A stretch of DNA of 64,000 nucleotides, taken from assembly GCF_013839425.1 (NCBI RefSeq), contig NZ_JACDNP010000002.1, positions 187,453-251,452 of the forward strand. The letters are read 5' to 3'. This stretch comes from Halorhabdus salina (GTDB taxonomy: Archaea; Halobacteriota; Halobacteria; Halobacteriales; Haloarculaceae). Under the pieces are notes generated by a model, which worked only from the letters and a program-made list of their open reading frames with translations, did no database searches and was not told the DNA's origin. Of this stretch, positions 1-64,000 are shown one piece after another. Position 1 is the first letter of the stretch. Every line of letters starts with the position of its first letter. The position numbers and the translations under genes are program-made.

Positions 1-503
1 CCGAGCGTGGCGAGCGCGTCGATGATCCAGCCATCGTCGTGCTCGTCAGCGACGCCTTTGACTTCGTCGTCGTCGGCCCATTTCGTCAGTCGCTCTTTTG
101 CATAGCGAGCGAGTTTTTCAGGGTCGCTGTTTCGACCGGCCTGATGCGTGACACTGTGATCGATCCCGCGTGCGGCCGGATACTTGCAGTGAGCGACGTG
201 TTGGACCAGATCATCGCTGTACCGCGTCACCCATACCGGACCTCGGTCGTCATCGGCCAGTGACGGTTCGTCACTGGAAACGTCTACCCGGATGACGATC
301 AGACTGTCGTCGGTGTCTATGAGATCGCCAGCAGCGTCCGGAGTGAGGTACGGAGCATAGTCACCGCCACCGAGCGTCCCGAGCGTGTAGAGTTTCCCAT
401 AGAGGTACTGGATGCTCCGGAGCGACGATATCGGCGAGTCCGGTAGCTCAACAGCTAACTCATCGTCGTCGTATTCCTCGCGGAACTCTTCAGGCGAAAG
501 CAT
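1..503 (-). CDS. cas8b: CRISPR-associated protein Cas8b (type I-B), N-terminal part
   Basis: Reverse-strand translation from ATG at 503 gives 167 open codons that run off the left edge of the window. The N-terminus reads MLSPEEFREEYDDDEL and continues with SIQYLYGKLYTLGTLGGGDYAPYLTPD split across positions 30-56, then GIDHSVTHQ; these are characteristic of haloarchaeal Cas8b/Csh1, the large subunit of the type I-B Cascade. In the family the protein takes part in PAM recognition and effector assembly with Cas5, Cas7 and Cas6. The start codon lies inside the last codons of cas6 (14-nt overlap), so the two genes are translationally coupled in the usual haloarchaeal order cas6-cas8b-cas7-cas5-cas3. 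Only the start is present; whether the operon is complete cannot be judged. Identification rests on remembered family sequence, not on a search. Confidence 0.88.
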   Translation of the reverse strand, partial: MLSPEEFREEYDDDELAVELPDSPISSLRSIQYLYGKLYTLGTLGGGDYAPYLTPDAAGDLIDTDDSLIVIRVDVSSDEPSLADDDRGPVWVTRYSDDLVQHVAHCKYPAARGIDHSVTHQAGRNSDPEKLARYAKERLTKWADDDEVKGVADEHDDGWIIDALATL

Positions 504-1302
504 CTGTTCCCTCCAACTCAGTCTCGCCCGGTTCCGTCTTCTCAACGACGTTCACGAACCCGAACCCGAGGCTATTGCGCTCGCCGATCCCGACATCCAG
601 CAACAGGTTCAGATGGCGACGATGATCGTCGTCTCGAACGGTATAGTCCAAGCGCCACTTGCTCAACACCCACGTCTCCGTCTCGCCGGTCGTCGGCTCG
701 ACCGGGATTGCAAACGTCTTGAGCAGCTCGTAGCCGTCGAACAACTCGCCGCTCACCTCGCTCGGCCCGGCCAGGTACTCCGGACAGAACAGGTCGTGTT
801 TCTGGTCCAGATTGGCCTCGATCTGATTCCGGAACGGTTCCATTGTGTGCTCTGGCCGCCAGAACTCCGCCTCGTCGTGATCAACGTCGATCCCGTACTC
901 CTCGAAGCGCCAGGGCGGGATTCGCACCAGCACGCCGGTTCCAGTCGAAATGGTCCCGCTTGTGCCGGGTTCGCCCACGTCGGGCGAGAGCGCCGTCACC
1001 TCCTCGACGGTGAAGGGCATCTCGCCGATGTTCAACTCGGGATCGTCCTGCAAATCGGCGGCGACGTGGGCCAGCAATTCCTCCTCGGGAGAGGCGACCA
1101 GCAAGGTTCGCTCGTCCCCCTCGTCCATATCCCCGGGTGGGAATGGGTTCGAATAGGTGAACGGTTTGGGCTGATTCTCGTCGTGCACCGCGTCGTAGTC
1201 GGTCCCGTCGAGTGCGTTCCAGAGTCGCCCGCGGAGTTTGTGGTGATACGCGTTGTCGTATGCCGCGTCGGCTCGTGCCCGTAACCGGGCGAGAACACGC
1301 AT
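490..1302 (-). CDS. cas6: CRISPR-associated endoribonuclease Cas6 (type I-B)
   Basis: A 270-residue protein that would cut the CRISPR precursor transcript within each repeat to give mature crRNAs. The C-terminus carries the glycine-rich signature of Cas6 (GIGERNSLGFGFVN, about residues 240-253), and the N-terminus (MRVLARLRARADAAYDNAYHHKLRGRLWNAL interrupted around residue 20) has the RAMP-type beginning with the conserved Y..YHHKL segment seen in haloarchaeal Cas6. Length matches the family. It is the first gene of the operon and overlaps cas8b by 14 nt. The ATG at 1302 is preferred because it places the protein start exactly at the conserved MRVL. A TATA-like TTATTAG lies about 65 nt upstream. 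No catalytic-site assignment is attempted. Confidence 0.9.
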   Translation of the reverse strand: MRVLARLRARADAAYDNAYHHKLRGRLWNALDGTDYDAVHDENQPKPFTYSNPFPPGDMDEGDERTLLVASPEEELLAHVAADLQDDPELNIGEMPFTVEEVTALSPDVGEPGTSGTISTGTGVLVRIPPWRFEEYGIDVDHDEAEFWRPEHTMEPFRNQIEANLDQKHDLFCPEYLAGPSEVSGELFDGYELLKTFAIPVEPTTGETETWVLSKWRLDYTVRDDDHRRHLNLLLDVGIGERNSLGFGFVNVVEKTEPGETELEGTDAFA

Positions 1303-1364
1303 CCCGCGTCACCTCACCTCTCGCCGTTCAGTTGGTAGCATTACCCCTTCACGGTCATTCGGCT

Positions 1365-1375
1365 CACTAATAAGG
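1365..1375 (-). promoter_or_regulatory. possible TATA box of the cas operon
   Basis: On the minus strand an AT-rich CTTATTAG stands in otherwise GC-rich DNA 63-73 nt upstream of the cas6 ATG. It would imply a leader of about 35-40 nt. The same bases sit within a few nucleotides of the start of the truncated PIN reading frame on the other strand, so the rearrangement that removed the PIN 5' end must have left this promoter in place or created it. Weak evidence: motif and position only. Confidence 0.3.
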
Positions 1376-1379
1376 TTCA

Positions 1380-1937
1380 TTGTGCCAAAGTGAAAGTGAA
1401 GCCCACAGAGGGCCGGCTGGAAAGCAAATCTTCTCAATTCCGAAAGCCGACGCGAACTACGAGACGGCCGTCGATCCGGACCCATTGCAGTATCTGCTGA
1501 CCGGGGCCGAGGTGGTGGTCCCGTTGCAGGTCGAGCGCGAACTACGCGAGATGGCCGGGTACGACGACATCCACGCCGCGGCAGCGACAAACGTCCTCGC
1601 CGCGAGCGAGCACTACACGCTCGCCGATCCGCTCGATCGAGCGGACACGCCCGAGAAAGTACCCGATCGCGGCCTCGACGAGGGAGCGACTGCCGGGATC
1701 GTGTTGGCAAACGCACTCGAAGCCGACGCAATCGTGACCGACGAGTTCCGGAACCTGGCACGGATTCACGCCCTCCTCGACGGCGTCCAATTGGTTCCGA
1801 CACCGCGACTGGTACGTGACTACGCCCGAGCAGGACATCTCCGTCCCGAGCAGGCCCGGGTCTTGATCGAAACCATCGCGCCACACCGGAGTTGGGAATC
1901 GAACAGGTACGTCCAGGCTGTGAAAGAATCGTTGTAA
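1380..1937 (+). pseudogene. 5'-truncated PIN-domain (VapC-like) protein
   Basis: The reading frame has the body of a haloarchaeal PIN-domain protein: LLTGAEVVVPLQVERELREMA, then an acidic LDEGATAGIVLANALEADAIVTDEFRNLARIHALL stretch (pieces around residues 40-55 and 100-130), and the typical C-terminal SWESNRYVQ. PIN nucleases begin with a V-F-D-T-S-A-L type strand carrying the first catalytic aspartate; here it is replaced by unrelated MCQSESEAHRGPAGKQ, and family-like sequence resumes only at FSIPKADA. No upstream frame supplies the missing strand. The central E (GATAGI) and TDEF aspartate remain. I infer loss of the first 8-12 codons and probably of nuclease activity. It ends 23 nt before the IS hairpin. 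It could still be made as a short protein. Confidence 0.6.
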
Positions 1938-1960
1938 ATTAGAGAAAATACAGGAGAAAC

Positions 1961-1980
1961 CCCACGGCTTTAGCCGTGGG
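1961..1980 (+). repeat. left-end hairpin of the IS element
   Basis: Perfect 9-bp inverted repeat with a TT loop, CCCACGGCTTTAGCCGTGGG, 90 nt upstream of the tnpB start. It matches the right-end hairpin in all but three positions, with compensating changes in the stem. Confidence 0.85.
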
Positions 1981-2069
1981 ATGAATCCGTACGCTTCGTG
2001 GCATAAACCGTACTACAGTAGCAAGGCAACTCCCTAACGTTCATAAACCACCAACCACACATCTAATCT

Positions 2070-3345
<1,276 letters not shown>

Positions 3346-3441
3346 CGGGACGGGTACAGATGAGTAGCGGCCAAAGAGCCTGTTTCTGCTCTCAAACCAA
3401 CCGAATCCTGGTGGATCGAAAGGGCGAACCCGTCTCGCGCG

Positions 3442-3491
3442 TCGCTGAGCGACCTCTGTCCGAGCGAAGCGAGGACATGTCGCTCAGCGAT
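3442..3491. repeat. inverted repeat in the gene-free stretch after the IS
   Basis: TCGCTGAGCGAC (3442-3453) and its exact complement GTCGCTCAGCGA (3480-3491) flank a 26-nt loop that itself contains GAGCGAAGCGAG. The region 3331-3605 has no convincing gene; the rest of it shows no recognisable protein similarity. The repeat could be a transcription terminator-like structure or a dispersed haloarchaeal palindrome. Confidence 0.5.
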
Positions 3492-3605
3492 CGCGAGCGG
3501 GTGAGGGCTTTCAAGGCAGTCTCATTCGTTTCGAATCCGTCCCAGAGCACCTCCATCAGAACACACCGCGACCTTTAGGACCGTCCCCCACCGAGAATAG
3601 TCATC

Positions 3606-4361
3606 GTGCGCATCGAGCAGAGTTTCATCCCCGTCAGGGGCGTCGGCGAGCAGACCGAGCGTACTCTCTGGCAGCAGGGGATCACCCACTGGGACGACTT
3701 CGAACCGGACGCCGTCGGCACAACGACCGCCGAGCGCATCGAGACGTTCATCGACGACGCTCGTGACCACCTGGCCCAGCGGAACAGCCACTATTTCGGC
3801 CGTCAGTTCCCCAGCCAGGCCCAGTGGCGGCTTTATGAGTCCTTCCAAGAAACGGCGGCCTTCTTCGACATCGAGACGACGGGCTTAGACCAGCGCCACG
3901 ACGCCGTGACGACCGTCAGCGTCCGGCAGGGTGGCGAAACGAAAACGTTCGTCCAGGATCGCGATCTCTGCGCCGAGCGCCTCCGAGATGTCTTTGGCGA
4001 CGCCGACCTGCTCGTTTCCTTCAACGGCAAGCGCTTCGACGTCCCGTTTTTGGAGCAGTCCTTCGATCTCGATGGCGTGCTCGACCGACCGCACCTCGAT
4101 CTGATGTACCCGTGTCGGCAACTCGATCTGACGGGCGGGCTGAAGCAGATCGAGAAAGACGTCGGCATCCAGCGCGATCGGCCGGATCTCTCCGGGAAGG
4201 ATGCCGTCCGGTTGTGGTACGACTACCAGCGTGGTGACGACGACGCTCTGGAAACCCTCGTCTCCTACAATCGCGAGGATGTCGATCACTTAGCGACCGT
4301 CGCTGACAGGGTCGTCACGCGGCTCCACGAGCGAACGGTGCCTGAAGACTGCGACCTCTGA
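3606..4361 (+). CDS. RNase H-like DEDDy exonuclease (YprB-like family)
   Basis: The 251-residue protein has an exonuclease fold with DEDDy motifs: D88 and E90 in FFDIETTG, D145 in VSFNGKRFDVPFL, and Y221/D225 in SYNREDVDHL. This is the arrangement of the DnaQ-like YprB_RNaseH-like family, expected to degrade single-stranded DNA or RNA from the 3' end with two metal ions. The first 75 residues resemble a helix-hairpin-helix-like helical segment (VRGVGEQTERTLWQQGITHWDDF). It starts at GTG 3606, preceded by a short spacer in a gene-free region, and is convergent with, and directly abuts, the rhomboid gene. Substrate unknown. All catalytic residues are intact. Confidence 0.8.
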   Translation: MRIEQSFIPVRGVGEQTERTLWQQGITHWDDFEPDAVGTTTAERIETFIDDARDHLAQRNSHYFGRQFPSQAQWRLYESFQETAAFFDIETTGLDQRHDAVTTVSVRQGGETKTFVQDRDLCAERLRDVFGDADLLVSFNGKRFDVPFLEQSFDLDGVLDRPHLDLMYPCRQLDLTGGLKQIEKDVGIQRDRPDLSGKDAVRLWYDYQRGDDDALETLVSYNREDVDHLATVADRVVTRLHERTVPEDCDL

Positions 4362-4976
4362 TCAGAGGCGTCGTCGGTCGGTTTCGCCCGCCCCGGTGGC
4401 CCTCCCGTGGCTGCGGAGCAGATGCGTCCGACCGGCGAGCAACCCCAACACGAGGCCGGTAAAGTGCGCGATCAACGCCACGCGACGGCCCCGCGTCAGC
4501 CACGTGATCGCGAGGGCGACCCCGAGGACGACCACGATCGCCACCCGCGGACTGATGGTGATCCGGGTGGCGACGGCGTCAGTCAGGCGGTTGCCGGCAA
4601 GGAGATACCCAAACAGACCGAAGATCGCACCGCTGGCACCCAGTACCGAGACGCTGTCGCCGAGCAGTTCCGTGACCGTCACCTCGGCCGCGCCGGCGAC
4701 CGCGCCGACAGCGAGGAAAAACAGGTAGAACCGCCAGGGTTCCGTCCGCCGTTCGAGGACGAGTCCGAGGACGAACAGCCCGAATGCGTTGGTCGCGAGA
4801 TGTAGTGGGCCTCCGTGGGCGAGGACGCTCGTCAGGAGTGTCCAGGGTTCATGGGTCAACGGCCAGGCGACCGCGAACCCGACCGGGACGCCAAACACGG
4901 AGAACAACACCTGCAGGAGAAAGACCACCACGAGCACGCCGATCAGCGTCGTCGTCGGACTCGTCGCTCTGCTCAT
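4362..4976 (-). CDS. rhomboid family intramembrane serine protease
   Basis: A 204-residue polytopic membrane protein with the rhomboid active site: serine S115 in GASGAIFG, histidine H171 in LIAHFTGLVLGLLAG and the H59/N63 pair in HLATNAF that lines the oxyanion hole. Six hydrophobic segments span roughly residues 10-28, 45-70, 82-104, 108-128, 143-160 and 166-182. Members cleave transmembrane segments of substrates within the lipid bilayer; the substrate here is unknown. A short basic C-terminus follows the last helix. The gene stands alone, minus strand, its stop abutting the stop of the exonuclease gene. Confidence 0.9.
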   Translation of the reverse strand: MSRATSPTTTLIGVLVVVFLLQVLFSVFGVPVGFAVAWPLTHEPWTLLTSVLAHGGPLHLATNAFGLFVLGLVLERRTEPWRFYLFFLAVGAVAGAAEVTVTELLGDSVSVLGASGAIFGLFGYLLAGNRLTDAVATRITISPRVAIVVVLGVALAITWLTRGRRVALIAHFTGLVLGLLAGRTHLLRSHGRATGAGETDRRRL

Positions 4977-5067
4977 ACCTCGCGTACGTCGGCCGGCATC
5001 AAGAAGGGTCGGGCCGTCTCGGGTGGATCATTCGCGGGAACCGATGGGCGAGCGCATTCGCGTCCAA

Positions 5068-5505
5068 TCAACGGTCGTTGATGACGGTCGGGTCGACCCA
5101 CAGCAAGAAGCCATCCTCGCGGCTGACGACGCCGCGGATCGACTCGACATCTTCCTGTGGCTTGACAGCCGTGCGCTCGAACGTGCTCACCTGCTCAACT
5201 TCGTCGACCAACCAGCCGGATTGCTCGTCACCGTCGCTCTCGAAAACGATGATCCGGTGACCGCCCTCGTGATCGTCCATCCCGAAGATGACTTTCGGAT
5301 CGATGATCGTCGTGGTCTGTTCACGCAAGTTCATCACGCCCCGGACGTGCCGTTTGCTGTCCGGGACTGGCGTGAGCGTCTTTTCGTCGACGATTTCCGC
5401 GATGTATTCGATCTCGACGCAGTATCGCTGGTCGTCGAGATCGAACTCCAGGACCTGTATCTCCTCGCCCGTCTCGGTTTGTGTTTCGCTGCCTTCGACT
5501 GCCAC
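5068..5505 (-). CDS. cheW: chemotaxis coupling protein CheW
   Basis: A 145-residue CheW-domain protein that would link transducers to the kinase CheA. Family features are the first strand EIQVLEFDLDDQRYCVEIEYIAEIV (residues 15-39, with the invariant internal glycine-free beta barrel), the RGVMNLREQTTTIIDP segment that matches the canonical R-G-x-x-N-L-R-G hallmark apart from E in place of G, and VDEVEQVSTF. It follows the transducer gene with a 2-nt gap, so the two form an operon. No cheA, cheY or cheB is nearby, suggesting this is an auxiliary CheW dedicated to the adjacent cytosolic transducer. Confidence 0.9.
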   Translation of the reverse strand: MAVEGSETQTETGEEIQVLEFDLDDQRYCVEIEYIAEIVDEKTLTPVPDSKRHVRGVMNLREQTTTIIDPKVIFGMDDHEGGHRIIVFESDGDEQSGWLVDEVEQVSTFERTAVKPQEDVESIRGVVSREDGFLLWVDPTVINDR

Positions 5506-5507
5506 GA

Positions 5508-7058
5508 TCAGTCACCCTGTTCGAGGCGATCAACGGCCGACTCCAGATTGTCGACCATCTGGGCCTGTTCCTCGTTGGCGGCGTAGATGTTCTGGACCTC
5601 GCTCGACACCTCACGGGCCTGCTCGGCGACCTGATCGACCAGTGAGGCGACCTCTTCGGCGCTTGCGGCCTGGTCGTCAGTCGCCTCGGCAACCTCGCCG
5701 ACCCCGCTGGTTGCCTCCTGGATCGCGTCGACGATTTCCTCGAGGGCGTCCATCGTCGCTTCGACTTTCGTGATTCCGCTGTCGACCTGTTCGTTGGCTT
5801 CGGCGAGACTTTCGGCCGTCTCGTCGGTGTCCGCCTTGATGCCGGCGATCATTCGCTCGATAGTTTCGGCGTTCTCCTGGGCGTCCTCGGCGAGACTTTT
5901 GACTTCGTTGGCGACGACAGCAAAGCCTTCGCCCTCCTGGCCGGCACGGGCGGCCTCAATGTTGGCGTTCAGGGCCAGCATGTTGGTCTGATCGGCGATG
6001 TCGTTGATCACCTCGACAATCTCGTCGATCTCGTCGACGCGATCCTGGAGGTCATCGAGGTCCTCGGTCACGTCGGTTGTCGCGGCGTCGATGCCTTCCA
6101 TCTCGTCGATTGCCTCTTCTGCACGTTCGGAACCGTCCTGAGCGCGGCGTTCGGCCTGTTCGGTCGTAGTGGCGACTTCTTCGGCACTCGAGGCGACCTC
6201 CTCGACAGAGGCGCTCACGTTGCCGACCTCGCCGCTGACTTCGTCCATGGATTCGGCCATGCGTTCGGCCGTCGAGGAAATCTCGTCGGAACTCGAAGCG
6301 ACATCGTCGGCGTTCTGACTGAGTTCCGCCATCGAGTTAGACACTTCTTCGGCGGCCGCCTTGACGTCCGAGATGTCCTTGAAACTCTCCGTAATGCCGA
6401 CGACGTCACCCTGGTCGTTGGTGATCCGCTCGGAGACGAGTAACGTCTGTTTGGTCTGGCCGTTGGGCAGTTCCTTCTCGACTTCGACCTCGACGCGCTG
6501 TTTGCCCTGCTCCATGAGCTGGCGCATGGTGCAGTTTTTATTCCCGCAGAACTTCCCCGACATCTGGTTCATGCACTTCAGCGTGTCGCGATTCTCCGTG
6601 TCGACACCAGTCCACTCCTCCATCACGCGGTTCTGCTTGACGACGTTGAGGTTTTCGTCGATGACGCGCTGGGCCGATCCCGATGTATCGTACAGCTGAT
6701 CGGGATCGTCCTCGATGACGACTTCGAGTTCGGATCGGTCCTCTGTCGGGACAGCGTCTTCGGGGACGTCGTTCCACTCGACCGACTCGCTGGACTCCGC
6801 TGTCTCGGCCTGTTCGGAGCGTTGGACCGTGCCCCCATCGGACTGTACCGGCTTCGCTGTCGAACTGCCCTCGTGGTTGGGAATGTGCGGTTCTTGGGCC
6901 GTCGTCTCCGGCTGTGGGTCGTCGGTCTCAATGTCCTCCGTATCGACCGTCGTCTCGCCGTCGGAAGGTTCGTCCACGTCGGTGTCAGCGACGTCGCTTT
7001 TCGATCGTTCGTCCGCAGCACCGTCGAGCCGGTTGGTAATTCGATCTCTGAGTGTCAT
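5508..7058 (-). CDS. soluble methyl-accepting transducer with cysteine-bearing PAS domain
   Basis: A 516-residue Htr-type transducer. Residues 1-115 are a disordered acidic region; 115-225 form a PAS domain ([31 protein letters not shown]); the rest is a long coiled coil with the conserved signalling tip ([20 protein letters not shown] near residue 360), which contacts CheA and CheW. There is no transmembrane segment or HAMP domain, so it senses a cytoplasmic cue. The PAS domain holds three closely spaced cysteines (C162, C171, C176) in a segment [17 protein letters not shown], a candidate metal, haem or iron-sulfur ligand set or redox switch. It is transcribed with cheW. The upstream region has a TATA-like box around 7141-7150. 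Confidence 0.9.
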
Positions 7059-7134
7059 CCGTGGTCACGGTAATACTCAACAACCCCTCCGCAGATACGA
7101 ATTGACCCGATTATTTGTGAATGGGGCTCCATTG

Positions 7135-7154
7135 CACCCAAATTTATTAGGGTG
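7135..7154 (-). promoter_or_regulatory. TATA-like box inside a short inverted repeat, transducer operon
   Basis: CACCC at 7135-7139 and GGGTG at 7150-7154 flank the AT-rich core AAATTTATTA, which on the minus strand reads as an archaeal TATA element. It lies about 80 nt upstream of the transducer start, implying a leader of about 50 nt. The remaining part of 7059-7238 shows no gene. Confidence 0.35.
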
Positions 7155-7238
7155 TGTCTGTTTCCATCGGTGATTGAACCGACGGAACCGCGAGACGCTC
7201 GATGGGACTGTCCGGTCAAAGACGACCATCGGCGATCG

Positions 7239-10200
7239 TCAGTCGACGGACTCGAACAGTAACTGCAGGACGTTTCGCTGGACAGTGCGAACGTGTTGGT
7301 GGAAGGTCGCGGGGGCAATGCCAATGGCATCAGCGATTTCCTCGCCACTGCTCTCGCGAGGCCACTCGAAAAAGCCGCGCCGGTAGGCAATCGTCAGGAT
7401 CTCTTGCTGTCGGTCGGTGAGTCCTTCCAGCGCGCCCGCGAGTGACATCGTCCGGTCCGCCTCAACCGTTCGCTGGGCGTGGAGTGTCAGATCCGCATAG
7501 GTGTCTTGGAGATCCTCGACGAACGCTCGTACCTGATCGGTCCGTGGCACGTAGACCGTCAGTCGGTTCGTCCGCTCGTCGGCGACGAGTCGGTGCAGAC
7601 GAGCACCGTGTGTCCCGAGGATTGCAAGCATGGTCGACTCACGGAACGCGAGTTCGATCTGCTCGTCCCCCTCGGCCCCGAACGTCGTCGCTCGTTCGAC
7701 CATCGGTTCGGCCGCAAGGGACTCGGCTACCGGCCCGATATCTGGTGCCGTTGCGTAGGCCAGATAGTTGCCGTCCGACCGTTGTACGACGCTCGTGACG
7801 GTCAGTTCCGAGTCCGTAAGCGACCCGAGACTGAGGAGGAACTCCTCGCCGGACGGGATCGTGAGTTCGAGTTCGACGCCACCCCCCGACTGGAGGGATC
7901 GATCGCGTTCGAGGCTGGTGATCGCGTAGGCGATGGTCGTCCCGAGTTCGGCCAGGACGGTCCGTTCTTCGTCGGCGAAGACGCCAGGCTGATCGGCATA
8001 GATCTCCAGCACGCCGTACTCGCGCGTCCCGTAACTGATCGGGATGGCGACAGCGGCCTGATAGCCCATCTCCAGGGCCGTCCGTCGCCATGGCCCACTC
8101 GTATCACTTGAGACGATGTTCGGCACTTCGACGATACGCTGTTGCTCGATGGCGCGCGACGCGATCGACGTGTCCGCCGAATCGTCGCCGATGGTTGCGA
8201 ATGCCTCCGCCCGGTCGTCCGAAGCGGCCCGGAGTGCGAATCCCGGGTCAGTCACGGACGGGGTACCGATCCAGGCGAGTTCCCAGTGATCGATCGACGC
8301 GAGGTTCTGACAGACGGCGTCTTCGACCGCTGAGCGCGTCGTGGCTTCGACGATCGTTTGCTGGATGTCTCTGATGATCGCGTTGATCCGACGGAGTCGT
8401 TCGAGCCGTTCGTTCTGGCGCTCCAGTCGCGCCGTATACTCCTGGAGTCGTTCGCGCTGTTCGACGCTCTTGTAAGCCGCAGTGACGTTCCGGGCCAGCG
8501 TTTCGACGAACTGCCGGGCGAAGTCGGTTTGTTCTGGCCCATGCTGGCGATCGGCTGCAAGGACTCCCACGTCGCCGATGGGGACGGCGAGTAGTCGGGA
8601 CGATGGTTCGGACTCGTGGTCTCCCGGATCGAGCGCGTCGAGAGCAGGGTCCTCACGAACGAACGCCTCCCAAATCGGGCCGTCGTCGGGACCGACAGTT
8701 TCCTCGAAGACGGAGTTTTGGGACGTCGGCACAGATCGAGCGACGCGCTCCAGCGTGCCGGTTTCGTCGTCCCACCGGTAGAACGCCAGCGGGACGGTCT
8801 CGGCAGTGCCTTCGATCGCATCGATCGTTTGGGCCGGAATGGCATTGGCGGATTCGACGTCGAACAGCGACCGCGTGGCCTCGTGGAGTGAACGCAACTG
8901 CTGGCGTCGACGTCGGTCGGCAAAGAGGGCACCGACTTGCTGGACGAGATTGCGGACGAAGGTGAGTTCCAGCGTCGAAAACGGTTCGTCCCGGGCATCT
9001 TGGGCTACAAAACAGATCGTGCCTTGCAGGTCACCGTCCACGAACAGCGGCGCGCCGACGTATGCCGAAATCCCGAACTGTTGGTAGGCGGGTTCGTCGT
9101 CGAATCCCTGGCCAGGGGCGTCGTAAATGCTGAAAACGTCTTCCCGTTCGACGACGGTTTCACAGAACGTGTCTTCCAGCGGGAGTTGTTGTCCAGCAGA
9201 GAGTTGATCGCTCTCACCGGTAAGCGTCGAGAGTTCGACGACGCCGTCTTCGATGGCGGTGAGATAGCCGACAGACAGACCGACGCGTTCACGACCGATC
9301 TCGATGATAGCTTCGATCTTTTCGTCGAACGATCGATCGGCGTCCGTGAGCACGTCTTGGAGGTCCAGGAGTGCGCGATCGTTGGCTTCGAGATGCTGGC
9401 GGTGCCGATATTCGGCAGTGATGTCACGGACGGCACCGCGAACGGCCGTGACCGCTCCTGTGTCGGTCAGTGGTTCGCCGACGATACGGACCCACCGTTG
9501 GTCGTCGTCCCGGTCGATCCGCACGCGATAATCAAAGCCGAGGCCGTACTCCCGCGCGCGGTCGAACGCCGTCTTGACGCGCTCACGGTCCTCCGGGTGA
9601 AACACCGCAGTCACGGCCTCAAGCGTGGGTTCGCTGTCCACGTCGAGATCAAACAGCTGACTGAACTGCGTTGTCGTCCGCACGGTTCCCGATTCGACGT
9701 CATACTCCCAGGCACCGACGTTAGCCAATCGCTGGGAGTGTGCCAAGAGATCGCGACTCCGTTCGAGCTGCCGTTCGCGCGTCTTCTGTTCGGAGATGTC
9801 GACGTGCACGCCGACGACGCGGACTGGCTCGCCGCTGTCATCGCGCTCGACCACCCCGCCGACGGTCCTGATCCACTTCCAGTCGCCCTCGGCCGTCTGC
9901 AGTCGATGTTCGGCCTCGTATCGCTCTGTCTTACCGTCAAGATGGGTCTCGATCTTGGTCTCGACGGCCGGCAAATCGTCGGGATGCACCAGTTGTTCCC
10001 ACCCCTCCCTGTCGGCTTGGATGGTTGCGCGGTCGTAGCCGAGTATCTCCCCCCACTGGTCGTTGAACGTGACCTCGTCGGTCCGGAGGTCCCAGTCCCA
10101 GATGCCGAGGTCGGTCCCCTCGACGACGAGCTTGAGGTGGTCGGCCAGGCGGGCGAGTTCCTGTTCGCGGGCTTTCCGATCGGAGATATCCGCCTGGATC

Positions 10201-11675
10201 GCGACGAAGCCGGTGATCTCCCCGTCGGCTTCGATCGGTGCGATCGTCTGATGGGCTGTATAGTGTTCGCCGGTCTTTCGCTCGTTAATTATCTCCTCTT
10301 CCCAGCGCTCGCCGGAAAGCAGCGTCTCCCACATGTCATCGTAGTACGCCTCAGCCATCTCGCCTGACTTGAGAATTTGGGGGTTTTCGCCGATCGCCTC
10401 GTCCGAATCGTAGCCGGTAATTCGCTCGAACGCCGGGTTGACGTAGTTGATGGTGCCATCCCGATCCGTGAAGTAGACGGCGTGCCCAGCGTTCTCGACC
10501 GCCGATTTGAGCCGTTCGCGGTCCTGCTCGCGCTGCTTGCGCGCCGATATCTCCCGCGTCGAACCGACGAGATACTCGACGGTATCCTCGACGATGACTG
10601 GGGCAACCCGTGTCCACCAGACCGTTCGCTCGCCGTCCAGATATATCGCCTCTTCGTACTCGATGGGTTCTCGACGCTTGAGGCACTCCCGATATCGGGC
10701 CGCAATTTTGGCCCCCTGGTCCTCACCGACCGCCTCGCGTGGCGTCTGTCCCTCGATCTCCTCGGCATCGATGCCACTCTGGGTTTCGTAGGCCGGGTTG
10801 ACCCGGTCGATGACGAACCCGTCGTCAGTCACGTCGACGAGAAACGCCCCGTCCTGGGTATGCTCGAAGAACGTCTCGGCCATCTCGAGGTCACGCTCGC
10901 GTTGCTTGCGCTCGGTGATGTCGGTAAAGACGGTCGCGAACTGACCGGCTTCGGGTGAGAACACGGAGACGTGAAAGTGCTTCTCCAGGGGTGGATAGTA
11001 CGTCTCGAACTCGATAGGGTCGCCCGTTTCGACGACGGTTGCACATCGGTCGAGATACGGGGGCTCGTCTGACTCGTAGATGTCAGTCGCGGGCTTGCCG
11101 ACGACATCTTCGGCCGTCAGGTCGAGCGTGGCCTCAAAGGCCTCGTTGACTTCGAGCAGTCGGTAATCGACCGGCTCTCCGTCTTCGAAGACGAGTTCGT
11201 GCAGTACCACCCCCTCGTTCATCTCGGTGAACAGCGACCGGTAGCGGTGCTCCAACGTTTCGAGGCGGCTGGTCGCTCGTGTGTGTTTAACAGCGTTGTC
11301 GATGCGGTTGGCAAGCAATGTGTACTGGTCTATCCCGGTTTCTTTCTGCAGGTAGTCTGTGACGCCGGCCGAGACCGCGTCACTGGCCACTGCCTCGGAT
11401 CCTCTGCCGGTATAGAGAATAAAAGGGAGGTCGGGCCAGCGCTCCCTGACGGTTCGTAAAAATTCAATCCCGTCCTGGCCGGGCATCTCGTAATCGCTGA
11501 CGATACAGTCGTAGGATGTCGCTTCGAGTTGGTCCAGGCCGGCCTCGGCGTCCGGGACGGTCGCGACGGTGATCCGGTTGTCCTCGCGTTCGAGCGCGTC
11601 GACAGTCAACGACGCGAGGTCGGCGTCGTCCTCGACGTAGAGAACGGCTATCTCACCGTCCTCCTCACTAGCCAT
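7239..11675 (-). CDS. hybrid regulator: receiver, five PAS, three GAF, Bat and HTH_10 domains
   Basis: A 1478-residue cytosolic protein. Order: CheY-like receiver (8-125; phospho-acceptor D61 in CIVSDYEMPGQDG), five PAS domains separated by ITERKQRE-type linkers (about 145-265, 275-390, 395-515, 520-650, 655-770), three GAF domains (about 790-930, 940-1080, 1100-1260), a Bat-type region (1270-1405) and a C-terminal HTH_10 (LTDRQQEILTIAYRRGFFEWPR, then IADAIGIAPATFHQHVR). HTH_10 proteins such as Bat activate transcription of bop and other genes in response to oxygen and light. There is no kinase domain, so an external kinase must phosphorylate the receiver. No neighbouring target is evident; the next gene downstream on this strand is the transducer operon. 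It is unusually long for a single-chain regulator. Confidence 0.9.
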   Translation of the reverse strand: MASEEDGEIAVLYVEDDADLASLTVDALEREDNRITVATVPDAEAGLDQLEATSYDCIVSDYEMPGQDGIEFLRTVRERWPDLPFILYTGRGSEAVASDAVSAGVTDYLQKETGIDQYTLLANRIDNAVKHTRATSRLETLEHRYRSLFTEMNEGVVLHELVFEDGEPVDYRLLEVNEAFEATLDLTAEDVVGKPATDIYESDEPPYLDRCATVVETGDPIEFETYYPPLEKHFHVSVFSPEAGQFATVFTDITERKQRERDLEMAETFFEHTQDGAFLVDVTDDGFVIDRVNPAYETQSGIDAEEIEGQTPREAVGEDQGAKIAARYRECLKRREPIEYEEAIYLDGERTVWWTRVAPVIVEDTVEYLVGSTREISARKQREQDRERLKSAVENAGHAVYFTDRDGTINYVNPAFERITGYDSDEAIGENPQILKSGEMAEAYYDDMWETLLSGERWEEEIINERKTGEHYTAHQTIAPIEADGEITGFVAIQADISDRKAREQELARLADHLKLVVEGTDLGIWDWDLRTDEVTFNDQWGEILGYDRATIQADREGWEQLVHPDDLPAVETKIETHLDGKTERYEAEHRLQTAEGDWKWIRTVGGVVERDDSGEPVRVVGVHVDISEQKTRERQLERSRDLLAHSQRLANVGAWEYDVESGTVRTTTQFSQLFDLDVDSEPTLEAVTAVFHPEDRERVKTAFDRAREYGLGFDYRVRIDRDDDQRWVRIVGEPLTDTGAVTAVRGAVRDITAEYRHRQHLEANDRALLDLQDVLTDADRSFDEKIEAIIEIGRERVGLSVGYLTAIEDGVVELSTLTGESDQLSAGQQLPLEDTFCETVVEREDVFSIYDAPGQGFDDEPAYQQFGISAYVGAPLFVDGDLQGTICFVAQDARDEPFSTLELTFVRNLVQQVGALFADRRRRQQLRSLHEATRSLFDVESANAIPAQTIDAIEGTAETVPLAFYRWDDETGTLERVARSVPTSQNSVFEETVGPDDGPIWEAFVREDPALDALDPGDHESEPSSRLLAVPIGDVGVLAADRQHGPEQTDFARQFVETLARNVTAAYKSVEQRERLQEYTARLERQNERLERLRRINAIIRDIQQTIVEATTRSAVEDAVCQNLASIDHWELAWIGTPSVTDPGFALRAASDDRAEAFATIGDDSADTSIASRAIEQQRIVEVPNIVSSDTSGPWRRTALEMGYQAAVAIPISYGTREYGVLEIYADQPGVFADEERTVLAELGTTIAYAITSLERDRSLQSGGGVELELTIPSGEEFLLSLGSLTDSELTVTSVVQRSDGNYLAYATAPDIGPVAESLAAEPMVERATTFGAEGDEQIELAFRESTMLAILGTHGARLHRLVADERTNRLTVYVPRTDQVRAFVEDLQDTYADLTLHAQRTVEADRTMSLAGALEGLTDRQQEILTIAYRRGFFEWPRESSGEEIADAIGIAPATFHQHVRTVQRNVLQLLFESVD

Positions 11676-11745
11676 ACGTGAACGCTTGACTAGCCATGGG
11701 AATAAGCGTATGCGTTCGACAAAGACGCTGGGGTGGCGCGATCAG

Positions 11746-11934
11746 CTACTCGCGATCGCCACCGTCCGCGCGCAGTCGATCGCTCGCCGTCCGGCGCAAC
11801 TGTTCGAGCAGCCCCTCACAGGCGTCACACTCCGCACAGGTCGCCGTCGAGCAACTCATCGACGCGCCACACCGCGGGCACTGCATCCCGGCCGCCGCAG
11901 GGTCGAACTCGTAGTCACAGGTCGGACACTCCAT
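11746..11934 (-). CDS. small cysteine-rich zinc-ribbon protein, third gene of feo operon
   Basis: A 62-residue protein starting at ATG 11934, which overlaps the feoB stop by one base (TGATG). It contains eight cysteines: C3 and C6 (CPTC), C19 and C22 (CPRC), then C28, C33, C36 and C39 (CSTATCAECDAC). The first four form a classical zinc ribbon; the second four could bind a further metal or an iron-sulfur cluster. The tail is a short charged helix. The tight coupling to feoB suggests a role in Fe(II) transport comparable to the small bacterial FeoC proteins, but there is no sequence resemblance that I can point to. A longer in-frame start would run into feoB and is not credible. Confidence 0.75.
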   Translation of the reverse strand: MECPTCDYEFDPAAAGMQCPRCGASMSCSTATCAECDACEGLLEQLRRTASDRLRADGGDRE

Positions 11935-13835
11935 CAGGCAATCACCCCGAAGGCGGCCGCGAGCAGACCACCGACGCCGAAGGCGACGACCCACGAGCCC
12001 AGCCACATCAGGATCGCGCTCTTTGCATCCCGTTCCTTGAGGATCATCACCATCGCGAGGATGCAAGGGACGAACAGCGTGATCACGACGAGGCCGATGA
12101 ACACCTGCGCACTGGAGAGTGCCATATCGGTCATGCCGGCGGCGGCGAAGTCCCGCCGAATGAGGCCGAGGACGAGAATCTGTCCGAAGTCCGTGGGCAT
12201 GCCGACCAGCGAGGTCAGCGGTCGGAGCCCGTCCTGGATCGCGGCCAGCCCGCCGACGTAATCCAGCGCGGAGATCGCCAGGGCCGTCACGGCGAACAGG
12301 GGAATTGCCTCCCGGAGGAACATCTTCGCCCGGTTGTACGTCTTCCGCAGGATGTTCCCGGGCCGGGGGATGCGCATCCGCGGGAGTTCGGTCACCAGCG
12401 CCTCGCTCTCGCCGGGCAGCGTCCGATCGAGGAAGACACCGGCGACGCCGAGGACGACCAGGAGGATGCCGAGATAGCCGAACCAGTATATCAACCCGAG
12501 GCCAGCCATCAGGCCCATGATGACGCCAAGCTGGGCCGAACAGGGGATCCCCAACCCGAGCAGTGCCGTCGAGATGGTCCGTTCGCGCTTCGAGCCGACC
12601 ATCCGGGTGGTGATGACCGCCATCGTGACACAGCCAACGCCGACGATCATCGGGACGACCGCCCGGCCGTTCAGGCCGATGCGGTTGAGTCCGCGGTCGG
12701 TCAGGACGGCCAGTCGCGGCAGGACGCCCGAGTCCTCGAGGACGCCGATCGCGAGATAGAACGCGATCACGAGCGGGAGCAGCGTCCCGACGATGTACTG
12801 GACGGTGACCGTCAGCAAGCCGAGATTGTCATTGATAAGCAGAAACTCGATGGGCTCGATCCAGCCCGCTTCGGGCAACAGGCCGCCGACGAACGATTCG
12901 ACGGCCGGGATGTAGTGAGCCGCCAGGATCTCCCCTTCGAGTTTGTCGACCAACCGCTGGGCGACCAGATCGCCGATGAAGTAGTAGATCAGCCCCAGGA
13001 CCGCCAGTGCAATCGGCGTCCCGGTCAGTGGGTTGATCATGAGATCGCTGAGTCGGTCGCCGATCGACTCGTCGGTCCGGGTCACGTTCTGGACCGAGTC
13101 GACGATCGACTGCACGCGCGAGCGACGCTGTCCGTACACTTCCTCGCGCAATCCGGGGTCGACCAGGGCCGGCGAGCCACCGTCGGCCATCACGCCGCCG
13201 ACGTCGGCTTCCCGTGCGAGGTCCTCGTCGCCCTCGACCAGGAGCGTCTTCTCCCGGCGACTCGCCTCGAGTTCGTCGGGGAGTTCCTCGTAGTACGCTT
13301 CGATGTCGGTTGATTCGGGGGCGGTCGCCTCAGGGACTCGCTCCCGGAGTTCGTCGAAACCCTCGCCGTCGATCGCGACCGTCGGGACGACCGGGACGCC
13401 CAGGGCTTCTTCCAGCGCCTCGACGTCGACGTCGATCCCACCCGCCTCTGCCTCGTCCATCATGTTCAGCGCGACGACGGTCGGGATTCCCATATCGAGT
13501 AGCTGGAGCGTCAGGAAGAGGTCCCGATCGAGGTGGGTCGCGTCGACGACGTTGACCACGGCGTCGGCTTCGAGGACGATTTCGCGGGTGACCCGTTCCT
13601 CCTCGTCGAACGCGGAGATGCCGTAGACGCCTGGCGTATCCGTTAGCTGGTAATCGCCAAACTCGGCGAGTGTGGTGTCGACGGTCGTGCCGGGGTAATT
13701 GGAGACGTCGACGTACTGCTCGGCGAGTTCGCCGAAGACGACGCTCTTGCCGACGTTCGGACAACCGACCAGCGCCAGCGTCGAATCGGCGTCGATCTCG
13801 CTCGCATCACAGCCAGCGTCGTGACACCCGTCCAT
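11934..13835 (-). CDS. feoB: ferrous iron transport protein B
   Basis: A 633-residue Fe(II) transporter with an N-terminal G domain and a membrane domain. G motifs are GCPNVGKS (24-31, G1), the T-T pair of NYPGTTVD (G2), DTPGVYG (G3) and NMMDEAE (G4). The transmembrane part begins near residue 280 (LTGTPIALAVLGLIYYFIGDL) and contains the Gate-type motif with GVGCVTMAVITTRMVG and the second GIPCSAQLGVIMGL core whose cysteines line the pore in the family. An N-terminal extension MDGCHDAGCDAS carries two cysteines and two histidine/aspartates, possibly metal-sensing. It is flanked by feoA (2-nt gap) and the zinc-ribbon gene (1-nt overlap). The protein is slightly shorter than bacterial FeoB, as usual in archaea. 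Confidence 0.95.
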   Translation of the reverse strand: MDGCHDAGCDASEIDADSTLALVGCPNVGKSVVFGELAEQYVDVSNYPGTTVDTTLAEFGDYQLTDTPGVYGISAFDEEERVTREIVLEADAVVNVVDATHLDRDLFLTLQLLDMGIPTVVALNMMDEAEAGGIDVDVEALEEALGVPVVPTVAIDGEGFDELRERVPEATAPESTDIEAYYEELPDELEASRREKTLLVEGDEDLAREADVGGVMADGGSPALVDPGLREEVYGQRRSRVQSIVDSVQNVTRTDESIGDRLSDLMINPLTGTPIALAVLGLIYYFIGDLVAQRLVDKLEGEILAAHYIPAVESFVGGLLPEAGWIEPIEFLLINDNLGLLTVTVQYIVGTLLPLVIAFYLAIGVLEDSGVLPRLAVLTDRGLNRIGLNGRAVVPMIVGVGCVTMAVITTRMVGSKRERTISTALLGLGIPCSAQLGVIMGLMAGLGLIYWFGYLGILLVVLGVAGVFLDRTLPGESEALVTELPRMRIPRPGNILRKTYNRAKMFLREAIPLFAVTALAISALDYVGGLAAIQDGLRPLTSLVGMPTDFGQILVLGLIRRDFAAAGMTDMALSSAQVFIGLVVITLFVPCILAMVMILKERDAKSAILMWLGSWVVAFGVGGLLAAAFGVIA

Positions 13836-13837
13836 GG

Positions 13838-14077
13838 TCAGTCACTGGCCTCCGCGGTGGGCCGTTCGATCTCGATCTCCTCGGCAAGAGCGGCCCCTAG
13901 TGCGAGTTCGGTCCCGTTGTGCCGAACGATGACCGGCCCTTTCCGAATGTGGTGGCGACACTCCACGCTCCCATCCAGGAACCCCAGGCGCAACAGCCGT
14001 GCCCGGGTGTTCTCGTCCGGGACGTCCACTAACTGGACGGACTCGCCCGACCCCACGTCGGCCAGTACTTCACTCAT
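13838..14077 (-). CDS. feoA: ferrous iron transport protein A
   Basis: A 79-residue SH3-like FeoA. The pattern LLRLGFLDGSVECRHHIRKGPVIVRHNGTELALGAALAEEIEI (read in parts over residues 30-73) is the family core: an L-x-x-x-G-F turn followed by strands around G-P-V-I-V and ALG. It is the first gene of the operon and would modulate FeoB activity at the inner face of the membrane. The ATG at 14077 directly follows a cluster of DtxR-like half-sites, suggesting iron-responsive repression. Confidence 0.93.
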   Translation of the reverse strand: MSEVLADVGSGESVQLVDVPDENTRARLLRLGFLDGSVECRHHIRKGPVIVRHNGTELALGAALAEEIEIERPTAEASD

Positions 14078-14078
14078 T

Positions 14079-14114
14079 TAGTCTCACCTAAGTAGGTGTA
14101 AGCTAGGTTAACCA
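14079..14114 (-). promoter_or_regulatory. DtxR-family-like operators at the feoA promoter
   Basis: Three overlapping palindromic elements stand directly before the feoA ATG: TTAGTCTCACCTAA (14079-14092, arms TTAG/CTAA), ACCTAAGTAGGT (14087-14098, arms ACCTA/TAGGT) and the GGTTAACC core of CTAGGTTAACCAA (14103-14115). They resemble the TTAGGTTAGCCTAA-type sites bound by iron-dependent DtxR/IdeR repressors, a family represented in haloarchaea by SirR/Idr proteins. They would overlap the promoter of a nearly leaderless transcript. Binding is inferred. Confidence 0.55.
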
Positions 14115-14170
14115 AAAAGAGAATGTGGGAGTTCCCACTCGTTGAAAACAGATGTGGACAAACGTGATGG

Positions 14171-14184
14171 TTTAGGCCGACCTA
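14171..14184. promoter_or_regulatory. second DtxR-like palindrome upstream of feoA
   Basis: TTTAGGCCGACCTA has arms TAGG/CCTA around a 4-nt centre, the same layout as the sites at feoA and at 33512. It lies 94 nt upstream of the feoA start. The rest of 14115-14519 contains no gene that I can support; a TATA-like ATTTTAGC around 14490 probably serves the HD-like gene. Confidence 0.4.
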
Positions 14185-14519
14185 TTTCTCGATGTAACCG
14201 GAGACGTGGTGGTATCGTGGGTCCTGGCATTGGCGGACAGGTGTCAGAGAGGTAGACAGCTGATCCACTCCGGTGCAACCGAGGCCGAAACGTATTGGAC
14301 TGGATATCGCTACGGCAGGCAGTGCAAATAGAGAGAGTGTATTCAACATGCTCCTTGTGTTCTATGCAGGTGGAGGTAGCTGAATCAGCTGTTAGAACAA
14401 GGAAGCTTCCCTCACATGGACGAAGAGTGGCCTCGAGACCGTCGGATCGTCAGCATACTCCATTCGTACAGGCCGACTCAAAAAGAACATTTTAGCGTAT
14501 CTTCTCCCAACTCGTACGG

Positions 14520-15065
14520 ATGAGAGGCACTGAAGAAGATGAAGAAATCGAACGAGCGATTCAGTATTTAGTCCATTCGTTCGAAACGTCGGGGAATAAT
14601 CCGAAACCGGTGATACTCCATAGTACACGAGTCGGGATGGATCTTTACGACAGAGGATACGAGAAGCCCATTGTTATCTCCGGCTTCCTCTACGATCTAA
14701 TAGAGGATACGGATGTGACTGCTGTTGAGATTCGCTCGGAGTTCGGAGACGACGTTGGAAATATTGTGGCAGCCACTAGTTTCGACGAGAGTATCGACGA
14801 CTATCTCGAACAACACTACGATATCTATGAAAGATGCTTCGAACTTGGACGGCCTGCGGTCGTCGTGAAAGCTGTGGATATCCTCGATAACAGTGATTAC
14901 TACGATTTGGAGGGGTCGGAGGAACTACGAAAGAACCTGATCGAGAAGATGGAGTACTTCATCGAGCACTCTGAACCGTCTATTGGAGACGAGGACGTCC
15001 ATCGGGAACTCACGGACAAGTTCACCATCGTGAAGGAACGATTGGGGATGAATCCGGACAGTTGA
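14520..15065 (+). CDS. HD-domain-like protein (RelA/SpoT or MESH1-like hydrolase fold)
   Basis: A 181-residue all-helical protein. The segment ILHSTRVGMDLYDRGY, then VISGFLYDLIEDTDVTAVEIRSEFG, then VVVKAVDILDNS matches the order of motifs in HD phosphohydrolases of the SpoT/MESH1 kind (H, HD, ED and a late D). The metal-binding HD pair is replaced by Y58-D59, while H34, E62-D63 and D121-like aspartate remain. The family hydrolyses (p)ppGpp or related nucleotides; with the altered HD pair activity is doubtful. The gene stands alone. Codon usage is slightly AT-richer than its neighbours, with a promoter-like ATTTTAGC 25-30 nt upstream of ATG 14520. Confidence 0.6.
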   Translation: MRGTEEDEEIERAIQYLVHSFETSGNNPKPVILHSTRVGMDLYDRGYEKPIVISGFLYDLIEDTDVTAVEIRSEFGDDVGNIVAATSFDESIDDYLEQHYDIYERCFELGRPAVVVKAVDILDNSDYYDLEGSEELRKNLIEKMEYFIEHSEPSIGDEDVHRELTDKFTIVKERLGMNPDS

Positions 15066-15311
15066 TCTGTGTCACAGTTTCACTGTGTTCCGGCTGGCCA
15101 TCGAGCCAGAAGTGGTACGTTGCTATCTGTACTGATCGCTCCACCGACTCCAATATGGACCCACTGTCAGTGCAAGAGACGTCCATCTCATCCGTCACGC
15201 AAGCCGTGACAAGAATTGGAGAGAGTCCGTGCGAAGCCTTTCTCTGGGTGGACAGCGTGGACCTGGGAGTCAACCGTCGGGGCTTTCCCCGCTCGACGCG
15301 GAGTCCGGTCG

Positions 15312-15740
15312 ATGACCGACGGTGAAGGAACATACACGCTCGTGATTGCGCTCGAAACGGACGCGACGATCACCTTCGGTGCGGCCGGCGAGCGCGCCCT
15401 CGATCCCGGTGGGTACGCCTACACCGGCAGCGCGTTCGGCGCGGGCGGATTCTCACGGATCGACCGCCATCGCGAACTCGCGGCGGGCGAACGAGACACC
15501 CGCCACTGGCACGTCGATTACCTACTCGGCTACGACGCGACGCGGATCGCCGACATCGTGAAGACGCCAGACGCGGACGTCGAGTGTCCTGTCGCCCGGA
15601 CGCTCGCCGACGAATGCGAACCGATCGAGGGGATCGGGGCGTCAGATTGTGACTGCAATACACATCTCGTGTACGCGCCCGAGGTGGAGGACCTCCGTCA
15701 GGTGGTCGAACATGCTCACGAGGCGGCTCGTCAGGCGTGA
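15312..15740 (+). CDS. GIY-YIG-like (DUF123/Uri-type) protein
   Basis: A 142-residue protein whose start GTYTLVIALETDATITFGAAG, then GGYAYTGSAFGAGGFSRIDRHREL, then TRHWHVDYLL is the DUF123 pattern of archaeal GIY-YIG-superfamily proteins (COG1833). Length and the conserved late cysteines (ECPVARTLADECEPIEGIGASDCDCNTHL) fit. The biochemical role is not established; a nuclease fold is implied. ATG 15312 is chosen over the in-frame start at 15216 because homology-like sequence begins there and the extension is low-complexity. The preceding 246 bp (15066-15311) hold no recognisable gene. Confidence 0.75.
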   Translation: MTDGEGTYTLVIALETDATITFGAAGERALDPGGYAYTGSAFGAGGFSRIDRHRELAAGERDTRHWHVDYLLGYDATRIADIVKTPDADVECPVARTLADECEPIEGIGASDCDCNTHLVYAPEVEDLRQVVEHAHEAARQA

Positions 15741-15785
15741 CGATCGACCGCAATGCACTCACTGCCGAACGACCAACCCACGCCC

Positions 15786-16421
15786 ATGACTGACTGGGAC
15801 GTCTATCTCGTCACGCAGGAATCGCTGTCGGGCGACCGAACCACCCCCGAAGTCGTCGCGAACGCTATCGACGGCAGCGTCGACGTGGTCCAGCTCCGGG
15901 AAAAGGACGTAAGCGCACGAGAGCGCTACGAGATGGGCCAGGAGATCCGGGAAATCACCCGCAAGGCAGGCGTCACGTTCATCGTCAACGACCGCGTGGA
16001 TCTGGCGCTCGCCCTCGAAGCGGACGGCGTCCATCTCGGCGACGAGGACCTGCCCGTCCCGGAGGCCCGCCAACTCCTCGGCGAGGACGCGATCATCGGC
16101 CGATCGGTGAGCTTCGTCGAGGCCGCCCGCGAGGCGGCGGCAGCGGGCGCGGACTACCTTGGCGTCGGGGCGATCTACGCCACCGGCTCGAAGGACGATA
16201 TCGACGACGAAGAATACGCCATCGGAACGGACCGGGTGGCCGAGATCGTCGATGCCGTCGACATCCCGGTCGTTGGGATCGGCGGCATCACCGCCGAGAA
16301 CGCGGGCGCGGTGATCGAAGCGGGTGCCGACGGCGTCGCCGTTATCACCGAAATCACGGGTGCCGACGATCCGGCAGCCGCGACGCGGGACCTCGCGACC
16401 GTCGTCGCAGACGCAGACTAG
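15786..16421 (+). CDS. thiE: thiamine-phosphate synthase
   Basis: A 211-residue TIM-barrel enzyme that joins HMP-PP and the thiazole phosphate to give thiamine phosphate. Motifs seen: VQLREKDVSARERY (phosphate/pyrimidine binding), IVNDRVDLALALEADGVHLGDEDLPV, GRSVSFVEAAREAAAAGADYLGVGAIYATGSKDD, and the C-terminal VVGIGGITAENAGAVIEAGADGVAVI phosphate-binding loops. The start MTDWDVYLVTQ at 15786 matches the first barrel strand; the longer ATG at 15753 adds an unlikely MHSLPNDQPTP. It follows the DUF123 gene by 45 nt. No other thiamine gene is near; haloarchaea commonly pair thiE with thiM, which is not seen here. Confidence 0.93.
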   Translation: MTDWDVYLVTQESLSGDRTTPEVVANAIDGSVDVVQLREKDVSARERYEMGQEIREITRKAGVTFIVNDRVDLALALEADGVHLGDEDLPVPEARQLLGEDAIIGRSVSFVEAAREAAAAGADYLGVGAIYATGSKDDIDDEEYAIGTDRVAEIVDAVDIPVVGIGGITAENAGAVIEAGADGVAVITEITGADDPAAATRDLATVVADAD

Positions 16422-16643
16422 ACGGTCGAGACGTCCGCATCCGAGAGCACGACACTCATCGAATTACGGTTCTCCGTATTCCGATCGATCGCTCTGCCTA
16501 TCGAGAACGAGACACCCACCAGCTCTACACACGTTTTCTTGGAGGGCTGGATTCTACGAGGACGGCGGCGAGATCTGAACTAACACAGTATGGTTGGTAT
16601 TATTTAACACATGATTTATCACCGCAACGCTCCTAGACTAAGT

Positions 16644-18125
16644 ATGGGTACAGACAGGGCCTCGACTGGCATCCCAGGGTTGGACGAAATCCTCTGTGGT
16701 GGGTTCCGGAAAACCCACAATGCCCTGGTTCGAGGCCCGCCAGGGGCAGGCAAGACGATTTTCGGCTTGCATTTCCTCTCAGCGGGTGTCGACGCCGGGG
16801 AGACGTCACTCTACGTCAACCTCGGAGAGCCGGGCGAGTACGTCACTGAGACGCTCGAAGCGTTCGATCTCAACCCAGCAGAGATCCATGTCCTCGACCT
16901 CTCGCCGTCACACGACGATTTCGCCGAAGGAGAGAACTATTCGGTCTTTTCGAACGCTGAAGTCGAGCAACCCTCGTTCATCGATGAACTTCGCAGCACC
17001 GTCGAGGACCTCGACCCTGATCGCGTACTGCTCGACCCGATCACGGAATTCCGCTATCTGACGACCGACGAACGCCAGTTCCGGAAGCACATTTTGGGAT
17101 TGCTCGATTTCCTCCGGGCGAGTGGGGCGACAGTGGTATTCACCTCCCAGGCCTCGGACTCGCTCTCTGACGATGACCTCCAGTTCCTGACGGATACGGT
17201 GATCAATCTGGACACCCAGATCGACCACTCGACGCTGTTCGTCTCGAAGTTCCGTGGCTCATCCTACCAGCCCGGCATCCATTCCTACGAGATCACGGAC
17301 GAGGGGATCACCGTCTACCCGAAACTCGCTCCGGAAAGCGAGCGGGTCCAGACTAGCGAGGAGTCCGTGCGGAAACTCACCGCGGGCATCCCCGAACTGG
17401 ACGAACTCCTCAAAGGTGGACTCGACCCCGGCACCGTCACGTTCGTCAGTGGCCCCACGGGCGCGGGCAAAACCACGACGGCGTTGCAGTTCATCAAGGA
17501 GGCGGCCGGCCGTGGCGAGCAGAGTGTGATGTATTCCTTCGAGGAGTCGCCCCGCACCGTCCGCCAACGCTCGCGTGCGATCAGCATTCCCATCGACGAC
17601 ATGCTGGACCGGGGGACCCTGGCCATCGAAGAGATCGCCCCCAACGAGTACTCGGCAAACGAGTTCACGTCGCGGGTCAAAGCCGCCGTCGAAGAAGACG
17701 GAGTGAGTATCGTCCTGCTCGATGGGTTGGAGGGCTTCAAACGAAATCTGCGTGGGTTCACAACCGACCCGGAAGACGTCTTGCTCCGGATCGTGCGATA
17801 TCTTCGAGCGGCGGGCGTCTCGACGTTCATCACGAACGAAGTCACCAACATCACCGGCGAGTTCCGCGTCACCGAAGAGTCGGTGAGTAACCTCGCGGAC
17901 AACATCATGTTTTTGCGCTACGTCGAAGCCGAGAGCGAACTCGGCAAGGTCATCGGCGTGTTGAAGATGCGGACGGGCGACTTCCAACGGAGTCTCCGCG
18001 AGTTCGAAATCACGCAGTATGGGCTTCGGGTGGGCGAACCGCTGGAGAACATGCAGGGCATCCTCACGGGGACACCACAGTTACAGGAAACACAATCCGA
18101 CGCCCGCGCCCATGACGGGGACTGA
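16644..18125 (+). CDS. KaiC-like double RecA-domain ATPase
   Basis: A 493-residue protein with two RecA/KaiC domains: Walker A GPPGAGKT at 31-38 and GPTGAGKT at 270-277. The C-terminal domain keeps the KaiC CII signature ITGEFRVTEESVSNLADNIMFLRYVE...LKMRTGDFQRSLREFEI. At the two autophosphorylation positions of cyanobacterial KaiC (S-T) it has S415-N416, so only one site is retained. Archaeal homologues act as ATP-dependent switches in signalling. The start MGTDRAST at 16644 is preferred over 16611 because it begins the family core. A TATA-like TATTTAAC lies at 16601-16608. The stop overlaps the next gene, a histidine kinase, by 14 nt, so the two are co-translated. Confidence 0.9.
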   Translation: MGTDRASTGIPGLDEILCGGFRKTHNALVRGPPGAGKTIFGLHFLSAGVDAGETSLYVNLGEPGEYVTETLEAFDLNPAEIHVLDLSPSHDDFAEGENYSVFSNAEVEQPSFIDELRSTVEDLDPDRVLLDPITEFRYLTTDERQFRKHILGLLDFLRASGATVVFTSQASDSLSDDDLQFLTDTVINLDTQIDHSTLFVSKFRGSSYQPGIHSYEITDEGITVYPKLAPESERVQTSEESVRKLTAGIPELDELLKGGLDPGTVTFVSGPTGAGKTTTALQFIKEAAGRGEQSVMYSFEESPRTVRQRSRAISIPIDDMLDRGTLAIEEIAPNEYSANEFTSRVKAAVEEDGVSIVLLDGLEGFKRNLRGFTTDPEDVLLRIVRYLRAAGVSTFITNEVTNITGEFRVTEESVSNLADNIMFLRYVEAESELGKVIGVLKMRTGDFQRSLREFEITQYGLRVGEPLENMQGILTGTPQLQETQSDARAHDGD

Positions 18126-19608
18126 GACATCCCCGTTCGACGTGCTCCCGGAGCGAAAGGGGAGCGTTGGCACCGTCCTGGTCCAAACGGTGAGCGACGG
18201 GGATCGCCGACAACTCAAAAACTGGCTCGAAGAACAAGCTGACTACGAGGTCGCGCCGGCTGATATTCACTGCGGTGAGTCCGATTGTTGTATTATGGAT
18301 TGGCAGACACTCCTCGACAACCAGGAGACACTCCGAGAGCGAAAACACGAGTCACAGATTCCACTCCCGGTCGTGTTGCTCGTCCCGGACCAACGAGCAG
18401 AAGCGATATTTCGCGCCCTGCAGACTGAGTACCAGGAGCTCGAACCGCTCGTTGACGAACTGCTCGGGATGCCACTCTCCCAATTCGAACTCAGACAGCG
18501 ACTCGATTCCGTGCTGCGGGCCCGAACACAGGCGGCCCAGTTGCATGCAAAACACGAACAGCTCTACACGATCCTGGACCAACACCCCGGCCATGGGGTG
18601 ATGATCACGGATACAGCGGGGACAATCAAGTACGTAAACCAGGGCTTCGAACACCACTCGGGCTATACAGCCGAAGAGGTGCTCGGTGAGAACCCACGGA
18701 TTCTGAATTCGGGCGTCCACGACGAGTCCTTTTTCGAAGAGCTCTGGGAAACGGTCCTGTCCGGGGATATCTGGACTGGCGAACTGACCAACGAACGCAA
18801 GGATGGCACGCGATATATCGTCGATCAGGCGATCGCACCGCTCACGGGCCCGAACGGCGATGTCCAACGGTTGGTGGCGATAAGTCACGAGATTACTGAC
18901 TTGCGCGAACTCGCGGACAAACTCGAGGAGCAACGGACCCAACTCGACCTGCTCAACCGGGTGTTGCGCCACGACATTCGAAACGATATGCACGTAGTGC
19001 TCGCCTGGACGGAGTTCGTCGAGCCCCATGTTGACAACGAGGGCGAGGCGATGCTGGAGAAAGTAATGACGGCTGGCGAACACGTCGTCGAGCTGACTGA
19101 CGTTGCCAAGACGATCGTCGAAGGGATCTTTGGGGATTCGGAGCCTTCCCTCGAACCAGTCGAGGTCGAACCGCTTCTCAGACACGTCATCGAAACACGA
19201 CGGGAGACGTTCGAGCACGCGACGATTTCGGTGGATGGGGACCTGCCGGACGCTTTTGTCAACGCCAACGAGATGCTCTCGGCCGTCTTTCGGAACCTGA
19301 TCAACAACGCCATCCAGCACAACGATTCGGACGAGCCGACAGTTTCCCTTAAGGCGGAAGAACGCGACGGCTCAGTTCGTATTCAGATCGCGGACAATGG
19401 CCCTGGCATTCCGTCGGAGCGACGGGAGGACCTCTTCGATAGTGACGTCAAAGGCTTAGACAGCGAGGGCACCGGGATGGGGCTGTATTTAGTCGATAAG
19501 CTGACCGAGATGTACGATGGTTCGGTTCGGATCGAGGCAAACGAGCCCCGGGGCAGTGTTTTCATCGTTGCATTCCCCACGATCGAGAGAAACGCAGGTG
19601 ACCAATGA
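18112..19608 (+). CDS. histidine kinase with receiver-like N-terminus and one PAS domain
   Basis: A 498-residue cytosolic kinase. Residues 17-138 resemble a degenerate receiver (VGTVLVQTVSDGDRRQLKNWL, CCIMDWQTL with D63, then VVLLVPDQ). A PAS domain follows (150-265; TILDQHPGHGVMITDTAGTIKYVNQGFE). The H-box is LLNRVLRHDIRND (H287) and the ATPase has FRNLINNAIQH (N), IADNGPGIP (G1) and GTGMGLYLVDKL (G2). It overlaps the KaiC gene by 14 nt and the next kinase by 4 nt (ATGA). The ATG at 18112 is supported by that coupling. No dedicated response regulator is adjacent, so the KaiC-like protein or the paralogous kinases may be partners. Confidence 0.9.
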   Translation: MTGTETSPFDVLPERKGSVGTVLVQTVSDGDRRQLKNWLEEQADYEVAPADIHCGESDCCIMDWQTLLDNQETLRERKHESQIPLPVVLLVPDQRAEAIFRALQTEYQELEPLVDELLGMPLSQFELRQRLDSVLRARTQAAQLHAKHEQLYTILDQHPGHGVMITDTAGTIKYVNQGFEHHSGYTAEEVLGENPRILNSGVHDESFFEELWETVLSGDIWTGELTNERKDGTRYIVDQAIAPLTGPNGDVQRLVAISHEITDLRELADKLEEQRTQLDLLNRVLRHDIRNDMHVVLAWTEFVEPHVDNEGEAMLEKVMTAGEHVVELTDVAKTIVEGIFGDSEPSLEPVEVEPLLRHVIETRRETFEHATISVDGDLPDAFVNANEMLSAVFRNLINNAIQHNDSDEPTVSLKAEERDGSVRIQIADNGPGIPSERREDLFDSDVKGLDSEGTGMGLYLVDKLTEMYDGSVRIEANEPRGSVFIVAFPTIERNAGDQ

Positions 19609-22274
19609 CTGAGAGCGAGAGCGATCTGTTTGAGACGACCATTCGGGAGTCCCCTCGGGTACTGCCGCTCGTGTCGGATCCGGGCAACCGCGAGCAGCTT
19701 GCCGCGTGGATAGACTCCCGTGAAACCCTGGCGTGTGTTCCATTCGAGGAGGATCTGGCAGAGATCGATTTTGACGTCTGTATTCTCGATAAAGGGGCAC
19801 TACAGGAGTATCGTCAGGAGCTTGGGCGTATCAAGGAGGAGGCCGAACCGATTATCGTTCCGTACCTGTTGTTAGTCCCGGAGTACGATGAAAGCCTCAT
19901 CGAATTCGAACAGCAACAACTCATCGATACGGTCACACCGGCCTCAGTCGACGAAATCGCGAGCCTGCCGATCAAACAACAGGAGTTAGAATGGCGTGTG
20001 CGTGCCCTCCTCCGCCTCCGAAACCAGTCGATCGAGGCCCAAACCGAGGGCCGCCGCTATCGGGCGCTGTTCGAGAGTGTGAACGACGCTATTCTCGTTT
20101 CCGATACCGATCGAACCATCGTCGATTGTAACCAGGCGTTTACCGATCTGTTCGGCTACTCGCTCGCCGAAATCGAAGGGAAGCCCACCCACACGGTCTA
20201 CGAAAGCAAGGCTGAATTCGCGGAGATGGGCGAGGCGATCGAGAATTACATCGGTGACCCTGCGTTCAGGAAGATAGTCTCCTATGAGACGAAATCGGGG
20301 GCAGTCTTTCCCGGCGAAACTGGCGTCTTCTATCTGCAGGATCGGGACGGAACGATCCAGGGCTTTATTGGCTTGATCCGGGATGTCTCGGACCGGCTAC
20401 AGCGAGAGCGCGAACTCGAACGATACGAGGCCGCGGTCGAAGAATCGACGGACATGTTGAAAGCAATAGATCGGGACCGACAGATCCTGTTCGCGAACGA
20501 GCGCTACCGCGAGTTCGTCGGAGAACCGAACGAGGAACTCCGCGGTCGTCACGTCCGTGATATTGTTGGGGAGGACAGCTACTCGGAGATCGACCCGCGC
20601 TTCGAGCGAGTTTTGGCGGGTGAATCGCTCCAATATGAGCGCGAACAGACAACAACCGATGGGGAAACACGGATCCTCGACGTTCACTATTACCCCTTGC
20701 GTGAGGAGTCAGGGGACGAGATCACGGGCGTCGTCGCGGCACTGCGGGACATCACCGAGCGCGAAGAACAACTCGCTCGGATCGAGCGCCTCTCGGAATA
20801 CCGGCGGATTCTCTCCGAGGTCAATCAGCTGTTAGTCTCGAAAGACGGGAAAACCGAGGTTCTATCGCGTATCATGGAGAGGCTCGCGGACAGCGATCTC
20901 TTCGCGTGTACGTTCCTTTCGGAACGCCAGTCCCAATCGATAGCCTTCAGCTGCGAGACGGACTCGGACCTGGACCACCAGTCCGTGGAATCGTTCCACA
21001 CCGCGGCGTACGTCCAGGCGGTGACCGAGAATGGGGCGTTGCACATCGACGACGTGACTGGCTCACGCTTTAACCAGCATGTCGAGGATGCACCGGCACA
21101 CGAGGGCTACGCTGTCGAACTGTCGCATGCGGGCGAATCGTACGGGATTTTGACGGTTCACTTCCCGCCTGGTGAACACCCCCGAGATGAAGAGATGGCA
21201 TTGCTGGACGATCTCGGTGACGACATCGGGCTGTTCCTGCACGCACGAGAGACGGAGGCCGAACGGGAGCTGTTCGCCGAGATCGTCCAAAGCCTCGACG
21301 ACCCGGTCATGTTTCAGGATCGTGATGGGGCTTTTCAGGTTATCAACGACGCCGTCGCCGAGTACGCGGATCAACCGCGAGACGCCTTGCTCGGGGATGA
21401 CGAGTTCGCCTTCATGGACGACGATGCCGCACGGATCGTGGCCGAACAGAAGCAGCGGGTGCTCGATACGGAACGACCCCACACGTACAACCTCAGAACG
21501 ACGTTCCCGGAGAAGAGCGAACGCGTGTTCAAGACGACCCGGTACCCGCATTACGATACCGACGGGTCGCTGGATGGCACCGTGGCTATCTGTCGGGACG
21601 TGACAGATCTAAATGAGCGTGAAAATAACCTTCGCGTGTTCGACCGCGTGCTTCGGCACAATATTCGAAATAATATGAATGTGGTGCTGGGAAATGCCGA
21701 GTGGATCCAGGAAAATCCCCAGGCGGATCACGAGCAAGCCACACAGCGAATCCTCGATACTGGCCGTGACCTCGTTGATCTGTCACATAATGAGCGCCGG
21801 ATCGTCGAATTACTGACGGATCCCCAGCACGCACAGACGATAGACCTATTGCCCATTCTCGAACGAATACGCGCCTCGATACGCGAGGAATATCCCGACA
21901 GTGAGGTCCACATTGAGGGGGCAGAGACCGTGACTGTACAGGCAATCTCAGAGATCGAAGCAGCGATCTACGAACTGGTGGAAAACGCCATCAAACATCA
22001 AACCCGGGAGCCCCCGCACGCGACGGTGACCGTCAAAGACAACGCTGACTCGGTAGCAATACGAGTCAAAGATCACGGGCCCGGCATTCCCGAGATGGAG
22101 CGGAGTGTGTTGCTCGGTGAGCGCGATATCACGCCACTCCTCCACGGGACCGGACTGGGGCTCTGGCTGGTCAAACACATCGTTACCCAGTCCGGCGGCC
22201 GACTCGACTTCGAAGAGAACGACCCGGAGGGAAGTATTGTGGAACTTCAATTCCCAGTCGAAGAGACGGCATGA
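19605..22274 (+). CDS. multi-sensor histidine kinase (receiver-like, PAS, GAF)
   Basis: An 889-residue cytosolic kinase. Its first 140 residues repeat the receiver-like domain of the preceding kinase (ESPRVLPLVSDPGNREQLAAWI, VCILDKGAL with D62, PYLLLVPEYDE). Then come a PAS (150-265), a second PAS (270-395), a GAF-like domain (405-560), a third PAS (570-670), the H-box RVLRHNIRNNM (H685) and an ATPase domain with YELVENAIKH, KDHGPGIPEME and GTGLGLWLVKHI. The start overlaps the stop of the previous kinase by 4 nt. The PAS1 segment CNQAFTDLFGYSLAEIEGKPTHTVYES is closely similar to one in the third kinase, so the set arose by duplication. Confidence 0.9.
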   Translation: MTESESDLFETTIRESPRVLPLVSDPGNREQLAAWIDSRETLACVPFEEDLAEIDFDVCILDKGALQEYRQELGRIKEEAEPIIVPYLLLVPEYDESLIEFEQQQLIDTVTPASVDEIASLPIKQQELEWRVRALLRLRNQSIEAQTEGRRYRALFESVNDAILVSDTDRTIVDCNQAFTDLFGYSLAEIEGKPTHTVYESKAEFAEMGEAIENYIGDPAFRKIVSYETKSGAVFPGETGVFYLQDRDGTIQGFIGLIRDVSDRLQRERELERYEAAVEESTDMLKAIDRDRQILFANERYREFVGEPNEELRGRHVRDIVGEDSYSEIDPRFERVLAGESLQYEREQTTTDGETRILDVHYYPLREESGDEITGVVAALRDITEREEQLARIERLSEYRRILSEVNQLLVSKDGKTEVLSRIMERLADSDLFACTFLSERQSQSIAFSCETDSDLDHQSVESFHTAAYVQAVTENGALHIDDVTGSRFNQHVEDAPAHEGYAVELSHAGESYGILTVHFPPGEHPRDEEMALLDDLGDDIGLFLHARETEAERELFAEIVQSLDDPVMFQDRDGAFQVINDAVAEYADQPRDALLGDDEFAFMDDDAARIVAEQKQRVLDTERPHTYNLRTTFPEKSERVFKTTRYPHYDTDGSLDGTVAICRDVTDLNERENNLRVFDRVLRHNIRNNMNVVLGNAEWIQENPQADHEQATQRILDTGRDLVDLSHNERRIVELLTDPQHAQTIDLLPILERIRASIREEYPDSEVHIEGAETVTVQAISEIEAAIYELVENAIKHQTREPPHATVTVKDNADSVAIRVKDHGPGIPEMERSVLLGERDITPLLHGTGLGLWLVKHIVTQSGGRLDFEENDPEGSIVELQFPVEETA

Positions 22275-22356
22275 ATGGCACTCGAGCACTGAACTCGGGC
22301 GTGTCACTCGGAACCTGCCCGATCAGTTAAGGCCCTGTCGATCGATACCACGAAAC

Positions 22357-24000
22357 ATGCAACGGTCCCGGACGGTTGTGCCCGTCGCCGCTGCCCTCGG
22401 GCTTGGTCTCTGGGTGGCCGATGCGGCTATCGACGCTCTCTTTTTCTACGACGAACCGTTCTTGGCGCTGCTCGTGACCGATGTCCCAGCCCACGAACTG
22501 TACATCCGGGTGTTGATACTGCTCGTCTTCCTTATCTTTGGGATCGTCATGGCTCGTGGGACGGTAGAGATACGCGAGCGCGAACACGAGGCAACGCTGT
22601 TTCGCCGACTGGTCGATGAAGCCACTGACAGCGTGTTCGTCATCGATCCGGAGACGGGGATCATCGAGGACGTCAATGCCTCGGCCTGCGAGGCACTTGG
22701 CTACGAGCGCTCGACGCTGATCGGGATGTCCGTCGCCGAGATAAATCCCGAATTCGAGGACGCGACAGCGTTCGAGAAGTTCATGGAGTCGGCTGAGGGT
22801 GAGACGCTTGACTACTATGAGACAACACACGTGCGGGCCGACGGGACCACGTTCTCGGTCGAGATATCAGCCACAACAGTCGATATCGACGACCAGATCT
22901 ATCGGATCGCGATCGCTCGCGACGTCACCAAACGCACGGAGATGGTCGAGGACCTCCGCCGGAGCAGACAGCGCTACGAGTCCCTGTTCGACAGCATCAG
23001 AGACGCCATTCTGGTCGCCGACCCCGACCGCCGGATCGTCGACTGTAACCGGGCGTTCACCGAGTTGTTCGGCTACACACTCGCCGAGATGGAGGGGAAG
23101 TCGACCGAGTTCCTCTACGAGAGCGAGTCGGCGTTCGACGCGATCGGTGACTCGCTGGACAAACACGCCGAGGACCCGACGTTCGTCGAGACGATTCGCT
23201 ACGAGAAGCAGTCCGGCCAGGTGTTCCCGGGAGAGACGAACATCTTCTATCGCCGGGACGAAAACGGGGAGATCGCCGGCTTCATCGCCCTCATCAGAGA
23301 CGTGTCCGATCGCCAGGCACGAATGACACAGATCCGGACGATTGATCGGGTCCTGCGGCACAATCTCAACAATGCGCTGACGGTCATCCTGGGCAACGCC
23401 GAAACGATTGCAGACGGAGAGACCGACGACCCCCGATGGGGCGCCGAGCGCATCATCCAGACCGGCGAGAAACTCCAGGCCACCACTGCCAAGGAACGCG
23501 AGATTACGACCTTCCTGGCCGAGTCCCGGCCAACCGTCGAACGTGACGCGGTCACCGTCGTCGAGAGCGCCGTTACCGACCTGTGTGAGCGCCACCCAAA
23601 CGTCGATCTGACTCTCGATTGCCCGGCCTCCCAGCCGGTCGTCGCGGTGGCACATCTCGGCCGGGCGATCGAGGAACTGCTCGAAAACGCTGTCACTCAT
23701 TCCGACCGGGAGACGCCGTCGATACAGGTCGCGATCGAAACGGCCGACGGCGTCGTCGAGATCAGCATTGCGGACGACGGCCCGGGGATCCCCGAGATGG
23801 AGCGAAACGTCCTCACCGGCGAGCACGACATCGAGCCGCTGTATCACGGCCGGGGCATCGGCCTGTGGCTGGTGCACTTGATCGTGCAGTACTCGGATGG
23901 GACGCTCACCGTCGACGAGAACGACCCTCGTGGCAGCGTCGTCACTGTCCGACTCCGGGCGCCAGGCCGAGAGTCTGCTGCCGACCCGGCGACCGAGTGA
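22357..24000 (+). CDS. membrane-anchored histidine kinase with two PAS domains
   Basis: A 547-residue kinase. Two N-terminal hydrophobic helices (about 7-28 and 43-65; VLILLVFLIFGIVMARG) anchor it with almost no extracellular loop. Two PAS domains follow (75-195 and 200-320), then the H-box RVLRHNLNNAL (H335) and the ATPase motifs IEELLENAVTH, DDGPGIPEMER and GRGIGLWLVHLIVQ. The second PAS is close in sequence to the first PAS of the preceding kinase. ATG 22357 follows an 82-nt gap with no strong promoter, so it may belong to the same operon. The last codons and stop lie in the first unit of a 32-bp tandem repeat. Confidence 0.9.
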   Translation: MQRSRTVVPVAAALGLGLWVADAAIDALFFYDEPFLALLVTDVPAHELYIRVLILLVFLIFGIVMARGTVEIREREHEATLFRRLVDEATDSVFVIDPETGIIEDVNASACEALGYERSTLIGMSVAEINPEFEDATAFEKFMESAEGETLDYYETTHVRADGTTFSVEISATTVDIDDQIYRIAIARDVTKRTEMVEDLRRSRQRYESLFDSIRDAILVADPDRRIVDCNRAFTELFGYTLAEMEGKSTEFLYESESAFDAIGDSLDKHAEDPTFVETIRYEKQSGQVFPGETNIFYRRDENGEIAGFIALIRDVSDRQARMTQIRTIDRVLRHNLNNALTVILGNAETIADGETDDPRWGAERIIQTGEKLQATTAKEREITTFLAESRPTVERDAVTVVESAVTDLCERHPNVDLTLDCPASQPVVAVAHLGRAIEELLENAVTHSDRETPSIQVAIETADGVVEISIADDGPGIPEMERNVLTGEHDIEPLYHGRGIGLWLVHLIVQYSDGTLTVDENDPRGSVVTVRLRAPGRESAADPATE

Positions 24001-24093
24001 CTGGTGGCCGGCGCTCCTGGGCGACCGAGTGACTGGTGGCCGGCGCTCCTGGGCGACCGAGTGACTGGTGGCCGGCGCTCCTGGGCGACCGAG
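23991..24093. repeat. tandem 32-bp repeat, 3.2 copies, spanning a stop codon
   Basis: Identical 32-bp units at 23991-24022, 24023-24054 and 24055-24086, followed by a 7-nt partial copy. Each starts GACCGAGTGACTGGTGG and ends GCGCTCCTGGGC. The first unit supplies the last codon and TGA of the histidine kinase; later copies carry the same TGA in the same phase relative to the unit. Since 32 is not a multiple of three, copies fall in different frames. All three copies are perfect, indicating recent expansion or homogenisation. Confidence 0.95.
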
Positions 24094-24158
24094 CGCTGTC
24101 GGCCAGCTGCTCAGCCGGCCACGGTGGTTTCTTGGCCTTCCAGCGGGTTGCTCTCTGC

Positions 24159-25793
24159 ATGAAACCCTGGCAGCGCCGAACCGTCGGGTACGCGTTCATC
24201 CTGGCGGTTGTCATCCTCGTCTTCGCCGTCTTCTATCAGCGCGGAATGGCCGTCTTCGAAGGGGAGTCGAAAACCTTCTTGAGGTCGCTGCAGATCGTCG
24301 TCGAGACGTTCACCACGACCGGCTATGGGTCGGACTCCCCCTGGCATACCCCGGTGATGAACGGGTTCGTCATCTTCATGGACCTTACCGGCGTCATTTT
24401 GCTCATCACCGCCCTGCCGGTGCTCGCGATCCCGCTACTGGAGGAACTGCTGGAGACGACCGTGCCCGAGAGCGCCCCCGACGGGTTCGCCGATCACGTC
24501 ATCATCTGTACGTACACGTCCCGTGCCGAAGCGCTGATCGACGAACTCGATTCCTGGGACGTCCCCTATCTCATCCTCGAACCGGATCGCGAGCAGGCGA
24601 TCGCCCTCTCCGAGGAAGGGTATCACGTTGTCAACGCAGACCCGGAGACGGCAACCGGCCTCACCGCGGCGAACCTGGCCGACGCGCGGGCGCTGGTGGC
24701 GGATGTCTCCGACGAGGTCGACGCCAGCATCGTCCTGGCGGCTGGCGAAGTGGCCGAGGACGTGCCGATCATCAGCGTCCTCGAGCAACCGGACAGCCGG
24801 CCGTATCACCGCCTGGCCGGCGCCGACGAGGTCCTGTCCCCGCGGCCGCTGCTCGGGGAGAGCCTGGCCGCGAAGGTGACAACCAGCCTCGACACCGACC
24901 TGGGTGACGCCATCGAGATCGGTGAGGACTTCGAGATCGTGGAACTACCGCTCCAGCGGGGCAGCCCGCTGGTCGGGACGACGCTCGCCGAGAGCGGGCT
25001 CCGCGAACAGACCGGCGTCAACGTCCTGGGCGTGTGGTTCGACGGCGAGTTCCAGACGCCGCCCGATCCCGAGGCGCCGCTGACCAACGGGACAGTGCTC
25101 CTGGTCTCCGGCCACGAACGCGACATCAACGAACTCAGGGAACTGACACTCGCTGATGTCCGGACCTTCGGGTACGGGGAGACGATCGTCGTCGGGTACG
25201 GCGAAGTGGGGCAGACGATCACCGAGTCCCTTGCGGACGCCGGCGTTCCATACACGGTTGTCGACACCGTCGATATGGAGGGCGTCGATCACGTCGGTGA
25301 CGCCACAGACCCGGAGACGCTGCGGGCGGCGGGCGTCGAGGACGCCCGCTCGGTTATCCTCGCACTCCCGGACGATACGACGACCGAGTTCGCAACGCTC
25401 GTGATCAGAGACCAGAGTCCGGACACCGAGATCGTCGCCCGCGTCGAGGAGTCACGGAGCATCCAGAAGATGTATCGTGCCGGTGCGGATTACGTCCTCG
25501 CGCTGGCGACTGTCAGCGGCCGGATGATCGCCTCGGCGATCCTCGAAGACGAGGCAGTCCTCTCACTGGAGGCACAGATCCAGGTTGTCCGCACGCCGGC
25601 GCTCGGTCTCGTTGGGCAACGGCTGGGTGAGGCACGTGTCCGCTCGGAGACGGGCTGTACCGTCGTCGGGATCGAACGGGACGGGGCTGTGCTGACGGAC
25701 GTGGGGTCGAACGCTCGCATCGAGGAGGGTGACGAACTCGTCATCGCGGGCACCGACGACGGGATCGCCGCGTTCAACGAGCAGTTCGGCTGA
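24159..25793 (+). CDS. MthK-like RCK potassium channel
   Basis: A 544-residue channel subunit. One transmembrane helix (10-28), a pore helix with filter TTTGYGSDSPW (T54-G55-Y56-G57), and a second helix (67-93) form a 2TM pore; the GYG triplet indicates K+ selectivity. The cytosolic part has two tandem RCK units, TrkA_N (about 112-230) plus TrkA_C (245-325), then TrkA_N (VVGYGEVGQTITESLADAG, 340-440) plus TrkA_C (455-540). The first TrkA_N lacks a clear dinucleotide-binding G-x-G-x-x-G (HVIICTYTSRAE). Calcium or nucleotide gating is expected for the family. The start MKPWQRR at 24159 was chosen because longer frames read through the tandem repeat. It is the last gene in the kinase cluster direction. 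Confidence 0.85.
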   Translation: MKPWQRRTVGYAFILAVVILVFAVFYQRGMAVFEGESKTFLRSLQIVVETFTTTGYGSDSPWHTPVMNGFVIFMDLTGVILLITALPVLAIPLLEELLETTVPESAPDGFADHVIICTYTSRAEALIDELDSWDVPYLILEPDREQAIALSEEGYHVVNADPETATGLTAANLADARALVADVSDEVDASIVLAAGEVAEDVPIISVLEQPDSRPYHRLAGADEVLSPRPLLGESLAAKVTTSLDTDLGDAIEIGEDFEIVELPLQRGSPLVGTTLAESGLREQTGVNVLGVWFDGEFQTPPDPEAPLTNGTVLLVSGHERDINELRELTLADVRTFGYGETIVVGYGEVGQTITESLADAGVPYTVVDTVDMEGVDHVGDATDPETLRAAGVEDARSVILALPDDTTTEFATLVIRDQSPDTEIVARVEESRSIQKMYRAGADYVLALATVSGRMIASAILEDEAVLSLEAQIQVVRTPALGLVGQRLGEARVRSETGCTVVGIERDGAVLTDVGSNARIEEGDELVIAGTDDGIAAFNEQFG

Positions 25794-25795
25794 TC

Positions 25796-25915
25796 TCAGC
25801 CGTCCTCGGCACGATCGCCGTTGGGTTCGATCCTGGCCAGTCGCATCGCGTTGCCCGTGACGCCGAGGCTCATTCCCATGTCGGCAACGACGACCGTGAT
25901 GGCAATGGACCCACC
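25796..25915 (-). pseudogene. C-terminal fragment of a P1B-type metal ATPase
   Basis: The minus strand encodes about 39 residues, [29 protein letters not shown] then a charged tail and stop. This matches the C-terminus of the complete ATPase at 27247-29721 ([27 protein letters not shown]) almost residue for residue, and the DNA is similarly close. Nothing upstream on this strand continues the ATPase; instead the frame is cut by the regulator gene on the other strand. I infer a second ATPase gene, deleted except for its 3' end. Confidence 0.8.
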
Positions 25916-25950
25916 CCAATCTTCCTTACGGTCCGACAGCAGTACACAAT

Positions 25951-26463
25951 ATGAACGGCCAGCCCGCCGAGGTACGTGAGTGTGGGACCTGCGGGAATGT
26001 CGCCATCGGGAACGGTCCAGTACAGTGCTGTGAACAGCAGATGGACCGACGCGAGAGGACTGACGCTGTCGCCGCTCCGACACTGGAAGAACTCTTATTC
26101 CTTGTCTTCGATATTTCCGAGACGGAACTCGAAGTCTGCCTCTGCATTATGGAGGGCGGAGACATGACCGTCCGGGAACTCGCAGAGCAAATAGACCACG
26201 AGCGGAGTGTCGTTGCCGAACATCTCAGACACCTCACTGAGATCGGTGTGATAGACCGCGAGCGACGCATTCTCAAACAAGGCGGGCACGTGTACGTATA
26301 CCGACCGCTACCGCCGGAAACGGTTCGAGAGCGGTTGACCGCCGTGTTTCTGACGTGGGTCGGAGAAGCTATCGAGCAGTTTGCAACACTCAGACAGGAG
26401 AAAGTCGAATCGATTGCCGCCGCGGATATGGACGCAACCTGGGAGATTTTCAGAGAGCAATAG
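25951..26463 (+). CDS. winged-helix regulator with N-terminal cysteine motif
   Basis: A 170-residue protein. Residues 9-30 contain C11-x-x-C14 and C26-C27 (ECGTCGNVAIGNGPVQCC), a rubredoxin- or zinc-ribbon-like metal site. Residues 45-130 form a TrmB/ArsR-like winged helix (TLEELLFLVFDISETELEVCLCIMEGGDMTVRELAEQI, then ERSVVAEHLRHLTEIGVIDRERR). The C-terminal helices may dimerise. Its position between an ATPase fragment and a live metal ATPase, plus the cysteines, suggest metal- or redox-responsive control of that region; the target is unknown. The start at 25951 lies 35 nt after the fragment, in divergent orientation. Confidence 0.7.
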   Translation: MNGQPAEVRECGTCGNVAIGNGPVQCCEQQMDRRERTDAVAAPTLEELLFLVFDISETELEVCLCIMEGGDMTVRELAEQIDHERSVVAEHLRHLTEIGVIDRERRILKQGGHVYVYRPLPPETVRERLTAVFLTWVGEAIEQFATLRQEKVESIAAADMDATWEIFREQ

Positions 26464-26533
26464 GGCCCGAGTGGCACACCAAAATACTGTCCGGAGAGCC
26501 GAGTGTGCGAAATGAATCTACAACCGGACGGGG

Positions 26534-27007
26534 TTAGATTTCGTCTGCCGTGAGTGTGTAGACGACACCGAGTCCGAGGCCATAGACCAGATGCCACAAC
26601 AGAGACGGGGTCGCGAAGTTCGGGAACGGGGGCGAAGCAGGTGAACCAACCGCGGTGAGCCAGACAGGCATCAGCAGCGCCGCCAGTCCGATCCAGGTGA
26701 CGATTCCCCAGACCGCTCCGGCACCGACAGTCGCCGCCGTCGAATTGGTGTCGAGGAAGCCGATAACGGCCGCGAAAACGACTCCGAGGGCTGCCCCATG
26801 GGAAATGTGCACGACGAGACCGATCCCGGCGTTCGGGGGTGGTGTGAGCGTATACAGCGATGGAATTGCGACCTTGAGCGTCGGTGCGTTCATGAGGAGT
26901 ATCAGTCCCCCCATCAGGATCGCGCCGAAGATGCCACCAGCTACGCCTGCCCGCCAGTTTCCGGGATAATCCCGGGTCTGTGCTGCTGATTCAGTTGTCG
27001 TTGACAT
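26534..27007 (-). CDS. hypothetical four-helix membrane protein
   Basis: The 157-residue protein (start MSTTTESA at 27007; an upstream in-frame ATG adds only MVPC) has four hydrophobic stretches around residues 20-40, 60-85, 92-115 and 135-153, with glycine-rich helices (GVAGGIFGAILMGGLILLM, GIGLVVHISHGAALGVVFAAVIGFL). A histidine pair in the second helix (VVHISHG) and one in the fourth (LLWHLVYGLGLGVVYT) are the only polar residues buried there. I do not recognise a characterised family; similar glycine-rich small membrane proteins are common in haloarchaea. It stands between the regulator (convergent) and the metal ATPase gene on the same strand. Confidence 0.6.
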   Translation of the reverse strand: MSTTTESAAQTRDYPGNWRAGVAGGIFGAILMGGLILLMNAPTLKVAIPSLYTLTPPPNAGIGLVVHISHGAALGVVFAAVIGFLDTNSTAATVGAGAVWGIVTWIGLAALLMPVWLTAVGSPASPPFPNFATPSLLWHLVYGLGLGVVYTLTADEI

Positions 27008-27246
27008 ACATGGTACCACAGGTGTTCGGGAATGATATTCGAGAGGAGGGTGTGGGATAGCAGGTCACAACCCCGAAACGATTATGTACTACCCCTCTAT
27101 CGCAACGGAGTGTCTCCCCAACAGAGCAACGCGTCCCTTGCAGTTTCGTCATCTATCGACGAAACGGGCATCAAAAGGGGTCTCCGTTCGGTCTGTCAGA
27201 GCGCGGCCCTCGATAGCTTTTGACCGCGTTAATATTTAATCAATTG

Positions 27247-29721
27247 TCACGTAGTGTCGCCGCCCACGGCAGTGTCTTCCGTGTCGGGTTCGATCCGAGC
27301 CAGTCGCATCGCGTTGCCCGTCACGCCGAGACTCATGCCCATGTCGCCGACGACGACCGCGATCGCGACACTGACGTACCCCAGCGGGACGCCGACCGCA
27401 AGGAGGGCCTTCACGCCCAGGCTCGTCCAGATGTTCTGTCTGATCACGCCGACGGCCCGGTTCGACAGCGAGTACAGATAAGGCAGCTTCCCAATGTCGT
27501 CGCCCAGAAGCGCGATGTCGGCGGTCTCTAAGGCGGTATCCGTTCCCGCGGCCCCCATGGCGACGCTGACGTCGGCGGTCGCCAGCGCCGGCGCGTCGTT
27601 GATCCCGTCGCCGACCATCGCCACCTCGCCGTACTCGTCCTGTAGCGCCTCGATCGCCGCGACCTTCTCTTCGGGAAGGAGTTCGGCGCGGTAGTCATCG
27701 ACGCCGACCGCCGCGGCGATGGCCCGGGCCGTACCCTCGTTGTCCCCCGTCAGCATGACGACCTCGCCGACACCGAGTTCGTGCAGACGCTGGACTACCC
27801 GGCGGGCACCCGGTCGTACCTCGTCGGCGATCGCGAGTAGGCCCCACACCTCGCCGGCGGTGCCGAGGACAACGATCGTCTTGCCTTCGTCTTCGAGGCT
27901 GGCGACCCGCTCGGCGACCGATTCCTCCGGCGGCCGGCCCTGGAGACTACCGCCGTCAGTCTGGGGCTCGTCGACCCCCGCGTCGAATCCGAGTGCAGCG
28001 AGATCGAGTCCCAGCTCCCCGAACAGCGCCGGGGTGCCCGCGTAGGCAGTCTCGCCCGCAACTTCGGCGCGAACGCCCTTGCCGGTCAGACTCTCGAAGT
28101 CGCTCGGCTCGGGCGGGTCGATTCCCGCCCCGGCTGCCCGCTCGCGGATCGCCGATGCGATCGGGTGTTCGCTCCGGCGTTCCAGGGCCGCGGCGTTCCG
28201 GAGTAGGTCACTCTCGTCGCGATCACCGATCGGAATGACGTCCGTGACCGTGAGTTCGCCTTTCGTGAGCGTGCCGGTCTTGTCCAGCGCGACGGCGTCA
28301 ACCTCGCCCATCGCTTCGAGGTGGTTGCCGCCCTTGATCAGGACGCCGTTCTTCGCGGCGCTGGTGATCCCCGAAACGACCGAGACAGGCGTCGAGATGA
28401 CGAACGCACACGGGCAGGCGATCACCAGCAGCGTCAGCCCGCGGACGAACCAGGGTCGCCAACCGCCGGGAAGGACGACTTCGAAACCCCCGATTCCGAG
28501 CGTTGCACTGCCGGCGATCAGAAGGGGTGGGACGGCCGCAGTTAACATCGCCAGCACGACGACTACGGGGGTATAGTAGCCGGCGAAACGGTCGACGAAC
28601 TGCTCTTTGTCGGTCCGATTCTCCTCTGCCCCCTGGACCAGTTCGATGATCCGGGCGAGCGTCGAGTCGCCAGCCGTCGAGGTGACCTCGACCTCCAGGT
28701 AGCCCTCGGCGGTGATCGACCCCGCGAACACCTCGTCGCCCTCGCGCTTCTCGACGGGCATACTCTCGCCGGTAATCGGCGACTCGTCGACCGCACTCTC
28801 GCCCTCGATGACGGTGCCGTCCAAGGGGATCTTTTCGCCGGGCCGGACCAGTACTGTCTCACCGATCTCGACGTCCTCGGCGGGGATGGTTACTTCTTCA
28901 CCGTCTCTGCTCGCGGTTTCACCGCTCGCTCGTTCGGAGGCCTCGTTCCCGCCGGTCGCTCCGGCCTCCCGCCTGACTCTCGCCTCGTCGGGCGATAGTT
29001 CCATCAACTCCCGCAGGGAATCCCGCGCCCGGTCCATCGCGTAGTCTTCGAGGAGCTCGGCGATGCTGAACAGGACGGCCAGGGTGGCCGCCTCGACGAA
29101 GTAGCCGATCCCCGTCGCTGCGAGAATGGCCACGCCCATCAGCAGGTCGATATCGAGGCTCCGGTTGCGCGCCGAATAGATCCCGCCGCGGACGACAGGC
29201 GCACCGCTGACGACGATTGCGACGAGGAAGAGTCCATCAGCGACAGCAATCGGATAGTCCAGAACAGCGGCGATTTCGACGTTGCCCCCGGTAACGATAA
29301 ATTCGATGGCCAGCCCAAGCGCCAAAACGACTGCGCCGATCCAAGTCTTGATCGCCCGCGGACTCGTCCAGACCTCCGTCGGCGGGGCAACGTCAGGGCC
29401 GCCGGTGACCGTCTCGTCGTCCTCGTGACCGTCGTCGAGGACTTCGTACCCTGCGCTCTCGATGGCCGCGATCACGTCGGCTTCGGTGGTTTGCTCGGGA
29501 TCGAACGTCACTGTCGCAGTCCCCTTGGTGGGGGAGAGAGACACTTCGGTGACGCCCGCGACGCGCTCGAGGCTCTCGTCAACTTTGCTCACACACGACG
29601 GACAGTCCATCTCCGGGACGGCAAGTCGAGCCGTAACTGTGCCAGCTGACTCGGCGGCAACCGCCTGTCCGGTGGCGGCCTCTCCAGCGGTCGGTCGCCC
29701 CACAGACTCGGCATCGTTCAT
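27247..29721 (-). CDS. P1B-type heavy-metal ATPase (ZntA/CadA-like)
   Basis: An 824-residue efflux pump. An N-terminal HMA domain carries MDCPSC (C40, C43); the core has the ion-binding CPC in ACPCAFVIS, the phosphorylation motif [10 protein letters not shown], the HP locus (SEHPIASAI) and [15 protein letters not shown]. The last helices contain the SLGVKALLA lysine and [10 protein letters not shown] aspartate that define the zinc/cadmium/lead-type P1B-2 group. A low-complexity acidic loop ([15 protein letters not shown]) lies in the actuator region. It starts 38 nt downstream of a 14-bp perfect palindrome, the probable operator. A truncated second copy of the same 3' end lies 1.3 kb further downstream. 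Confidence 0.93.
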
Positions 29722-29758
29722 TATCTCCTGATAGGGGAGACAGTTCGATAAGCCTTAG

Positions 29759-29772
29759 TTGGAATATTCCAA
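29759..29772. promoter_or_regulatory. perfect palindrome TTGGAATATTCCAA before the metal ATPase gene
   Basis: A 14-bp perfect inverted repeat centred 44 nt upstream of the ATPase ATG (29721), where the archaeal TATA/BRE region of a nearly leaderless promoter should be. Short AT-centred palindromes of this kind are typical operators of ArsR/SmtB or TrmB-type regulators. No other copy was seen in the window. Confidence 0.55.
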
Positions 29773-29773
29773 A

Positions 29774-30195
29774 CGATGGCCTACCGCGTTGAAAGTCCGT
29801 GAGAGACTCGACCGCTGGGCGAAGGCGAAAGGCAAGAGCCAGGAGTGGTTCCGCGAGGGCAACGTCCTCACCAACGAGTGGGCGGTTGGCGAGGGCAACC
29901 ACGACGCGTACACGTGGTGGCTAGACCACGGCGACGGAGAGTTCAACCCCCGAAGACCCAAACACGAGTTCGACAGCGAGACGCTGTAGCGGCTGGGCGA
30001 GCGCGTCGAGGAACTCATAGCGGACTCGGCGTTCGACGAGCCCAAAGACGTCCAGACGCGTCTCGAAGAGTTGGAGACGCTTGCGCGATCGATCGAGACG
30101 ATCCGGCGACACTCTCGGATGTCCGGGTCATCGCCTGCTCCCGGGCGGATCACGAGAGCGTCCAGGCGGTCGCCGAACGCGTCCGGCTGTCGTGA
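29774..30195 (+). pseudogene. decayed gene of unknown function (in-frame stop and frameshift)
   Basis: The plus strand reads as good haloarchaeal coding sequence: VRERLDRWAKAKGKSQEWFREGN, then NEWAVGEGNHDAYTWWLDHGDGEFNPRRPKHEF..ETL, stop TAG at 29987-29989, and then in the same frame RLGERVEELIADSAFDEPKDVQTRLEELETLARSIETIRR. After this the frame shifts and continues as LSDVRVIACSRADHESVQAVAERVRLS and a stop at about 30195. The acidic composition and helical pattern persist throughout, so this is one gene with two lesions. No family is recognised. Its 5' end is missing next to the ATPase operator. Confidence 0.5.
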
Positions 30196-30290
30196 GTGCT
30201 GCCGCGATGGGACCATCGCCGTCGGATCAGATGAAATCGCGGTTCTTCGGTTCGGGGCCAGGTGATGCCGCCTCGTCCACCACCGATACC

Positions 30291-30350
30291 GTTTCAATCA
30301 TCTTTGAAACCAACACACATATATCCGTCTGCGTTTTAGATACATTTGAA
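30291..30350 (+). promoter_or_regulatory. inverted repeat and TATA box upstream of the permease operon
   Basis: GTTTCAA (30291-30297) and TTGAAAC (30304-30310) form a 7-bp inverted repeat with a 6-nt spacer. It is followed by CACATATATCC (30316-30326), a TATA-like element, and by TTTGAAAT around 30345, a further half-site. The permease starts at 30365. The layout suggests a repressor or activator site next to the BRE/TATA. Confidence 0.55.
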
Positions 30351-30364
30351 ATGGTGGTGAGTCA

Positions 30365-31522
30365 GTGACCGTCGTCGAACTCCTCATCCAGTTACTCCGG
30401 GCCGGAACCGACGAGATGTTGTCGTACCTGACGCTGCACGTCATCACGTGCCTGGTGCCGGCTTTCTTCATCGCTGGCGGGATCTCGGCCGTGTTGTCGG
30501 ATCACTTCGTGAAGAAGTACCTGAGCGCGGATGCCCCGAAGATCCAGGCGTACTCGATCGCCTCGGTTTCGGGCATCGCGCTGGCGGTGTGTAGCTGCAC
30601 AATCTTGCCGATGTTCGCCGGCCTCTACAAGAAGGGTGCGGGGATCGGCCCCGCGACGGCCTTCCTGTTCTCGGGCCCGGCGATCAACGTGCTCGCCGTC
30701 GTGTTCACCGCGAGTGCCCTCAGCCTCCCGCTGGGCGGTGCGCGGGCCTTCTTCGCGGTGACGATGGCCGGCGTGATCGGCCTGACGATGGCGCTGGTCT
30801 TCGGGGAGAGCGAGGGAGAAGAGAGCGCCGAGGCACAGCCTGTCATGACCGACGGCGGACACATCACAGAGCGCGAGCGTCCACTGTGGGTGACGGGGGG
30901 CTTCTTCGGGAGCCAGGTCGCGATCCTGTTGATCGCCGCGACGGGACTGCTCACCTGGGCAGTCAAAGCGCCGCTGCTCGCGCCGCTGTTTGGCGTCCTC
31001 GGCTATCTCCTCTGGGCTGAGTTCGATCGCGAGACGATCGACGAGTGGCTCGAAGAGACGTGGTTCTTCACGAAGACGATCTTCCCGCTGTTGATCGCGG
31101 GGACGTTCGTCATCGGCCTCATTGGCGCGATTGCGGCCATTGCCCAGGGTATGGGGCCTCTAGAGATGCTCACGCGGGGCGGCGAGACGTTCGTCGCCCA
31201 CAAAGTCGCCCCGGGTCTACTCACTCAGGGGATCTTCGGCGAGACGACCGTCCTCTCGACCGGCCTCGGATCGGTCATCGGCGCGATCTTGTACATGCCA
31301 ACGCTGCTTGAGGTGCCGATCATCGGGTCGCTGTTTGGCTACACCAACGGCCTGATGGCCGAGGGCCCCGCGCTCGCATTGTTGCTTGCGGGCCCGTCGC
31401 TGTCGCTGCCGAACATGCTCGTGATCTGGAAAACCATGGGTGCAAAGCGAACAGCGCTGTATGTCAGCCTCGTCGCCGTCGCAGCCACCATCGCGGGCCT
31501 GATCTGGGGCCTGCTCGTCTGA
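30365..31522 (+). CDS. permease of the ArsP/DUF318 (YraQ) family
   Basis: A 385-residue protein with about ten hydrophobic helices in two halves of four to five, separated by an acidic cytosolic loop (GESEGEESAEAQPVMTDGG, about 140-160). The first half has the hallmark ALAVCSCTILPMFAGLYKKGAG followed by GPATAFLFSGPAINVLA (74-115); the second repeats the pattern (GLLTQGIFGETTVLSTGLG). ArsP-type proteins export trivalent organoarsenicals; other members of this broad family have unknown substrates. It starts at GTG 30365 (an upstream ATG runs into a stop in another frame). The thioredoxin-like gene follows after 41 nt in the same direction, a common pairing. Confidence 0.85.
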   Translation: MTVVELLIQLLRAGTDEMLSYLTLHVITCLVPAFFIAGGISAVLSDHFVKKYLSADAPKIQAYSIASVSGIALAVCSCTILPMFAGLYKKGAGIGPATAFLFSGPAINVLAVVFTASALSLPLGGARAFFAVTMAGVIGLTMALVFGESEGEESAEAQPVMTDGGHITERERPLWVTGGFFGSQVAILLIAATGLLTWAVKAPLLAPLFGVLGYLLWAEFDRETIDEWLEETWFFTKTIFPLLIAGTFVIGLIGAIAAIAQGMGPLEMLTRGGETFVAHKVAPGLLTQGIFGETTVLSTGLGSVIGAILYMPTLLEVPIIGSLFGYTNGLMAEGPALALLLAGPSLSLPNMLVIWKTMGAKRTALYVSLVAVAATIAGLIWGLLV

Positions 31523-31563
31523 GGAATCGATACCAAACCAACACGCAATCCACACGACAACCT

Positions 31564-31806
31564 ATGAAAATCGAAGTCATCGGCCCTGGCTGTGCCAGAT
31601 GTAAGAAGACCGAACAGAACGTCAACAAAGCACTCGATGAACTCGGTGGCGAGTTCGATGCGACCGTCGAGAAAGTCGAAGCACAGATGGAAATCATCGA
31701 CCGCGGCGTGATGCACACGCCCGCCGTCGCCGTCGATGGCGATGTCCAGATCGAGGGCGACATCCCGGACGTCGATCGACTCGTCGACGTATTCCAGTCC
31801 GCGTAG
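31564..31806 (+). CDS. small thioredoxin-like redox-active disulfide protein
   Basis: An 80-residue thioredoxin fold: MKIEVIGPGCARCKKTEQNV contains the C-x-x-C pair (CARC, C10 and C13), then a helix, and VMHTPAVAVDGDVQIEG with the cis-proline loop. This is the Thioredoxin_3/MtaA-type group, often encoded next to YraQ/ArsP permeases, where it may deliver or reduce the metalloid substrate. It lies 41 nt downstream of the permease and ends the operon. Confidence 0.88.
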   Translation: MKIEVIGPGCARCKKTEQNVNKALDELGGEFDATVEKVEAQMEIIDRGVMHTPAVAVDGDVQIEGDIPDVDRLVDVFQSA

Positions 31807-31905
31807 GACACGCGACCGAGTCGGTATCGCCCCCGTTCGCTCAGGTCCACCAGAAACACTGGGTCAGATCTAGCTGCCGTGAGTGGACCCCCACGCGATC
31901 CGCCC

Positions 31906-32652
31906 TCATTCAGTCGGAGACGCGTCCGGATGAGTCTCATCGGCAACGTATGCTTTCGCAAGGTGCTCCTCGGCACGTCGCAATCGATACGTCAGCGTCG
32001 ATCGGGGCACGTCGAGATGGGTGGCCAGTTCAGCGACATCCACCTCGCGCGGATGCTCGTAGTGGCCGTGTTCGACAGCAGCCCGGAGCGCCGCGGCCTG
32101 TTCGGCCGAGAGACTCATCGATTCCTCGGCTACGCCAGCCCCGGGTTCGGCCGTCGTCCCGGTCCGGAGCATCTCCATTTCGGCACAGTCACCGACCGCA
32201 TCCTCCAGCGCGTCGAAAAAGGCCCCCACGTCGCCGGTCCCCGAGTGGATAATCCGCCAGGTATAATGGCGACCCTCGTGGCGCGTATCGAACAGCAGGC
32301 CGTCACCGAGGTGATCCAGCGCGAGGTGGGGGACGGAAACACAGACCGGGCCACGCTCCCAGTACGAATAGAGCACGAGCGTCTCGTCGTTCCGGTCGAG
32401 AACGTCCGTCGTCTGGGTCGCTCCGCAGTCGTCAGTCGCCAGGCAGTCGGCGTAGTAGTCCGTCGACTTAAAAGCGTCCTCGATGGCGTCGAGGGCGTCA
32501 GGCGACCCACTGGCGTGGTCGACCCGCCAGAGGCGCTCGTTGGTTGCGTGCAGCGACAGCGACCGAATGTGTGCGTCAGGATGCTGGGCAAGCGTGTCCG
32601 CGACGGCATTACACCCTGGATCGTATTCCAGGGCAAAGACGAGTTCACGCAT
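31906..32652 (-). CDS. HTH_10 (Bat-like) transcriptional regulator
   Basis: A 248-residue protein with a Bat-type N-terminal sensor region (1-165) and a C-terminal HTH_10 domain (LSAEQAAALRAAVEHGHYEHPREVDVAELATHL, then VPRSTLTYRLRRAEEHLA). It contains a CLATDDCG pair near residue 95 and MEMLRTG before the HTH. Proteins of this class (for example DmsR) regulate single pathways in haloarchaea. The target is unclear; it is convergent with the permease operon and 78 nt from the glycosyltransferase gene. The start MRELVFALEYD matches the usual beginning of the family. Confidence 0.82.
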   Translation of the reverse strand: MRELVFALEYDPGCNAVADTLAQHPDAHIRSLSLHATNERLWRVDHASGSPDALDAIEDAFKSTDYYADCLATDDCGATQTTDVLDRNDETLVLYSYWERGPVCVSVPHLALDHLGDGLLFDTRHEGRHYTWRIIHSGTGDVGAFFDALEDAVGDCAEMEMLRTGTTAEPGAGVAEESMSLSAEQAAALRAAVEHGHYEHPREVDVAELATHLDVPRSTLTYRLRRAEEHLAKAYVADETHPDASPTE

Positions 32653-32730
32653 TGAGTGCCGTTCTCGCTCGCCGAATAAACGCCCTCCGGCGAGATGTAT
32701 TGCTGCCGTCGTCTGCTGTCCCGACCGCGG

Positions 32731-33480
32731 TCACTCCGTCGCCCGGTTCGGGCCGGGCCGTTCGGTCGACGAGCCGCGACCGAAGCGCTCGGCGAGGGAG
32801 ACCGATACGACCGACTTGGCGATCGCCGCCCCGCCAGTCACGGGATTCAGTGTCGTCTCGCCGACGCGCTCGCGGTACTCGATCGGGATCTCCGTGACGC
32901 GGTAGCCCCGCAACAACGGTCTGACCAACAACTCCGCCGAGAGGCCGGTGTTTTCCGTCCACTCGATAGCCTCGATCACCTCGCGACGATAGGCTCGCAT
33001 GCCCGTGGTCGTGTCGTGGACACGTTCGCCGACCAGCGCGCTTGCCAGCCACGCAAAGGCGTGATTCCCCTGGCGGTTGAACCATGGCATCGTCTCGGCC
33101 CCGCCCGAGAGTCGGTCACCGCTGACCACGTCGTAGCCGTCGTTGATAGCGTCCAGAAAGTCCGGGAGGCGCTCCATCGGGTAGGTGTCGTCACAGTCGG
33201 TCGTGACGATCACTGGCCGGTCGGGGGTCGTGATCGCCTCGTGGACGGCCACGCCGTAGCCCTGTGGCTCCTGCTCGATCACGCGCGCGCCGTGCTCGCG
33301 GGCGACATCTGCCGTCCCGTCGCTCGAACTGTCGATGCAGACCACTTCGGCCTGCTCGTCGGTCACCGCGTCGATATCCGCAAGCACGGTGGCGATCGCC
33401 TCGCGCTCGTTGTACGTCCCCATCACGACGCTGACGTCCCCAAAGGTGTAGCCGTCCCCGCCAGTCCTGTCGTCACTCAT
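32731..33480 (-). CDS. family 2 glycosyltransferase (dolichol-phosphate mannose synthase-like)
   Basis: A 249-residue GT-A enzyme: SVVMGTYNEREAIATVLADI (nucleotide site), VVCIDSSSDGTADVAREHGARVI, VIVTTDCDDTYPMERLPDFL with the D-x-D metal motif, and GDRLSGGAETMPWFNRQGNH followed by TTGMRAYRREVIEAIEW. It lacks the C-terminal transmembrane helices of many DPM synthases. Such enzymes load a sugar on dolichol phosphate or build cell-surface N-glycans in haloarchaea (AglJ-like). It starts at ATG 33480. A DtxR-like palindrome lies 32-49 nt upstream, in promoter position. Confidence 0.85.
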   Translation of the reverse strand: MSDDRTGGDGYTFGDVSVVMGTYNEREAIATVLADIDAVTDEQAEVVCIDSSSDGTADVAREHGARVIEQEPQGYGVAVHEAITTPDRPVIVTTDCDDTYPMERLPDFLDAINDGYDVVSGDRLSGGAETMPWFNRQGNHAFAWLASALVGERVHDTTTGMRAYRREVIEAIEWTENTGLSAELLVRPLLRGYRVTEIPIEYRERVGETTLNPVTGGAAIAKSVVSVSLAERFGRGSSTERPGPNRATE

Positions 33481-33511
33481 TAGCCACCCGTTCGTCCACG
33501 GACACTTGAGG

Positions 33512-33529
33512 CTTTAGGTTGGCCTAAAG
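33512..33529. promoter_or_regulatory. DtxR-like palindrome CTTTAGGTTGGCCTAAAG
   Basis: A 7-bp inverted repeat, CTTTAGG/CCTAAAG, around TTGG. It matches the TTAGG-N4-CCTAA layout of iron-dependent DtxR-family operators and the sites at feoA. It sits 32 nt upstream of the glycosyltransferase start and 5 nt past the stop of the heliorhodopsin gene. It could instead act as a weak terminator hairpin for the latter. Confidence 0.5.
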
Positions 33530-33533
33530 AAAA

Positions 33534-34310
33534 TCACACTGGCGAGTTCAGTGCGCCAAAGTAGACCTGCCAGGCCAGCAGTGACTTCGCGACCAGACTC
33601 AACACGATGTAGGCGACCTCACCGAAGAGATAGTCCTGCCACTTCCAGACGCCTTTGTACTGGAGAAGCATGTTGATCGCGAAGAGGTTGAACAGGACGA
33701 AAAGCGAGACGTAGATGACAATCACGAAGTCGGGTGGACTCCCCTCCCCGAAGGAGTAAGTACCGACAATGGTGACGGCGATAGCGATCCAGGGGATTAG
33801 GCCGGCAAGCGAGCCGACGATGAAGGCACTCCAGTCGGTCTCCTCGGTGTGTCGATTGTACCGTTCCATCAGTAGCCCACAGAGGTTCATCACGGCAACG
33901 AGGCCGAACAGCGCGATCAGGGTGCCCAGATCCCAGACGCCGGCAAGCATCGCGATCAGGACGATCATCAGCGAGGCGCTGAGTGCATACTCGTACCAGC
34001 GGTAGGGGTTCATCCCCTGGTCGAGATACGCGACATATCGATCGTAGAGCACGGTCGCGATCAGCGCGTGGGCGATCGCAGAAATGAACAGGAATCCGGC
34101 GGCCAGATAGGCGAGTTCGATCGTTCCGATCGACGTCAAGACGGGTGACAGTGTTTCAGTCGCGGTGTCAAATTCGAGGTACGTGGAATTGATCGTCCAC
34201 TCCCGTGACGTACTCAGATACACCATCAATGCGCCCTGCAGGAAGTGAAGCAGTGCCATCGCGGCGTTGAACCGCCGGAGGTTCCAGTCGCTGGGTGTTG
34301 ACGGTGCCAT
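33534..34310 (-). CDS. heliorhodopsin
   Basis: A 258-residue seven-helix protein whose landmarks fit heliorhodopsins, retinal proteins with inverted membrane orientation. Seen: H22 in helix 1 (ALLHFLQGALMVYLS), H81 in helix 2 (AIAHALIATVLY), the helix 3 counterion E107 in RWYEYALSASLMIVLIA, and the retinal Schiff-base lysine K242 in helix 7, VLSLVAKSLLAWQVYFG. Positions agree with those known for the reference protein 48C12 (H23, H80, E107, K241). Type-1 rhodopsins lack this pattern. ATG 34310 (MAPSTPSDWNLRRFNAAMA) is chosen; the longer frame upstream is noncoding and overlaps the GH3 remnant. No retinal biosynthesis gene is nearby. Function in haloarchaea is unknown. Confidence 0.9.
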   Translation of the reverse strand: MAPSTPSDWNLRRFNAAMALLHFLQGALMVYLSTSREWTINSTYLEFDTATETLSPVLTSIGTIELAYLAAGFLFISAIAHALIATVLYDRYVAYLDQGMNPYRWYEYALSASLMIVLIAMLAGVWDLGTLIALFGLVAVMNLCGLLMERYNRHTEETDWSAFIVGSLAGLIPWIAIAVTIVGTYSFGEGSPPDFVIVIYVSLFVLFNLFAINMLLQYKGVWKWQDYLFGEVAYIVLSLVAKSLLAWQVYFGALNSPV

Positions 34311-34410
34311 ATTAGTCCTTCTCAGGGGATCATGAAGGTTCTTTTCCCGGGCCCCCATGTTCCTCACAGTATCCCGAACAGCAAAGCATCTGGCTGTCGA
34401 GAAGGCAGGT

Positions 34411-34800
34411 ATGACAGACACGGAGGCCCCGCCGTATCTCGATGTCTCGCTCCCGACAGACCAGCGCGTCGCGGACCTGCTCGATCGAATGACCGTCGCT
34501 GAAAAAGTCGCGCAACTGGGGTCGCTGCCCGCACAGGCACTGACGGAAGACCGCCCACAATTACTCGACGACGATGGCACGCTCGCTGCAGAACGCGCTC
34601 GTGAACGCTTGAGTGACGGGATCGGCCACCTGACTCGAGTCGGCGGCGGCGCGAGTCTCGAACCCGGCGAATACGAACTCCGAATCGGCTCTTCGGCCGC
34701 CGATATCGAGGCGACCACGACGTTCGACGTCGTCGGTGATCGCCGACGGCTCCCGCAGAGCCCCCGGACGTATTTCGCCGAGACAGACGTCGAGTGTAGG
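34411..34800 (+). pseudogene. glycoside hydrolase family 3 gene, internally deleted
   Basis: The frame starts as a GH3 beta-glucosidase, MTDTEAPPYLDVSLPTDQRV then ADLLDRMTVAEKVAQLGSLP, through GIGHLTRVGGGASLEPG. It then jumps directly to what is normally the C-terminal fibronectin-III-like end, EYELRIGSSAADIEATTTFDVVGDRR, with a tail TYFAETDVE. About 600 residues with the catalytic (beta/alpha)8 and (alpha/beta)6 domains are missing, including the nucleophile and acid/base. The join is in frame. The normal stop also appears lost (GAG TGT AGG), so the frame would read on to 35016 over the esterase gene. Non-functional. Confidence 0.7.
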
Positions 34801-34873
34801 CTCTCTCGTCTGTTGGTCCTCACACGGGCCAGCCACAATCCCCGGTCGTGTCCCGCCAGATCGGGTGGCTGGA

Positions 34874-35899
34874 TCAGGAAAGCGTCCGATCGAGGAACTG
34901 CCCGATCGCGTCGGGGCCAGCGGGTGGGTGGGCCGGGAGCAGCACGTCGTTGCTCGCCCCCGGCTCGCTGCTGGCACTCGCCGTCACGCTCTGGGTGGGA
35001 CGATCCGCGCCGGTGAGTTGTGCCATCGCTGTCCGTTCCGAGTCCGCGCCGAAGACGTGTCCCATCTCGTGTAGCTCGTAACTCGTCACCGGGACGTCTC
35101 CGTCACGCAGTTTCGAGACCAGCGAGCGGGTCTGCTCGATCGACACCACCTCGTCGGCCCGGCCGTGCATCACGAAAAGCGGTGGAGCGTCCGCGTCCAC
35201 GTAGGTGACGGGACTCGCCCGTCGTGCTCGATCCCGATGCTTCGAGATCTGGCCGCCCACGAGCAACGAGGCGATGTCCTCGGGATCTTCGGGCACGGTG
35301 GTCAGGTCGGTGACCCCGTACCAGTCGACGACAGCCTGGACAGCGCCGGACTGCTCGGGGGCGACCGTCTTTTCGACACGCTCGGGCGCGTAGACGTTAC
35401 CCGCGACGGCCGAGATATCGTCAATCAGCCCCGCGAGCAGCGCGAGGTGCCCGCCAGCCGAGGCTCCCCACGTCGCGATGCGATCGGGGTCGAAACCGTA
35501 TTCGGTGGCCCGGGCCTGAAGCCACCTGATCGCGGCTGTGACATCGACGATCTGGTCGGGGAAGACGCCCCGCGGCGTCGTGTTCTCGGGGTCGATGTCG
35601 AACGGAATCTCCAGGCCATCCGGAATCTCGGCCAGTCGGTAGCTGACGCTGGCGATTGCGACCTCCCACTCGGCGGCGTAGCGTTCCAGATCCGGCGCAT
35701 TCTTGCGGGTCTCGAACACCCAACCGCCGCCGTGGACGTAGACGACCAGGGGTGGCCGCCCGGCGATCTCGGGGACGAACAGGTCGAGACGAAGGTCGCC
35801 AGCGTCTCGACTGGCATAGGTCACGTCTTCGTGGATGGCGACAGCCGGCTCTCCGGTCTCCGATGCGTCCGCAGTGGATTCTGTCGGGGACTCGGTCAT
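34874..35899 (-). CDS. alpha/beta-hydrolase (esterase, HSL/BD-FAE-like)
   Basis: A 341-residue cytosolic hydrolase. Oxyanion motif HGGGW in VVYVHGGGWVFE (about 54-58), nucleophile serine in TWGASAGGHLALLAGL, aspartate in VMHGRADEVVSIEQ and histidine in HEMGHVFG complete the catalytic triad. The WYGVTDLTTVPED cap segment is typical of the BD-FAE/HSL group that deacetylates or de-esterifies sugars and small esters. A 20-residue acidic N-terminus and a low-complexity insert after the catalytic histidine are haloarchaeal embellishments. It faces the GH3 remnant; the two may once have been a polysaccharide-use pair. The start at 35899 is the first ATG in the frame. Confidence 0.88.
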   Translation of the reverse strand: MTESPTESTADASETGEPAVAIHEDVTYASRDAGDLRLDLFVPEIAGRPPLVVYVHGGGWVFETRKNAPDLERYAAEWEVAIASVSYRLAEIPDGLEIPFDIDPENTTPRGVFPDQIVDVTAAIRWLQARATEYGFDPDRIATWGASAGGHLALLAGLIDDISAVAGNVYAPERVEKTVAPEQSGAVQAVVDWYGVTDLTTVPEDPEDIASLLVGGQISKHRDRARRASPVTYVDADAPPLFVMHGRADEVVSIEQTRSLVSKLRDGDVPVTSYELHEMGHVFGADSERTAMAQLTGADRPTQSVTASASSEPGASNDVLLPAHPPAGPDAIGQFLDRTLS

Positions 35900-35977
35900 C
35901 TATCGCATCGATATTGTCGTCGAAACATTTTGGCACTGTCGCCTGGTCGTCGTCCCGGCTGGGGCCGATAAACGGAC

Positions 35978-36139
35978 TCAGCGAAATGTCTCCATCTCGA
36001 TCGGTTCGAGATCGGTTGCTCCCTCATCGATGTACGTCCCGATCTGCTGGTCGACCTCACCGACCTGTTCCGGCAGCCACTATCGCAAGAATCGGAGTGT
36101 CTTCATGTGGACTGTCGCATCGCCCGACTCGTTGTGAAA
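35978..36139 (-). pseudogene. gene remnant with an in-frame stop
   Basis: The minus strand reads FHNESGDATVHMKTLRFLR, stop TAG, WLPEQVGEVDQQIGTYIDEG, ATDLEPIEMETFR, stop. The composition looks like haloarchaeal coding sequence but no family is recognised and there is no complete start. It occupies most of the 355-bp gap between the esterase and the AAA ATPase gene. The remainder of the gap holds a TATA element (TTTTAAATA, 36206-36214) for the ATPase. Confidence 0.3.
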
Positions 36140-36254
36140 GATTAGAGTGAGTGTTCTGGACTCTGAGAGTGATAAACTGAGACCTCTATTACATATAATA
36201 TCTGGTTTTAAATAGGAGGGCGGGATAGATTGTCACAAAGAAGGTACATATCCC

Positions 36255-37649
36255 ATGAAAGCAAAATCGGAACAACGGGCAGGGTCCACCCACCAAGGTC
36301 AGAAGATCGGCTACGTGTTACGGCGTAGTGGTGAGACAATCGTCTACGCAGGTAAGGTTGCCCTCTTGGCGGTGGTAGGCCTTAGTCTGTTCATCGTCGG
36401 TTCCTTGATCCGCGCATTTGGCTATCTCGTTCGTCTCGGATCAATCGGTCCCTACTGGTTCGAGTTCGCTTTCGCAGGTGGCGTGATCTATGCAACCAGC
36501 CAAGGGATTACTGCGCTCGCGTCAACCGTAGGGGCGTCTCTCCCCCTTCTCTGGACAGGGATTTTCATCGGGACTGTCGCTCTCGGTGCCGTGACGGTCG
36601 GCGACTATCTCGCAGGAGGTGGGCTACTGCTCTTTCCGACGGCCAAGATCATCCCAGAACAGGTGAGGACATCCGATCTACTCGGTTGGTCGGACGATAG
36701 TTCCAGTACCGAAGAAAACGGGGAAGAAATGGAATACGAAGAACGACGAGGCGCAGGGTACAATGATGACTGGGACCCCAGTGTCGATGTGGATGCGGGA
36801 GGTTCCAAGATCGGATCGAGAGACAAGAGCTCTACTACGAGTGACGAGTCCGATACCGACATGACGAGTACCGAGTACCTCCGGGAACCCCCGTCAACCA
36901 ACTTCGATGACGTCGGCGGGATGGAAGAACTCAAGAGTGAACTCCGCAGTCGTGTGATTGAGCCCCTCGAAAACCCCGAAAAATACGAGCGATACGGGCT
37001 GAGTGTCGAAAATGGGCTCCTCCTATACGGCCCGCCGGGGACGGGGAAGACGTACATCTCGAAAGCCCTTGCAGGAGAGCTCGGGATCAACTACATCCAA
37101 GTGAAAGGGTCGGACATTATCGAGCGGTGGATCGGTGCAGGGACCGAGAACGTTGCACAGTTGTTCGAAGAGGCCCGTGAGCACCAACCCTGCTTGGTCT
37201 TCGTCGACGAGATCGACGCGCTCACTCCCAATCGGAGTGGTCAGGGACAGCACCAAGATCAGATGAACACGGTCAACCAGTTCCTTGAAGAAGTGAGCGA
37301 AATCAACGAGCAAGACCACGATATCGTCATTATTGGGGCGACCAATCGAGCCGATCAAATTGACGACGCGATGCTACGTAGTGGCCGCCTCTCAGAGAAA
37401 ATCGAAGTGCCTCCACCGGACGCAACCTCCCGTATAGCCATCCTCGACAATCACCTTGATGCCCCTGTCGCGGGAGAAACGATTCAATCCAATCAAATTG
37501 CAGATGCTTCCGAAGGGCTGACGGCGGCTGACATGCAGCGAGTAGCCGACGAAGCCGCTTGGGAAGCGATGGAGCGGGAAGGAAAAGTGACCCATGAGGA
37601 CCTCATCGGAGCCATCCAAGATATCAAAGCACAAGAAGGGTCCTACTGA
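36255..37649 (+). CDS. membrane-anchored AAA ATPase
   Basis: A 464-residue protein. Residues 33-62, 68-92 and 96-125 are hydrophobic and likely form three to four membrane helices; 145-215 is an acidic linker; 215-460 is an AAA domain with FDDVGGMEELKSELRSRVIEPL, Walker A GPPGTGKT (259-266), Walker B CLVFVDEID, sensor IIGATNR and the DAMLRSGRLSEKIEVPPPD arginine-finger region. The ATPase resembles Cdc48/proteasome-type and FtsH AAA modules, but the zinc protease domain of FtsH is absent. It may extract or remodel membrane proteins. It has its own TATA element, and is followed by inverted repeats and a lipoprotein gene of similarly low GC, suggesting an acquired pair. Confidence 0.85.
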   Translation: MKAKSEQRAGSTHQGQKIGYVLRRSGETIVYAGKVALLAVVGLSLFIVGSLIRAFGYLVRLGSIGPYWFEFAFAGGVIYATSQGITALASTVGASLPLLWTGIFIGTVALGAVTVGDYLAGGGLLLFPTAKIIPEQVRTSDLLGWSDDSSSTEENGEEMEYEERRGAGYNDDWDPSVDVDAGGSKIGSRDKSSTTSDESDTDMTSTEYLREPPSTNFDDVGGMEELKSELRSRVIEPLENPEKYERYGLSVENGLLLYGPPGTGKTYISKALAGELGINYIQVKGSDIIERWIGAGTENVAQLFEEAREHQPCLVFVDEIDALTPNRSGQGQHQDQMNTVNQFLEEVSEINEQDHDIVIIGATNRADQIDDAMLRSGRLSEKIEVPPPDATSRIAILDNHLDAPVAGETIQSNQIADASEGLTAADMQRVADEAAWEAMEREGKVTHEDLIGAIQDIKAQEGSY

Positions 37650-37784
37650 CACTCTCGCTACCCTCTCTGCGGATCTATTTTCACCGGAATATCCACCCAT
37701 ACCGGAAGAAGCTCCGGGATTAGAGAGCTAACCAACACAAACGCCAACCTGTGCGAATCTGTTGGTTAGCCACGGGGAGTGTCA
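37647..37784. repeat. nested inverted repeats between ATPase and lipoprotein genes
   Basis: Outer arms TGACACTC (37647-37654, including the ATPase stop codon) and GAGTGTCA (37777-37784) enclose inner arms GCTAACCAACA (37727-37737) and TGTTGGTTAGC (37760-37770), all perfect. The inner pair has a 22-nt loop. The stretch has no open frame. It may be a terminator-like RNA structure, a processing signal or a small nonautonomous element. The lipoprotein TATA (TTTAAATA) follows at about 37793-37800. Confidence 0.75.
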
Positions 37785-37822
37785 TACCCGGATTTAAATA
37801 AGATGAGAAGATACGAGAGAAT

Positions 37823-38731
37823 ATGACTGATAAACAAACACGACGGAAGTATCTTACCGCAGTATCGGGATTGTTTGCCACTGGACTCGCTGGTTGTAGC
37901 GGAGGGAATGAGACAACTAGTAGTGATGAAACAGTTGGTGGAAGTACAACAACTGATGAGAAGGTGCAATCAGCAGACTTGATTGAAAACGTGGAGATTG
38001 AAAGCCAGATCGAGGATCACTATGGAAATCTCAATGTGATTGTTGGGCTAGTCAATGACCACAGTATCAACAAAATCAATCTGATCGGGCCGGAGGGACA
38101 AGTCCACGCCAGTTCTTCAGTTCCGACTGGTGCGACGAAGGTCACGATGAAGATACTGGATGATAGAGGGGCTGACGTAGAGGAAGGCGAGATCCCCTCG
38201 CCTGGTGCATATGAAATCGCACTCATCAAAGATGGTTCGGTAGTTCAAGAACAATCACTCGATTTTACCTACGACATCACAGTCGAAAATATATCCTTGG
38301 TTGAAGACGGGTATGTGACCCAATTCCGACTTAGTGTACGGAATGAGGGTGAAATCCCGATCCAGCCAGAAACCGCATTCGTAACAGGGGATGTACCTGA
38401 CCCTGGTAGCCCCGACGGTCGAAATGCGATTATAAGAGGGGTAGGTCATGACGCAGAGGGTCATACGGCTGGGATTTATCTCTGGCCGGGATACACCTCA
38501 CCAATTGGAATTGGAGGGCCTTTGAGCAGTGTAGTAAGTGATGATTGTAATGGCGACGTGCGAAATGCCACAATCCACTTACATAGTCCCTCAGATCCTC
38601 TATTCGAGATAGACGTTGAATTTGTTCTATCTGGAGACGCTAGAGCACAGATCACAGGTAAGAACGTCTGCTCGAGTGGCGAAGTTCAATCGTGGAATGT
38701 GCGCCGTGTGAAAGACAATACAGCCGAGTAA
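37823..38731 (+). CDS. Tat-exported lipoprotein of unknown function
   Basis: A 302-residue protein with a Tat-type lipoprotein signal: RRKYL followed by a hydrophobic core TAVSGLFATGLAGC, with C23 or so as the lipid-modified cysteine of the haloarchaeal lipobox. A Ser/Thr-rich linker (SGGNETTSSDETVGGSTTTDEK) follows. The rest looks like beta-rich extracellular domains; I recognise no family. Two cysteines (SDDCNGD and GKNVCSSGE) could form a disulfide. The DNA is clearly AT-richer than the neighbouring genes. A TATA element stands about 25 nt before ATG 37823, so the message is essentially leaderless. Confidence 0.8.
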   Translation: MTDKQTRRKYLTAVSGLFATGLAGCSGGNETTSSDETVGGSTTTDEKVQSADLIENVEIESQIEDHYGNLNVIVGLVNDHSINKINLIGPEGQVHASSSVPTGATKVTMKILDDRGADVEEGEIPSPGAYEIALIKDGSVVQEQSLDFTYDITVENISLVEDGYVTQFRLSVRNEGEIPIQPETAFVTGDVPDPGSPDGRNAIIRGVGHDAEGHTAGIYLWPGYTSPIGIGGPLSSVVSDDCNGDVRNATIHLHSPSDPLFEIDVEFVLSGDARAQITGKNVCSSGEVQSWNVRRVKDNTAE

Positions 38732-38857
38732 CGATGTCCCGCTGCTTAATGGATTGCCCCCAAACATCAGCGGTAAAATCTCTTGTGTCCGCTTGATCGC
38801 CACGAGGGATACTATTGGCCAGCTTTTCCGGAGGCCCTATACGACCAGTCGCCCCCT

Positions 38858-39490
38858 TCAGAGCACGCCCTCGGCGTCGAGGACGTCCTGCAGTTCGGCC
38901 ATCGACTCGACGACAACGTCACAGGCCGGCTCGACCGTCTCCTTCGGGTCGAAGCCGACGGCAAGCCCCGCAACTTCGAGCATCGGCAAATCGTTTGCCC
39001 CGTCCCCGACCGCGACTGTCTCGTCCATTTCGACACCGTACTCGCCGGCCAGATCCGCCAGGGCGTCGTCCTTGGTCCCTTCGATCAACGGGCCCTCGAC
39101 CTCGCCGGTGAGCTGTGCCTCCGCGACCGGCAACCGATTGGCGACGATGCGATCGACGGTGACGTCTGCCTTCTGAAGTGCCGCCGCGACCCCACGATCA
39201 AAACCGCCGGTCAGGATCGCGGTGGTGACCCCGGCGTCGTTCAACGCCGCGATCACGTCGGCCGCACCCGGCCGCAGGTGGACCTTCTCGAAGGCAGCCC
39301 CGGCCTCCTCGTCGGCCAGTCCCTCAAGCAGCCCACACCGCTCCCGGAGGCTCTGTGCGTACTCGATCTCGCCGGCCATTGCGCGCTGGGTGATGGTGTC
39401 CATCTGCTCGACGACGCCACAACGTTCGGCCAGGAACGTCGTCATCTCGTCCCCCGAGAGGGTCCCGTCGAAGTCGAAGGCAACTAGCAT
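38858..39490 (-). CDS. serB: phosphoserine phosphatase
   Basis: A 210-residue HAD-family enzyme for the last step of serine synthesis. Motif I is DFDGTLSGDEM (D5, D7), motif II is the AILTGGFD serine/threonine region, motif III the TKDDALADLAGEY lysine, motif IV VGDGANDLPML. A helical cap (20-70) with ERCGVVEQMDTITQRAM and ERCGLLEGL fits SerB rather than other HAD phosphatases. It starts at ATG 39490. It stands between the lipoprotein and the decayed MFS gene; the 126 bp before it (38732-38857) hold nothing recognisable. Confidence 0.88.
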   Translation of the reverse strand: MLVAFDFDGTLSGDEMTTFLAERCGVVEQMDTITQRAMAGEIEYAQSLRERCGLLEGLADEEAGAAFEKVHLRPGAADVIAALNDAGVTTAILTGGFDRGVAAALQKADVTVDRIVANRLPVAEAQLTGEVEGPLIEGTKDDALADLAGEYGVEMDETVAVGDGANDLPMLEVAGLAVGFDPKETVEPACDVVVESMAELQDVLDAEGVL

Positions 39491-39593
39491 GGCTTCGGGT
39501 TTGCGACGCTCCTTTTCAAAGGGTACGATTCGCGTCCAGATCGAACAACCCTCAGCGCCATAATATCCGGGCCATCAGCCCGAAATATTGCGG

Positions 39594-40432
39594 TCACCAG
39601 GGTGCGAACGCACCGCGACCATGCTGATACGTCAACGCAGCGAGGAACGAACCAACGCGGGTGAAGGCGGCCGCACCGCCGAGGAAGAACACCCATTCGA
39701 TCCCGGCGGTACCCATCAGCCAGCCAGTAGTGGCGCGAGGATGCTGCCGGGCTTCCAGAGCAGCGAGCGAATTCCGATCGAACTGGCGATGCCCTCGCCT
39801 TTCCCCTCGTCGGCAAACAGCGCCATACTCGCCGGTTCGCGAAACGCGTCGGCGGCACCGAGCAACCCGTTCAGGACGATCGCCGCCAGGACGGCACCCA
39901 TAATGACCGCGACCAGGACGAACACCGTCGAGAAGCCAGTGAGTGCGAACAGTCCACCGGCGGCAAGCGGGGCCAGTCCACCGCCGGCCATCCGGAACGC
40001 ATTGTACTTGCCGATGTAGTTAGCACGGTCGCTCGCGGGAGCGAGATCCCCGATGACTGCCAGGCCGAGTAACCCGACACCTGTCATGCCTAGCCCCTGG
40101 AGCAGGCGTGCGCCGAGGAATCCGTCGATGCTGGTGATGACCGCGAACGCCGCGTACGCGAGAACGCTTGTCACCAAGCCAACCAGCAAGATCGTGCGTT
40201 TGCTATAGCGGTCCCCAGCCCACGCGATCGGCACGATCCCGATGGTCCGTGCGAGTTCCAGTGCTGTCACGAATACCCCGATCGTGATCCCGGTCGCCCC
40301 GAGAGCGTCGATGTAGTCGGGCAACAGCGTCAAGACTGTTATAAAACCGAAACTCCCCGCAAACCGCATCGTATACAGCGACGAGAACTGCAGTCGGGCG
40401 CGGCTGAGGTCCATGCCTTCGTGGATCGCCAA
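39594..40432 (-). pseudogene. MFS transporter, internally deleted and frameshifted
   Basis: The first 180 residues form six membrane helices of a major facilitator (SFGFITVLTLLPDYIDALGATG, AWAGDRYSKRTILLVGLV loop, ARLLQGLGMTGVGLLGLAVIGDLAP). After helix 6 the sequence passes directly to a late segment, DAFREPASMALFADEGKGEG.. RSLLWKPGSILAPLLAG, which normally follows helix 9. It then meets a stop at 39716. In another frame it goes on as GWLMGTAGIEWVFFLGGAAAFTRVGSFLAALTYQHGRGAFAPW and stop at 39594, the last helix. So an internal deletion of about 100-130 residues and a frameshift have inactivated it. Confidence 0.65.
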
Positions 40433-40632
40433 TTCGCGCTAAAATGTGTTACAAAACAGTTCATAGCTAGCGTTCCAGAGTAACTCGCGGCTCGCGGGTC
40501 GCTCCTTTCAGTCGCTCCCGCTCGCTCAAACCGATGTCTCCTCGTTCCCGTCGGTCACTCCTCGACCTCGCAGCCCTTGGCCAATATTGCGCTACAGCCA
40601 AGTCCTATCACCCGCTGGGGCGACGTCATTGT

Positions 40633-41370
40633 ATGGAATCGAAAACCTGCGTCGTTACGGGCGCATCGCGGGGAATCGGCCGTGGAATCGCAGAGCGCTT
40701 CGGCGCGGCCGGCTGTGAGGTCGCCGTCAACTATCACAGTTCCGACGAGGCCGCACAGGCGGTCGTCGAGGCCGTCGAGGCGGCCGGCGGCGAGGCTATC
40801 GCCGTCCAGGCCGACGTGACCGACCCCGAGCAGGTCGACCTGATGGCCGAGGACGTCCAGGAGGCGTTCGGCGAGATTGACGTGTTGGTCAACAACGCCG
40901 GCATCAACCAGGACGTCTTCTTCGAGGAGATGACTCACGAGCAGTGGGGCGCCGTCCTGGATGTCCACCTCGACGGCGCGTTCAACTGCACCCAGACGTT
41001 CTACGACGACATCGTCGAGGCCGAGTCAGGCCGGCTGATCAACATCTCCTCGATCGTCGCGAAGGGGGGCAACCTCGGCCAGGCCAACTACGCGACGGCG
41101 AAGGCCGGCATCTTCGGCTTCACGCGGACGCTGGCGCACGAACTCGCTCGTGAGGGCTCGACAGCCAACTGCGTCGCACCGGGATTCATCGAGACGAGCA
41201 TGGTCACAGACCTTCCCGATTCGATCATCGAACAGGTCGAGGAGGACACGCCGCTTGGCCGGATCGGCGATGTCGAGGAGGTCGCCGACGTGGTCGCCTT
41301 TCTCGCCAGCGAGCGCTCGTCGTTCATCACCGGCGAGGTCATCGACGTCAACGGCGGGATGGATCTGTAA
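40633..41370 (+). CDS. beta-ketoacyl/acetoacetyl-CoA reductase (SDR family, FabG/PhaB-like)
   Basis: A 245-residue short-chain dehydrogenase. The NADPH site is VVTGASRGIGRGIAERF (8-24), then NNAG in VLVNNAGINQDV, and the catalytic set S-Y-K in NISSIVAKGGNLGQANYATAKAG (S139-like, Y152, K156). The C-terminus ITGEVIDVNGGMDL is the FabG/PhaB signature. Haloarchaea lack a standard type II fatty-acid synthase but use such reductases for polyhydroxyalkanoate precursors, so a PhaB role is likely; no phaC or phaE is nearby to confirm. ATG 40633 fits the family start; the longer frame from 40534 is rejected as noncoding. Confidence 0.85.
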   Translation: MESKTCVVTGASRGIGRGIAERFGAAGCEVAVNYHSSDEAAQAVVEAVEAAGGEAIAVQADVTDPEQVDLMAEDVQEAFGEIDVLVNNAGINQDVFFEEMTHEQWGAVLDVHLDGAFNCTQTFYDDIVEAESGRLINISSIVAKGGNLGQANYATAKAGIFGFTRTLAHELAREGSTANCVAPGFIETSMVTDLPDSIIEQVEEDTPLGRIGDVEEVADVVAFLASERSSFITGEVIDVNGGMDL

Positions 41371-41552
41371 GTCGTCCAGAGACGCTTGCCGAACGTAGTG
41401 AAGCCATAGAATTCGTATGGAGCCTGATCGGTGGAGTAATGGAAGATTCAGGACGGGTATCTTGTACAGACTCACCTCCAAGTTGAACAGCTAGATCAGT
41501 CACCACAGTCCACCAACCGAACACTTATTCCCTCAGTTCGCCTAGTCGGCGT

Positions 41553-41810
41553 ATGGCAAGTGCGACACGTGAGGAGTCTCCCGAAGAAGGTGTGGAGTTC
41601 ATCCACGAAGATGATGGGCGGATTACCGCCCGTGATCTGGAAACTGGTGTTGCCTCCTTCGGCGAGACGAAATCAGACGCACTCCAGATGCTCGCCGAGG
41701 CACTTGCGTGCCATGAGGGTGGCGAAGAGCCAGTCACCGACGAAGACCTCCAAGAGTGGGGGCTTGACGACGTTGAGCCTGGTAATACGGAACTTCCCGA
41801 GTTCATGTAG
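41553..41810 (+). CDS. hicB: HicB-family antitoxin
   Basis: An 85-residue protein with a degenerate RNase-H-like HicB fold: VEFIHEDDGRITARDLETGVASFGETKSDALQMLAEALACHEG. It lacks a separate DNA-binding domain, as many archaeal HicB proteins do. It precedes the hicA gene by 3 nt and would neutralise HicA. ATG 41553 follows a gap of 182 bp after the reductase gene in which no gene was found. Confidence 0.85.
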   Translation: MASATREESPEEGVEFIHEDDGRITARDLETGVASFGETKSDALQMLAEALACHEGGEEPVTDEDLQEWGLDDVEPGNTELPEFM

Positions 41811-41813
41811 TAG

Positions 41814-42065
41814 ATGGTTCGGACACAGTTCTCCGGGCGTGAAATTGCGTCTGTGCTGATTGACCACGGATTCGTCCGGACAGGCCGGGTTGGTAGCCAT
41901 CTGAAGCTCCGCTACGTGTCGCCTGACACCGATGAGGTGCGTATTGTGACAATCCCAATGAAGTCAGCGGATGACATCCCACCCGGAACACTCCAGTCGA
42001 TCGCTGAGCAGTCCGGAGCGAACGATTTTCATGCATGGTGCCGGTGGATTAGTGAAAACCTGTAG
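41814..42065 (+). CDS. hicA: HicA-family mRNA interferase toxin
   Basis: An 83-residue double-stranded RNA-binding-like toxin: FSGREIASVLIDHGFVRTGRVGSHLKLRY contains the catalytic histidine in the G-S-H-x-K-x-R motif, and VTIPMKSADDIPPGTLQSIAEQSG is the family's C-terminal helix pattern. HicA cleaves mRNA when HicB is lost. It is coupled to hicB (3-nt gap). The antitoxin-first order is the less common arrangement but is frequent in archaea. Confidence 0.9.
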   Translation: MVRTQFSGREIASVLIDHGFVRTGRVGSHLKLRYVSPDTDEVRIVTIPMKSADDIPPGTLQSIAEQSGANDFHAWCRWISENL

Positions 42066-42272
42066 CGCGTGGTTCGCAGGTTCGTTCTACCAGCCGACTC
42101 AGGAAAACGGATCGGGGAACAAATGAGCGTACTGTGATAAATACGCTCTCAGTCTTGCACAACAACTGGCACCACTATCAGAAATCTCCATGCTGTTTCA
42201 CCAACTCGGGAAAGAGCCCGTCACGAAGCAGGGAGCGGCCCATTGATCGGGCAGGACGTCGATCGATGAGTT

Positions 42273-42761
42273 ATGACGGACGATCAATTGACCGTCGAAC
42301 CGATCGGCACGATCCACTCACCGTACGAGACGCCCGAGGGGATGCCGATTCAGCCGGCAGGGACCGACGCCACGGGCCGGGTCGAGCTCGATGCCGCGTA
42401 CGAAGACGGCCTCGCTGACCTGGCGGACTTCTCGCACTGCATCCTCGTCTATCACTTTCACGAGTCACCGCCGGACGCTCCACTTCGCGTTGAACCGTTC
42501 CTCGACGACGCCGAACGCGGGCTGTTCGCCACCCGCGCCCCGAACCGGCCCAACCCGATCGGCCTCTCGGTCGTCGCGATCGAGTCGGTCACTGACGCCA
42601 CGATCGACGTGCGGGGAATCGACGTTCTCGACGAGACGCCATTGCTCGACGTCAAGCCGTTCGTCGGCGCGTTCGACGTCCCCGAGTCCGTCGAGGATGG
42701 ATGGATCACGGACTCGGACGACGATCCGGACGCTGTGCGGGCCGACGATCGATTCAGATAA
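42273..42761 (+). CDS. trmO: tRNA m6t6A37 methyltransferase (TrmO/TsaA family)
   Basis: A 162-residue protein with the TsaA/YaeB beta-barrel: VEPIGTIHSPYETPEGMPIQPAG (residues 6-28), DFSHCILVYHFHES and the SAM-site motif ATRAPNRPNPIGLSVV, then LDETPLLDVKPFVGAFD. In bacteria TrmO methylates N6-threonylcarbamoyladenosine-37 of tRNA; archaeal members are assumed to do the same. It stands alone; the preceding 207 bp (42066-42272) have no supported gene, although a short frame ending LFHQLGKEPVTKQGAAH could be a remnant. Confidence 0.88.
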   Translation: MTDDQLTVEPIGTIHSPYETPEGMPIQPAGTDATGRVELDAAYEDGLADLADFSHCILVYHFHESPPDAPLRVEPFLDDAERGLFATRAPNRPNPIGLSVVAIESVTDATIDVRGIDVLDETPLLDVKPFVGAFDVPESVEDGWITDSDDDPDAVRADDRFR

Positions 42762-42852
42762 GTCTTGAGCCCGATCGATAACATTCGAACCCGGCAAACG
42801 GCCAGACAAAACGGGTCAGACCGCTCCCGAAAACATCTGTCCGTCCCTCCGT

Positions 42853-43881
42853 TCAGTCAAGCAGGTGGATCGCGTCGGGCGGGATCCAGACGGCCGTTTC
42901 TCGTCCGTTTTCCGGAACAGTCCCCGATTGTGGCCGAACGCTCACCGTGACCGTCGCATCCACACCCGCCAGCTTGACCGCGACACGGTGGGCGTCGCCC
43001 TCGTAGAGACGCCGCCGAACCCTGCCGGCGAAGACGTTTTCGTCTCCGTCTGCTTCACGTCCCAGTTCGATCCGCGACGGATGGACACACGCCGTAACAG
43101 CGGTTCCGGATGACGCCTGGACGTCAGTCCGGAGTTCGAGGTCCCCGACTCGGACGACGGCCCCCAGGTCAGTTTGCCCGCTCACGGTCCCGTCGAGGCG
43201 ATTGTCGGTCCCGGTGAAGCGCGCGACGAACCGACTGGCCGGGCGATCGATCACCGTCTCGGGATCGTCGACCTGTTCGATGACACCGTCCCGGACGATC
43301 GCGACGCGATCGCCGAGTGCCATCGCCGCCCGCCGGTCGTGGGTGACGTAGATCACCGGCACGTCCAGGTCGGCGAAGATGTCCCGCAGTTCCGAGCGGA
43401 GACGCCGGCGGATCGGCGCGTCCAGACTCGCCAGCGGCTCGTCGAGCAGCAAGGCATCGGGATCGGCCGCAAGCGTCCGGGCGAGTGCGACCCGCTTGGC
43501 CTCGCCACCCGAGAGGTCGGGTGGCCGCCGGTCGAGGACACCATCGAGTTCGAGCAGTTCGGCGAGGTCGGCCACGCGGTCGTCGTCGGCCGCGGCATAG
43601 GCGACGTTCTCGTGAGCGGTCATATGCGGAAAGAGCGCGCCGTCCTGAAAGACCAGCCCGACGCCCCGCTCTTCGAGTGGCCGGTCCGTCAGTTCTCGGC
43701 CGTCGAGGGCGACCGTTCCTGCCTCGGGCGTGACGATCCCGGCGATCGACTGCAGCAGTGTGGTCTTCCCGCTGCCCGAGGGACCCAGCACTGACAGCAC
43801 CTCGCTGCCGACGGTCAGGCCAATTGGGCCGAGTTCGAAGGTGCCCACGGTCGCCCGCAGGTCGGTAAGTGCCAGCGTCAT
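42853..43881 (-). CDS. wtpC: tungstate/molybdate ABC transporter ATP-binding protein
   Basis: A 342-residue ABC ATPase: Walker A GPSGSGKTT (33-41), Q-loop VFQDGALFPHMT, signature LSGGEAKRVALARTL, Walker B ALLLDEPLASLD and switch histidine VTHDRR. The C-terminal 110 residues are a TOBE/MOP-like domain (GTDNRLDGTVSGQTDLGAVVRVGDLEL), which binds oxyanions in molybdate transporters. It overlaps wtpB by 4 nt and is the last gene of the operon. Whether molybdate or tungstate is preferred cannot be read from the sequence. Confidence 0.88.
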   Translation of the reverse strand: MTLALTDLRATVGTFELGPIGLTVGSEVLSVLGPSGSGKTTLLQSIAGIVTPEAGTVALDGRELTDRPLEERGVGLVFQDGALFPHMTAHENVAYAAADDDRVADLAELLELDGVLDRRPPDLSGGEAKRVALARTLAADPDALLLDEPLASLDAPIRRRLRSELRDIFADLDVPVIYVTHDRRAAMALGDRVAIVRDGVIEQVDDPETVIDRPASRFVARFTGTDNRLDGTVSGQTDLGAVVRVGDLELRTDVQASSGTAVTACVHPSRIELGREADGDENVFAGRVRRRLYEGDAHRVAVKLAGVDATVTVSVRPQSGTVPENGRETAVWIPPDAIHLLD

Positions 43882-44687
43882 TGCCAGGGATTCCTCGCGA
43901 CGGTATTGAGCACGAGCAAGGCCAGCAGCGCGATGGCCACCAGGACAATCGCCACGGGATAGGCCGCCTCGAGGCCGAGCGCCTGGAAGGAGGCCCAGAT
44001 CTCGACGGGCATCGTCCGGGGGTAGTAGGCGACCATCATAGTTGCACCGAACTCGCCGAGTGCCCGCGCGAACGTCAGCGTCATGCCCGCGACGATCCCC
44101 GGGCCGGCCAGGGGAAGGGTCACGCGCCGGGCCGTCGTCAGGCGGTCCTTGCCGAGCGACCGGGAAGCGTGTTCGAGCGACCGATCGACGCGCTCGAAGG
44201 CCGCCTTGGCCGTGACGACGACGAACGGCGACGCGACGAACGTCTGGGCGAGGACGACGCCGGCGAGCGAGCGCGTCAGCGGCAGGCCGGCCGCCGCGGC
44301 CGCTCCGCCCAGCGGCGTCCCCTCGCCGACAACCGCGAGCACGACCATCCCGCCGACCACCGGGGGAAGCACGAGCGGCAGGACGACGATCCCGAGAACG
44401 ACGCTCTTCCAGCGAGTCTCGGCCCGCGCCAGCCAGTACGCCAGGGGCACGCCCAGGATCGTGGCGACGACTGTCGTGATAGTCGCGGCAAGCACTGACG
44501 TCGTCGCGGCCGCCCGGACCGACGGGTCCGACAGCCCCGCCAGGAGCGCGTCCGGCGGCGTCGAGACCAGCAGGGCAACGAGCGGGAGGAGGTAATAGAC
44601 CACCAGGAGCCCGCCGCCGAGGAGCGCCACCGTCAGCCAGTCGCTGTTGCGGGGGCCGATCCGTGACCGAATGGTGCGTCCAGCCAT
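43878..44687 (-). CDS. wtpB: tungstate/molybdate ABC transporter permease
   Basis: A 269-residue permease with six hydrophobic helices and the inner-membrane EAA loop for the ATPase near residue 175 (ASRSLGKDRLTTARRVTLPLAGPGIVAG). Residues 70-110 (ILGVPLAYWLARAETRWKSVVLGIVVLPLVLPPVVGG) match ModB/WtpB/CysT-type permeases. It lies between wtpA (3-nt gap) and wtpC (4-nt overlap). Confidence 0.9.
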   Translation of the reverse strand: MAGRTIRSRIGPRNSDWLTVALLGGGLLVVYYLLPLVALLVSTPPDALLAGLSDPSVRAAATTSVLAATITTVVATILGVPLAYWLARAETRWKSVVLGIVVLPLVLPPVVGGMVVLAVVGEGTPLGGAAAAAGLPLTRSLAGVVLAQTFVASPFVVVTAKAAFERVDRSLEHASRSLGKDRLTTARRVTLPLAGPGIVAGMTLTFARALGEFGATMMVAYYPRTMPVEIWASFQALGLEAAYPVAIVLVAIALLALLVLNTVARNPWQ

Positions 44688-44690
44688 GGG

Positions 44691-45713
44691 TCAGTTCGTT
44701 TGCTCGGCAGTATCCGTCCTGTCGGGCGATCGCCCGACCCCCGATCCGAGCACCCGCCGAACTCGATCTGGGACCTCGCCCGTGACGGTCGGGAAGCGAT
44801 CGCGGAACAGAAAACCCGATCCCTGGAGGGACGACCCCGACGTGAGCGCATCAAAGACGGCGAGACTCGCCGCCCGATCCGACCGGAGCGTCGCGCCGTA
44901 GCCGATCAGGCCGCCACGGACCACCTGCCCGCTCGGGAGTTGGTAGGTGGTCGTCGAATACCACTCCTCGACGTGGTCGGGATCGCTGAGATTGATCCGA
45001 TCGGGCAGGGTGAGGAAGTCATAGCCTCGCTCGACGGCCATGTTCCGGTAGGCGAAGGCAGCGTCGAGCCCGCCGGTTTCGAACTGACCCACCAGTCCTG
45101 TCGCGGGATAGGTCTGCTTTCGCTGGGGAATCCGCTCACGAAGGTCCGACGCGTCGTCGTACAGCCGGGTAGCGAGTTCCAGGGCGAACAGCGTCCGGTA
45201 ACCCAGCGGCCCCAGATCGGGATCGACCCGTCCGAGGTCGACCGAACCGGCGAGCAGCGGTTCGTACCACCGGTCGGGGCCGGCCGCCTCGATCCGCCGC
45301 CCGCCGGGTGAATTGGCGTCGTAAGCGAGCACGACGGCATTGCTCGCGAAGACGACGTGCCAGGGCACCGGGAGTGTCTCCTCGAACACCGCGGGGTCCG
45401 CCACGACGACGATGTCGGGATCACGTTGGCCCTCAGCGACCAGCCGGGCGACGGTCATCGAGCCGTGACACTCGATGTGAACGGGGACGTCGACGGCGGG
45501 CCGGAGTTCGGTTTCGAGGGCGTGCTGGAGGCTCCCCGCCGCGAGGATCGAGACCGGCGCGGTCGATTCACCGCCCTGGTAGAGCCCGTACCCCGCGATC
45601 CCCGCCAGTCCGGCCCCACCGACCGCGCCCAGGAACGCACGACGGGAGAACCGGCTGCCGGCCGCCTGATCCGCTGACCCCTCCGTTCCTCGGCGTTGTT
45701 TCATCGAAGACAT
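44691..45713 (-). CDS. wtpA: tungstate/molybdate ABC transporter substrate-binding protein
   Basis: A 340-residue exported protein. A twin-arginine signal (SRFSRRAFLGAVGGAGLAGIAGYG, about residues 16-40) precedes the mature type II binding protein, with VSILAAGSLQHALETELRP, HGSMTVARLVAEGQRDPDIVVVADPAVF and GLDAAFAYRNMAVERGYDFLTLP. The anion is held by serine/aspartate residues in WtpA/ModA. ATG 45713 (MSSMKQRR) or 45704 is the plausible start; the frame further upstream overlaps the regulatory region. It is the first gene of wtpABC and divergent from the ModE-type regulator. Confidence 0.85.
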   Translation of the reverse strand: MSSMKQRRGTEGSADQAAGSRFSRRAFLGAVGGAGLAGIAGYGLYQGGESTAPVSILAAGSLQHALETELRPAVDVPVHIECHGSMTVARLVAEGQRDPDIVVVADPAVFEETLPVPWHVVFASNAVVLAYDANSPGGRRIEAAGPDRWYEPLLAGSVDLGRVDPDLGPLGYRTLFALELATRLYDDASDLRERIPQRKQTYPATGLVGQFETGGLDAAFAYRNMAVERGYDFLTLPDRINLSDPDHVEEWYSTTTYQLPSGQVVRGGLIGYGATLRSDRAASLAVFDALTSGSSLQGSGFLFRDRFPTVTGEVPDRVRRVLGSGVGRSPDRTDTAEQTN

Positions 45714-45721
45714 AACAGCGA

Positions 45722-45758
45722 TATGTCCCCTGAGACATAACGGTTGTGTCGAACACAA
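45722..45758. promoter_or_regulatory. two palindromes between wtpA and modE: candidate ModE operators
   Basis: TATGTCCCCTGAGACATA (45722-45739, 6-bp arms, 6-nt spacer) and TTGTGTCGAACACAA (45744-45758, 6-bp arms, 3-nt spacer) lie side by side 9-45 nt upstream of the wtpA start. The ModE-like gene begins 60 nt further on in the opposite direction. Both share a TGTC/GACA or TGT/ACA half-site and cover the wtpA promoter position, consistent with metal-dependent repression. Confidence 0.6.
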
Positions 45759-45818
45759 GAGTCGCCCACCACGTCCTGCGTCGACAGGGCTTTGGGCTGG
45801 CCCAGAGAAGTCAAGGAT

Positions 45819-46499
45819 ATGGACGCGGGCTTTTCGGCCCATCTGCAGATCGATGGGATTACTTTCGACGGCGAGGATGCCGCCCTCTTGCGGGCGATCG
45901 ACGAGCAGGCGTCACTGAACGCCGCGGCCGACGCGCTGGGGCGCTCGTACTCGCGGGCTCACAATCGCGTGACGAAACTCGAAGACGCCGTGGGCTCGCT
46001 GGTCGAGCGCTGTCGCGGTGGTGCCGACGGCGGCGGTAGCGAACTCACCGAAGACGCTCGGGACTTACTGCGACAGTTTGCCCGGTTACAGGCCGCCATG
46101 GAGGGAACTGCCCGGACCGAGGAGGTGGCGATCGCGGGTCGCGTCCTCGACCGTGACGGCGAACTCGCCAGCGTCGAGACGGCCGCCGGGACGGTTCGCG
46201 CGCTGCTGTTCGAGGACGCAACGGACGTGGACGTGCTGTTCCGGGCCGACGCCATCACGCTCCACCGCCCGGACACGGCCCCGCCGGCCGCCGATACGAG
46301 CGCTCGAAACCGCTTTTCGGGGACCGTCAGCGCGATCGATTCGGGCGAGGTCATCGCCGACGTGGCCGTCGACATCGCGCCCGATCTGGCCCTCGAGGTG
46401 ACTGTCACGCAAACCAGTGTCGCGAACCTGGGGCTGGAGCCGGGCGTCGCTGTCGTCGCGGCGTTCAAGGCGGCCGCGACGCGGGCCGTCCCGCGCTAG
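45819..46499 (+). CDS. ModE-type transcriptional regulator with TOBE domain
   Basis: A 226-residue protein: LysR/ModE-type HTH (DGEDAALLRAIDEQASLNAAADALGRSYSRAHNRVTKLEDAVG, residues 13-55 and beyond) and a C-terminal pair of TOBE/MOP-like modules (RNRFSGTVSAIDSGEVIADVAVDIAPDLALEVTVTQTSVANLGLEPGVAVVAAFKA), which bind molybdate or tungstate. It probably represses wtpABC when the oxyanion is plentiful. The start MDAGFSAHL at 45819 begins the family pattern; a longer frame from 45744 would read through the operator. Confidence 0.85.
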   Translation: MDAGFSAHLQIDGITFDGEDAALLRAIDEQASLNAAADALGRSYSRAHNRVTKLEDAVGSLVERCRGGADGGGSELTEDARDLLRQFARLQAAMEGTARTEEVAIAGRVLDRDGELASVETAAGTVRALLFEDATDVDVLFRADAITLHRPDTAPPAADTSARNRFSGTVSAIDSGEVIADVAVDIAPDLALEVTVTQTSVANLGLEPGVAVVAAFKAAATRAVPR

Positions 46500-46515
46500 T
46501 GGCTTCGAACGACCC

Positions 46516-48498
46516 TCACTCTTCGAACTTCTGGAGCAGTTCCGCGTAGAACCCCTCGCCCTCGCTATCGGCCAGTTTCTCGACGATCAACTCCGGCGTC
46601 GATCGGGCCAGCGTGTCTTTTCGCGGCGTCCGATCGACCTGCAACTCGCCGTCTTCCAGCCCGAGTGCCTGAATACCGTCGACGCCGATTTCGCGATCGG
46701 CGGTCTCTCTAATCTCCCGGGCGAGGTGAGAGACGAACACGGCGGTCTGGTCGCGCTCAGCGAGGGCTTCGAGAATGCCAGCCATGATCTTCGCGCTCGC
46801 GCCTGGTTCGGTGATGCTCTCTAGCTCGTCGACCAGCACGAGCGTCTCTCGCTCGTCGGCGGCCTCGGTGACGAGGTCGCCGAACGACCGGAGCGTGCTC
46901 TCGAAGGCCCCGGCATCCAGGGTCCCCTGGGTCTTGGCGTGATAATGGAGCGTGTCGAATCGCCTGACTCGTGCCCGGTCGGCGGGTACCGGCAGCCCCA
47001 TGTGCGTAAGGATCACGACCAGGGCAACCAGGTCCAGCGTCGAAGTTTTCCCGCCGCTGTTGACACCCGAGAGGAGCCGTACGCCCCCAACGGCATAATC
47101 GACAGGTTCGACGTCCGCGATCCCGACATCAAGCAGCGGCGACCGTCCCCCCTCGATCGTGATCCCGTCACCGCCGAGCTCGGGCAGCGTCGCTTCGAAG
47201 TCAGCGGCAAAGCGAGCGATCGCCAGTTCGACATCCAGTTCGAGCGCGCCGTCGACGAGTGACTCGGCAGGCTCGCGCATCGACGCCAGGTCGTTGGCCA
47301 GGTCGGTCTTGAGCCGCTCGGCTCGTCGATCACGCGCGGTCGTGAGTTCTTCACGGAGGCGGGAAACGACGCTCTCCTCGCGCTCGACGGGAAACGTGGG
47401 TTCGTCCGGGAACGCCCGCCGCGCGATGTCAGCCACGTCCCGCAACGCGAGGACGTCGATCACGTGCTCGCGGGCCGCCTCGACGGCGTCGTCGTACTCG
47501 TCGGCCAGTTCCCGGGAGAGCACCTCGTCGACCCCCGCACCGCGTTCGACGAGCGACAGCAGGTCAGCCCCCTCGATGGTGACGTCCTGGGCCTCGATCG
47601 CCTCTCTGAGCCGGTCGTTGGCGACCGATTCGGCCTCGCTCATCGCGGCATCGAGGTCATCGACGGCCGTCTGGAGTCGCCCCAGTTCGTCGTCGCCGGT
47701 CGGTGTCCCTTCCTCGTCCAGCCGATCGAGTGCGGTTTCGAGCGTGTCTAGCTCACAGGGCGCCCCAAGGTCGGCCGCCCGATGGACGTCGATCGCAGCG
47801 AGCAATCGCTCGCGATTGTGGGCAAAAAAGGCGAGGGGGCGCTCCGGGACGATCGATGCCGGGTCCTCGAGCGCGTCGGGTTCGACGCGAACGTCGCCCT
47901 CGACGTCCACCCCGACAAAGGAGTCATCCAATGCCACGACCGTCGAATACCCGCGGGCGAGTTCCGCCAGGTCGCGACTGTCTTCGATCACCTCGACGCT
48001 CAACTCGGGGATCGCCTCCCGTGCCAGGGCGTAGGTCTCGCCATCAGTGGTCGCGAGACAGCGGTCCCGGACGCGAACGTCGCCCGGGCGTTCGAGTGGG
48101 GCGACGCCCTCTAATGGGGCGAGGACCGAATCGTCGGGATCGCGTTCCATCGCCCGTTCGCTTACCTGACGTACCTCCTCGATCCGACTCTCGCTGGCGC
48201 TGGGATACAACGTCTGCAGGCGGGCAGCGGCGTAGTCGGTGACGGTCCGGTCTTCGAGCAGACCGAGGATCTCCCGGTAGACTTCCTGGGCGCGCGTTGT
48301 CGCGAGGAACTTCCCCTCGTCGTCGTGACGCCGTCGAATCGCTGCCCGGATGATCCGGGCGGCCCGGCCCTCGCCGATCCCTGGTGCGCGAGCGACCCGC
48401 GCGACGTCACCGGCTTCGATCGCGTCGGCGGGATCTTCCAACTCGGCCAGCCGTTCGGCGGTCTTCTCGCCGACGCCCGGGATCGCCCTCAGGTCCAT
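46516..48498 (-). CDS. MutS-family ATPase with N-terminal helix-hairpin-helix
   Basis: A 660-residue protein. Residues 1-55 form two HhH motifs (IPGVGEKTAERLAEL, APGIGEGRAARII), which bind DNA non-specifically. The middle is helical. The C-terminus is a MutS ATPase with Walker A GVNSGGKTST (478-487), Walker B TLVLVDELESITEPGASAKI and the VSHLAREIRETADRE signature. There is no mismatch-recognition domain I and no Smr nuclease domain, so it differs from MutS1 and MutS2. Related archaeal proteins are of unknown function, possibly acting in recombination. It is convergent with the ModE gene (16-nt gap). Confidence 0.8.
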   Translation of the reverse strand: MDLRAIPGVGEKTAERLAELEDPADAIEAGDVARVARAPGIGEGRAARIIRAAIRRRHDDEGKFLATTRAQEVYREILGLLEDRTVTDYAAARLQTLYPSASESRIEEVRQVSERAMERDPDDSVLAPLEGVAPLERPGDVRVRDRCLATTDGETYALAREAIPELSVEVIEDSRDLAELARGYSTVVALDDSFVGVDVEGDVRVEPDALEDPASIVPERPLAFFAHNRERLLAAIDVHRAADLGAPCELDTLETALDRLDEEGTPTGDDELGRLQTAVDDLDAAMSEAESVANDRLREAIEAQDVTIEGADLLSLVERGAGVDEVLSRELADEYDDAVEAAREHVIDVLALRDVADIARRAFPDEPTFPVEREESVVSRLREELTTARDRRAERLKTDLANDLASMREPAESLVDGALELDVELAIARFAADFEATLPELGGDGITIEGGRSPLLDVGIADVEPVDYAVGGVRLLSGVNSGGKTSTLDLVALVVILTHMGLPVPADRARVRRFDTLHYHAKTQGTLDAGAFESTLRSFGDLVTEAADERETLVLVDELESITEPGASAKIMAGILEALAERDQTAVFVSHLAREIRETADREIGVDGIQALGLEDGELQVDRTPRKDTLARSTPELIVEKLADSEGEGFYAELLQKFEE

Positions 48499-48678
48499 CT
48501 ATCGATGTCTCACGGCCCCGCGAGAAAAACCTCACGCCCGTCGACGCTCTGCCAGGCCACTATTTCGACGTGAGCCAGAGGCTTCGCCCAGTGAATCCAC
48601 TGACTCGTCTCCCGGATCCTCCGCGGTCAGGAATTACCGTTCGCAGGTATCGACCCCGAGCGGCCGGTACAGGAGACA

Positions 48679-48852
48679 CTATCGAGTCAATCCAGTTCCG
48701 AGCATGACGACGCCCGCAACCAGTGCGACAGCGCCGACGACCGTCCCCAGGCTTGACAGTGGACCTACAAATACGGCAGCTCCGACGACCCCGAGTACGA
48801 TGCCGATTGCGATACGGACATTTCGATCCAGTAACCCGACGTTTGGCTCCAT
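48679..48852 (-). CDS. small DUF2892-like membrane protein
   Basis: A 57-residue protein, MEPNVGLLDRNVRIAIGIVLGVVGA..., with two hydrophobic helices (about 13-30 and 35-54). The N-terminal N-V-G-x-x-D-R-x-x-R motif followed by two helices is characteristic of DUF2892 (YgaP-type transmembrane domain) proteins. Role unknown. ATG 48852 marks the family start; the longer frame has no similarity. The sequences 48499-48678 and 48853-49007 show no further genes. Confidence 0.75.
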   Translation of the reverse strand: MEPNVGLLDRNVRIAIGIVLGVVGAAVFVGPLSSLGTVVGAVALVAGVVMLGTGLTR

Positions 48853-49007
48853 GCTATCAGGTTGTTCGGTGGCTCCCCTCTTACGTTTTTGGGGAATTCG
48901 GACAATAATACACGCGATATTCGACGCTGTCAATGAAATATTGGATGGGCACTTGCATCACTTACCCAAACTTCCTGCCGATTCTGGGGCCTGTCTCCAG
49001 GTGCAGA

Positions 49008-50762
49008 TCACGGTTCGATCTCGACGTCTCTAAACTCGAAGCGCGCGCCGCCGCTCTCGCTTTCGGTCGCCCGTACCGTCCAGCCGTGGGCGTCGGCGAT
49101 TTCCCTGACGATCGTCAGTCCGAACCCGGTGCCCTCGTCGCGCGTCGTAAAGCCCGGTTCGAACACCTGCTCTCGATTGTCAGCCGGGATACCCGGCCCG
49201 TCGTCTTCGGCGAAGAACCCCTCGCTAGATTCCAGCGTCCCGACGGTGACCGAAACGTCGGCTCCGCCGTGCTCGACCGCGTTGTGGAACAGGTTCTCGA
49301 AGACGTGCTGGAGGCGGTCGCGATCGGCTCGAATCTGTAATGACTCCGGGCCGGACAGCGAGGCGCGGCCGGTCGCTACGGTCTCCCAGCACTGATCGAT
49401 CATCGAATCGACGTCGATCGGTTCGGTCTCCCCGACGGTCTTTCCCTCCCGGGCGAGGGCGAGCGTGTCCTCGATGATGGATTCCATGCGATCGAGCGAC
49501 CGTTCGATCGCCCCAATGTGGTCGTCATTGTCGTATTCGTCGGTGAGGAGCTGGAGTCGTCCCTGGGCGACTGTCAGCGGGTTGCGCAGATCGTGGGAGA
49601 TGACGCTCGCGAACTCCTCGAGACGGTCGACTTCTCGGGTCAACTGTCGTTCCCGTTCCTTGCGCTCGGTGACATCCCGTGCGACACTCAGGATCGCCTC
49701 CTCGCCGAAATACGAGACAAGACTCGACGTGATGTCGACCGGAGTCCGCTCGCCGGTCTTCGTGACGTGGACGGTCTCGAACGTCAAACTCCCCTGTTCG
49801 AAGATTGTCTCGATCCGATCGTCGATGGCTCCCGTCCGGTCAGCCGTATCGATGTCCCACGGTGTCATCCTGAGTAACTCACTCTTCTCGTAGCCCAGTT
49901 GCTCACAGGCGCTCTCGTTGACCGCGAGGAATCGACCGTCCATGTCGTGGACGAACACGGCGTCATTGATCGCGTGAAAGATGTCCTCGAAAGTCTCTAA
50001 CGTCTCTTGTCGCTGTCGTTCCCGTTCCTTGCGCTCGGTGATGTCTTCCATCGACGCGACCACGCCCTGGATCGTGTCTTCCTCGCTCACCAGCGGGAAG
50101 TACCTGACGTCGAGCGCGCGTCCCTCGCCGTCGGGGCCGACTCGCTCGGTCTCGTAGGCGACGGTTTCGCCTGCCAGTGCCCGGTCGACGAGCGGTTTGA
50201 TCTCTGCAAACTGATCAGGGCCGAGGACGTCCGCGATCGATTGCCCTGCGAGTTCTTGCCCCCCGAGGTCGTGGAACTCTCGGTAGTTGCCGTTCGTGAA
50301 CAGGTAGGTATACTCCCGATCGATCGCCGCGAGTACGTTCGTCGAACTCTCGATAGCCTGTTCGTACCGGCGTAGTCGACGCTCGGTTTTGACGCGGTCG
50401 GTCACGTCCGACCCCGAGACGAGCAGCTGCGTGATCTTGTCCCCGTCGTCCCGGAGGCCGCTGACGTGCCACTTGATACAACGCATCTCGCCGTCCGCGG
50501 TTTCGATCGTGTTCTCGTGGACGTCGTATGCGCCGTCCCCGGACTCACGCACCGCCTCAAGCACTCTCTCGAGGCCAATATCGCTGTCTTCGGGCACGAT
50601 CGTCTCGAACCAGTCGGCCCCGCAAAGTGCTTCCCGGTCGTACCCCAGGATCCGACACGCCCGATCGTTGAGACGCCTGACGGTCCCGTCAGCGTCGAGG
50701 ACGACCATGGGCGTGGCCGCCCGTTCGAAGACTGCATCGACTACGCCGTCGTCCGTCGTCAT
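49008..50762 (-). CDS. PAS-domain histidine kinase
   Basis: A 584-residue cytosolic kinase if started at MTTDDGVVDAVFERAA (ATG 50762); frames upstream to 50876 are possible but less convincing. It has three PAS domains (about 8-125, 130-255, 260-375), the H-box FASVISHDLRNPL, and ATPase motifs FENLFHNAVEH, AEDDGPGIPADNREQVFEPGFTT and GTGFGLTIVREIADAHG. No membrane segment and no adjacent response regulator. Haloarchaeal kinases of this HtlD type are usually orphans. The neighbouring LLM gene is on the same strand but separated by about 95 nt. Confidence 0.85.
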   Translation of the reverse strand: MTTDDGVVDAVFERAATPMVVLDADGTVRRLNDRACRILGYDREALCGADWFETIVPEDSDIGLERVLEAVRESGDGAYDVHENTIETADGEMRCIKWHVSGLRDDGDKITQLLVSGSDVTDRVKTERRLRRYEQAIESSTNVLAAIDREYTYLFTNGNYREFHDLGGQELAGQSIADVLGPDQFAEIKPLVDRALAGETVAYETERVGPDGEGRALDVRYFPLVSEEDTIQGVVASMEDITERKERERQRQETLETFEDIFHAINDAVFVHDMDGRFLAVNESACEQLGYEKSELLRMTPWDIDTADRTGAIDDRIETIFEQGSLTFETVHVTKTGERTPVDITSSLVSYFGEEAILSVARDVTERKERERQLTREVDRLEEFASVISHDLRNPLTVAQGRLQLLTDEYDNDDHIGAIERSLDRMESIIEDTLALAREGKTVGETEPIDVDSMIDQCWETVATGRASLSGPESLQIRADRDRLQHVFENLFHNAVEHGGADVSVTVGTLESSEGFFAEDDGPGIPADNREQVFEPGFTTRDEGTGFGLTIVREIADAHGWTVRATESESGGARFEFRDVEIEP

Positions 50763-50856
50763 TACTGGTTGTACGTGACAGACACCCATTAACCTGCCTT
50801 CGCGCTCGTCGCCTCCCGACGTCGTCGGCGAGCGGCGGTCGCTGTCCCGTTCCGTG

Positions 50857-51885
50857 TCACCTGGACGTGAGGCCAATACCTTCAGCCAGTAACTCGTGAG
50901 ATCGCAACGCGTCGTCGTGATCGGCGACGACCTGCTGGATCATTACCTCCTCGACACCGACCCGATCGGCAAGCTGGTCGAGCAATCCAGCGAGCGTTTC
51001 CGGACTCCCCGAGATCGCCCTGGGCCACTCGCCGTCGTCGAGTGTGGCCGGCGTCGGGTCGGGGACGCCCCCAAGCTCGTTGATCGCCGTCTCGACGGTT
51101 GGCGTCGATCCGACGACGCCGCGTGCCATCCGCTGGAATGATGCCTCGGCGACTGCGCGCTTGCGTGCCGCCGCCTCGTCGGTCTCGGCCGCGATGGCGT
51201 TGATCGCGACCATTCCCGCAGGTTCGTCCAGGCCAGCGTCGCTTTCGGCGGGCTGGAAGTGCTCGCGGTACGCCTCGAAGGCCTGTGTCGCAAACCCCGG
51301 GCGGATGAACGCCGCAAAACAGTACCGCAAACCGAGTTCACCCGCGAGCGCCGCACTCGACGGGCTCGACCCGAGTACCCACGGCACGGGCGGCTCCTCG
51401 CCGGAACGTGGAATCTCCAGATCGCTGTACTGGTGCCCGTCGGAAAACTCGTCGTAGAGATGGGAGACGACTGCCTCGATCTTCTCGCGGTGGTCCTCGT
51501 CGGGGTTCTCGACGCGACGGTCGGTCCCGAGCGCGCGATCGGCGGCCGGCGAGCCGTTGGCCCGTCCCAGGCCGGCGTCGATACGACCCGGCGCGAGCCC
51601 GTCCAATGCACCGAAGACCTCGGCGACCTTGTAGGGGCTGTAGTGGTTGAGCAGGACGGCACCCGATCCGAGACGAATCGACTCGGTTTCGGCGGCGAGG
51701 TGGCCGAGGAGGACTTCCGGGGTCGTGCCCGCGAGGGTGTCGCCCATGGCATGGTGTTCAGCGACCCAGAACCGCGAATAGCCGAGTGCTTCGGCCTGCC
51801 GTGCGGCGGCGGCGGTGTTCGCGTAGGCGTCGGTCGCGGTGCCGCCCTCGGGGACCGGCGAAAGGTCTACCAGAGAGAGATCCAT
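50857..51885 (-). CDS. luciferase-like (LLM) flavin-dependent oxidoreductase
   Basis: A 342-residue TIM-barrel F420/FMN-type enzyme: MDLSLVDLSPVPEGGTATDAYANT, GYSRFWVAEHHAMGDTLAGTTPEVLLGHLAAETESIRLGSGAVLLNHYSPYKVAEVFGALDGLAPGRIDAGLGR (parts over residues 35-110), and PWVLGSSPSSAALAGELG. This matches the group-1 bacterial-luciferase-like monooxygenase family without assigned substrate. ATG 51885 is preferred because the family begins with this strand. It is divergent from larE. Confidence 0.88.
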   Translation of the reverse strand: MDLSLVDLSPVPEGGTATDAYANTAAAARQAEALGYSRFWVAEHHAMGDTLAGTTPEVLLGHLAAETESIRLGSGAVLLNHYSPYKVAEVFGALDGLAPGRIDAGLGRANGSPAADRALGTDRRVENPDEDHREKIEAVVSHLYDEFSDGHQYSDLEIPRSGEEPPVPWVLGSSPSSAALAGELGLRYCFAAFIRPGFATQAFEAYREHFQPAESDAGLDEPAGMVAINAIAAETDEAAARKRAVAEASFQRMARGVVGSTPTVETAINELGGVPDPTPATLDDGEWPRAISGSPETLAGLLDQLADRVGVEEVMIQQVVADHDDALRSHELLAEGIGLTSR

Positions 51886-52033
51886 GGGAAGATATCGGGG
51901 ACGCCGCGGGGTAATCGTTCTGGCACCGGCAGGTTCCGGGTACCAATCGTGGCCACTCCGGCCACCGAACGGGGGCAAGGGGGGATGGCCCGGGACAACG
52001 CACTTTTGCGCGTCGAACGGATAACGACGAGCG

Positions 52034-52927
52034 ATGACCACGACCGAGCGGTCGATCGAGGAGAAACTCGCCGCGGTCCGGGCCGATCTGGCCGATCGCG
52101 ACGGTGTCCTGATCGCGTTTTCCGGCGGCGTCGACTCCAGCGTCGTCGCCGCGATCGCCGCCGAGGCTCTCGGCGACGATGCCGTCGCCTGCACCGCCAA
52201 GAGCGAGACCCTCCCCGAGGCCGAACTCGAGGACGCCACACGCGTCGCCGAGGAGATCGGCATTCGCCACGATATCGTCACGTTCTCGGAACTCGATAGC
52301 GAGGCCTTCGTCGAAAACGACGGCGACCGCTGCTATCACTGCCGGTCGATGCGCCTGGAGTCAATGTTCGATCACGCGGCCGAACTCGAGATCGAGACCG
52401 TCTGTGATGGGACCAACGCCGCCGATCCCGGCGACGGCCACCGTCCCGGTCTCGAAGCCGTCGAAGAGCAAGACGCCTACTCGCCACTGCTCGAACACGA
52501 CATCACGAAAGAGGAAGTCCGGGAGATCGCCCGCCACTACGACCTCTCGGTCGCCGACAAACCGTCGATGGCCTGCCTGTCATCGCGGATCCCCACCGGA
52601 CTAGAAGTCACCGAGGAGAAACTGACCCGGATCGAAAAAGCCGAACGCGTCCTCCGAACGTGGGGCTTCGAGCAATTTCGGGTGCGCGATCACGACGGGA
52701 TCGCCCGCATCGAGGTCGGTGAAGACGAACTCGAAGCCGCGCTCGATCCCGACTTCGTCGCCGCGGCCCGTGAGCACATCGGCGATCTGGGTTTCGAGCA
52801 CGTCACGCTGGATCTGGAGGGCTATCAGACAGGGAGTGTGAGTCCGGCGGAAACGGACGAGACGACAGCCGCCAAGCAGGAGACGGACGTGTTTTCGGCT
52901 GAGTACCCGACTGCCGGCGATCAGTAA
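52034..52927 (+). CDS. larE: LarE-type sulfur transferase (PP-loop ATPase) with three cysteines
   Basis: A 297-residue PP-loop protein, SGGVDSS at 30-36, which activates a carboxylated pyridinium dinucleotide by AMP transfer and inserts sulfur to build the nickel-pincer cofactor of lactate racemase. Cysteines C100 and C103 (DRCYHCRSMR) and C181 (KPSMACLSSRIPTG) are all present. In Lactobacillus LarE a single cysteine donates its own sulfur; homologues with this three-cysteine set bind a [4Fe-4S] cluster and act catalytically, so this one probably is of the cluster type. No larB, larC or larA gene is near. The 40-residue C-terminal tail is acidic. It is convergent with tatC (1-nt gap). Confidence 0.85.
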   Translation: MTTTERSIEEKLAAVRADLADRDGVLIAFSGGVDSSVVAAIAAEALGDDAVACTAKSETLPEAELEDATRVAEEIGIRHDIVTFSELDSEAFVENDGDRCYHCRSMRLESMFDHAAELEIETVCDGTNAADPGDGHRPGLEAVEEQDAYSPLLEHDITKEEVREIARHYDLSVADKPSMACLSSRIPTGLEVTEEKLTRIEKAERVLRTWGFEQFRVRDHDGIARIEVGEDELEAALDPDFVAAAREHIGDLGFEHVTLDLEGYQTGSVSPAETDETTAAKQETDVFSAEYPTAGDQ

Positions 52928-52928
52928 C

Positions 52929-55208
52929 TTATTGCTCGATCGGGAGTCGTTCCGCCTCGTCCGGCCGTAGGTATCGCCAGACGGCCAACAGCACCTCGAA
53001 GACGACGATCAGGCCGACCGTCAGCGCCGCTGCGGTCGTCGGTTCGAGTGCCACGTCGGCCGCCCGGTCCAGCAGGAACGGATTCGGACTGGTGAGATAG
53101 CCGATCACCAGCGAGAGCAGCCACACCGGCGATCGAAGCCTGAACAGCGACACCCGGCCGGTGAACAGCCGCCGTCGCCACTTGCCGATCGGCAGGTACC
53201 GGCGGAGCAGGAACATCGCGAGTTCGTAGCCCGCGATGATCGCGCCGCCGACGACCAGCGGCGTCACGCCAAGGAGGTCGTTGCTCTCGATGAAGCCACG
53301 GACCAGGGCCGGGAGCGCCTCGTAGTAGCCGTCCGGAAGCGTGGCGCTGCTGGCGAGATACCCCGTCAGGCCGGCCAGGACCCAGGCGTAGGGCCGGCGA
53401 GCCGCCACGGCCCTGGGGGACGGCAGCAGTCCCTCGCTGCCCGTCCAGGAGAGCAACAGGAGCGTCCCCTCGAACAGGACGATCATGGTCGCGGCGACGA
53501 TGAACGGGGCCATCCCGGTCGGGTCGGGGTTGAAGATGAACGCGATCCCGGCGAAGGCCGCCCAGAATAGTAGCCGCCGGTCGGCCAGCCACTGCCGGGA
53601 GGTGACGCCCATCATGATCGCCAACATCATGAACAGGGGAATCTGGAAAATCGCAGCGAAAAAGCCCATCATCAGGACCATCAGGTCGAACGTCTGGGTC
53701 AGCCCGAAGGCGATGTCGACCGCCCCCTCGGAGTAGTACAGGAAGTACGTGAAGATTGCCGGGAGGACGAGCAGGTACGCGAAGGCGACGCCGACCGCCG
53801 CCAAGACGAGACTCGTCGGAACCGCCGCGAGGTAGTAGCGGCGTTCCCGCGGGAACAGGCCCGGGCGCATGAACAGATACGTCTCGTAGACGAACGCGGG
53901 CAGGGCAATGACGAATCCAGCCAGTGTCGATACCTTCAACCGGGCGAATATCACCGCTAGCGGCGCGTATACCCGCGGGCAGGCGGGCTTGATCGTCGCA
54001 GCGTCGGCCATCGCCACGCCCGGGCCGGCACCGACATCGCCCATCACGCCCGTGACGATAGTGGCCGGCTGCCAGGGAACGGCACTCGTGGTCGGGCACA
54101 ATTCGAAGCTCCCCGGCAGGAACGCGTACCAAATCGTGTTGATGATCTGCTCGCCAAACGGAAACACGACGGCGCTAACACCGGCCATCAACACGATAAT
54201 GACGCCCAACCGCTTGACCATCTCCTCGACGTGTACTGCCAGGGGCATCTCCTGGTCGTCGGGGGCATGATCGGGGTCGATCTCGTCGGCGGGTGTGTCA
54301 CCCCGATATGCGTCCCCGTCCGCGACGCCGGCCGCCGTCGGGCCGTCGTCATCGCCCGCAAGCTCCGCCGGATCTCGTCTTCGAGATGGCGGTTGCCCCG
54401 CCTCTTGGCCACCACGCTGGCCCTCTCGAGGACCGTGGGGCCGTCCATCAGTATCGTCCGTGTCGGCGGGATCGTCGGAATCGGCGCCAGCACCAGCCTC
54501 GCTCGGCAAACCAGCGTCGCCGTGGGCCGCTGGGTCGAGGTTCTCGTCTTCGTCCTCGGGATCCCATTCGACGGTCCTGAACTCGTCTTCGCTGGTGATT
54601 GTTCCATCGACGGGATCCGGCTCCATCGTCTCCATGTCGGTGACGCTGTCCTCGTCGATGAGTTCTTTAGCCAACTCCTCGCTTGGCTCGGTTACGTCGT
54701 CTTCACCGTCTTCGTCGTCGGATACGTCACTGTCTCCGGTATCCGCCTCGTCGGTGGTCCCCTCGTCAGCGTCCGCTTCGTCTCTGCCACTCGACACCTC
54801 ACCGCTTTCGTCAGTGGACTCGTCACCGTCTTCGGGACCCGCATCCGCCGCAGCTTGGGCGGCGGCCTCGTTCCAATCCGCAGAATCCTCGTCTCCGGCC
54901 TCGCTGCCGTCTGCACGGTCCTGATCGCCCGTTTCCTGGTCGGCATCCTCGGAGCCATCGCCCGACGTATCGCTCCCATCGCCTGGGCCGTCTCCGTCGT
55001 CGCGTGGGTCAACGGTCGAGGACTCAGAACTGCCATCGTCGTCGAACGTCTCGGCTGAGTCGGTCTCCGCACGACGTTCGTCCCCGTTTTCGTCAGTGGT
55101 GGCCGCCGAGTGATCGGTCTCGTCATCGGGTCCGTTCGATCGCTCGGGGGCGGGTTCGTCCGCGGTGGCGTCGGATTCGTCGCCATCGGGGACGTCGCCG
55201 TCGGTCAT
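52929..55208 (-). CDS. tatC: Sec-independent translocase TatC with long acidic N-terminus (TatCo type)
   Basis: A 759-residue protein. Residues 1-325 are an extremely acidic disordered region (rich in D, E, G, S, T). Residues 330-600 are a TatC core: VHVEEMVKRLGVIIVLMAGVS, ALPAFVYETYLFMRPGLFPRERRYYLAAVPTSLVLAAVGVAFAYLLVLPAIFTYFL and FDLMVLMMGFFAAIFQIPLFMMLAIMM. The last 150 residues add about four extra membrane helices. TatC binds twin-arginine signals; haloarchaea export most secreted proteins this way and need TatCo or TatCt. The exceptional acidic extension may sit in the cytosol at high salt. It is divergent from the fused tatCt gene 105 nt away. Confidence 0.88.
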   Translation of the reverse strand: MTDGDVPDGDESDATADEPAPERSNGPDDETDHSAATTDENGDERRAETDSAETFDDDGSSESSTVDPRDDGDGPGDGSDTSGDGSEDADQETGDQDRADGSEAGDEDSADWNEAAAQAAADAGPEDGDESTDESGEVSSGRDEADADEGTTDEADTGDSDVSDDEDGEDDVTEPSEELAKELIDEDSVTDMETMEPDPVDGTITSEDEFRTVEWDPEDEDENLDPAAHGDAGLPSEAGAGADSDDPADTDDTDGRPHGPREGQRGGQEAGQPPSRRRDPAELAGDDDGPTAAGVADGDAYRGDTPADEIDPDHAPDDQEMPLAVHVEEMVKRLGVIIVLMAGVSAVVFPFGEQIINTIWYAFLPGSFELCPTTSAVPWQPATIVTGVMGDVGAGPGVAMADAATIKPACPRVYAPLAVIFARLKVSTLAGFVIALPAFVYETYLFMRPGLFPRERRYYLAAVPTSLVLAAVGVAFAYLLVLPAIFTYFLYYSEGAVDIAFGLTQTFDLMVLMMGFFAAIFQIPLFMMLAIMMGVTSRQWLADRRLLFWAAFAGIAFIFNPDPTGMAPFIVAATMIVLFEGTLLLLSWTGSEGLLPSPRAVAARRPYAWVLAGLTGYLASSATLPDGYYEALPALVRGFIESNDLLGVTPLVVGGAIIAGYELAMFLLRRYLPIGKWRRRLFTGRVSLFRLRSPVWLLSLVIGYLTSPNPFLLDRAADVALEPTTAAALTVGLIVVFEVLLAVWRYLRPDEAERLPIEQ

Positions 55209-55313
55209 CGTTTCGCCGGGTTAGCCCCCGGCTATTGTAAGCCTTCTTTTCGCTCCCTGGAAAGGCGATGGACAAATTGATAACAGCGAGTTCGTTACCA
55301 CAACCGAACGGCT

Positions 55314-57485
55314 ATGTCCGGCGCGATCGACGACGACACCCGTCGCACCCTCGCCAGCGGCCGGGAGACGCTGGGCGCAGTGCTGCGATCGGCCCAAAAA
55401 GACTTACAGAAAGTCTTTATCGCGTTCGTCCTCGGTCTCGTCGGCTCGATCTGGTTCCTGCGAACGTTCGCCTGGGAACGACTGAAAACCGACCTCTTCG
55501 CCCAGATGCCACCGGAGATTCGCGAGGCGACGCGTGTCGTCGCCGTCACGCCCTTCGACGTTATCCTTCTACAGGTGAAAATCGGCCTCATCGTCGGTGG
55601 ACTGCTCGCAGTCCCGCTAGTGCTCTATTTCTCTCGTGACGCGCTTCGCCGCCGCGGCTATTGGCCACAGGCACCGATCGCTCGCTGGAAACTCGTCTTG
55701 CTGGCAACGGCCCTGGTCGTCCTGTTCGTCGGTGGCATCTTCTATGCGTACACCGTCTTCTTCCCGATCATGTTCTCGTTCCTGGCGACGAACGCGATCA
55801 ACGCCGGGTTCACGCCGACCTATCACATCGTCAAGTGGGCCCAGTTCGTCGCCCTGCTGGCACTATCCTTTGGCCTCGCGGCCGAGCTCCCGCTGGTGAT
55901 GAGTACGCTTGCCTATAGCGAAATCGTTCCCTACGAGACGTTCCGCGATAAGTGGAAGTACGCCGTCCTCGGCCTGTACGCCGGCGGTGCTGTGTTCACG
56001 CCACCCGACCCCCTGACACAGCTCATGTGGGCGACGCCGCTGGTCGGCCTGTATGCGGTCAGCCTCCGGCTGACGCGACTGGTCGTCGTGACCAAACGCT
56101 CCAGTGAGAAGATCGACGTGATGGCCGCGTTACGCGATCGCTGGAACGTCCTGGCCGGCAGTGCCGTCGTTGCCTTCGGTGCTACCTGGGCGTTTTTCGC
56201 CCGTGGGGGAATCGCTGCCGTCAACCGTGGCCTGGACGCCATACCCTACGACATCGGCGGAGTCCCGACGCTCGGTGAGGCATTCGGCGTCTCGAATGCC
56301 ATCGCGTCGGCGCTGGTCGCAAGCATCGTTGCGCTGCTGGTCGTCGGTTGGGTCGCCTACCGGACCGTCTCAACACGGCTCGACGAACAGGCCGGGCTTG
56401 CGGCCCAGACGCTGGGTGATCCAAGCGCGATCGATCTGGACAATCTCGATGCGGCCGGCGTCGAGGCGGCACCGCCGGAGGCCTTCGAATCGCTTGCCGA
56501 AGAAGAGGCACTCGCTCACGCCCAGCGGGCGATGGACGAAGACGACCCCGAGAAGGGACAACTCATCATCGAGCGCTTCGACGAGGCAGCTGAACGGGCC
56601 GACCGAGACAGTGAGGAAGCCGAGGAAGCCGAGGATGGCAGCGTCGTCTCGGAGACGACGACCAACGTTGTCGATGCCTTCACCGAGGAGGAGACCACCG
56701 AGGAAGACATCGGCGGGTACTACTACGACATCGCCTTTATCGTCGATTCGCTCACCTCCAAGGCCTTCCGGGTGGTCGCGGTGTTCGGTACCGTCCTGGC
56801 GGCGGCGTTCATGTACCTCTACACCGGCGGGATCAACGACATCCGCGCGGACTTCGTCTCGCGGCTCCCGGAAGCGATGGCCGCCGACGTCGACATCGTC
56901 AATCTCCACCCCGTCGAGCACCTCATCTTCGAGATCAAGTTCTCGACGCTGCTGGCGCTGGTCGTCGTTGCCCCGCTCATCCTCTATTACATCTGGCCGG
57001 CACTGAAGGAGCGAGGGTATGCCACTGGCGACCGTCGCGTCCTGCTGGTCTGGGGCGGGTCGATCGTCGTCGGCCTCTCGCTTGGTAGCTATATCGGCTA
57101 CAGTTTCGTCGCGCCGTCGGTCATCTCCTGGCTGGCTGCCGACGCCCTGAATGCACACATGGTCGTCGCCTATCGGATCAACAGTTTCGGCTGGCTGGTC
57201 GTGTTCACGACCGTTGGGATCGGCCTGCTCGCAGAGATTCCAGTGTCAATGTTGCTGTTCGATCGCGGCGGGATCGTCTCCTATCGGGCGATGCGCGAGT
57301 ACTGGCGTGGGGTCATCATTGCCATCTTCGTGGGAGCCGCACTGTTGACACCGAGCGGCATGTTCTCGATGCTCCTGCTCGCCCTGCCGGCCGCGCTCGC
57401 GTACCTGTTCGGGCTGGCGATCCTGTGGGCCGTCACGCTCGGCGGTCGCCGTGGCGGCGGCCGACAGCGTCGCGTCGTCGGCTGA
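55314..57485 (+). CDS. tatCt: tandem TatC fusion protein (TatCt)
   Basis: A 723-residue protein made of two TatC domains, residues 15-330 and 470-715, joined by an acidic linker (about 370-465). Each half has six helices and the same periplasmic/cytoplasmic signature: first LGLVGSIWFLRTF...YFSRDALRRRGYWPQAPIARWKLV, second LAAAFMYLYTGGIND...LILYYIWPALKERGYATGDRRVLL. Such TatCt fusions are known only in haloarchaea, where TatCt is involved in Tat export with TatA proteins. It starts at ATG 55314 in a divergent pair with the other tatC. Between 55209 and 55313 there is room for a bidirectional promoter; a GATAACAGCG is the only AT-richer stretch. Confidence 0.88.
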   Translation: MSGAIDDDTRRTLASGRETLGAVLRSAQKDLQKVFIAFVLGLVGSIWFLRTFAWERLKTDLFAQMPPEIREATRVVAVTPFDVILLQVKIGLIVGGLLAVPLVLYFSRDALRRRGYWPQAPIARWKLVLLATALVVLFVGGIFYAYTVFFPIMFSFLATNAINAGFTPTYHIVKWAQFVALLALSFGLAAELPLVMSTLAYSEIVPYETFRDKWKYAVLGLYAGGAVFTPPDPLTQLMWATPLVGLYAVSLRLTRLVVVTKRSSEKIDVMAALRDRWNVLAGSAVVAFGATWAFFARGGIAAVNRGLDAIPYDIGGVPTLGEAFGVSNAIASALVASIVALLVVGWVAYRTVSTRLDEQAGLAAQTLGDPSAIDLDNLDAAGVEAAPPEAFESLAEEEALAHAQRAMDEDDPEKGQLIIERFDEAAERADRDSEEAEEAEDGSVVSETTTNVVDAFTEEETTEEDIGGYYYDIAFIVDSLTSKAFRVVAVFGTVLAAAFMYLYTGGINDIRADFVSRLPEAMAADVDIVNLHPVEHLIFEIKFSTLLALVVVAPLILYYIWPALKERGYATGDRRVLLVWGGSIVVGLSLGSYIGYSFVAPSVISWLAADALNAHMVVAYRINSFGWLVVFTTVGIGLLAEIPVSMLLFDRGGIVSYRAMREYWRGVIIAIFVGAALLTPSGMFSMLLLALPAALAYLFGLAILWAVTLGGRRGGGRQRRVVG

Positions 57486-57536
57486 GACCACCGGCTCGCC
57501 CCGTCTTTGGCCCACTCGACACCCCAGGAACGCGAA

Positions 57537-58748
57537 CTAGAGGGCAAAGACGAGTTCGAAGGTCACCGCGGAGGCGACCGTCGCCATCACGGGAACGACG
57601 TTCTGCATGAAGAGGACGCGACCGGTCGTCGCCGGGTCGAACAGATCCGATGCGTGTGGAATCTCCGCAGTTTCGCCTGCCTCGATCGGTTCCGGCTCCG
57701 TTTGCTCCGGCGCTTCGATGTCCGGATCACCGACGGTCGCCTCGTCCTTATCGGCGGCCAGGGCACCGACTGACATTCGGGGCGACTCCTGGCCGGTAAC
57801 CGCCTTCTCTAAGGCGACGGCGCGGGTTGCACGCCCCCAGCCCAGACCGACGATGCAAGTGGTCGCGATCACGACGAAACTCGCAGGGATCTTGGCCGCC
57901 GACAGTCCGATGACGATCGAGGATGCCACGACAGCGACGACGATCGCTGCGGTCAGTGGCAGGTCGGTAATGTCGTTCCCGAGTGTCTCCATGGTGCGCC
58001 GAGCGATCGTGAACGTCCCGATTGCGACGGCGATCGATCCGACGACGATGGCGACATTCATGTCCAGTTCACCCGAGCCAACGAGTGGCGCGATGGCGTT
58101 GGCAATATTGCTCGTCCCTGAACTGAACGCCATCAGACAGCCGATCGCGATCAGGACGGTCGTCCCGATCAGTTCTCGACGGCTCGTTTCCGGCCCAGGG
58201 ACAGGGTGGGGAACGAATCCGTCACGGTCGAGTGCCACGAGTGGCCCCTCGGACTGATCGATCGCGATCAATCGCCGGAGTCGAGGGTAGAAGTACCGAC
58301 CGATCACCGCCGAGATCCAGAAGCCCAGAACCGGGGAGGCCAGCCACCAGGAGACGATCCCGCCAACGACCTCCCAGTTCAGGGATCCGGTTGCGATCCC
58401 AAGACCGGCAATGGCCCCGACGGCCGTCATCGACGTCGAAGCGGGGACCCCCGAAACGTTACCGAGCAGGAGCGCCCCGCCGATGAAAAATAACACGACG
58501 ATGCTGACCGGCAGCGAGAAGACACTGGGATCGGTCAGGAGGTCCCGACCCAGCGTGTCGACGACGCGACGGCCGATGGTGAACGCCCCCAGGAAGAAAA
58601 ACACGGACATCAGCGCTGCCGCCGTGACCTTGCCGATCGCTCCAGCGCCTACTGCCGGTCCGAACGCCGGCCCCGTCGTGGCACCGCCGACGTTGTACGC
58701 GACGAAACACGCGATCAGGACACCGACAACCAGTAGCACCTCAACCAT
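57537..58748 (-). CDS. pit: PiT-family inorganic phosphate transporter
   Basis: A 403-residue carrier with two homologous halves, each led by the PiT signature: AYNVGGATTGPAFGPAVGAGAIG (about 16-38) and MAFSSGTSNIANAIAPLVGSG (about 210-230). Ten or so helices; an acidic loop (about 325-380; EAPEQTEPEPIEAGE) precedes the last helix. PiT proteins take up phosphate with a cation. The canonical G-A-N-D motif is replaced by G-G-A-T in the first repeat and G-T-S-N in the second. Start MVEVLL at 58748 or MGDSM at 58760. It is convergent with the tatCt gene. Confidence 0.88.
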   Translation of the reverse strand: MVEVLLVVGVLIACFVAYNVGGATTGPAFGPAVGAGAIGKVTAAALMSVFFFLGAFTIGRRVVDTLGRDLLTDPSVFSLPVSIVVLFFIGGALLLGNVSGVPASTSMTAVGAIAGLGIATGSLNWEVVGGIVSWWLASPVLGFWISAVIGRYFYPRLRRLIAIDQSEGPLVALDRDGFVPHPVPGPETSRRELIGTTVLIAIGCLMAFSSGTSNIANAIAPLVGSGELDMNVAIVVGSIAVAIGTFTIARRTMETLGNDITDLPLTAAIVVAVVASSIVIGLSAAKIPASFVVIATTCIVGLGWGRATRAVALEKAVTGQESPRMSVGALAADKDEATVGDPDIEAPEQTEPEPIEAGETAEIPHASDLFDPATTGRVLFMQNVVPVMATVASAVTFELVFAL

Positions 58749-59089
58749 ACTGTCCCCCAACGAGACGTGTCTGGTGGCTGCATACCGGCGTCCACAATAT
58801 CAATCGCTCGGTCAAGGAACGGCCGCGGACGGGGCGTTGCCACCAATGGACGAGACAAAATGAGGAGGGTGAAAGAATCGCCCAGTTCGGATCGCGATGC
58901 TAAAGTACTCCAGAGATAATCCCTGGGTATGCCCAAGGTTTATTCCATCAGGTAAACAACAGAAACTTAACCCTGCGGCTAGTAATGTAGGTTACAATGA
59001 GGTGCCAAAACCACAACCGATGACACTCATGTATGGCATTTCGAATACCGAATTTGAATATATGATTTTTGTCAATAGTGGTGGGGAGG
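58749..59089. other. boundary of the integrated element, no gene
   Basis: This 341-bp gap passes from GC-rich host-like DNA (to about 58890) to AT-rich DNA. It contains CCCTGGGTATGCCCAAGG (58920-58937), an imperfect inverted repeat. No tRNA gene, the usual integration target, could be recognised. A weak 10-bp direct match AATCGCCCAG occurs at 58876-58885 and at 63989-63998. The left attachment site is therefore not fixed. Confidence 0.4.
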
Positions 59090-59602
59090 ATGCCTGAGAA
59101 GAAGCGAATCACCTTCGATGTTAGTAAGGAGCGCAAAGAGCGCTGGAGACAAGCACTGGATTCTGATCCTCATACGCAATACCTCTCCCAGTTTATTCGT
59201 CTCGCCGTTGAGCAGTACATCAATGACGATGGATCAGATGGTGCTGAACTACCCCCAGATTTAGAGGAGGATCTCCGGGATCTTACGGGTACTCAACAAA
59301 CCCTCCTCCGGCGGCTCGATGAGATGCGAACCCAATTAGACGACATCCGCGAGTCCGTTGGCAGCACTACCAACCCGGAAGTAGAGGCTCTGGCAAATGA
59401 CATCTTCCAGCAGCTGCCCCATGAGTCAACCATCAAGAGTGACAGTGTCCTTGAGCCAGATGGCTCTCCTCCAGGGACTGTTGATTGGCTTCAGGATCGA
59501 GTAGAGGCTTCTTCATATCGAATCGAAGCCGCTCTCAACCACTTGCAGTCAACCACCTACGCTGTTCACCAGTCTGACGATCAGTACTACAGAGATTCCT
59601 AA
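59090..59602 (+). CDS. ribbon-helix-helix protein preceding the recombinase
   Basis: A 170-residue protein. Residues 3-45 look like a ribbon-helix-helix DNA-binding domain (KKRITFDVSKERKERWRQAL, then YLSQFIRLAVEQYIN). Residues 60-110 form a probable coiled coil, and a conserved-looking C-terminal domain (VDWLQDRVEASSYRIEAALNHLQ) ends the protein. It precedes the integrase by 4 nt, so it is probably an excisionase-like or regulatory partner. ATG 59090 stands right after GGGGAGG, an evident ribosome-binding site; the start at 59069 is less likely. No functional data for the family are known to me. Confidence 0.8.
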   Translation: MPEKKRITFDVSKERKERWRQALDSDPHTQYLSQFIRLAVEQYINDDGSDGAELPPDLEEDLRDLTGTQQTLLRRLDEMRTQLDDIRESVGSTTNPEVEALANDIFQQLPHESTIKSDSVLEPDGSPPGTVDWLQDRVEASSYRIEAALNHLQSTTYAVHQSDDQYYRDS

Positions 59603-59606
59603 TAGA

Positions 59607-60547
59607 ATGTCAGACACCACTAATCAACACATCCAGAGGTTCCTCAACCGAGTACGTGGGATGAAGTCTGAGGGCACCTATGAAGCGCGGTACAACGCCC
59701 TACAGAAGTATGAGACATGGCTCTCAGCGAAAGATCTCTCGGTTACTGAGGTAACACCCTTGGACATTGAGGACTACCTCACATGGCTATCTAATGAGGG
59801 CTATGCGCCGAATACCATCGACAGCTATTATGCTGCTGTTCGACTCCTCTATAAGTTTCTTCTCCGCAACAAGACGCTTGAGGAAAACCCTGCAGCTAAT
59901 ATCGATCAGGGGAACCTCAAGTCCCTCACTTCTGGGACGAAAAAGCAGGAGTCAGCAGTCAAGGCCTACGTTACCGAACCAGAGAAGGAGGCTCTCGTAG
60001 AGCATACCCCTACCCCTACACTGCGGAATCGGCTCATCATCCGGCTTCTATGGCAAACAGGCCTTCGGAGGAGTGAACTTGCGACCATTGAACTCAGCGA
60101 CCTAGATCAAGACGAGCGCACCATCGACGTATACTCGCAAAAGACTCACTCCTCCCGCACGGTCTATTATCAGCCTTCTCTTGATTTCCTTTTAGAACAG
60201 TGGCTCTCCGGTGGCTACCGGGACTCCTACCCACCGGCTCCCGATAGCCCATATTTAGTCCCGAGCAAGCGGCGGGAACACATCGATAGCGATGCTATTG
60301 GTAGGATAGTTGTCCAGGCTGCTAAAAACGCAGACATCCAAGAAGTACTGTACCGTAATGCCGATGAGAAGCCGCGCTATCGGATTACAGCCCATGCTCT
60401 CCGACATGGTCTATACACTCGATCAAATCTGGAATCGATCTACGGCGGGTACAGCAGCATCTCGGCCATCAAAACCTGAGTACGACTGAACGTTACCTCC
60501 AATTTGTCGATGAAGACGTCAAGGAAGCCTACCAAGACTTTGTGTAG
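59607..60547 (+). pseudogene. int: tyrosine recombinase/integrase, frameshifted near the C-terminus
   Basis: The first 268 residues are a XerC/phage-type integrase: SAM-like N-domain (FLNRVRGMKSEGTYEARYNALQKY), catalytic R154 in TGLRRSEL and H263-x-x-R266-H267 in HALRHG. The frame then reads LYTRSNLESIYGGYSS and stops at 60479. In another frame the DNA continues perfectly as SIHSIKSGIDLRRVQQHLGH, QNLSTTERYLQFVDEDVKEAYQDFV and stop at 60547, with the missing LGH histidine and catalytic tyrosine (ERY). A loss of one or a few bases around 60410-60420 explains this. As it stands the 290-residue product lacks the nucleophile. Sequencing error or recoding cannot be excluded. Confidence 0.75.
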
Positions 60548-60575
60548 CACACTTAATATATTTAAATAGGTGTGC
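60547..60575. repeat. inverted repeat with AT-rich core after the recombinase gene
   Basis: GCACAC (60547-60552) and GTGTGC (60570-60575) flank TTAATATATTTAAATAG, a 17-nt AT-only core but for the last base. It begins at the recombinase stop codon. It may be a terminator, a recombination core or a replication/unwinding element. Confidence 0.6.
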
Positions 60576-60863
60576 GATTTGGGATCGCTTCTCTTCGTCT
60601 ATTGTAATAAATGGAAGATTCAAAACCACGGCACTGCGGTGTGGTTTAGAGATGGCTACCGTACAACAATACTGTAGACAGTATTGGGTGGCGGTAATAC
60701 ACAGTACTCCCTCATTCGCAATTGACTACCTCTATTGTTCAGAACTCACTGTCCAGCTATTTCACATGGGTCTAGTGTCTAATTCATAGGGGTACGCGTT
60801 AGACAATTCTTGCACAACCAAAAAGCAAAAAGTGACGCTTGGGAAATAGCTGGCTCACATTAC
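60576..60863. other. non-coding stretch with strong hairpins
   Basis: No supported gene. It contains AAACCAC/GTGGTTT (60623-60629 and 60641-60647, 11-nt loop) and the near-perfect palindrome CAATACTGTAGACAGTATTG (60667-60686; 8-bp arms, TAGA centre). Hairpins and AT-rich DNA between recombinase and replication genes could belong to an origin or to a small RNA; neither is demonstrated. The tail has a TTG in frame with the next gene at 60810. Confidence 0.4.
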
Positions 60864-62129
60864 ATGACTGCTGGATTATCGGATGCTGTTGATAAAATAC
60901 CTGAGCAGGAATTAGCTGAGTTGGTAGCTCAGCTAAAGCGCCGTAAAGGTGAGCAAGCAGAAGTAAAATCGACCGGAGAAAAGTGGTTTGTCCTCTCTGC
61001 TACTGACTCAGGAACTGACCTCATTTGGGTATTGGAAGAGGCGCCAAACCATGAACAGGAGCTACAGAAGTTTCGCTCCTTTGCGGAGAAGAAGAATGTT
61101 GACCGCCCGGTTTTGGCGAGTACCGGCCAGATTAATGGCAAAATTCGTAGAGCTGCCGAGTCTGTAGACGTTGATCTCCTAACTCGGGAAGACATTGTTG
61201 ATGGAATTAAATCTGAGGATTTAGCCGAATCTGTTACATCAAGGTTCTTTGACGAATCTGGCGATAACACCCACGTAGAGGACCCCAATCCGTCTTCTAG
61301 CGGCTCACCACCAACGAGCACTCAAAAAGAGGATCGCTCTATTAGCGATATAGCTCTAGAAGCTTCAGGTAATGTAAAAGAAAAGCATCTCTCTGACACC
61401 GAAACTTCCCGCCCCATTTTGTCTTATCTCCACCCAGAAGAACAACTGCAATATCTCTTCTACCACTGGCGGAAAGGTGTACGAATTGAGGGTCCAAATG
61501 GGGATGTAGACACTCCATACAACACTGGAATCTTTAGCGCGAAGCGGAGGTACTTGCTAATAACTGACAAACGCGTTTTATTTATAGCGGGTGATCCAGA
61601 TTCGAACGACGAATCCCTAGATATCCCTCATTCCAAAATCAAACGCGTAGAATCGGAATTGAAAATAATGAAGCAATTCCTCAAAATTGAAACTCACGAC
61701 GGGCGAGTTATCACATTCTTTGATGGAGGGCATGAGGCTGAACATCTGCCTGACGCTAAAGAATATTTATCCAAGGAATTGAATCAGGCTGGTGGAGGCC
61801 CGGTGGGAACTCAGGAAAATGTGGAGAGAGAGGATTCTAACAATCATACTTCGGAAATAGATCCATTAGAGTCCTCAGATAAGTCAAAAAAGGACATTAC
61901 CGTCGGCTTGATACTTTCTTACATTGTCGGTGCTGTAACCTTCTTAGGTGTATTTTTTGTTGATTACAGCGTTCCTGCATACATTCCTTTGTTCCTCTCT
62001 GGGGTCATAGTCTTCCCCCCGACAAGGAGGTGGTTAGAAGATTCATTCAATATCAAGATGAGCCGATGGCTCGTGGTGGTAACATTCGTTCTATTACAGA
62101 TTATTGGTGGGGCACTGATGGGGCCATGA
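60864..62129 (+). CDS. multi-domain protein: nuclease-like, PH-like and transmembrane regions
   Basis: A 421-residue protein (ATG 60864; a TTG at 60810 would add 18 residues). Residues 20-130 look like an Mrr/restriction-endonuclease-type fold: ELVAQLKRRKGEQAEVKSTGEKWFVLSA, then LIWVLEEAPNHEQELQKFRSFAEKKNVDRPVLASTG and IRRAAESVDVDLLTREDI, the usual strand-helix pattern with lysine and glutamate, though a clear PD-(D/E)xK is not seen. Residues about 190-300 form a bacterial PH-like domain (GIFSAKRRYLLITDKRVLFIAGD, then SKIKRVESELKIMKQFLKIETHDGRVITFF). An acidic linker and three to four hydrophobic helices (345-421) follow. The combination suggests a membrane-associated defence or stress protein; function unknown. 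Confidence 0.65.
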   Translation: MTAGLSDAVDKIPEQELAELVAQLKRRKGEQAEVKSTGEKWFVLSATDSGTDLIWVLEEAPNHEQELQKFRSFAEKKNVDRPVLASTGQINGKIRRAAESVDVDLLTREDIVDGIKSEDLAESVTSRFFDESGDNTHVEDPNPSSSGSPPTSTQKEDRSISDIALEASGNVKEKHLSDTETSRPILSYLHPEEQLQYLFYHWRKGVRIEGPNGDVDTPYNTGIFSAKRRYLLITDKRVLFIAGDPDSNDESLDIPHSKIKRVESELKIMKQFLKIETHDGRVITFFDGGHEAEHLPDAKEYLSKELNQAGGGPVGTQENVEREDSNNHTSEIDPLESSDKSKKDITVGLILSYIVGAVTFLGVFFVDYSVPAYIPLFLSGVIVFPPTRRWLEDSFNIKMSRWLVVVTFVLLQIIGGALMGP

Positions 62130-62153
62130 TCGATCCGAGGTATCGGTAATTAA

Positions 62154-63581
62154 CTAGCGATACACGTAGTTTTGCCTCTGCTCAGCAACGTCTGCTAATG
62201 TGTTGAACTTCTCCTCGAGCATCTCATCAATCATCACAAGGTCGCTGGATAGATCGGTTCGAAGTTCCCAATTGATCCCCTCGTTCCCACCACGATTTTT
62301 CTTAGTAAGATATCCAGCCTGACGGAGAATACGCAAGACCTTGCGAACTTGTTGTTCTCCAACACTGTCCTCTACCTCAAAGTGATCCTGCTCTTGGTAT
62401 TTGCGGGTCAGCGCTTCAGAGACTCTTGACGCAGTAAATGGTGCCCCCTCTCCGATTCGGAAAGCAATCACTTCCAATATATCAGACGCCTTCTCATAGA
62501 TGACGCCGCTTTGACTATGAGTGAGGGATTGTGGCCTTCCAACACCGGGATCCTCTGGGAGATATCTCTTTGCACTTGATAAGACGCTCTCCTTGTATGC
62601 CTGACCCCGCCCCCTCCACTTTGGAGGGGCAATGTATTCCATCATCGCAACGGTCTCTTCCTTTGAGCCAGTATAGAACCAAATCTTCTGAGCTAATGCC
62701 GTCTCAATCTTTGACCGATCTTCCCCATACTCCTGAAGGGTCGTGTTGGGCTCAACAGAGAGTTTCCCTTGCCCCCACCGAAGAAGTGCCTCCCCCTTCC
62801 GGTCATTCGCAACACCAATCTTCTGTCGCAGAGTCGTAATATCGGCCTCGGTTGCTCTTTGGACGTTCTTTGGAAGGTCTACCTCCCCGCTTGAACGGGT
62901 GGATGTAATCGAGGTTTGGTTTGACTGAGACGATTGGCTAGAGCTAGTTGACGGGTTGAGTTGGGGGTCCGACTTGAGTATTCCAATAAGCTCAGGTACA
63001 GATAGTTCTCTAAGGGGTGCATCGTTCTCGATTTCGTAATATCCCTCCTCTCGATTCTGACACTCGTGCCAGTCCTTATTACACTGCCAGAGCTGGCATC
63101 CTGGACCAACAACGTACTGCTTAGAGAGACGGGTTTCTCCAAAGGATCCTTGAGGATTTTCACTCCCAAACGCCCTCTCAGCGGCTTCTACAGATCTTTC
63201 TGGAACTTTGTAGTATAGATGAGTTCCATTATGCGGAGTTTGGACACGGAACGTATCAAATACCCCTCGATCACGGAGCTCCTCTACGAGTATCGGATTA
63301 GATGAATGTCTATAGCTATCAATATCAAAGACAAGTAGCCCGTCTCCGGCAATAACACCATAATTGAATCCTGCTCGAACCAGACCAGCTTGGCCCCCGT
63401 CAAACCTTAACCATCGGCCCCACATCTCAGCAGGGCTCTTACCCGCACGAGTGAGCCTGACTATCCGGTTCGACAGACTGATCGAAGACTCGCTTAATCT
63501 CTTACAAAGGGTTTTGAATCCACTCAATCGCTCAGCGCTAGCTTTACTTCTCTCGCTACGCTTGGTGTTTTTGCGGCTCAT
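62154..63581 (-). CDS. PrimPol-type replication protein of mobile element
   Basis: A 475-residue protein. Residues 45-190 form a bifunctional primase/polymerase (AEP) domain: the D-x-D metal motif D86/D88 in GLLVFDIDSYRH, then FRVQTPHNGTHLYYKV and LSKQYVVGPGCQLW, the expected order. A low-complexity serine-rich linker (SSSQSSQSNQTSITSTRSS) follows and the C-terminal half (240-475) contains a possible helicase-less accessory region and a winged-helix-like segment (LRILRQAGYLTKKNRGGNEG). A cysteine/histidine cluster (CNKDWHECQNREE) lies near residue 170. It would prime or replicate the element. It is convergent with the nuclease/PH gene (24-nt gap). Confidence 0.78.
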   Translation of the reverse strand: MSRKNTKRSERSKASAERLSGFKTLCKRLSESSISLSNRIVRLTRAGKSPAEMWGRWLRFDGGQAGLVRAGFNYGVIAGDGLLVFDIDSYRHSSNPILVEELRDRGVFDTFRVQTPHNGTHLYYKVPERSVEAAERAFGSENPQGSFGETRLSKQYVVGPGCQLWQCNKDWHECQNREEGYYEIENDAPLRELSVPELIGILKSDPQLNPSTSSSQSSQSNQTSITSTRSSGEVDLPKNVQRATEADITTLRQKIGVANDRKGEALLRWGQGKLSVEPNTTLQEYGEDRSKIETALAQKIWFYTGSKEETVAMMEYIAPPKWRGRGQAYKESVLSSAKRYLPEDPGVGRPQSLTHSQSGVIYEKASDILEVIAFRIGEGAPFTASRVSEALTRKYQEQDHFEVEDSVGEQQVRKVLRILRQAGYLTKKNRGGNEGINWELRTDLSSDLVMIDEMLEEKFNTLADVAEQRQNYVYR

Positions 63582-63733
63582 AGCTTTCCATTGTCTTTAG
63601 GACCCGAGGCTCACGCTTAGATAGGGACGATAGACACAAATAAAGAGAGAGCCCGTCAATAATGTCCGGAACGTAATTTTATGATCTATTGATTTTTAGA
63701 TCGCGTAATCCCTCTTTTCTCTTTCCGAAGGTG

Positions 63734-63973
63734 CTAGGAAACTGCTCGTCGGCCTAATGTGAATACTAGTGCGGCTTCAATAATCGCTCCTGTCGCCGAA
63801 GTAACTACCCCTACGGTTTCCGCCTCCGGGGCTAAAGCCATATTTCCGTTTGAGAAGGTGAAGAGACGCCTCATTGAAAAGAGACTAACCCTAATTGCGC
63901 GACCCCAATTGACCTCGCCCGATAGGTCTAAATAAATTACAGAACCCGATTCTGTAGCAATCCCGAAATGCAA
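63734..63973 (-). CDS. small hypothetical protein with one membrane helix
   Basis: A 79-residue frame on the minus strand with a C-terminal hydrophobic segment (VGVVTSATGAIIEAALVFTLG). Internal ATGs near residues 33 and 45 are alternative starts. No family recognised. The 152 bp between it and the primase gene contain no gene but are AT-rich. It could be part of a longer transcription unit that continues off the window. Confidence 0.4.
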   Translation of the reverse strand: MHFGIATESGSVIYLDLSGEVNWGRAIRVSLFSMRRLFTFSNGNMALAPEAETVGVVTSATGAIIEAALVFTLGRRAVS

Positions 63974-64000
63974 GAATAGGGCGGTAGAAATCGCCCAGAC

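Follow-up and report, generated by a model that had tools for sequence, protein, structure and literature searches.

Genes for two-domain KaiC-like ATPases and genes for histidine kinases with an N-terminal pseudo-receiver domain are physically paired across haloarchaea, in more than 100 genomes. One such locus lies in the window, i.e., the whole stretch of 64,000 nucleotides that was analysed, which belongs to a haloarchaeal genome of 2.86 Mb. With moderate confidence, we propose that its KaiC-like ATPase and two adjoining kinases (kinases 1 and 2) constitute one signalling module, acquired as a cassette, in which the pseudo-receivers would dock the kinases on KaiC and the state of KaiC would gate kinase output to a REC-HalX regulator.

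The KaiC-like gene (16644..18125, + strand) overlaps the gene for kinase 1 (18112..19608, +) by 14 nt, which in turn overlaps that for kinase 2 (19605..22274, +) by 4 nt, and a gap of 82 nt precedes a third histidine kinase gene (22357..24000, +), which encodes a membrane-anchored PAS kinase. These boundaries agree with the initial annotation, which called the genes fused by translational coupling; the gene overlap stands, but the wording overstates what is really an overlap. The start of the KaiC-like gene at 16644 is preferred over an alternative in-frame ATG at 16611, because the alignment with homologues begins at about residue 12 and a TATA-like sequence, ttatttaa, is present 5′ of the gene at 16600-16607. 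On the left the KaiC-like gene and those for kinases 1 and 2 are flanked by thiE (15753..16421, +), and the gene for a TrkA-type K+ channel (24036..25793, +, start tentative) follows kinase 3 on the right. The operon contains no response regulator gene, as had been noted before; the REC domain nearest to the KaiC module is on the other strand, at the N-terminus of a Bat-type regulator (7239-11675, −). That regulator is a protein of 1478 aa with REC, several PAS, GAF, BAT and HTH_10 domains. Between it and thiE lies a gene (14520-15065, +) for a small HD-domain protein that weakly resembles the hydrolase region of RelA/SpoT.

The KaiC-like protein aligns over its full length to solved KaiC, and both of its domains match Pfam KaiC (two PF06745 stretches, E 9e-76). 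CI covers about residues 18-238 and CII about residues 244-470, numbered from the upstream ATG at 16611, and each is a RecA-like domain with Walker A and B motifs. These motifs are conserved in both domains across 42 relatives, together with the K-x-R of CI and of CII, and the Glu pair of CII is kept in 41 and 42 of the 42, respectively; in the CI pair, the first position is Gly in the window protein and in 24 relatives, and Glu in the other 18. The codons at 17886..17891 (+) encode S415-N416, which occupy the position of KaiC S431-T432 by alignment. The Ser431 equivalent, S415, is Ser in all 42 relatives, whereas the Thr432-equivalent column holds Tyr (24), Asn (12) or His (6) and Thr in none, so the S431-T432 dual phosphosite of circadian KaiC is absent and the pair is a single Ser throughout the family rather than in the window protein alone. 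The reduction of the phosphosite pair to S415-N416 had thus been located correctly; it is not a defining loss of this protein. Judged by these alignments, the comparison indicates that both predicted ATPase sites and the Ser431 equivalent are kept. A defence system was considered and rejected, the only match being a weak one to mad8 over 43 residues around the CII P-loop. KaiB is needed by the cyanobacterial oscillator. A search of the window genome returned no KaiB match at E ≤ 0.01, while the control search recovered Synechococcus elongatus; a KaiB encoded elsewhere in the genome was rejected at this threshold.

Kinase 1 is arranged as pseudo-receiver, PAS and HisKA-like/HATPase, and kinase 2 as pseudo-receiver, two PAS, GAF-like, PAS and HATPase; the H, N, G1 and G2 boxes are intact in kinases 1, 2 and 3. 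An orthologue of kinase 1 at locus L039 is 61% identical. The N-terminal domains of kinase 1 (18112..18564, +) and kinase 2 (19605..20060, +) retain D63 (codon 18298-18300) and D62 (codon 19788-19790), respectively, which align with each other and with the phospho-Asp of receivers, in accordance with the initial annotation. Pfam gave no match for 39 members of this domain family beyond scattered ones at chance level. However divergent, the domain has a receiver fold by several routes: the family profile matched response-regulator receivers in the PDB (PleD and CheY, best E 1.4e-4); a profile-profile alignment with 20 genuine receivers encoded in the window genome gave a probability of 91% and E 1.2e-6; and an AlphaFold2 model of the kinase 2 domain (pLDDT 85, pTM 0.79) had receiver domains as its top Foldseek matches (probability 1.00; query TM-scores 0.46-0.64). 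The region described earlier as receiver-like is therefore not an unrelated domain. The Asp is kept in 36 of the 39 domains, and the other active-site positions are replaced: the acidic pair by V/L/M and S/A, with its columns placed by ungapped extension just before the hhalign-aligned block, the Thr by V/L/R, and the Lys by L/M/A/T. Thus, the domain is a receiver fold that has lost four of five catalytic residues, which accords with the definition of a pseudo-receiver as a receiver fold minus at least one catalytic residue (PMC12632262) and departs from the canonical receiver (PF00072), of whose active site Asp alone is kept. An ordinary receiver is ruled out by the absent Pfam match and the four missing residues, and a KaiB-like domain as in SasA by the receiver fold found instead. 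The retained Asp hints that some phosphorylation chemistry may remain.

The pairing of this domain with KaiC was established in two independent searches of the 146 genomes of the window's family, one for KaiC orthologues at E ≤ 1e-80 and one for domain hits, which gave 117 two-domain KaiC orthologues and 146 domain hits. A histidine kinase with the same N-terminal domain lies within 3 kb of 109 of the 117 orthologues, confirming an association far beyond chance, and the conserved neighbourhood on which the initial annotation had staked its interpretation is borne out for KaiC and kinases of the type of 1 and 2. Seen from the other side, 119 of the 146 domain hits are near a KaiC; the remaining hits include several located at the end of a contig or next to a KaiC fragment, as well as some genuine orphans, so that a minority of pseudo-receiver kinases has no KaiC nearby among the matches listed. 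The divergence of KaiC and that of the domain are correlated (r 0.74-0.81, against a maximum of 0.34 in 1000 permutations). Most loci have one such kinase, and tandem kinases that both carry the domain occur at about ten KaiC loci of the family. Class-wide, the domain is found in 195 of 292 genomes, and in other haloarchaeal families at least 79 of the 108 domain hits listed are within 3 kb of a KaiC; among the matches listed, the domain lies downstream of KaiC in 61 of these 79 and divergent from it in 18, with none upstream on the same strand and none convergent. The domain also occurs just 3′ of a KaiC outside the Halobacteria, in three genomes from another family of the phylum. A single-scan search of named genome contigs gave two Halorubrum loci only.

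Five KaiC copies (one each in G008, G016 and G187 and two in G244) lack such a kinase and have a stand-alone receiver-like ORF of about 90-147 aa directly 3′ of KaiC or overlapping it. Pfam Response_reg was matched by the two ORFs tested, and the acidic pair is absent here too. This interchange of fused and separate forms suggests that the receiver-fold domain is what faces KaiC. Neither a kinase nor a stand-alone ORF accompanies the KaiC copies at L059, L062, L063, L099 and L100.

The third kinase had been counted as part of a three-kinase cascade, which is refuted by synteny within the genus. All six genomes of the genus that were searched encode an orthologue of kinase 3, although four of them lack this KaiC, and in all six thiE is followed directly by kinase 3 with no KaiC-K1-K2 between them; the K+ channel gene then follows kinase 3 at L159 and L164. 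The 82-nt gap before kinase 3 in the window (22275..22356, +) is promoter-like and matches the regions upstream of the same-genus orthologues, which there lie directly 3′ of thiE; an alignment of seven such regions shows (g/c)aNTTAAg..., tcagta... and acATG. Because of this adjacency and the conserved upstream region, kinase 3 is placed outside the module, as an older and independently placed gene. At 77%, the identity of the window KaiC to copies from a different genus (G093) and a different family (G277) exceeds that to same-genus copies, which is only 57-59%. Taken together with the adjacency of thiE and kinase 3 elsewhere, this suggests that KaiC-K1-K2 is a cassette which arrived by lateral transfer and was inserted between the two genes. 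No direct repeats of 9 nt or more were found at the cassette ends in the stretches compared. Between kinases 2 and 3, the PAS domains that had been described as near-identical share 55% identity over 122 aa, so that description was too strong; the first PAS of kinase 2 (20052-20415) is 66-68% identical to the PAS of the kinase 3 orthologues at L160 and L162, as against the 55% with the window's own kinase 3, which suggests domain shuffling between the kinase 2 and kinase 3 loci.

KaiC homologues are widespread in archaea. According to a large survey, the output path of KaiC in archaea must differ from SasA-RpaA, RpaA being reported absent from Archaea (PMC5520375). The locus resembles SasA-KaiC in that a histidine kinase with an N-terminal non-catalytic domain is paired with a two-domain KaiC partner, whereas the domain of SasA has a KaiB-like thioredoxin fold and that of the window kinases a receiver fold. 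It also resembles CikA and KaiA, whose pseudo-receivers, receiver folds with a non-functional active site, contribute to the control of KaiC (PMC12632262). However, the pseudo-receiver of CikA is part of a hybrid kinase and acts by binding KaiB, whereas the window domain stands at the N-terminus and the search of the genome gave no KaiB; KaiA, in turn, is not a kinase, whereas the window domain is the N-terminal part of one.

In the mechanism that we favour, the pseudo-receiver would dock the dimeric kinase on the KaiC hexamer and keep it there, and the ATP- or phospho-state of KaiC would gate kinase autophosphorylation, with the PAS and GAF domains perhaps contributing a further input (redox, light or ligand). 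Phosphate would then pass to a response regulator encoded elsewhere, in a mode like that of SasA and CikA on cyanobacterial KaiC, via a different adaptor and without KaiB. Clustering of the neighbouring genes revealed no output gene common to more than five of the loci compared. A REC-HalX gene is present in the same operon in four relatives (L061, L066, L146 and L147), and the window genome encodes four clear HalX proteins elsewhere, which together would make REC-HalX the leading candidate regulator downstream of the kinases. More tentatively, and somewhat less probably than not, this may amount to a KaiB-independent KaiC output in haloarchaea, possibly also in other lineages of the phylum, in which a lineage-specific pseudo-receiver kinase reads the hexamer directly and passes its state to REC-HalX. 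If so, it would be an archaeal counterpart of SasA/CikA-RpaA that evolved separately.

The gene pairing itself is compatible with either direction of signalling between KaiC and the kinases. It is conceivable, if rather unlikely, that the kinases sense and control KaiC as the effector, which would bind and modify a transcription factor or other target, with the pseudo-receiver as input arm. The KaiC-like CirA of Haloferax volcanii regulates motility and shape (PMC13286277), KaiC lies 5′ of the kinases in the operon, and most loci have no conserved response regulator nearby, all of which would fit this direction; however, the REC-HalX genes in the operons of four relatives suggest conventional kinase output, and the kinases keep full catalytic boxes, yet KaiC has no receiver domain to accept the His-phosphate. 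Less probable again is that the kinases are generic haloarchaeal REC-PAS kinases, whose pairing with KaiC reflects shared ancestry of one locus and whose products make no direct contact. Kinases with an N-terminal REC do account for about 20% of archaeal REC proteins according to a survey (PMC5847659), but the domain family here is distinct from ordinary REC in its absent Pfam match and is mostly confined to KaiC loci, and the pairing persists through divergent reorientation, lateral transfer and the swap for a stand-alone receiver-like ORF. The relay initially envisaged, in which phosphate would move between the kinases by way of the receiver-like Asp and KaiC would act as output or timer, is very improbable, since the metal-binding acidic pair, the Thr and the Lys are all replaced, kinase 3 is outside the module and most loci have a single such kinase, even though the Asp is widely kept and tandem domain-bearing kinases occur at some KaiC loci.

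Makarova, Galperin and Koonin reportedly proposed in 2017 (mBio) that KaiC-like ATPases are archaeal signalling hubs. Two-domain KaiC, REC-PAS kinases (PMC5847659) and the KaiC-hub idea are already known in archaea. The archaeal REC-(PAS)n-HisKA-HATPase proteins of Galperin et al. 2018 have the same domain order, and up to 40% of their RECs may escape phosphorylation (PMC5847659); the window domain differs in being too divergent for Pfam, and the text consulted from that survey does not mention its link to KaiC. The literature searched, which covered few subscription papers, gave no description of this pseudo-receiver or of its tie to KaiC. This family of kinase domains, which occurs mostly beside KaiC, offers concrete candidates for the partners that archaeal KaiC has been missing. 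The cirC gene of H. volcanii encodes a two-domain KaiC similar in size to that of the window; it is reported to lie beside a gene annotated fixL, a name given to a PAS kinase, and has already been deleted (PMC3941300). CirC is probably orthologous to the window KaiC.

We note some further observations at these loci and in the window. One REC-HalX gene of the window genome immediately precedes, in the same orientation, a gene for a single-domain KaiC-like protein (G000 contig C22 71366-73025, locus L004), a second KaiC-HalX link in this genome. A protein that by eye resembles a globin-coupled transducer recurs within 6 kb of the KaiC module at L041, L042, L043, L067 and L073. GC content is 46-49% at 60001-64000 of the window, against about 62% elsewhere, and this segment is possibly a mobile island. 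Finally, a perfect 32-bp tandem repeat of 3.3 copies (23988-24093) starts within the final codons of kinase 3 and continues into the intergenic stretch that precedes the K+ channel gene.
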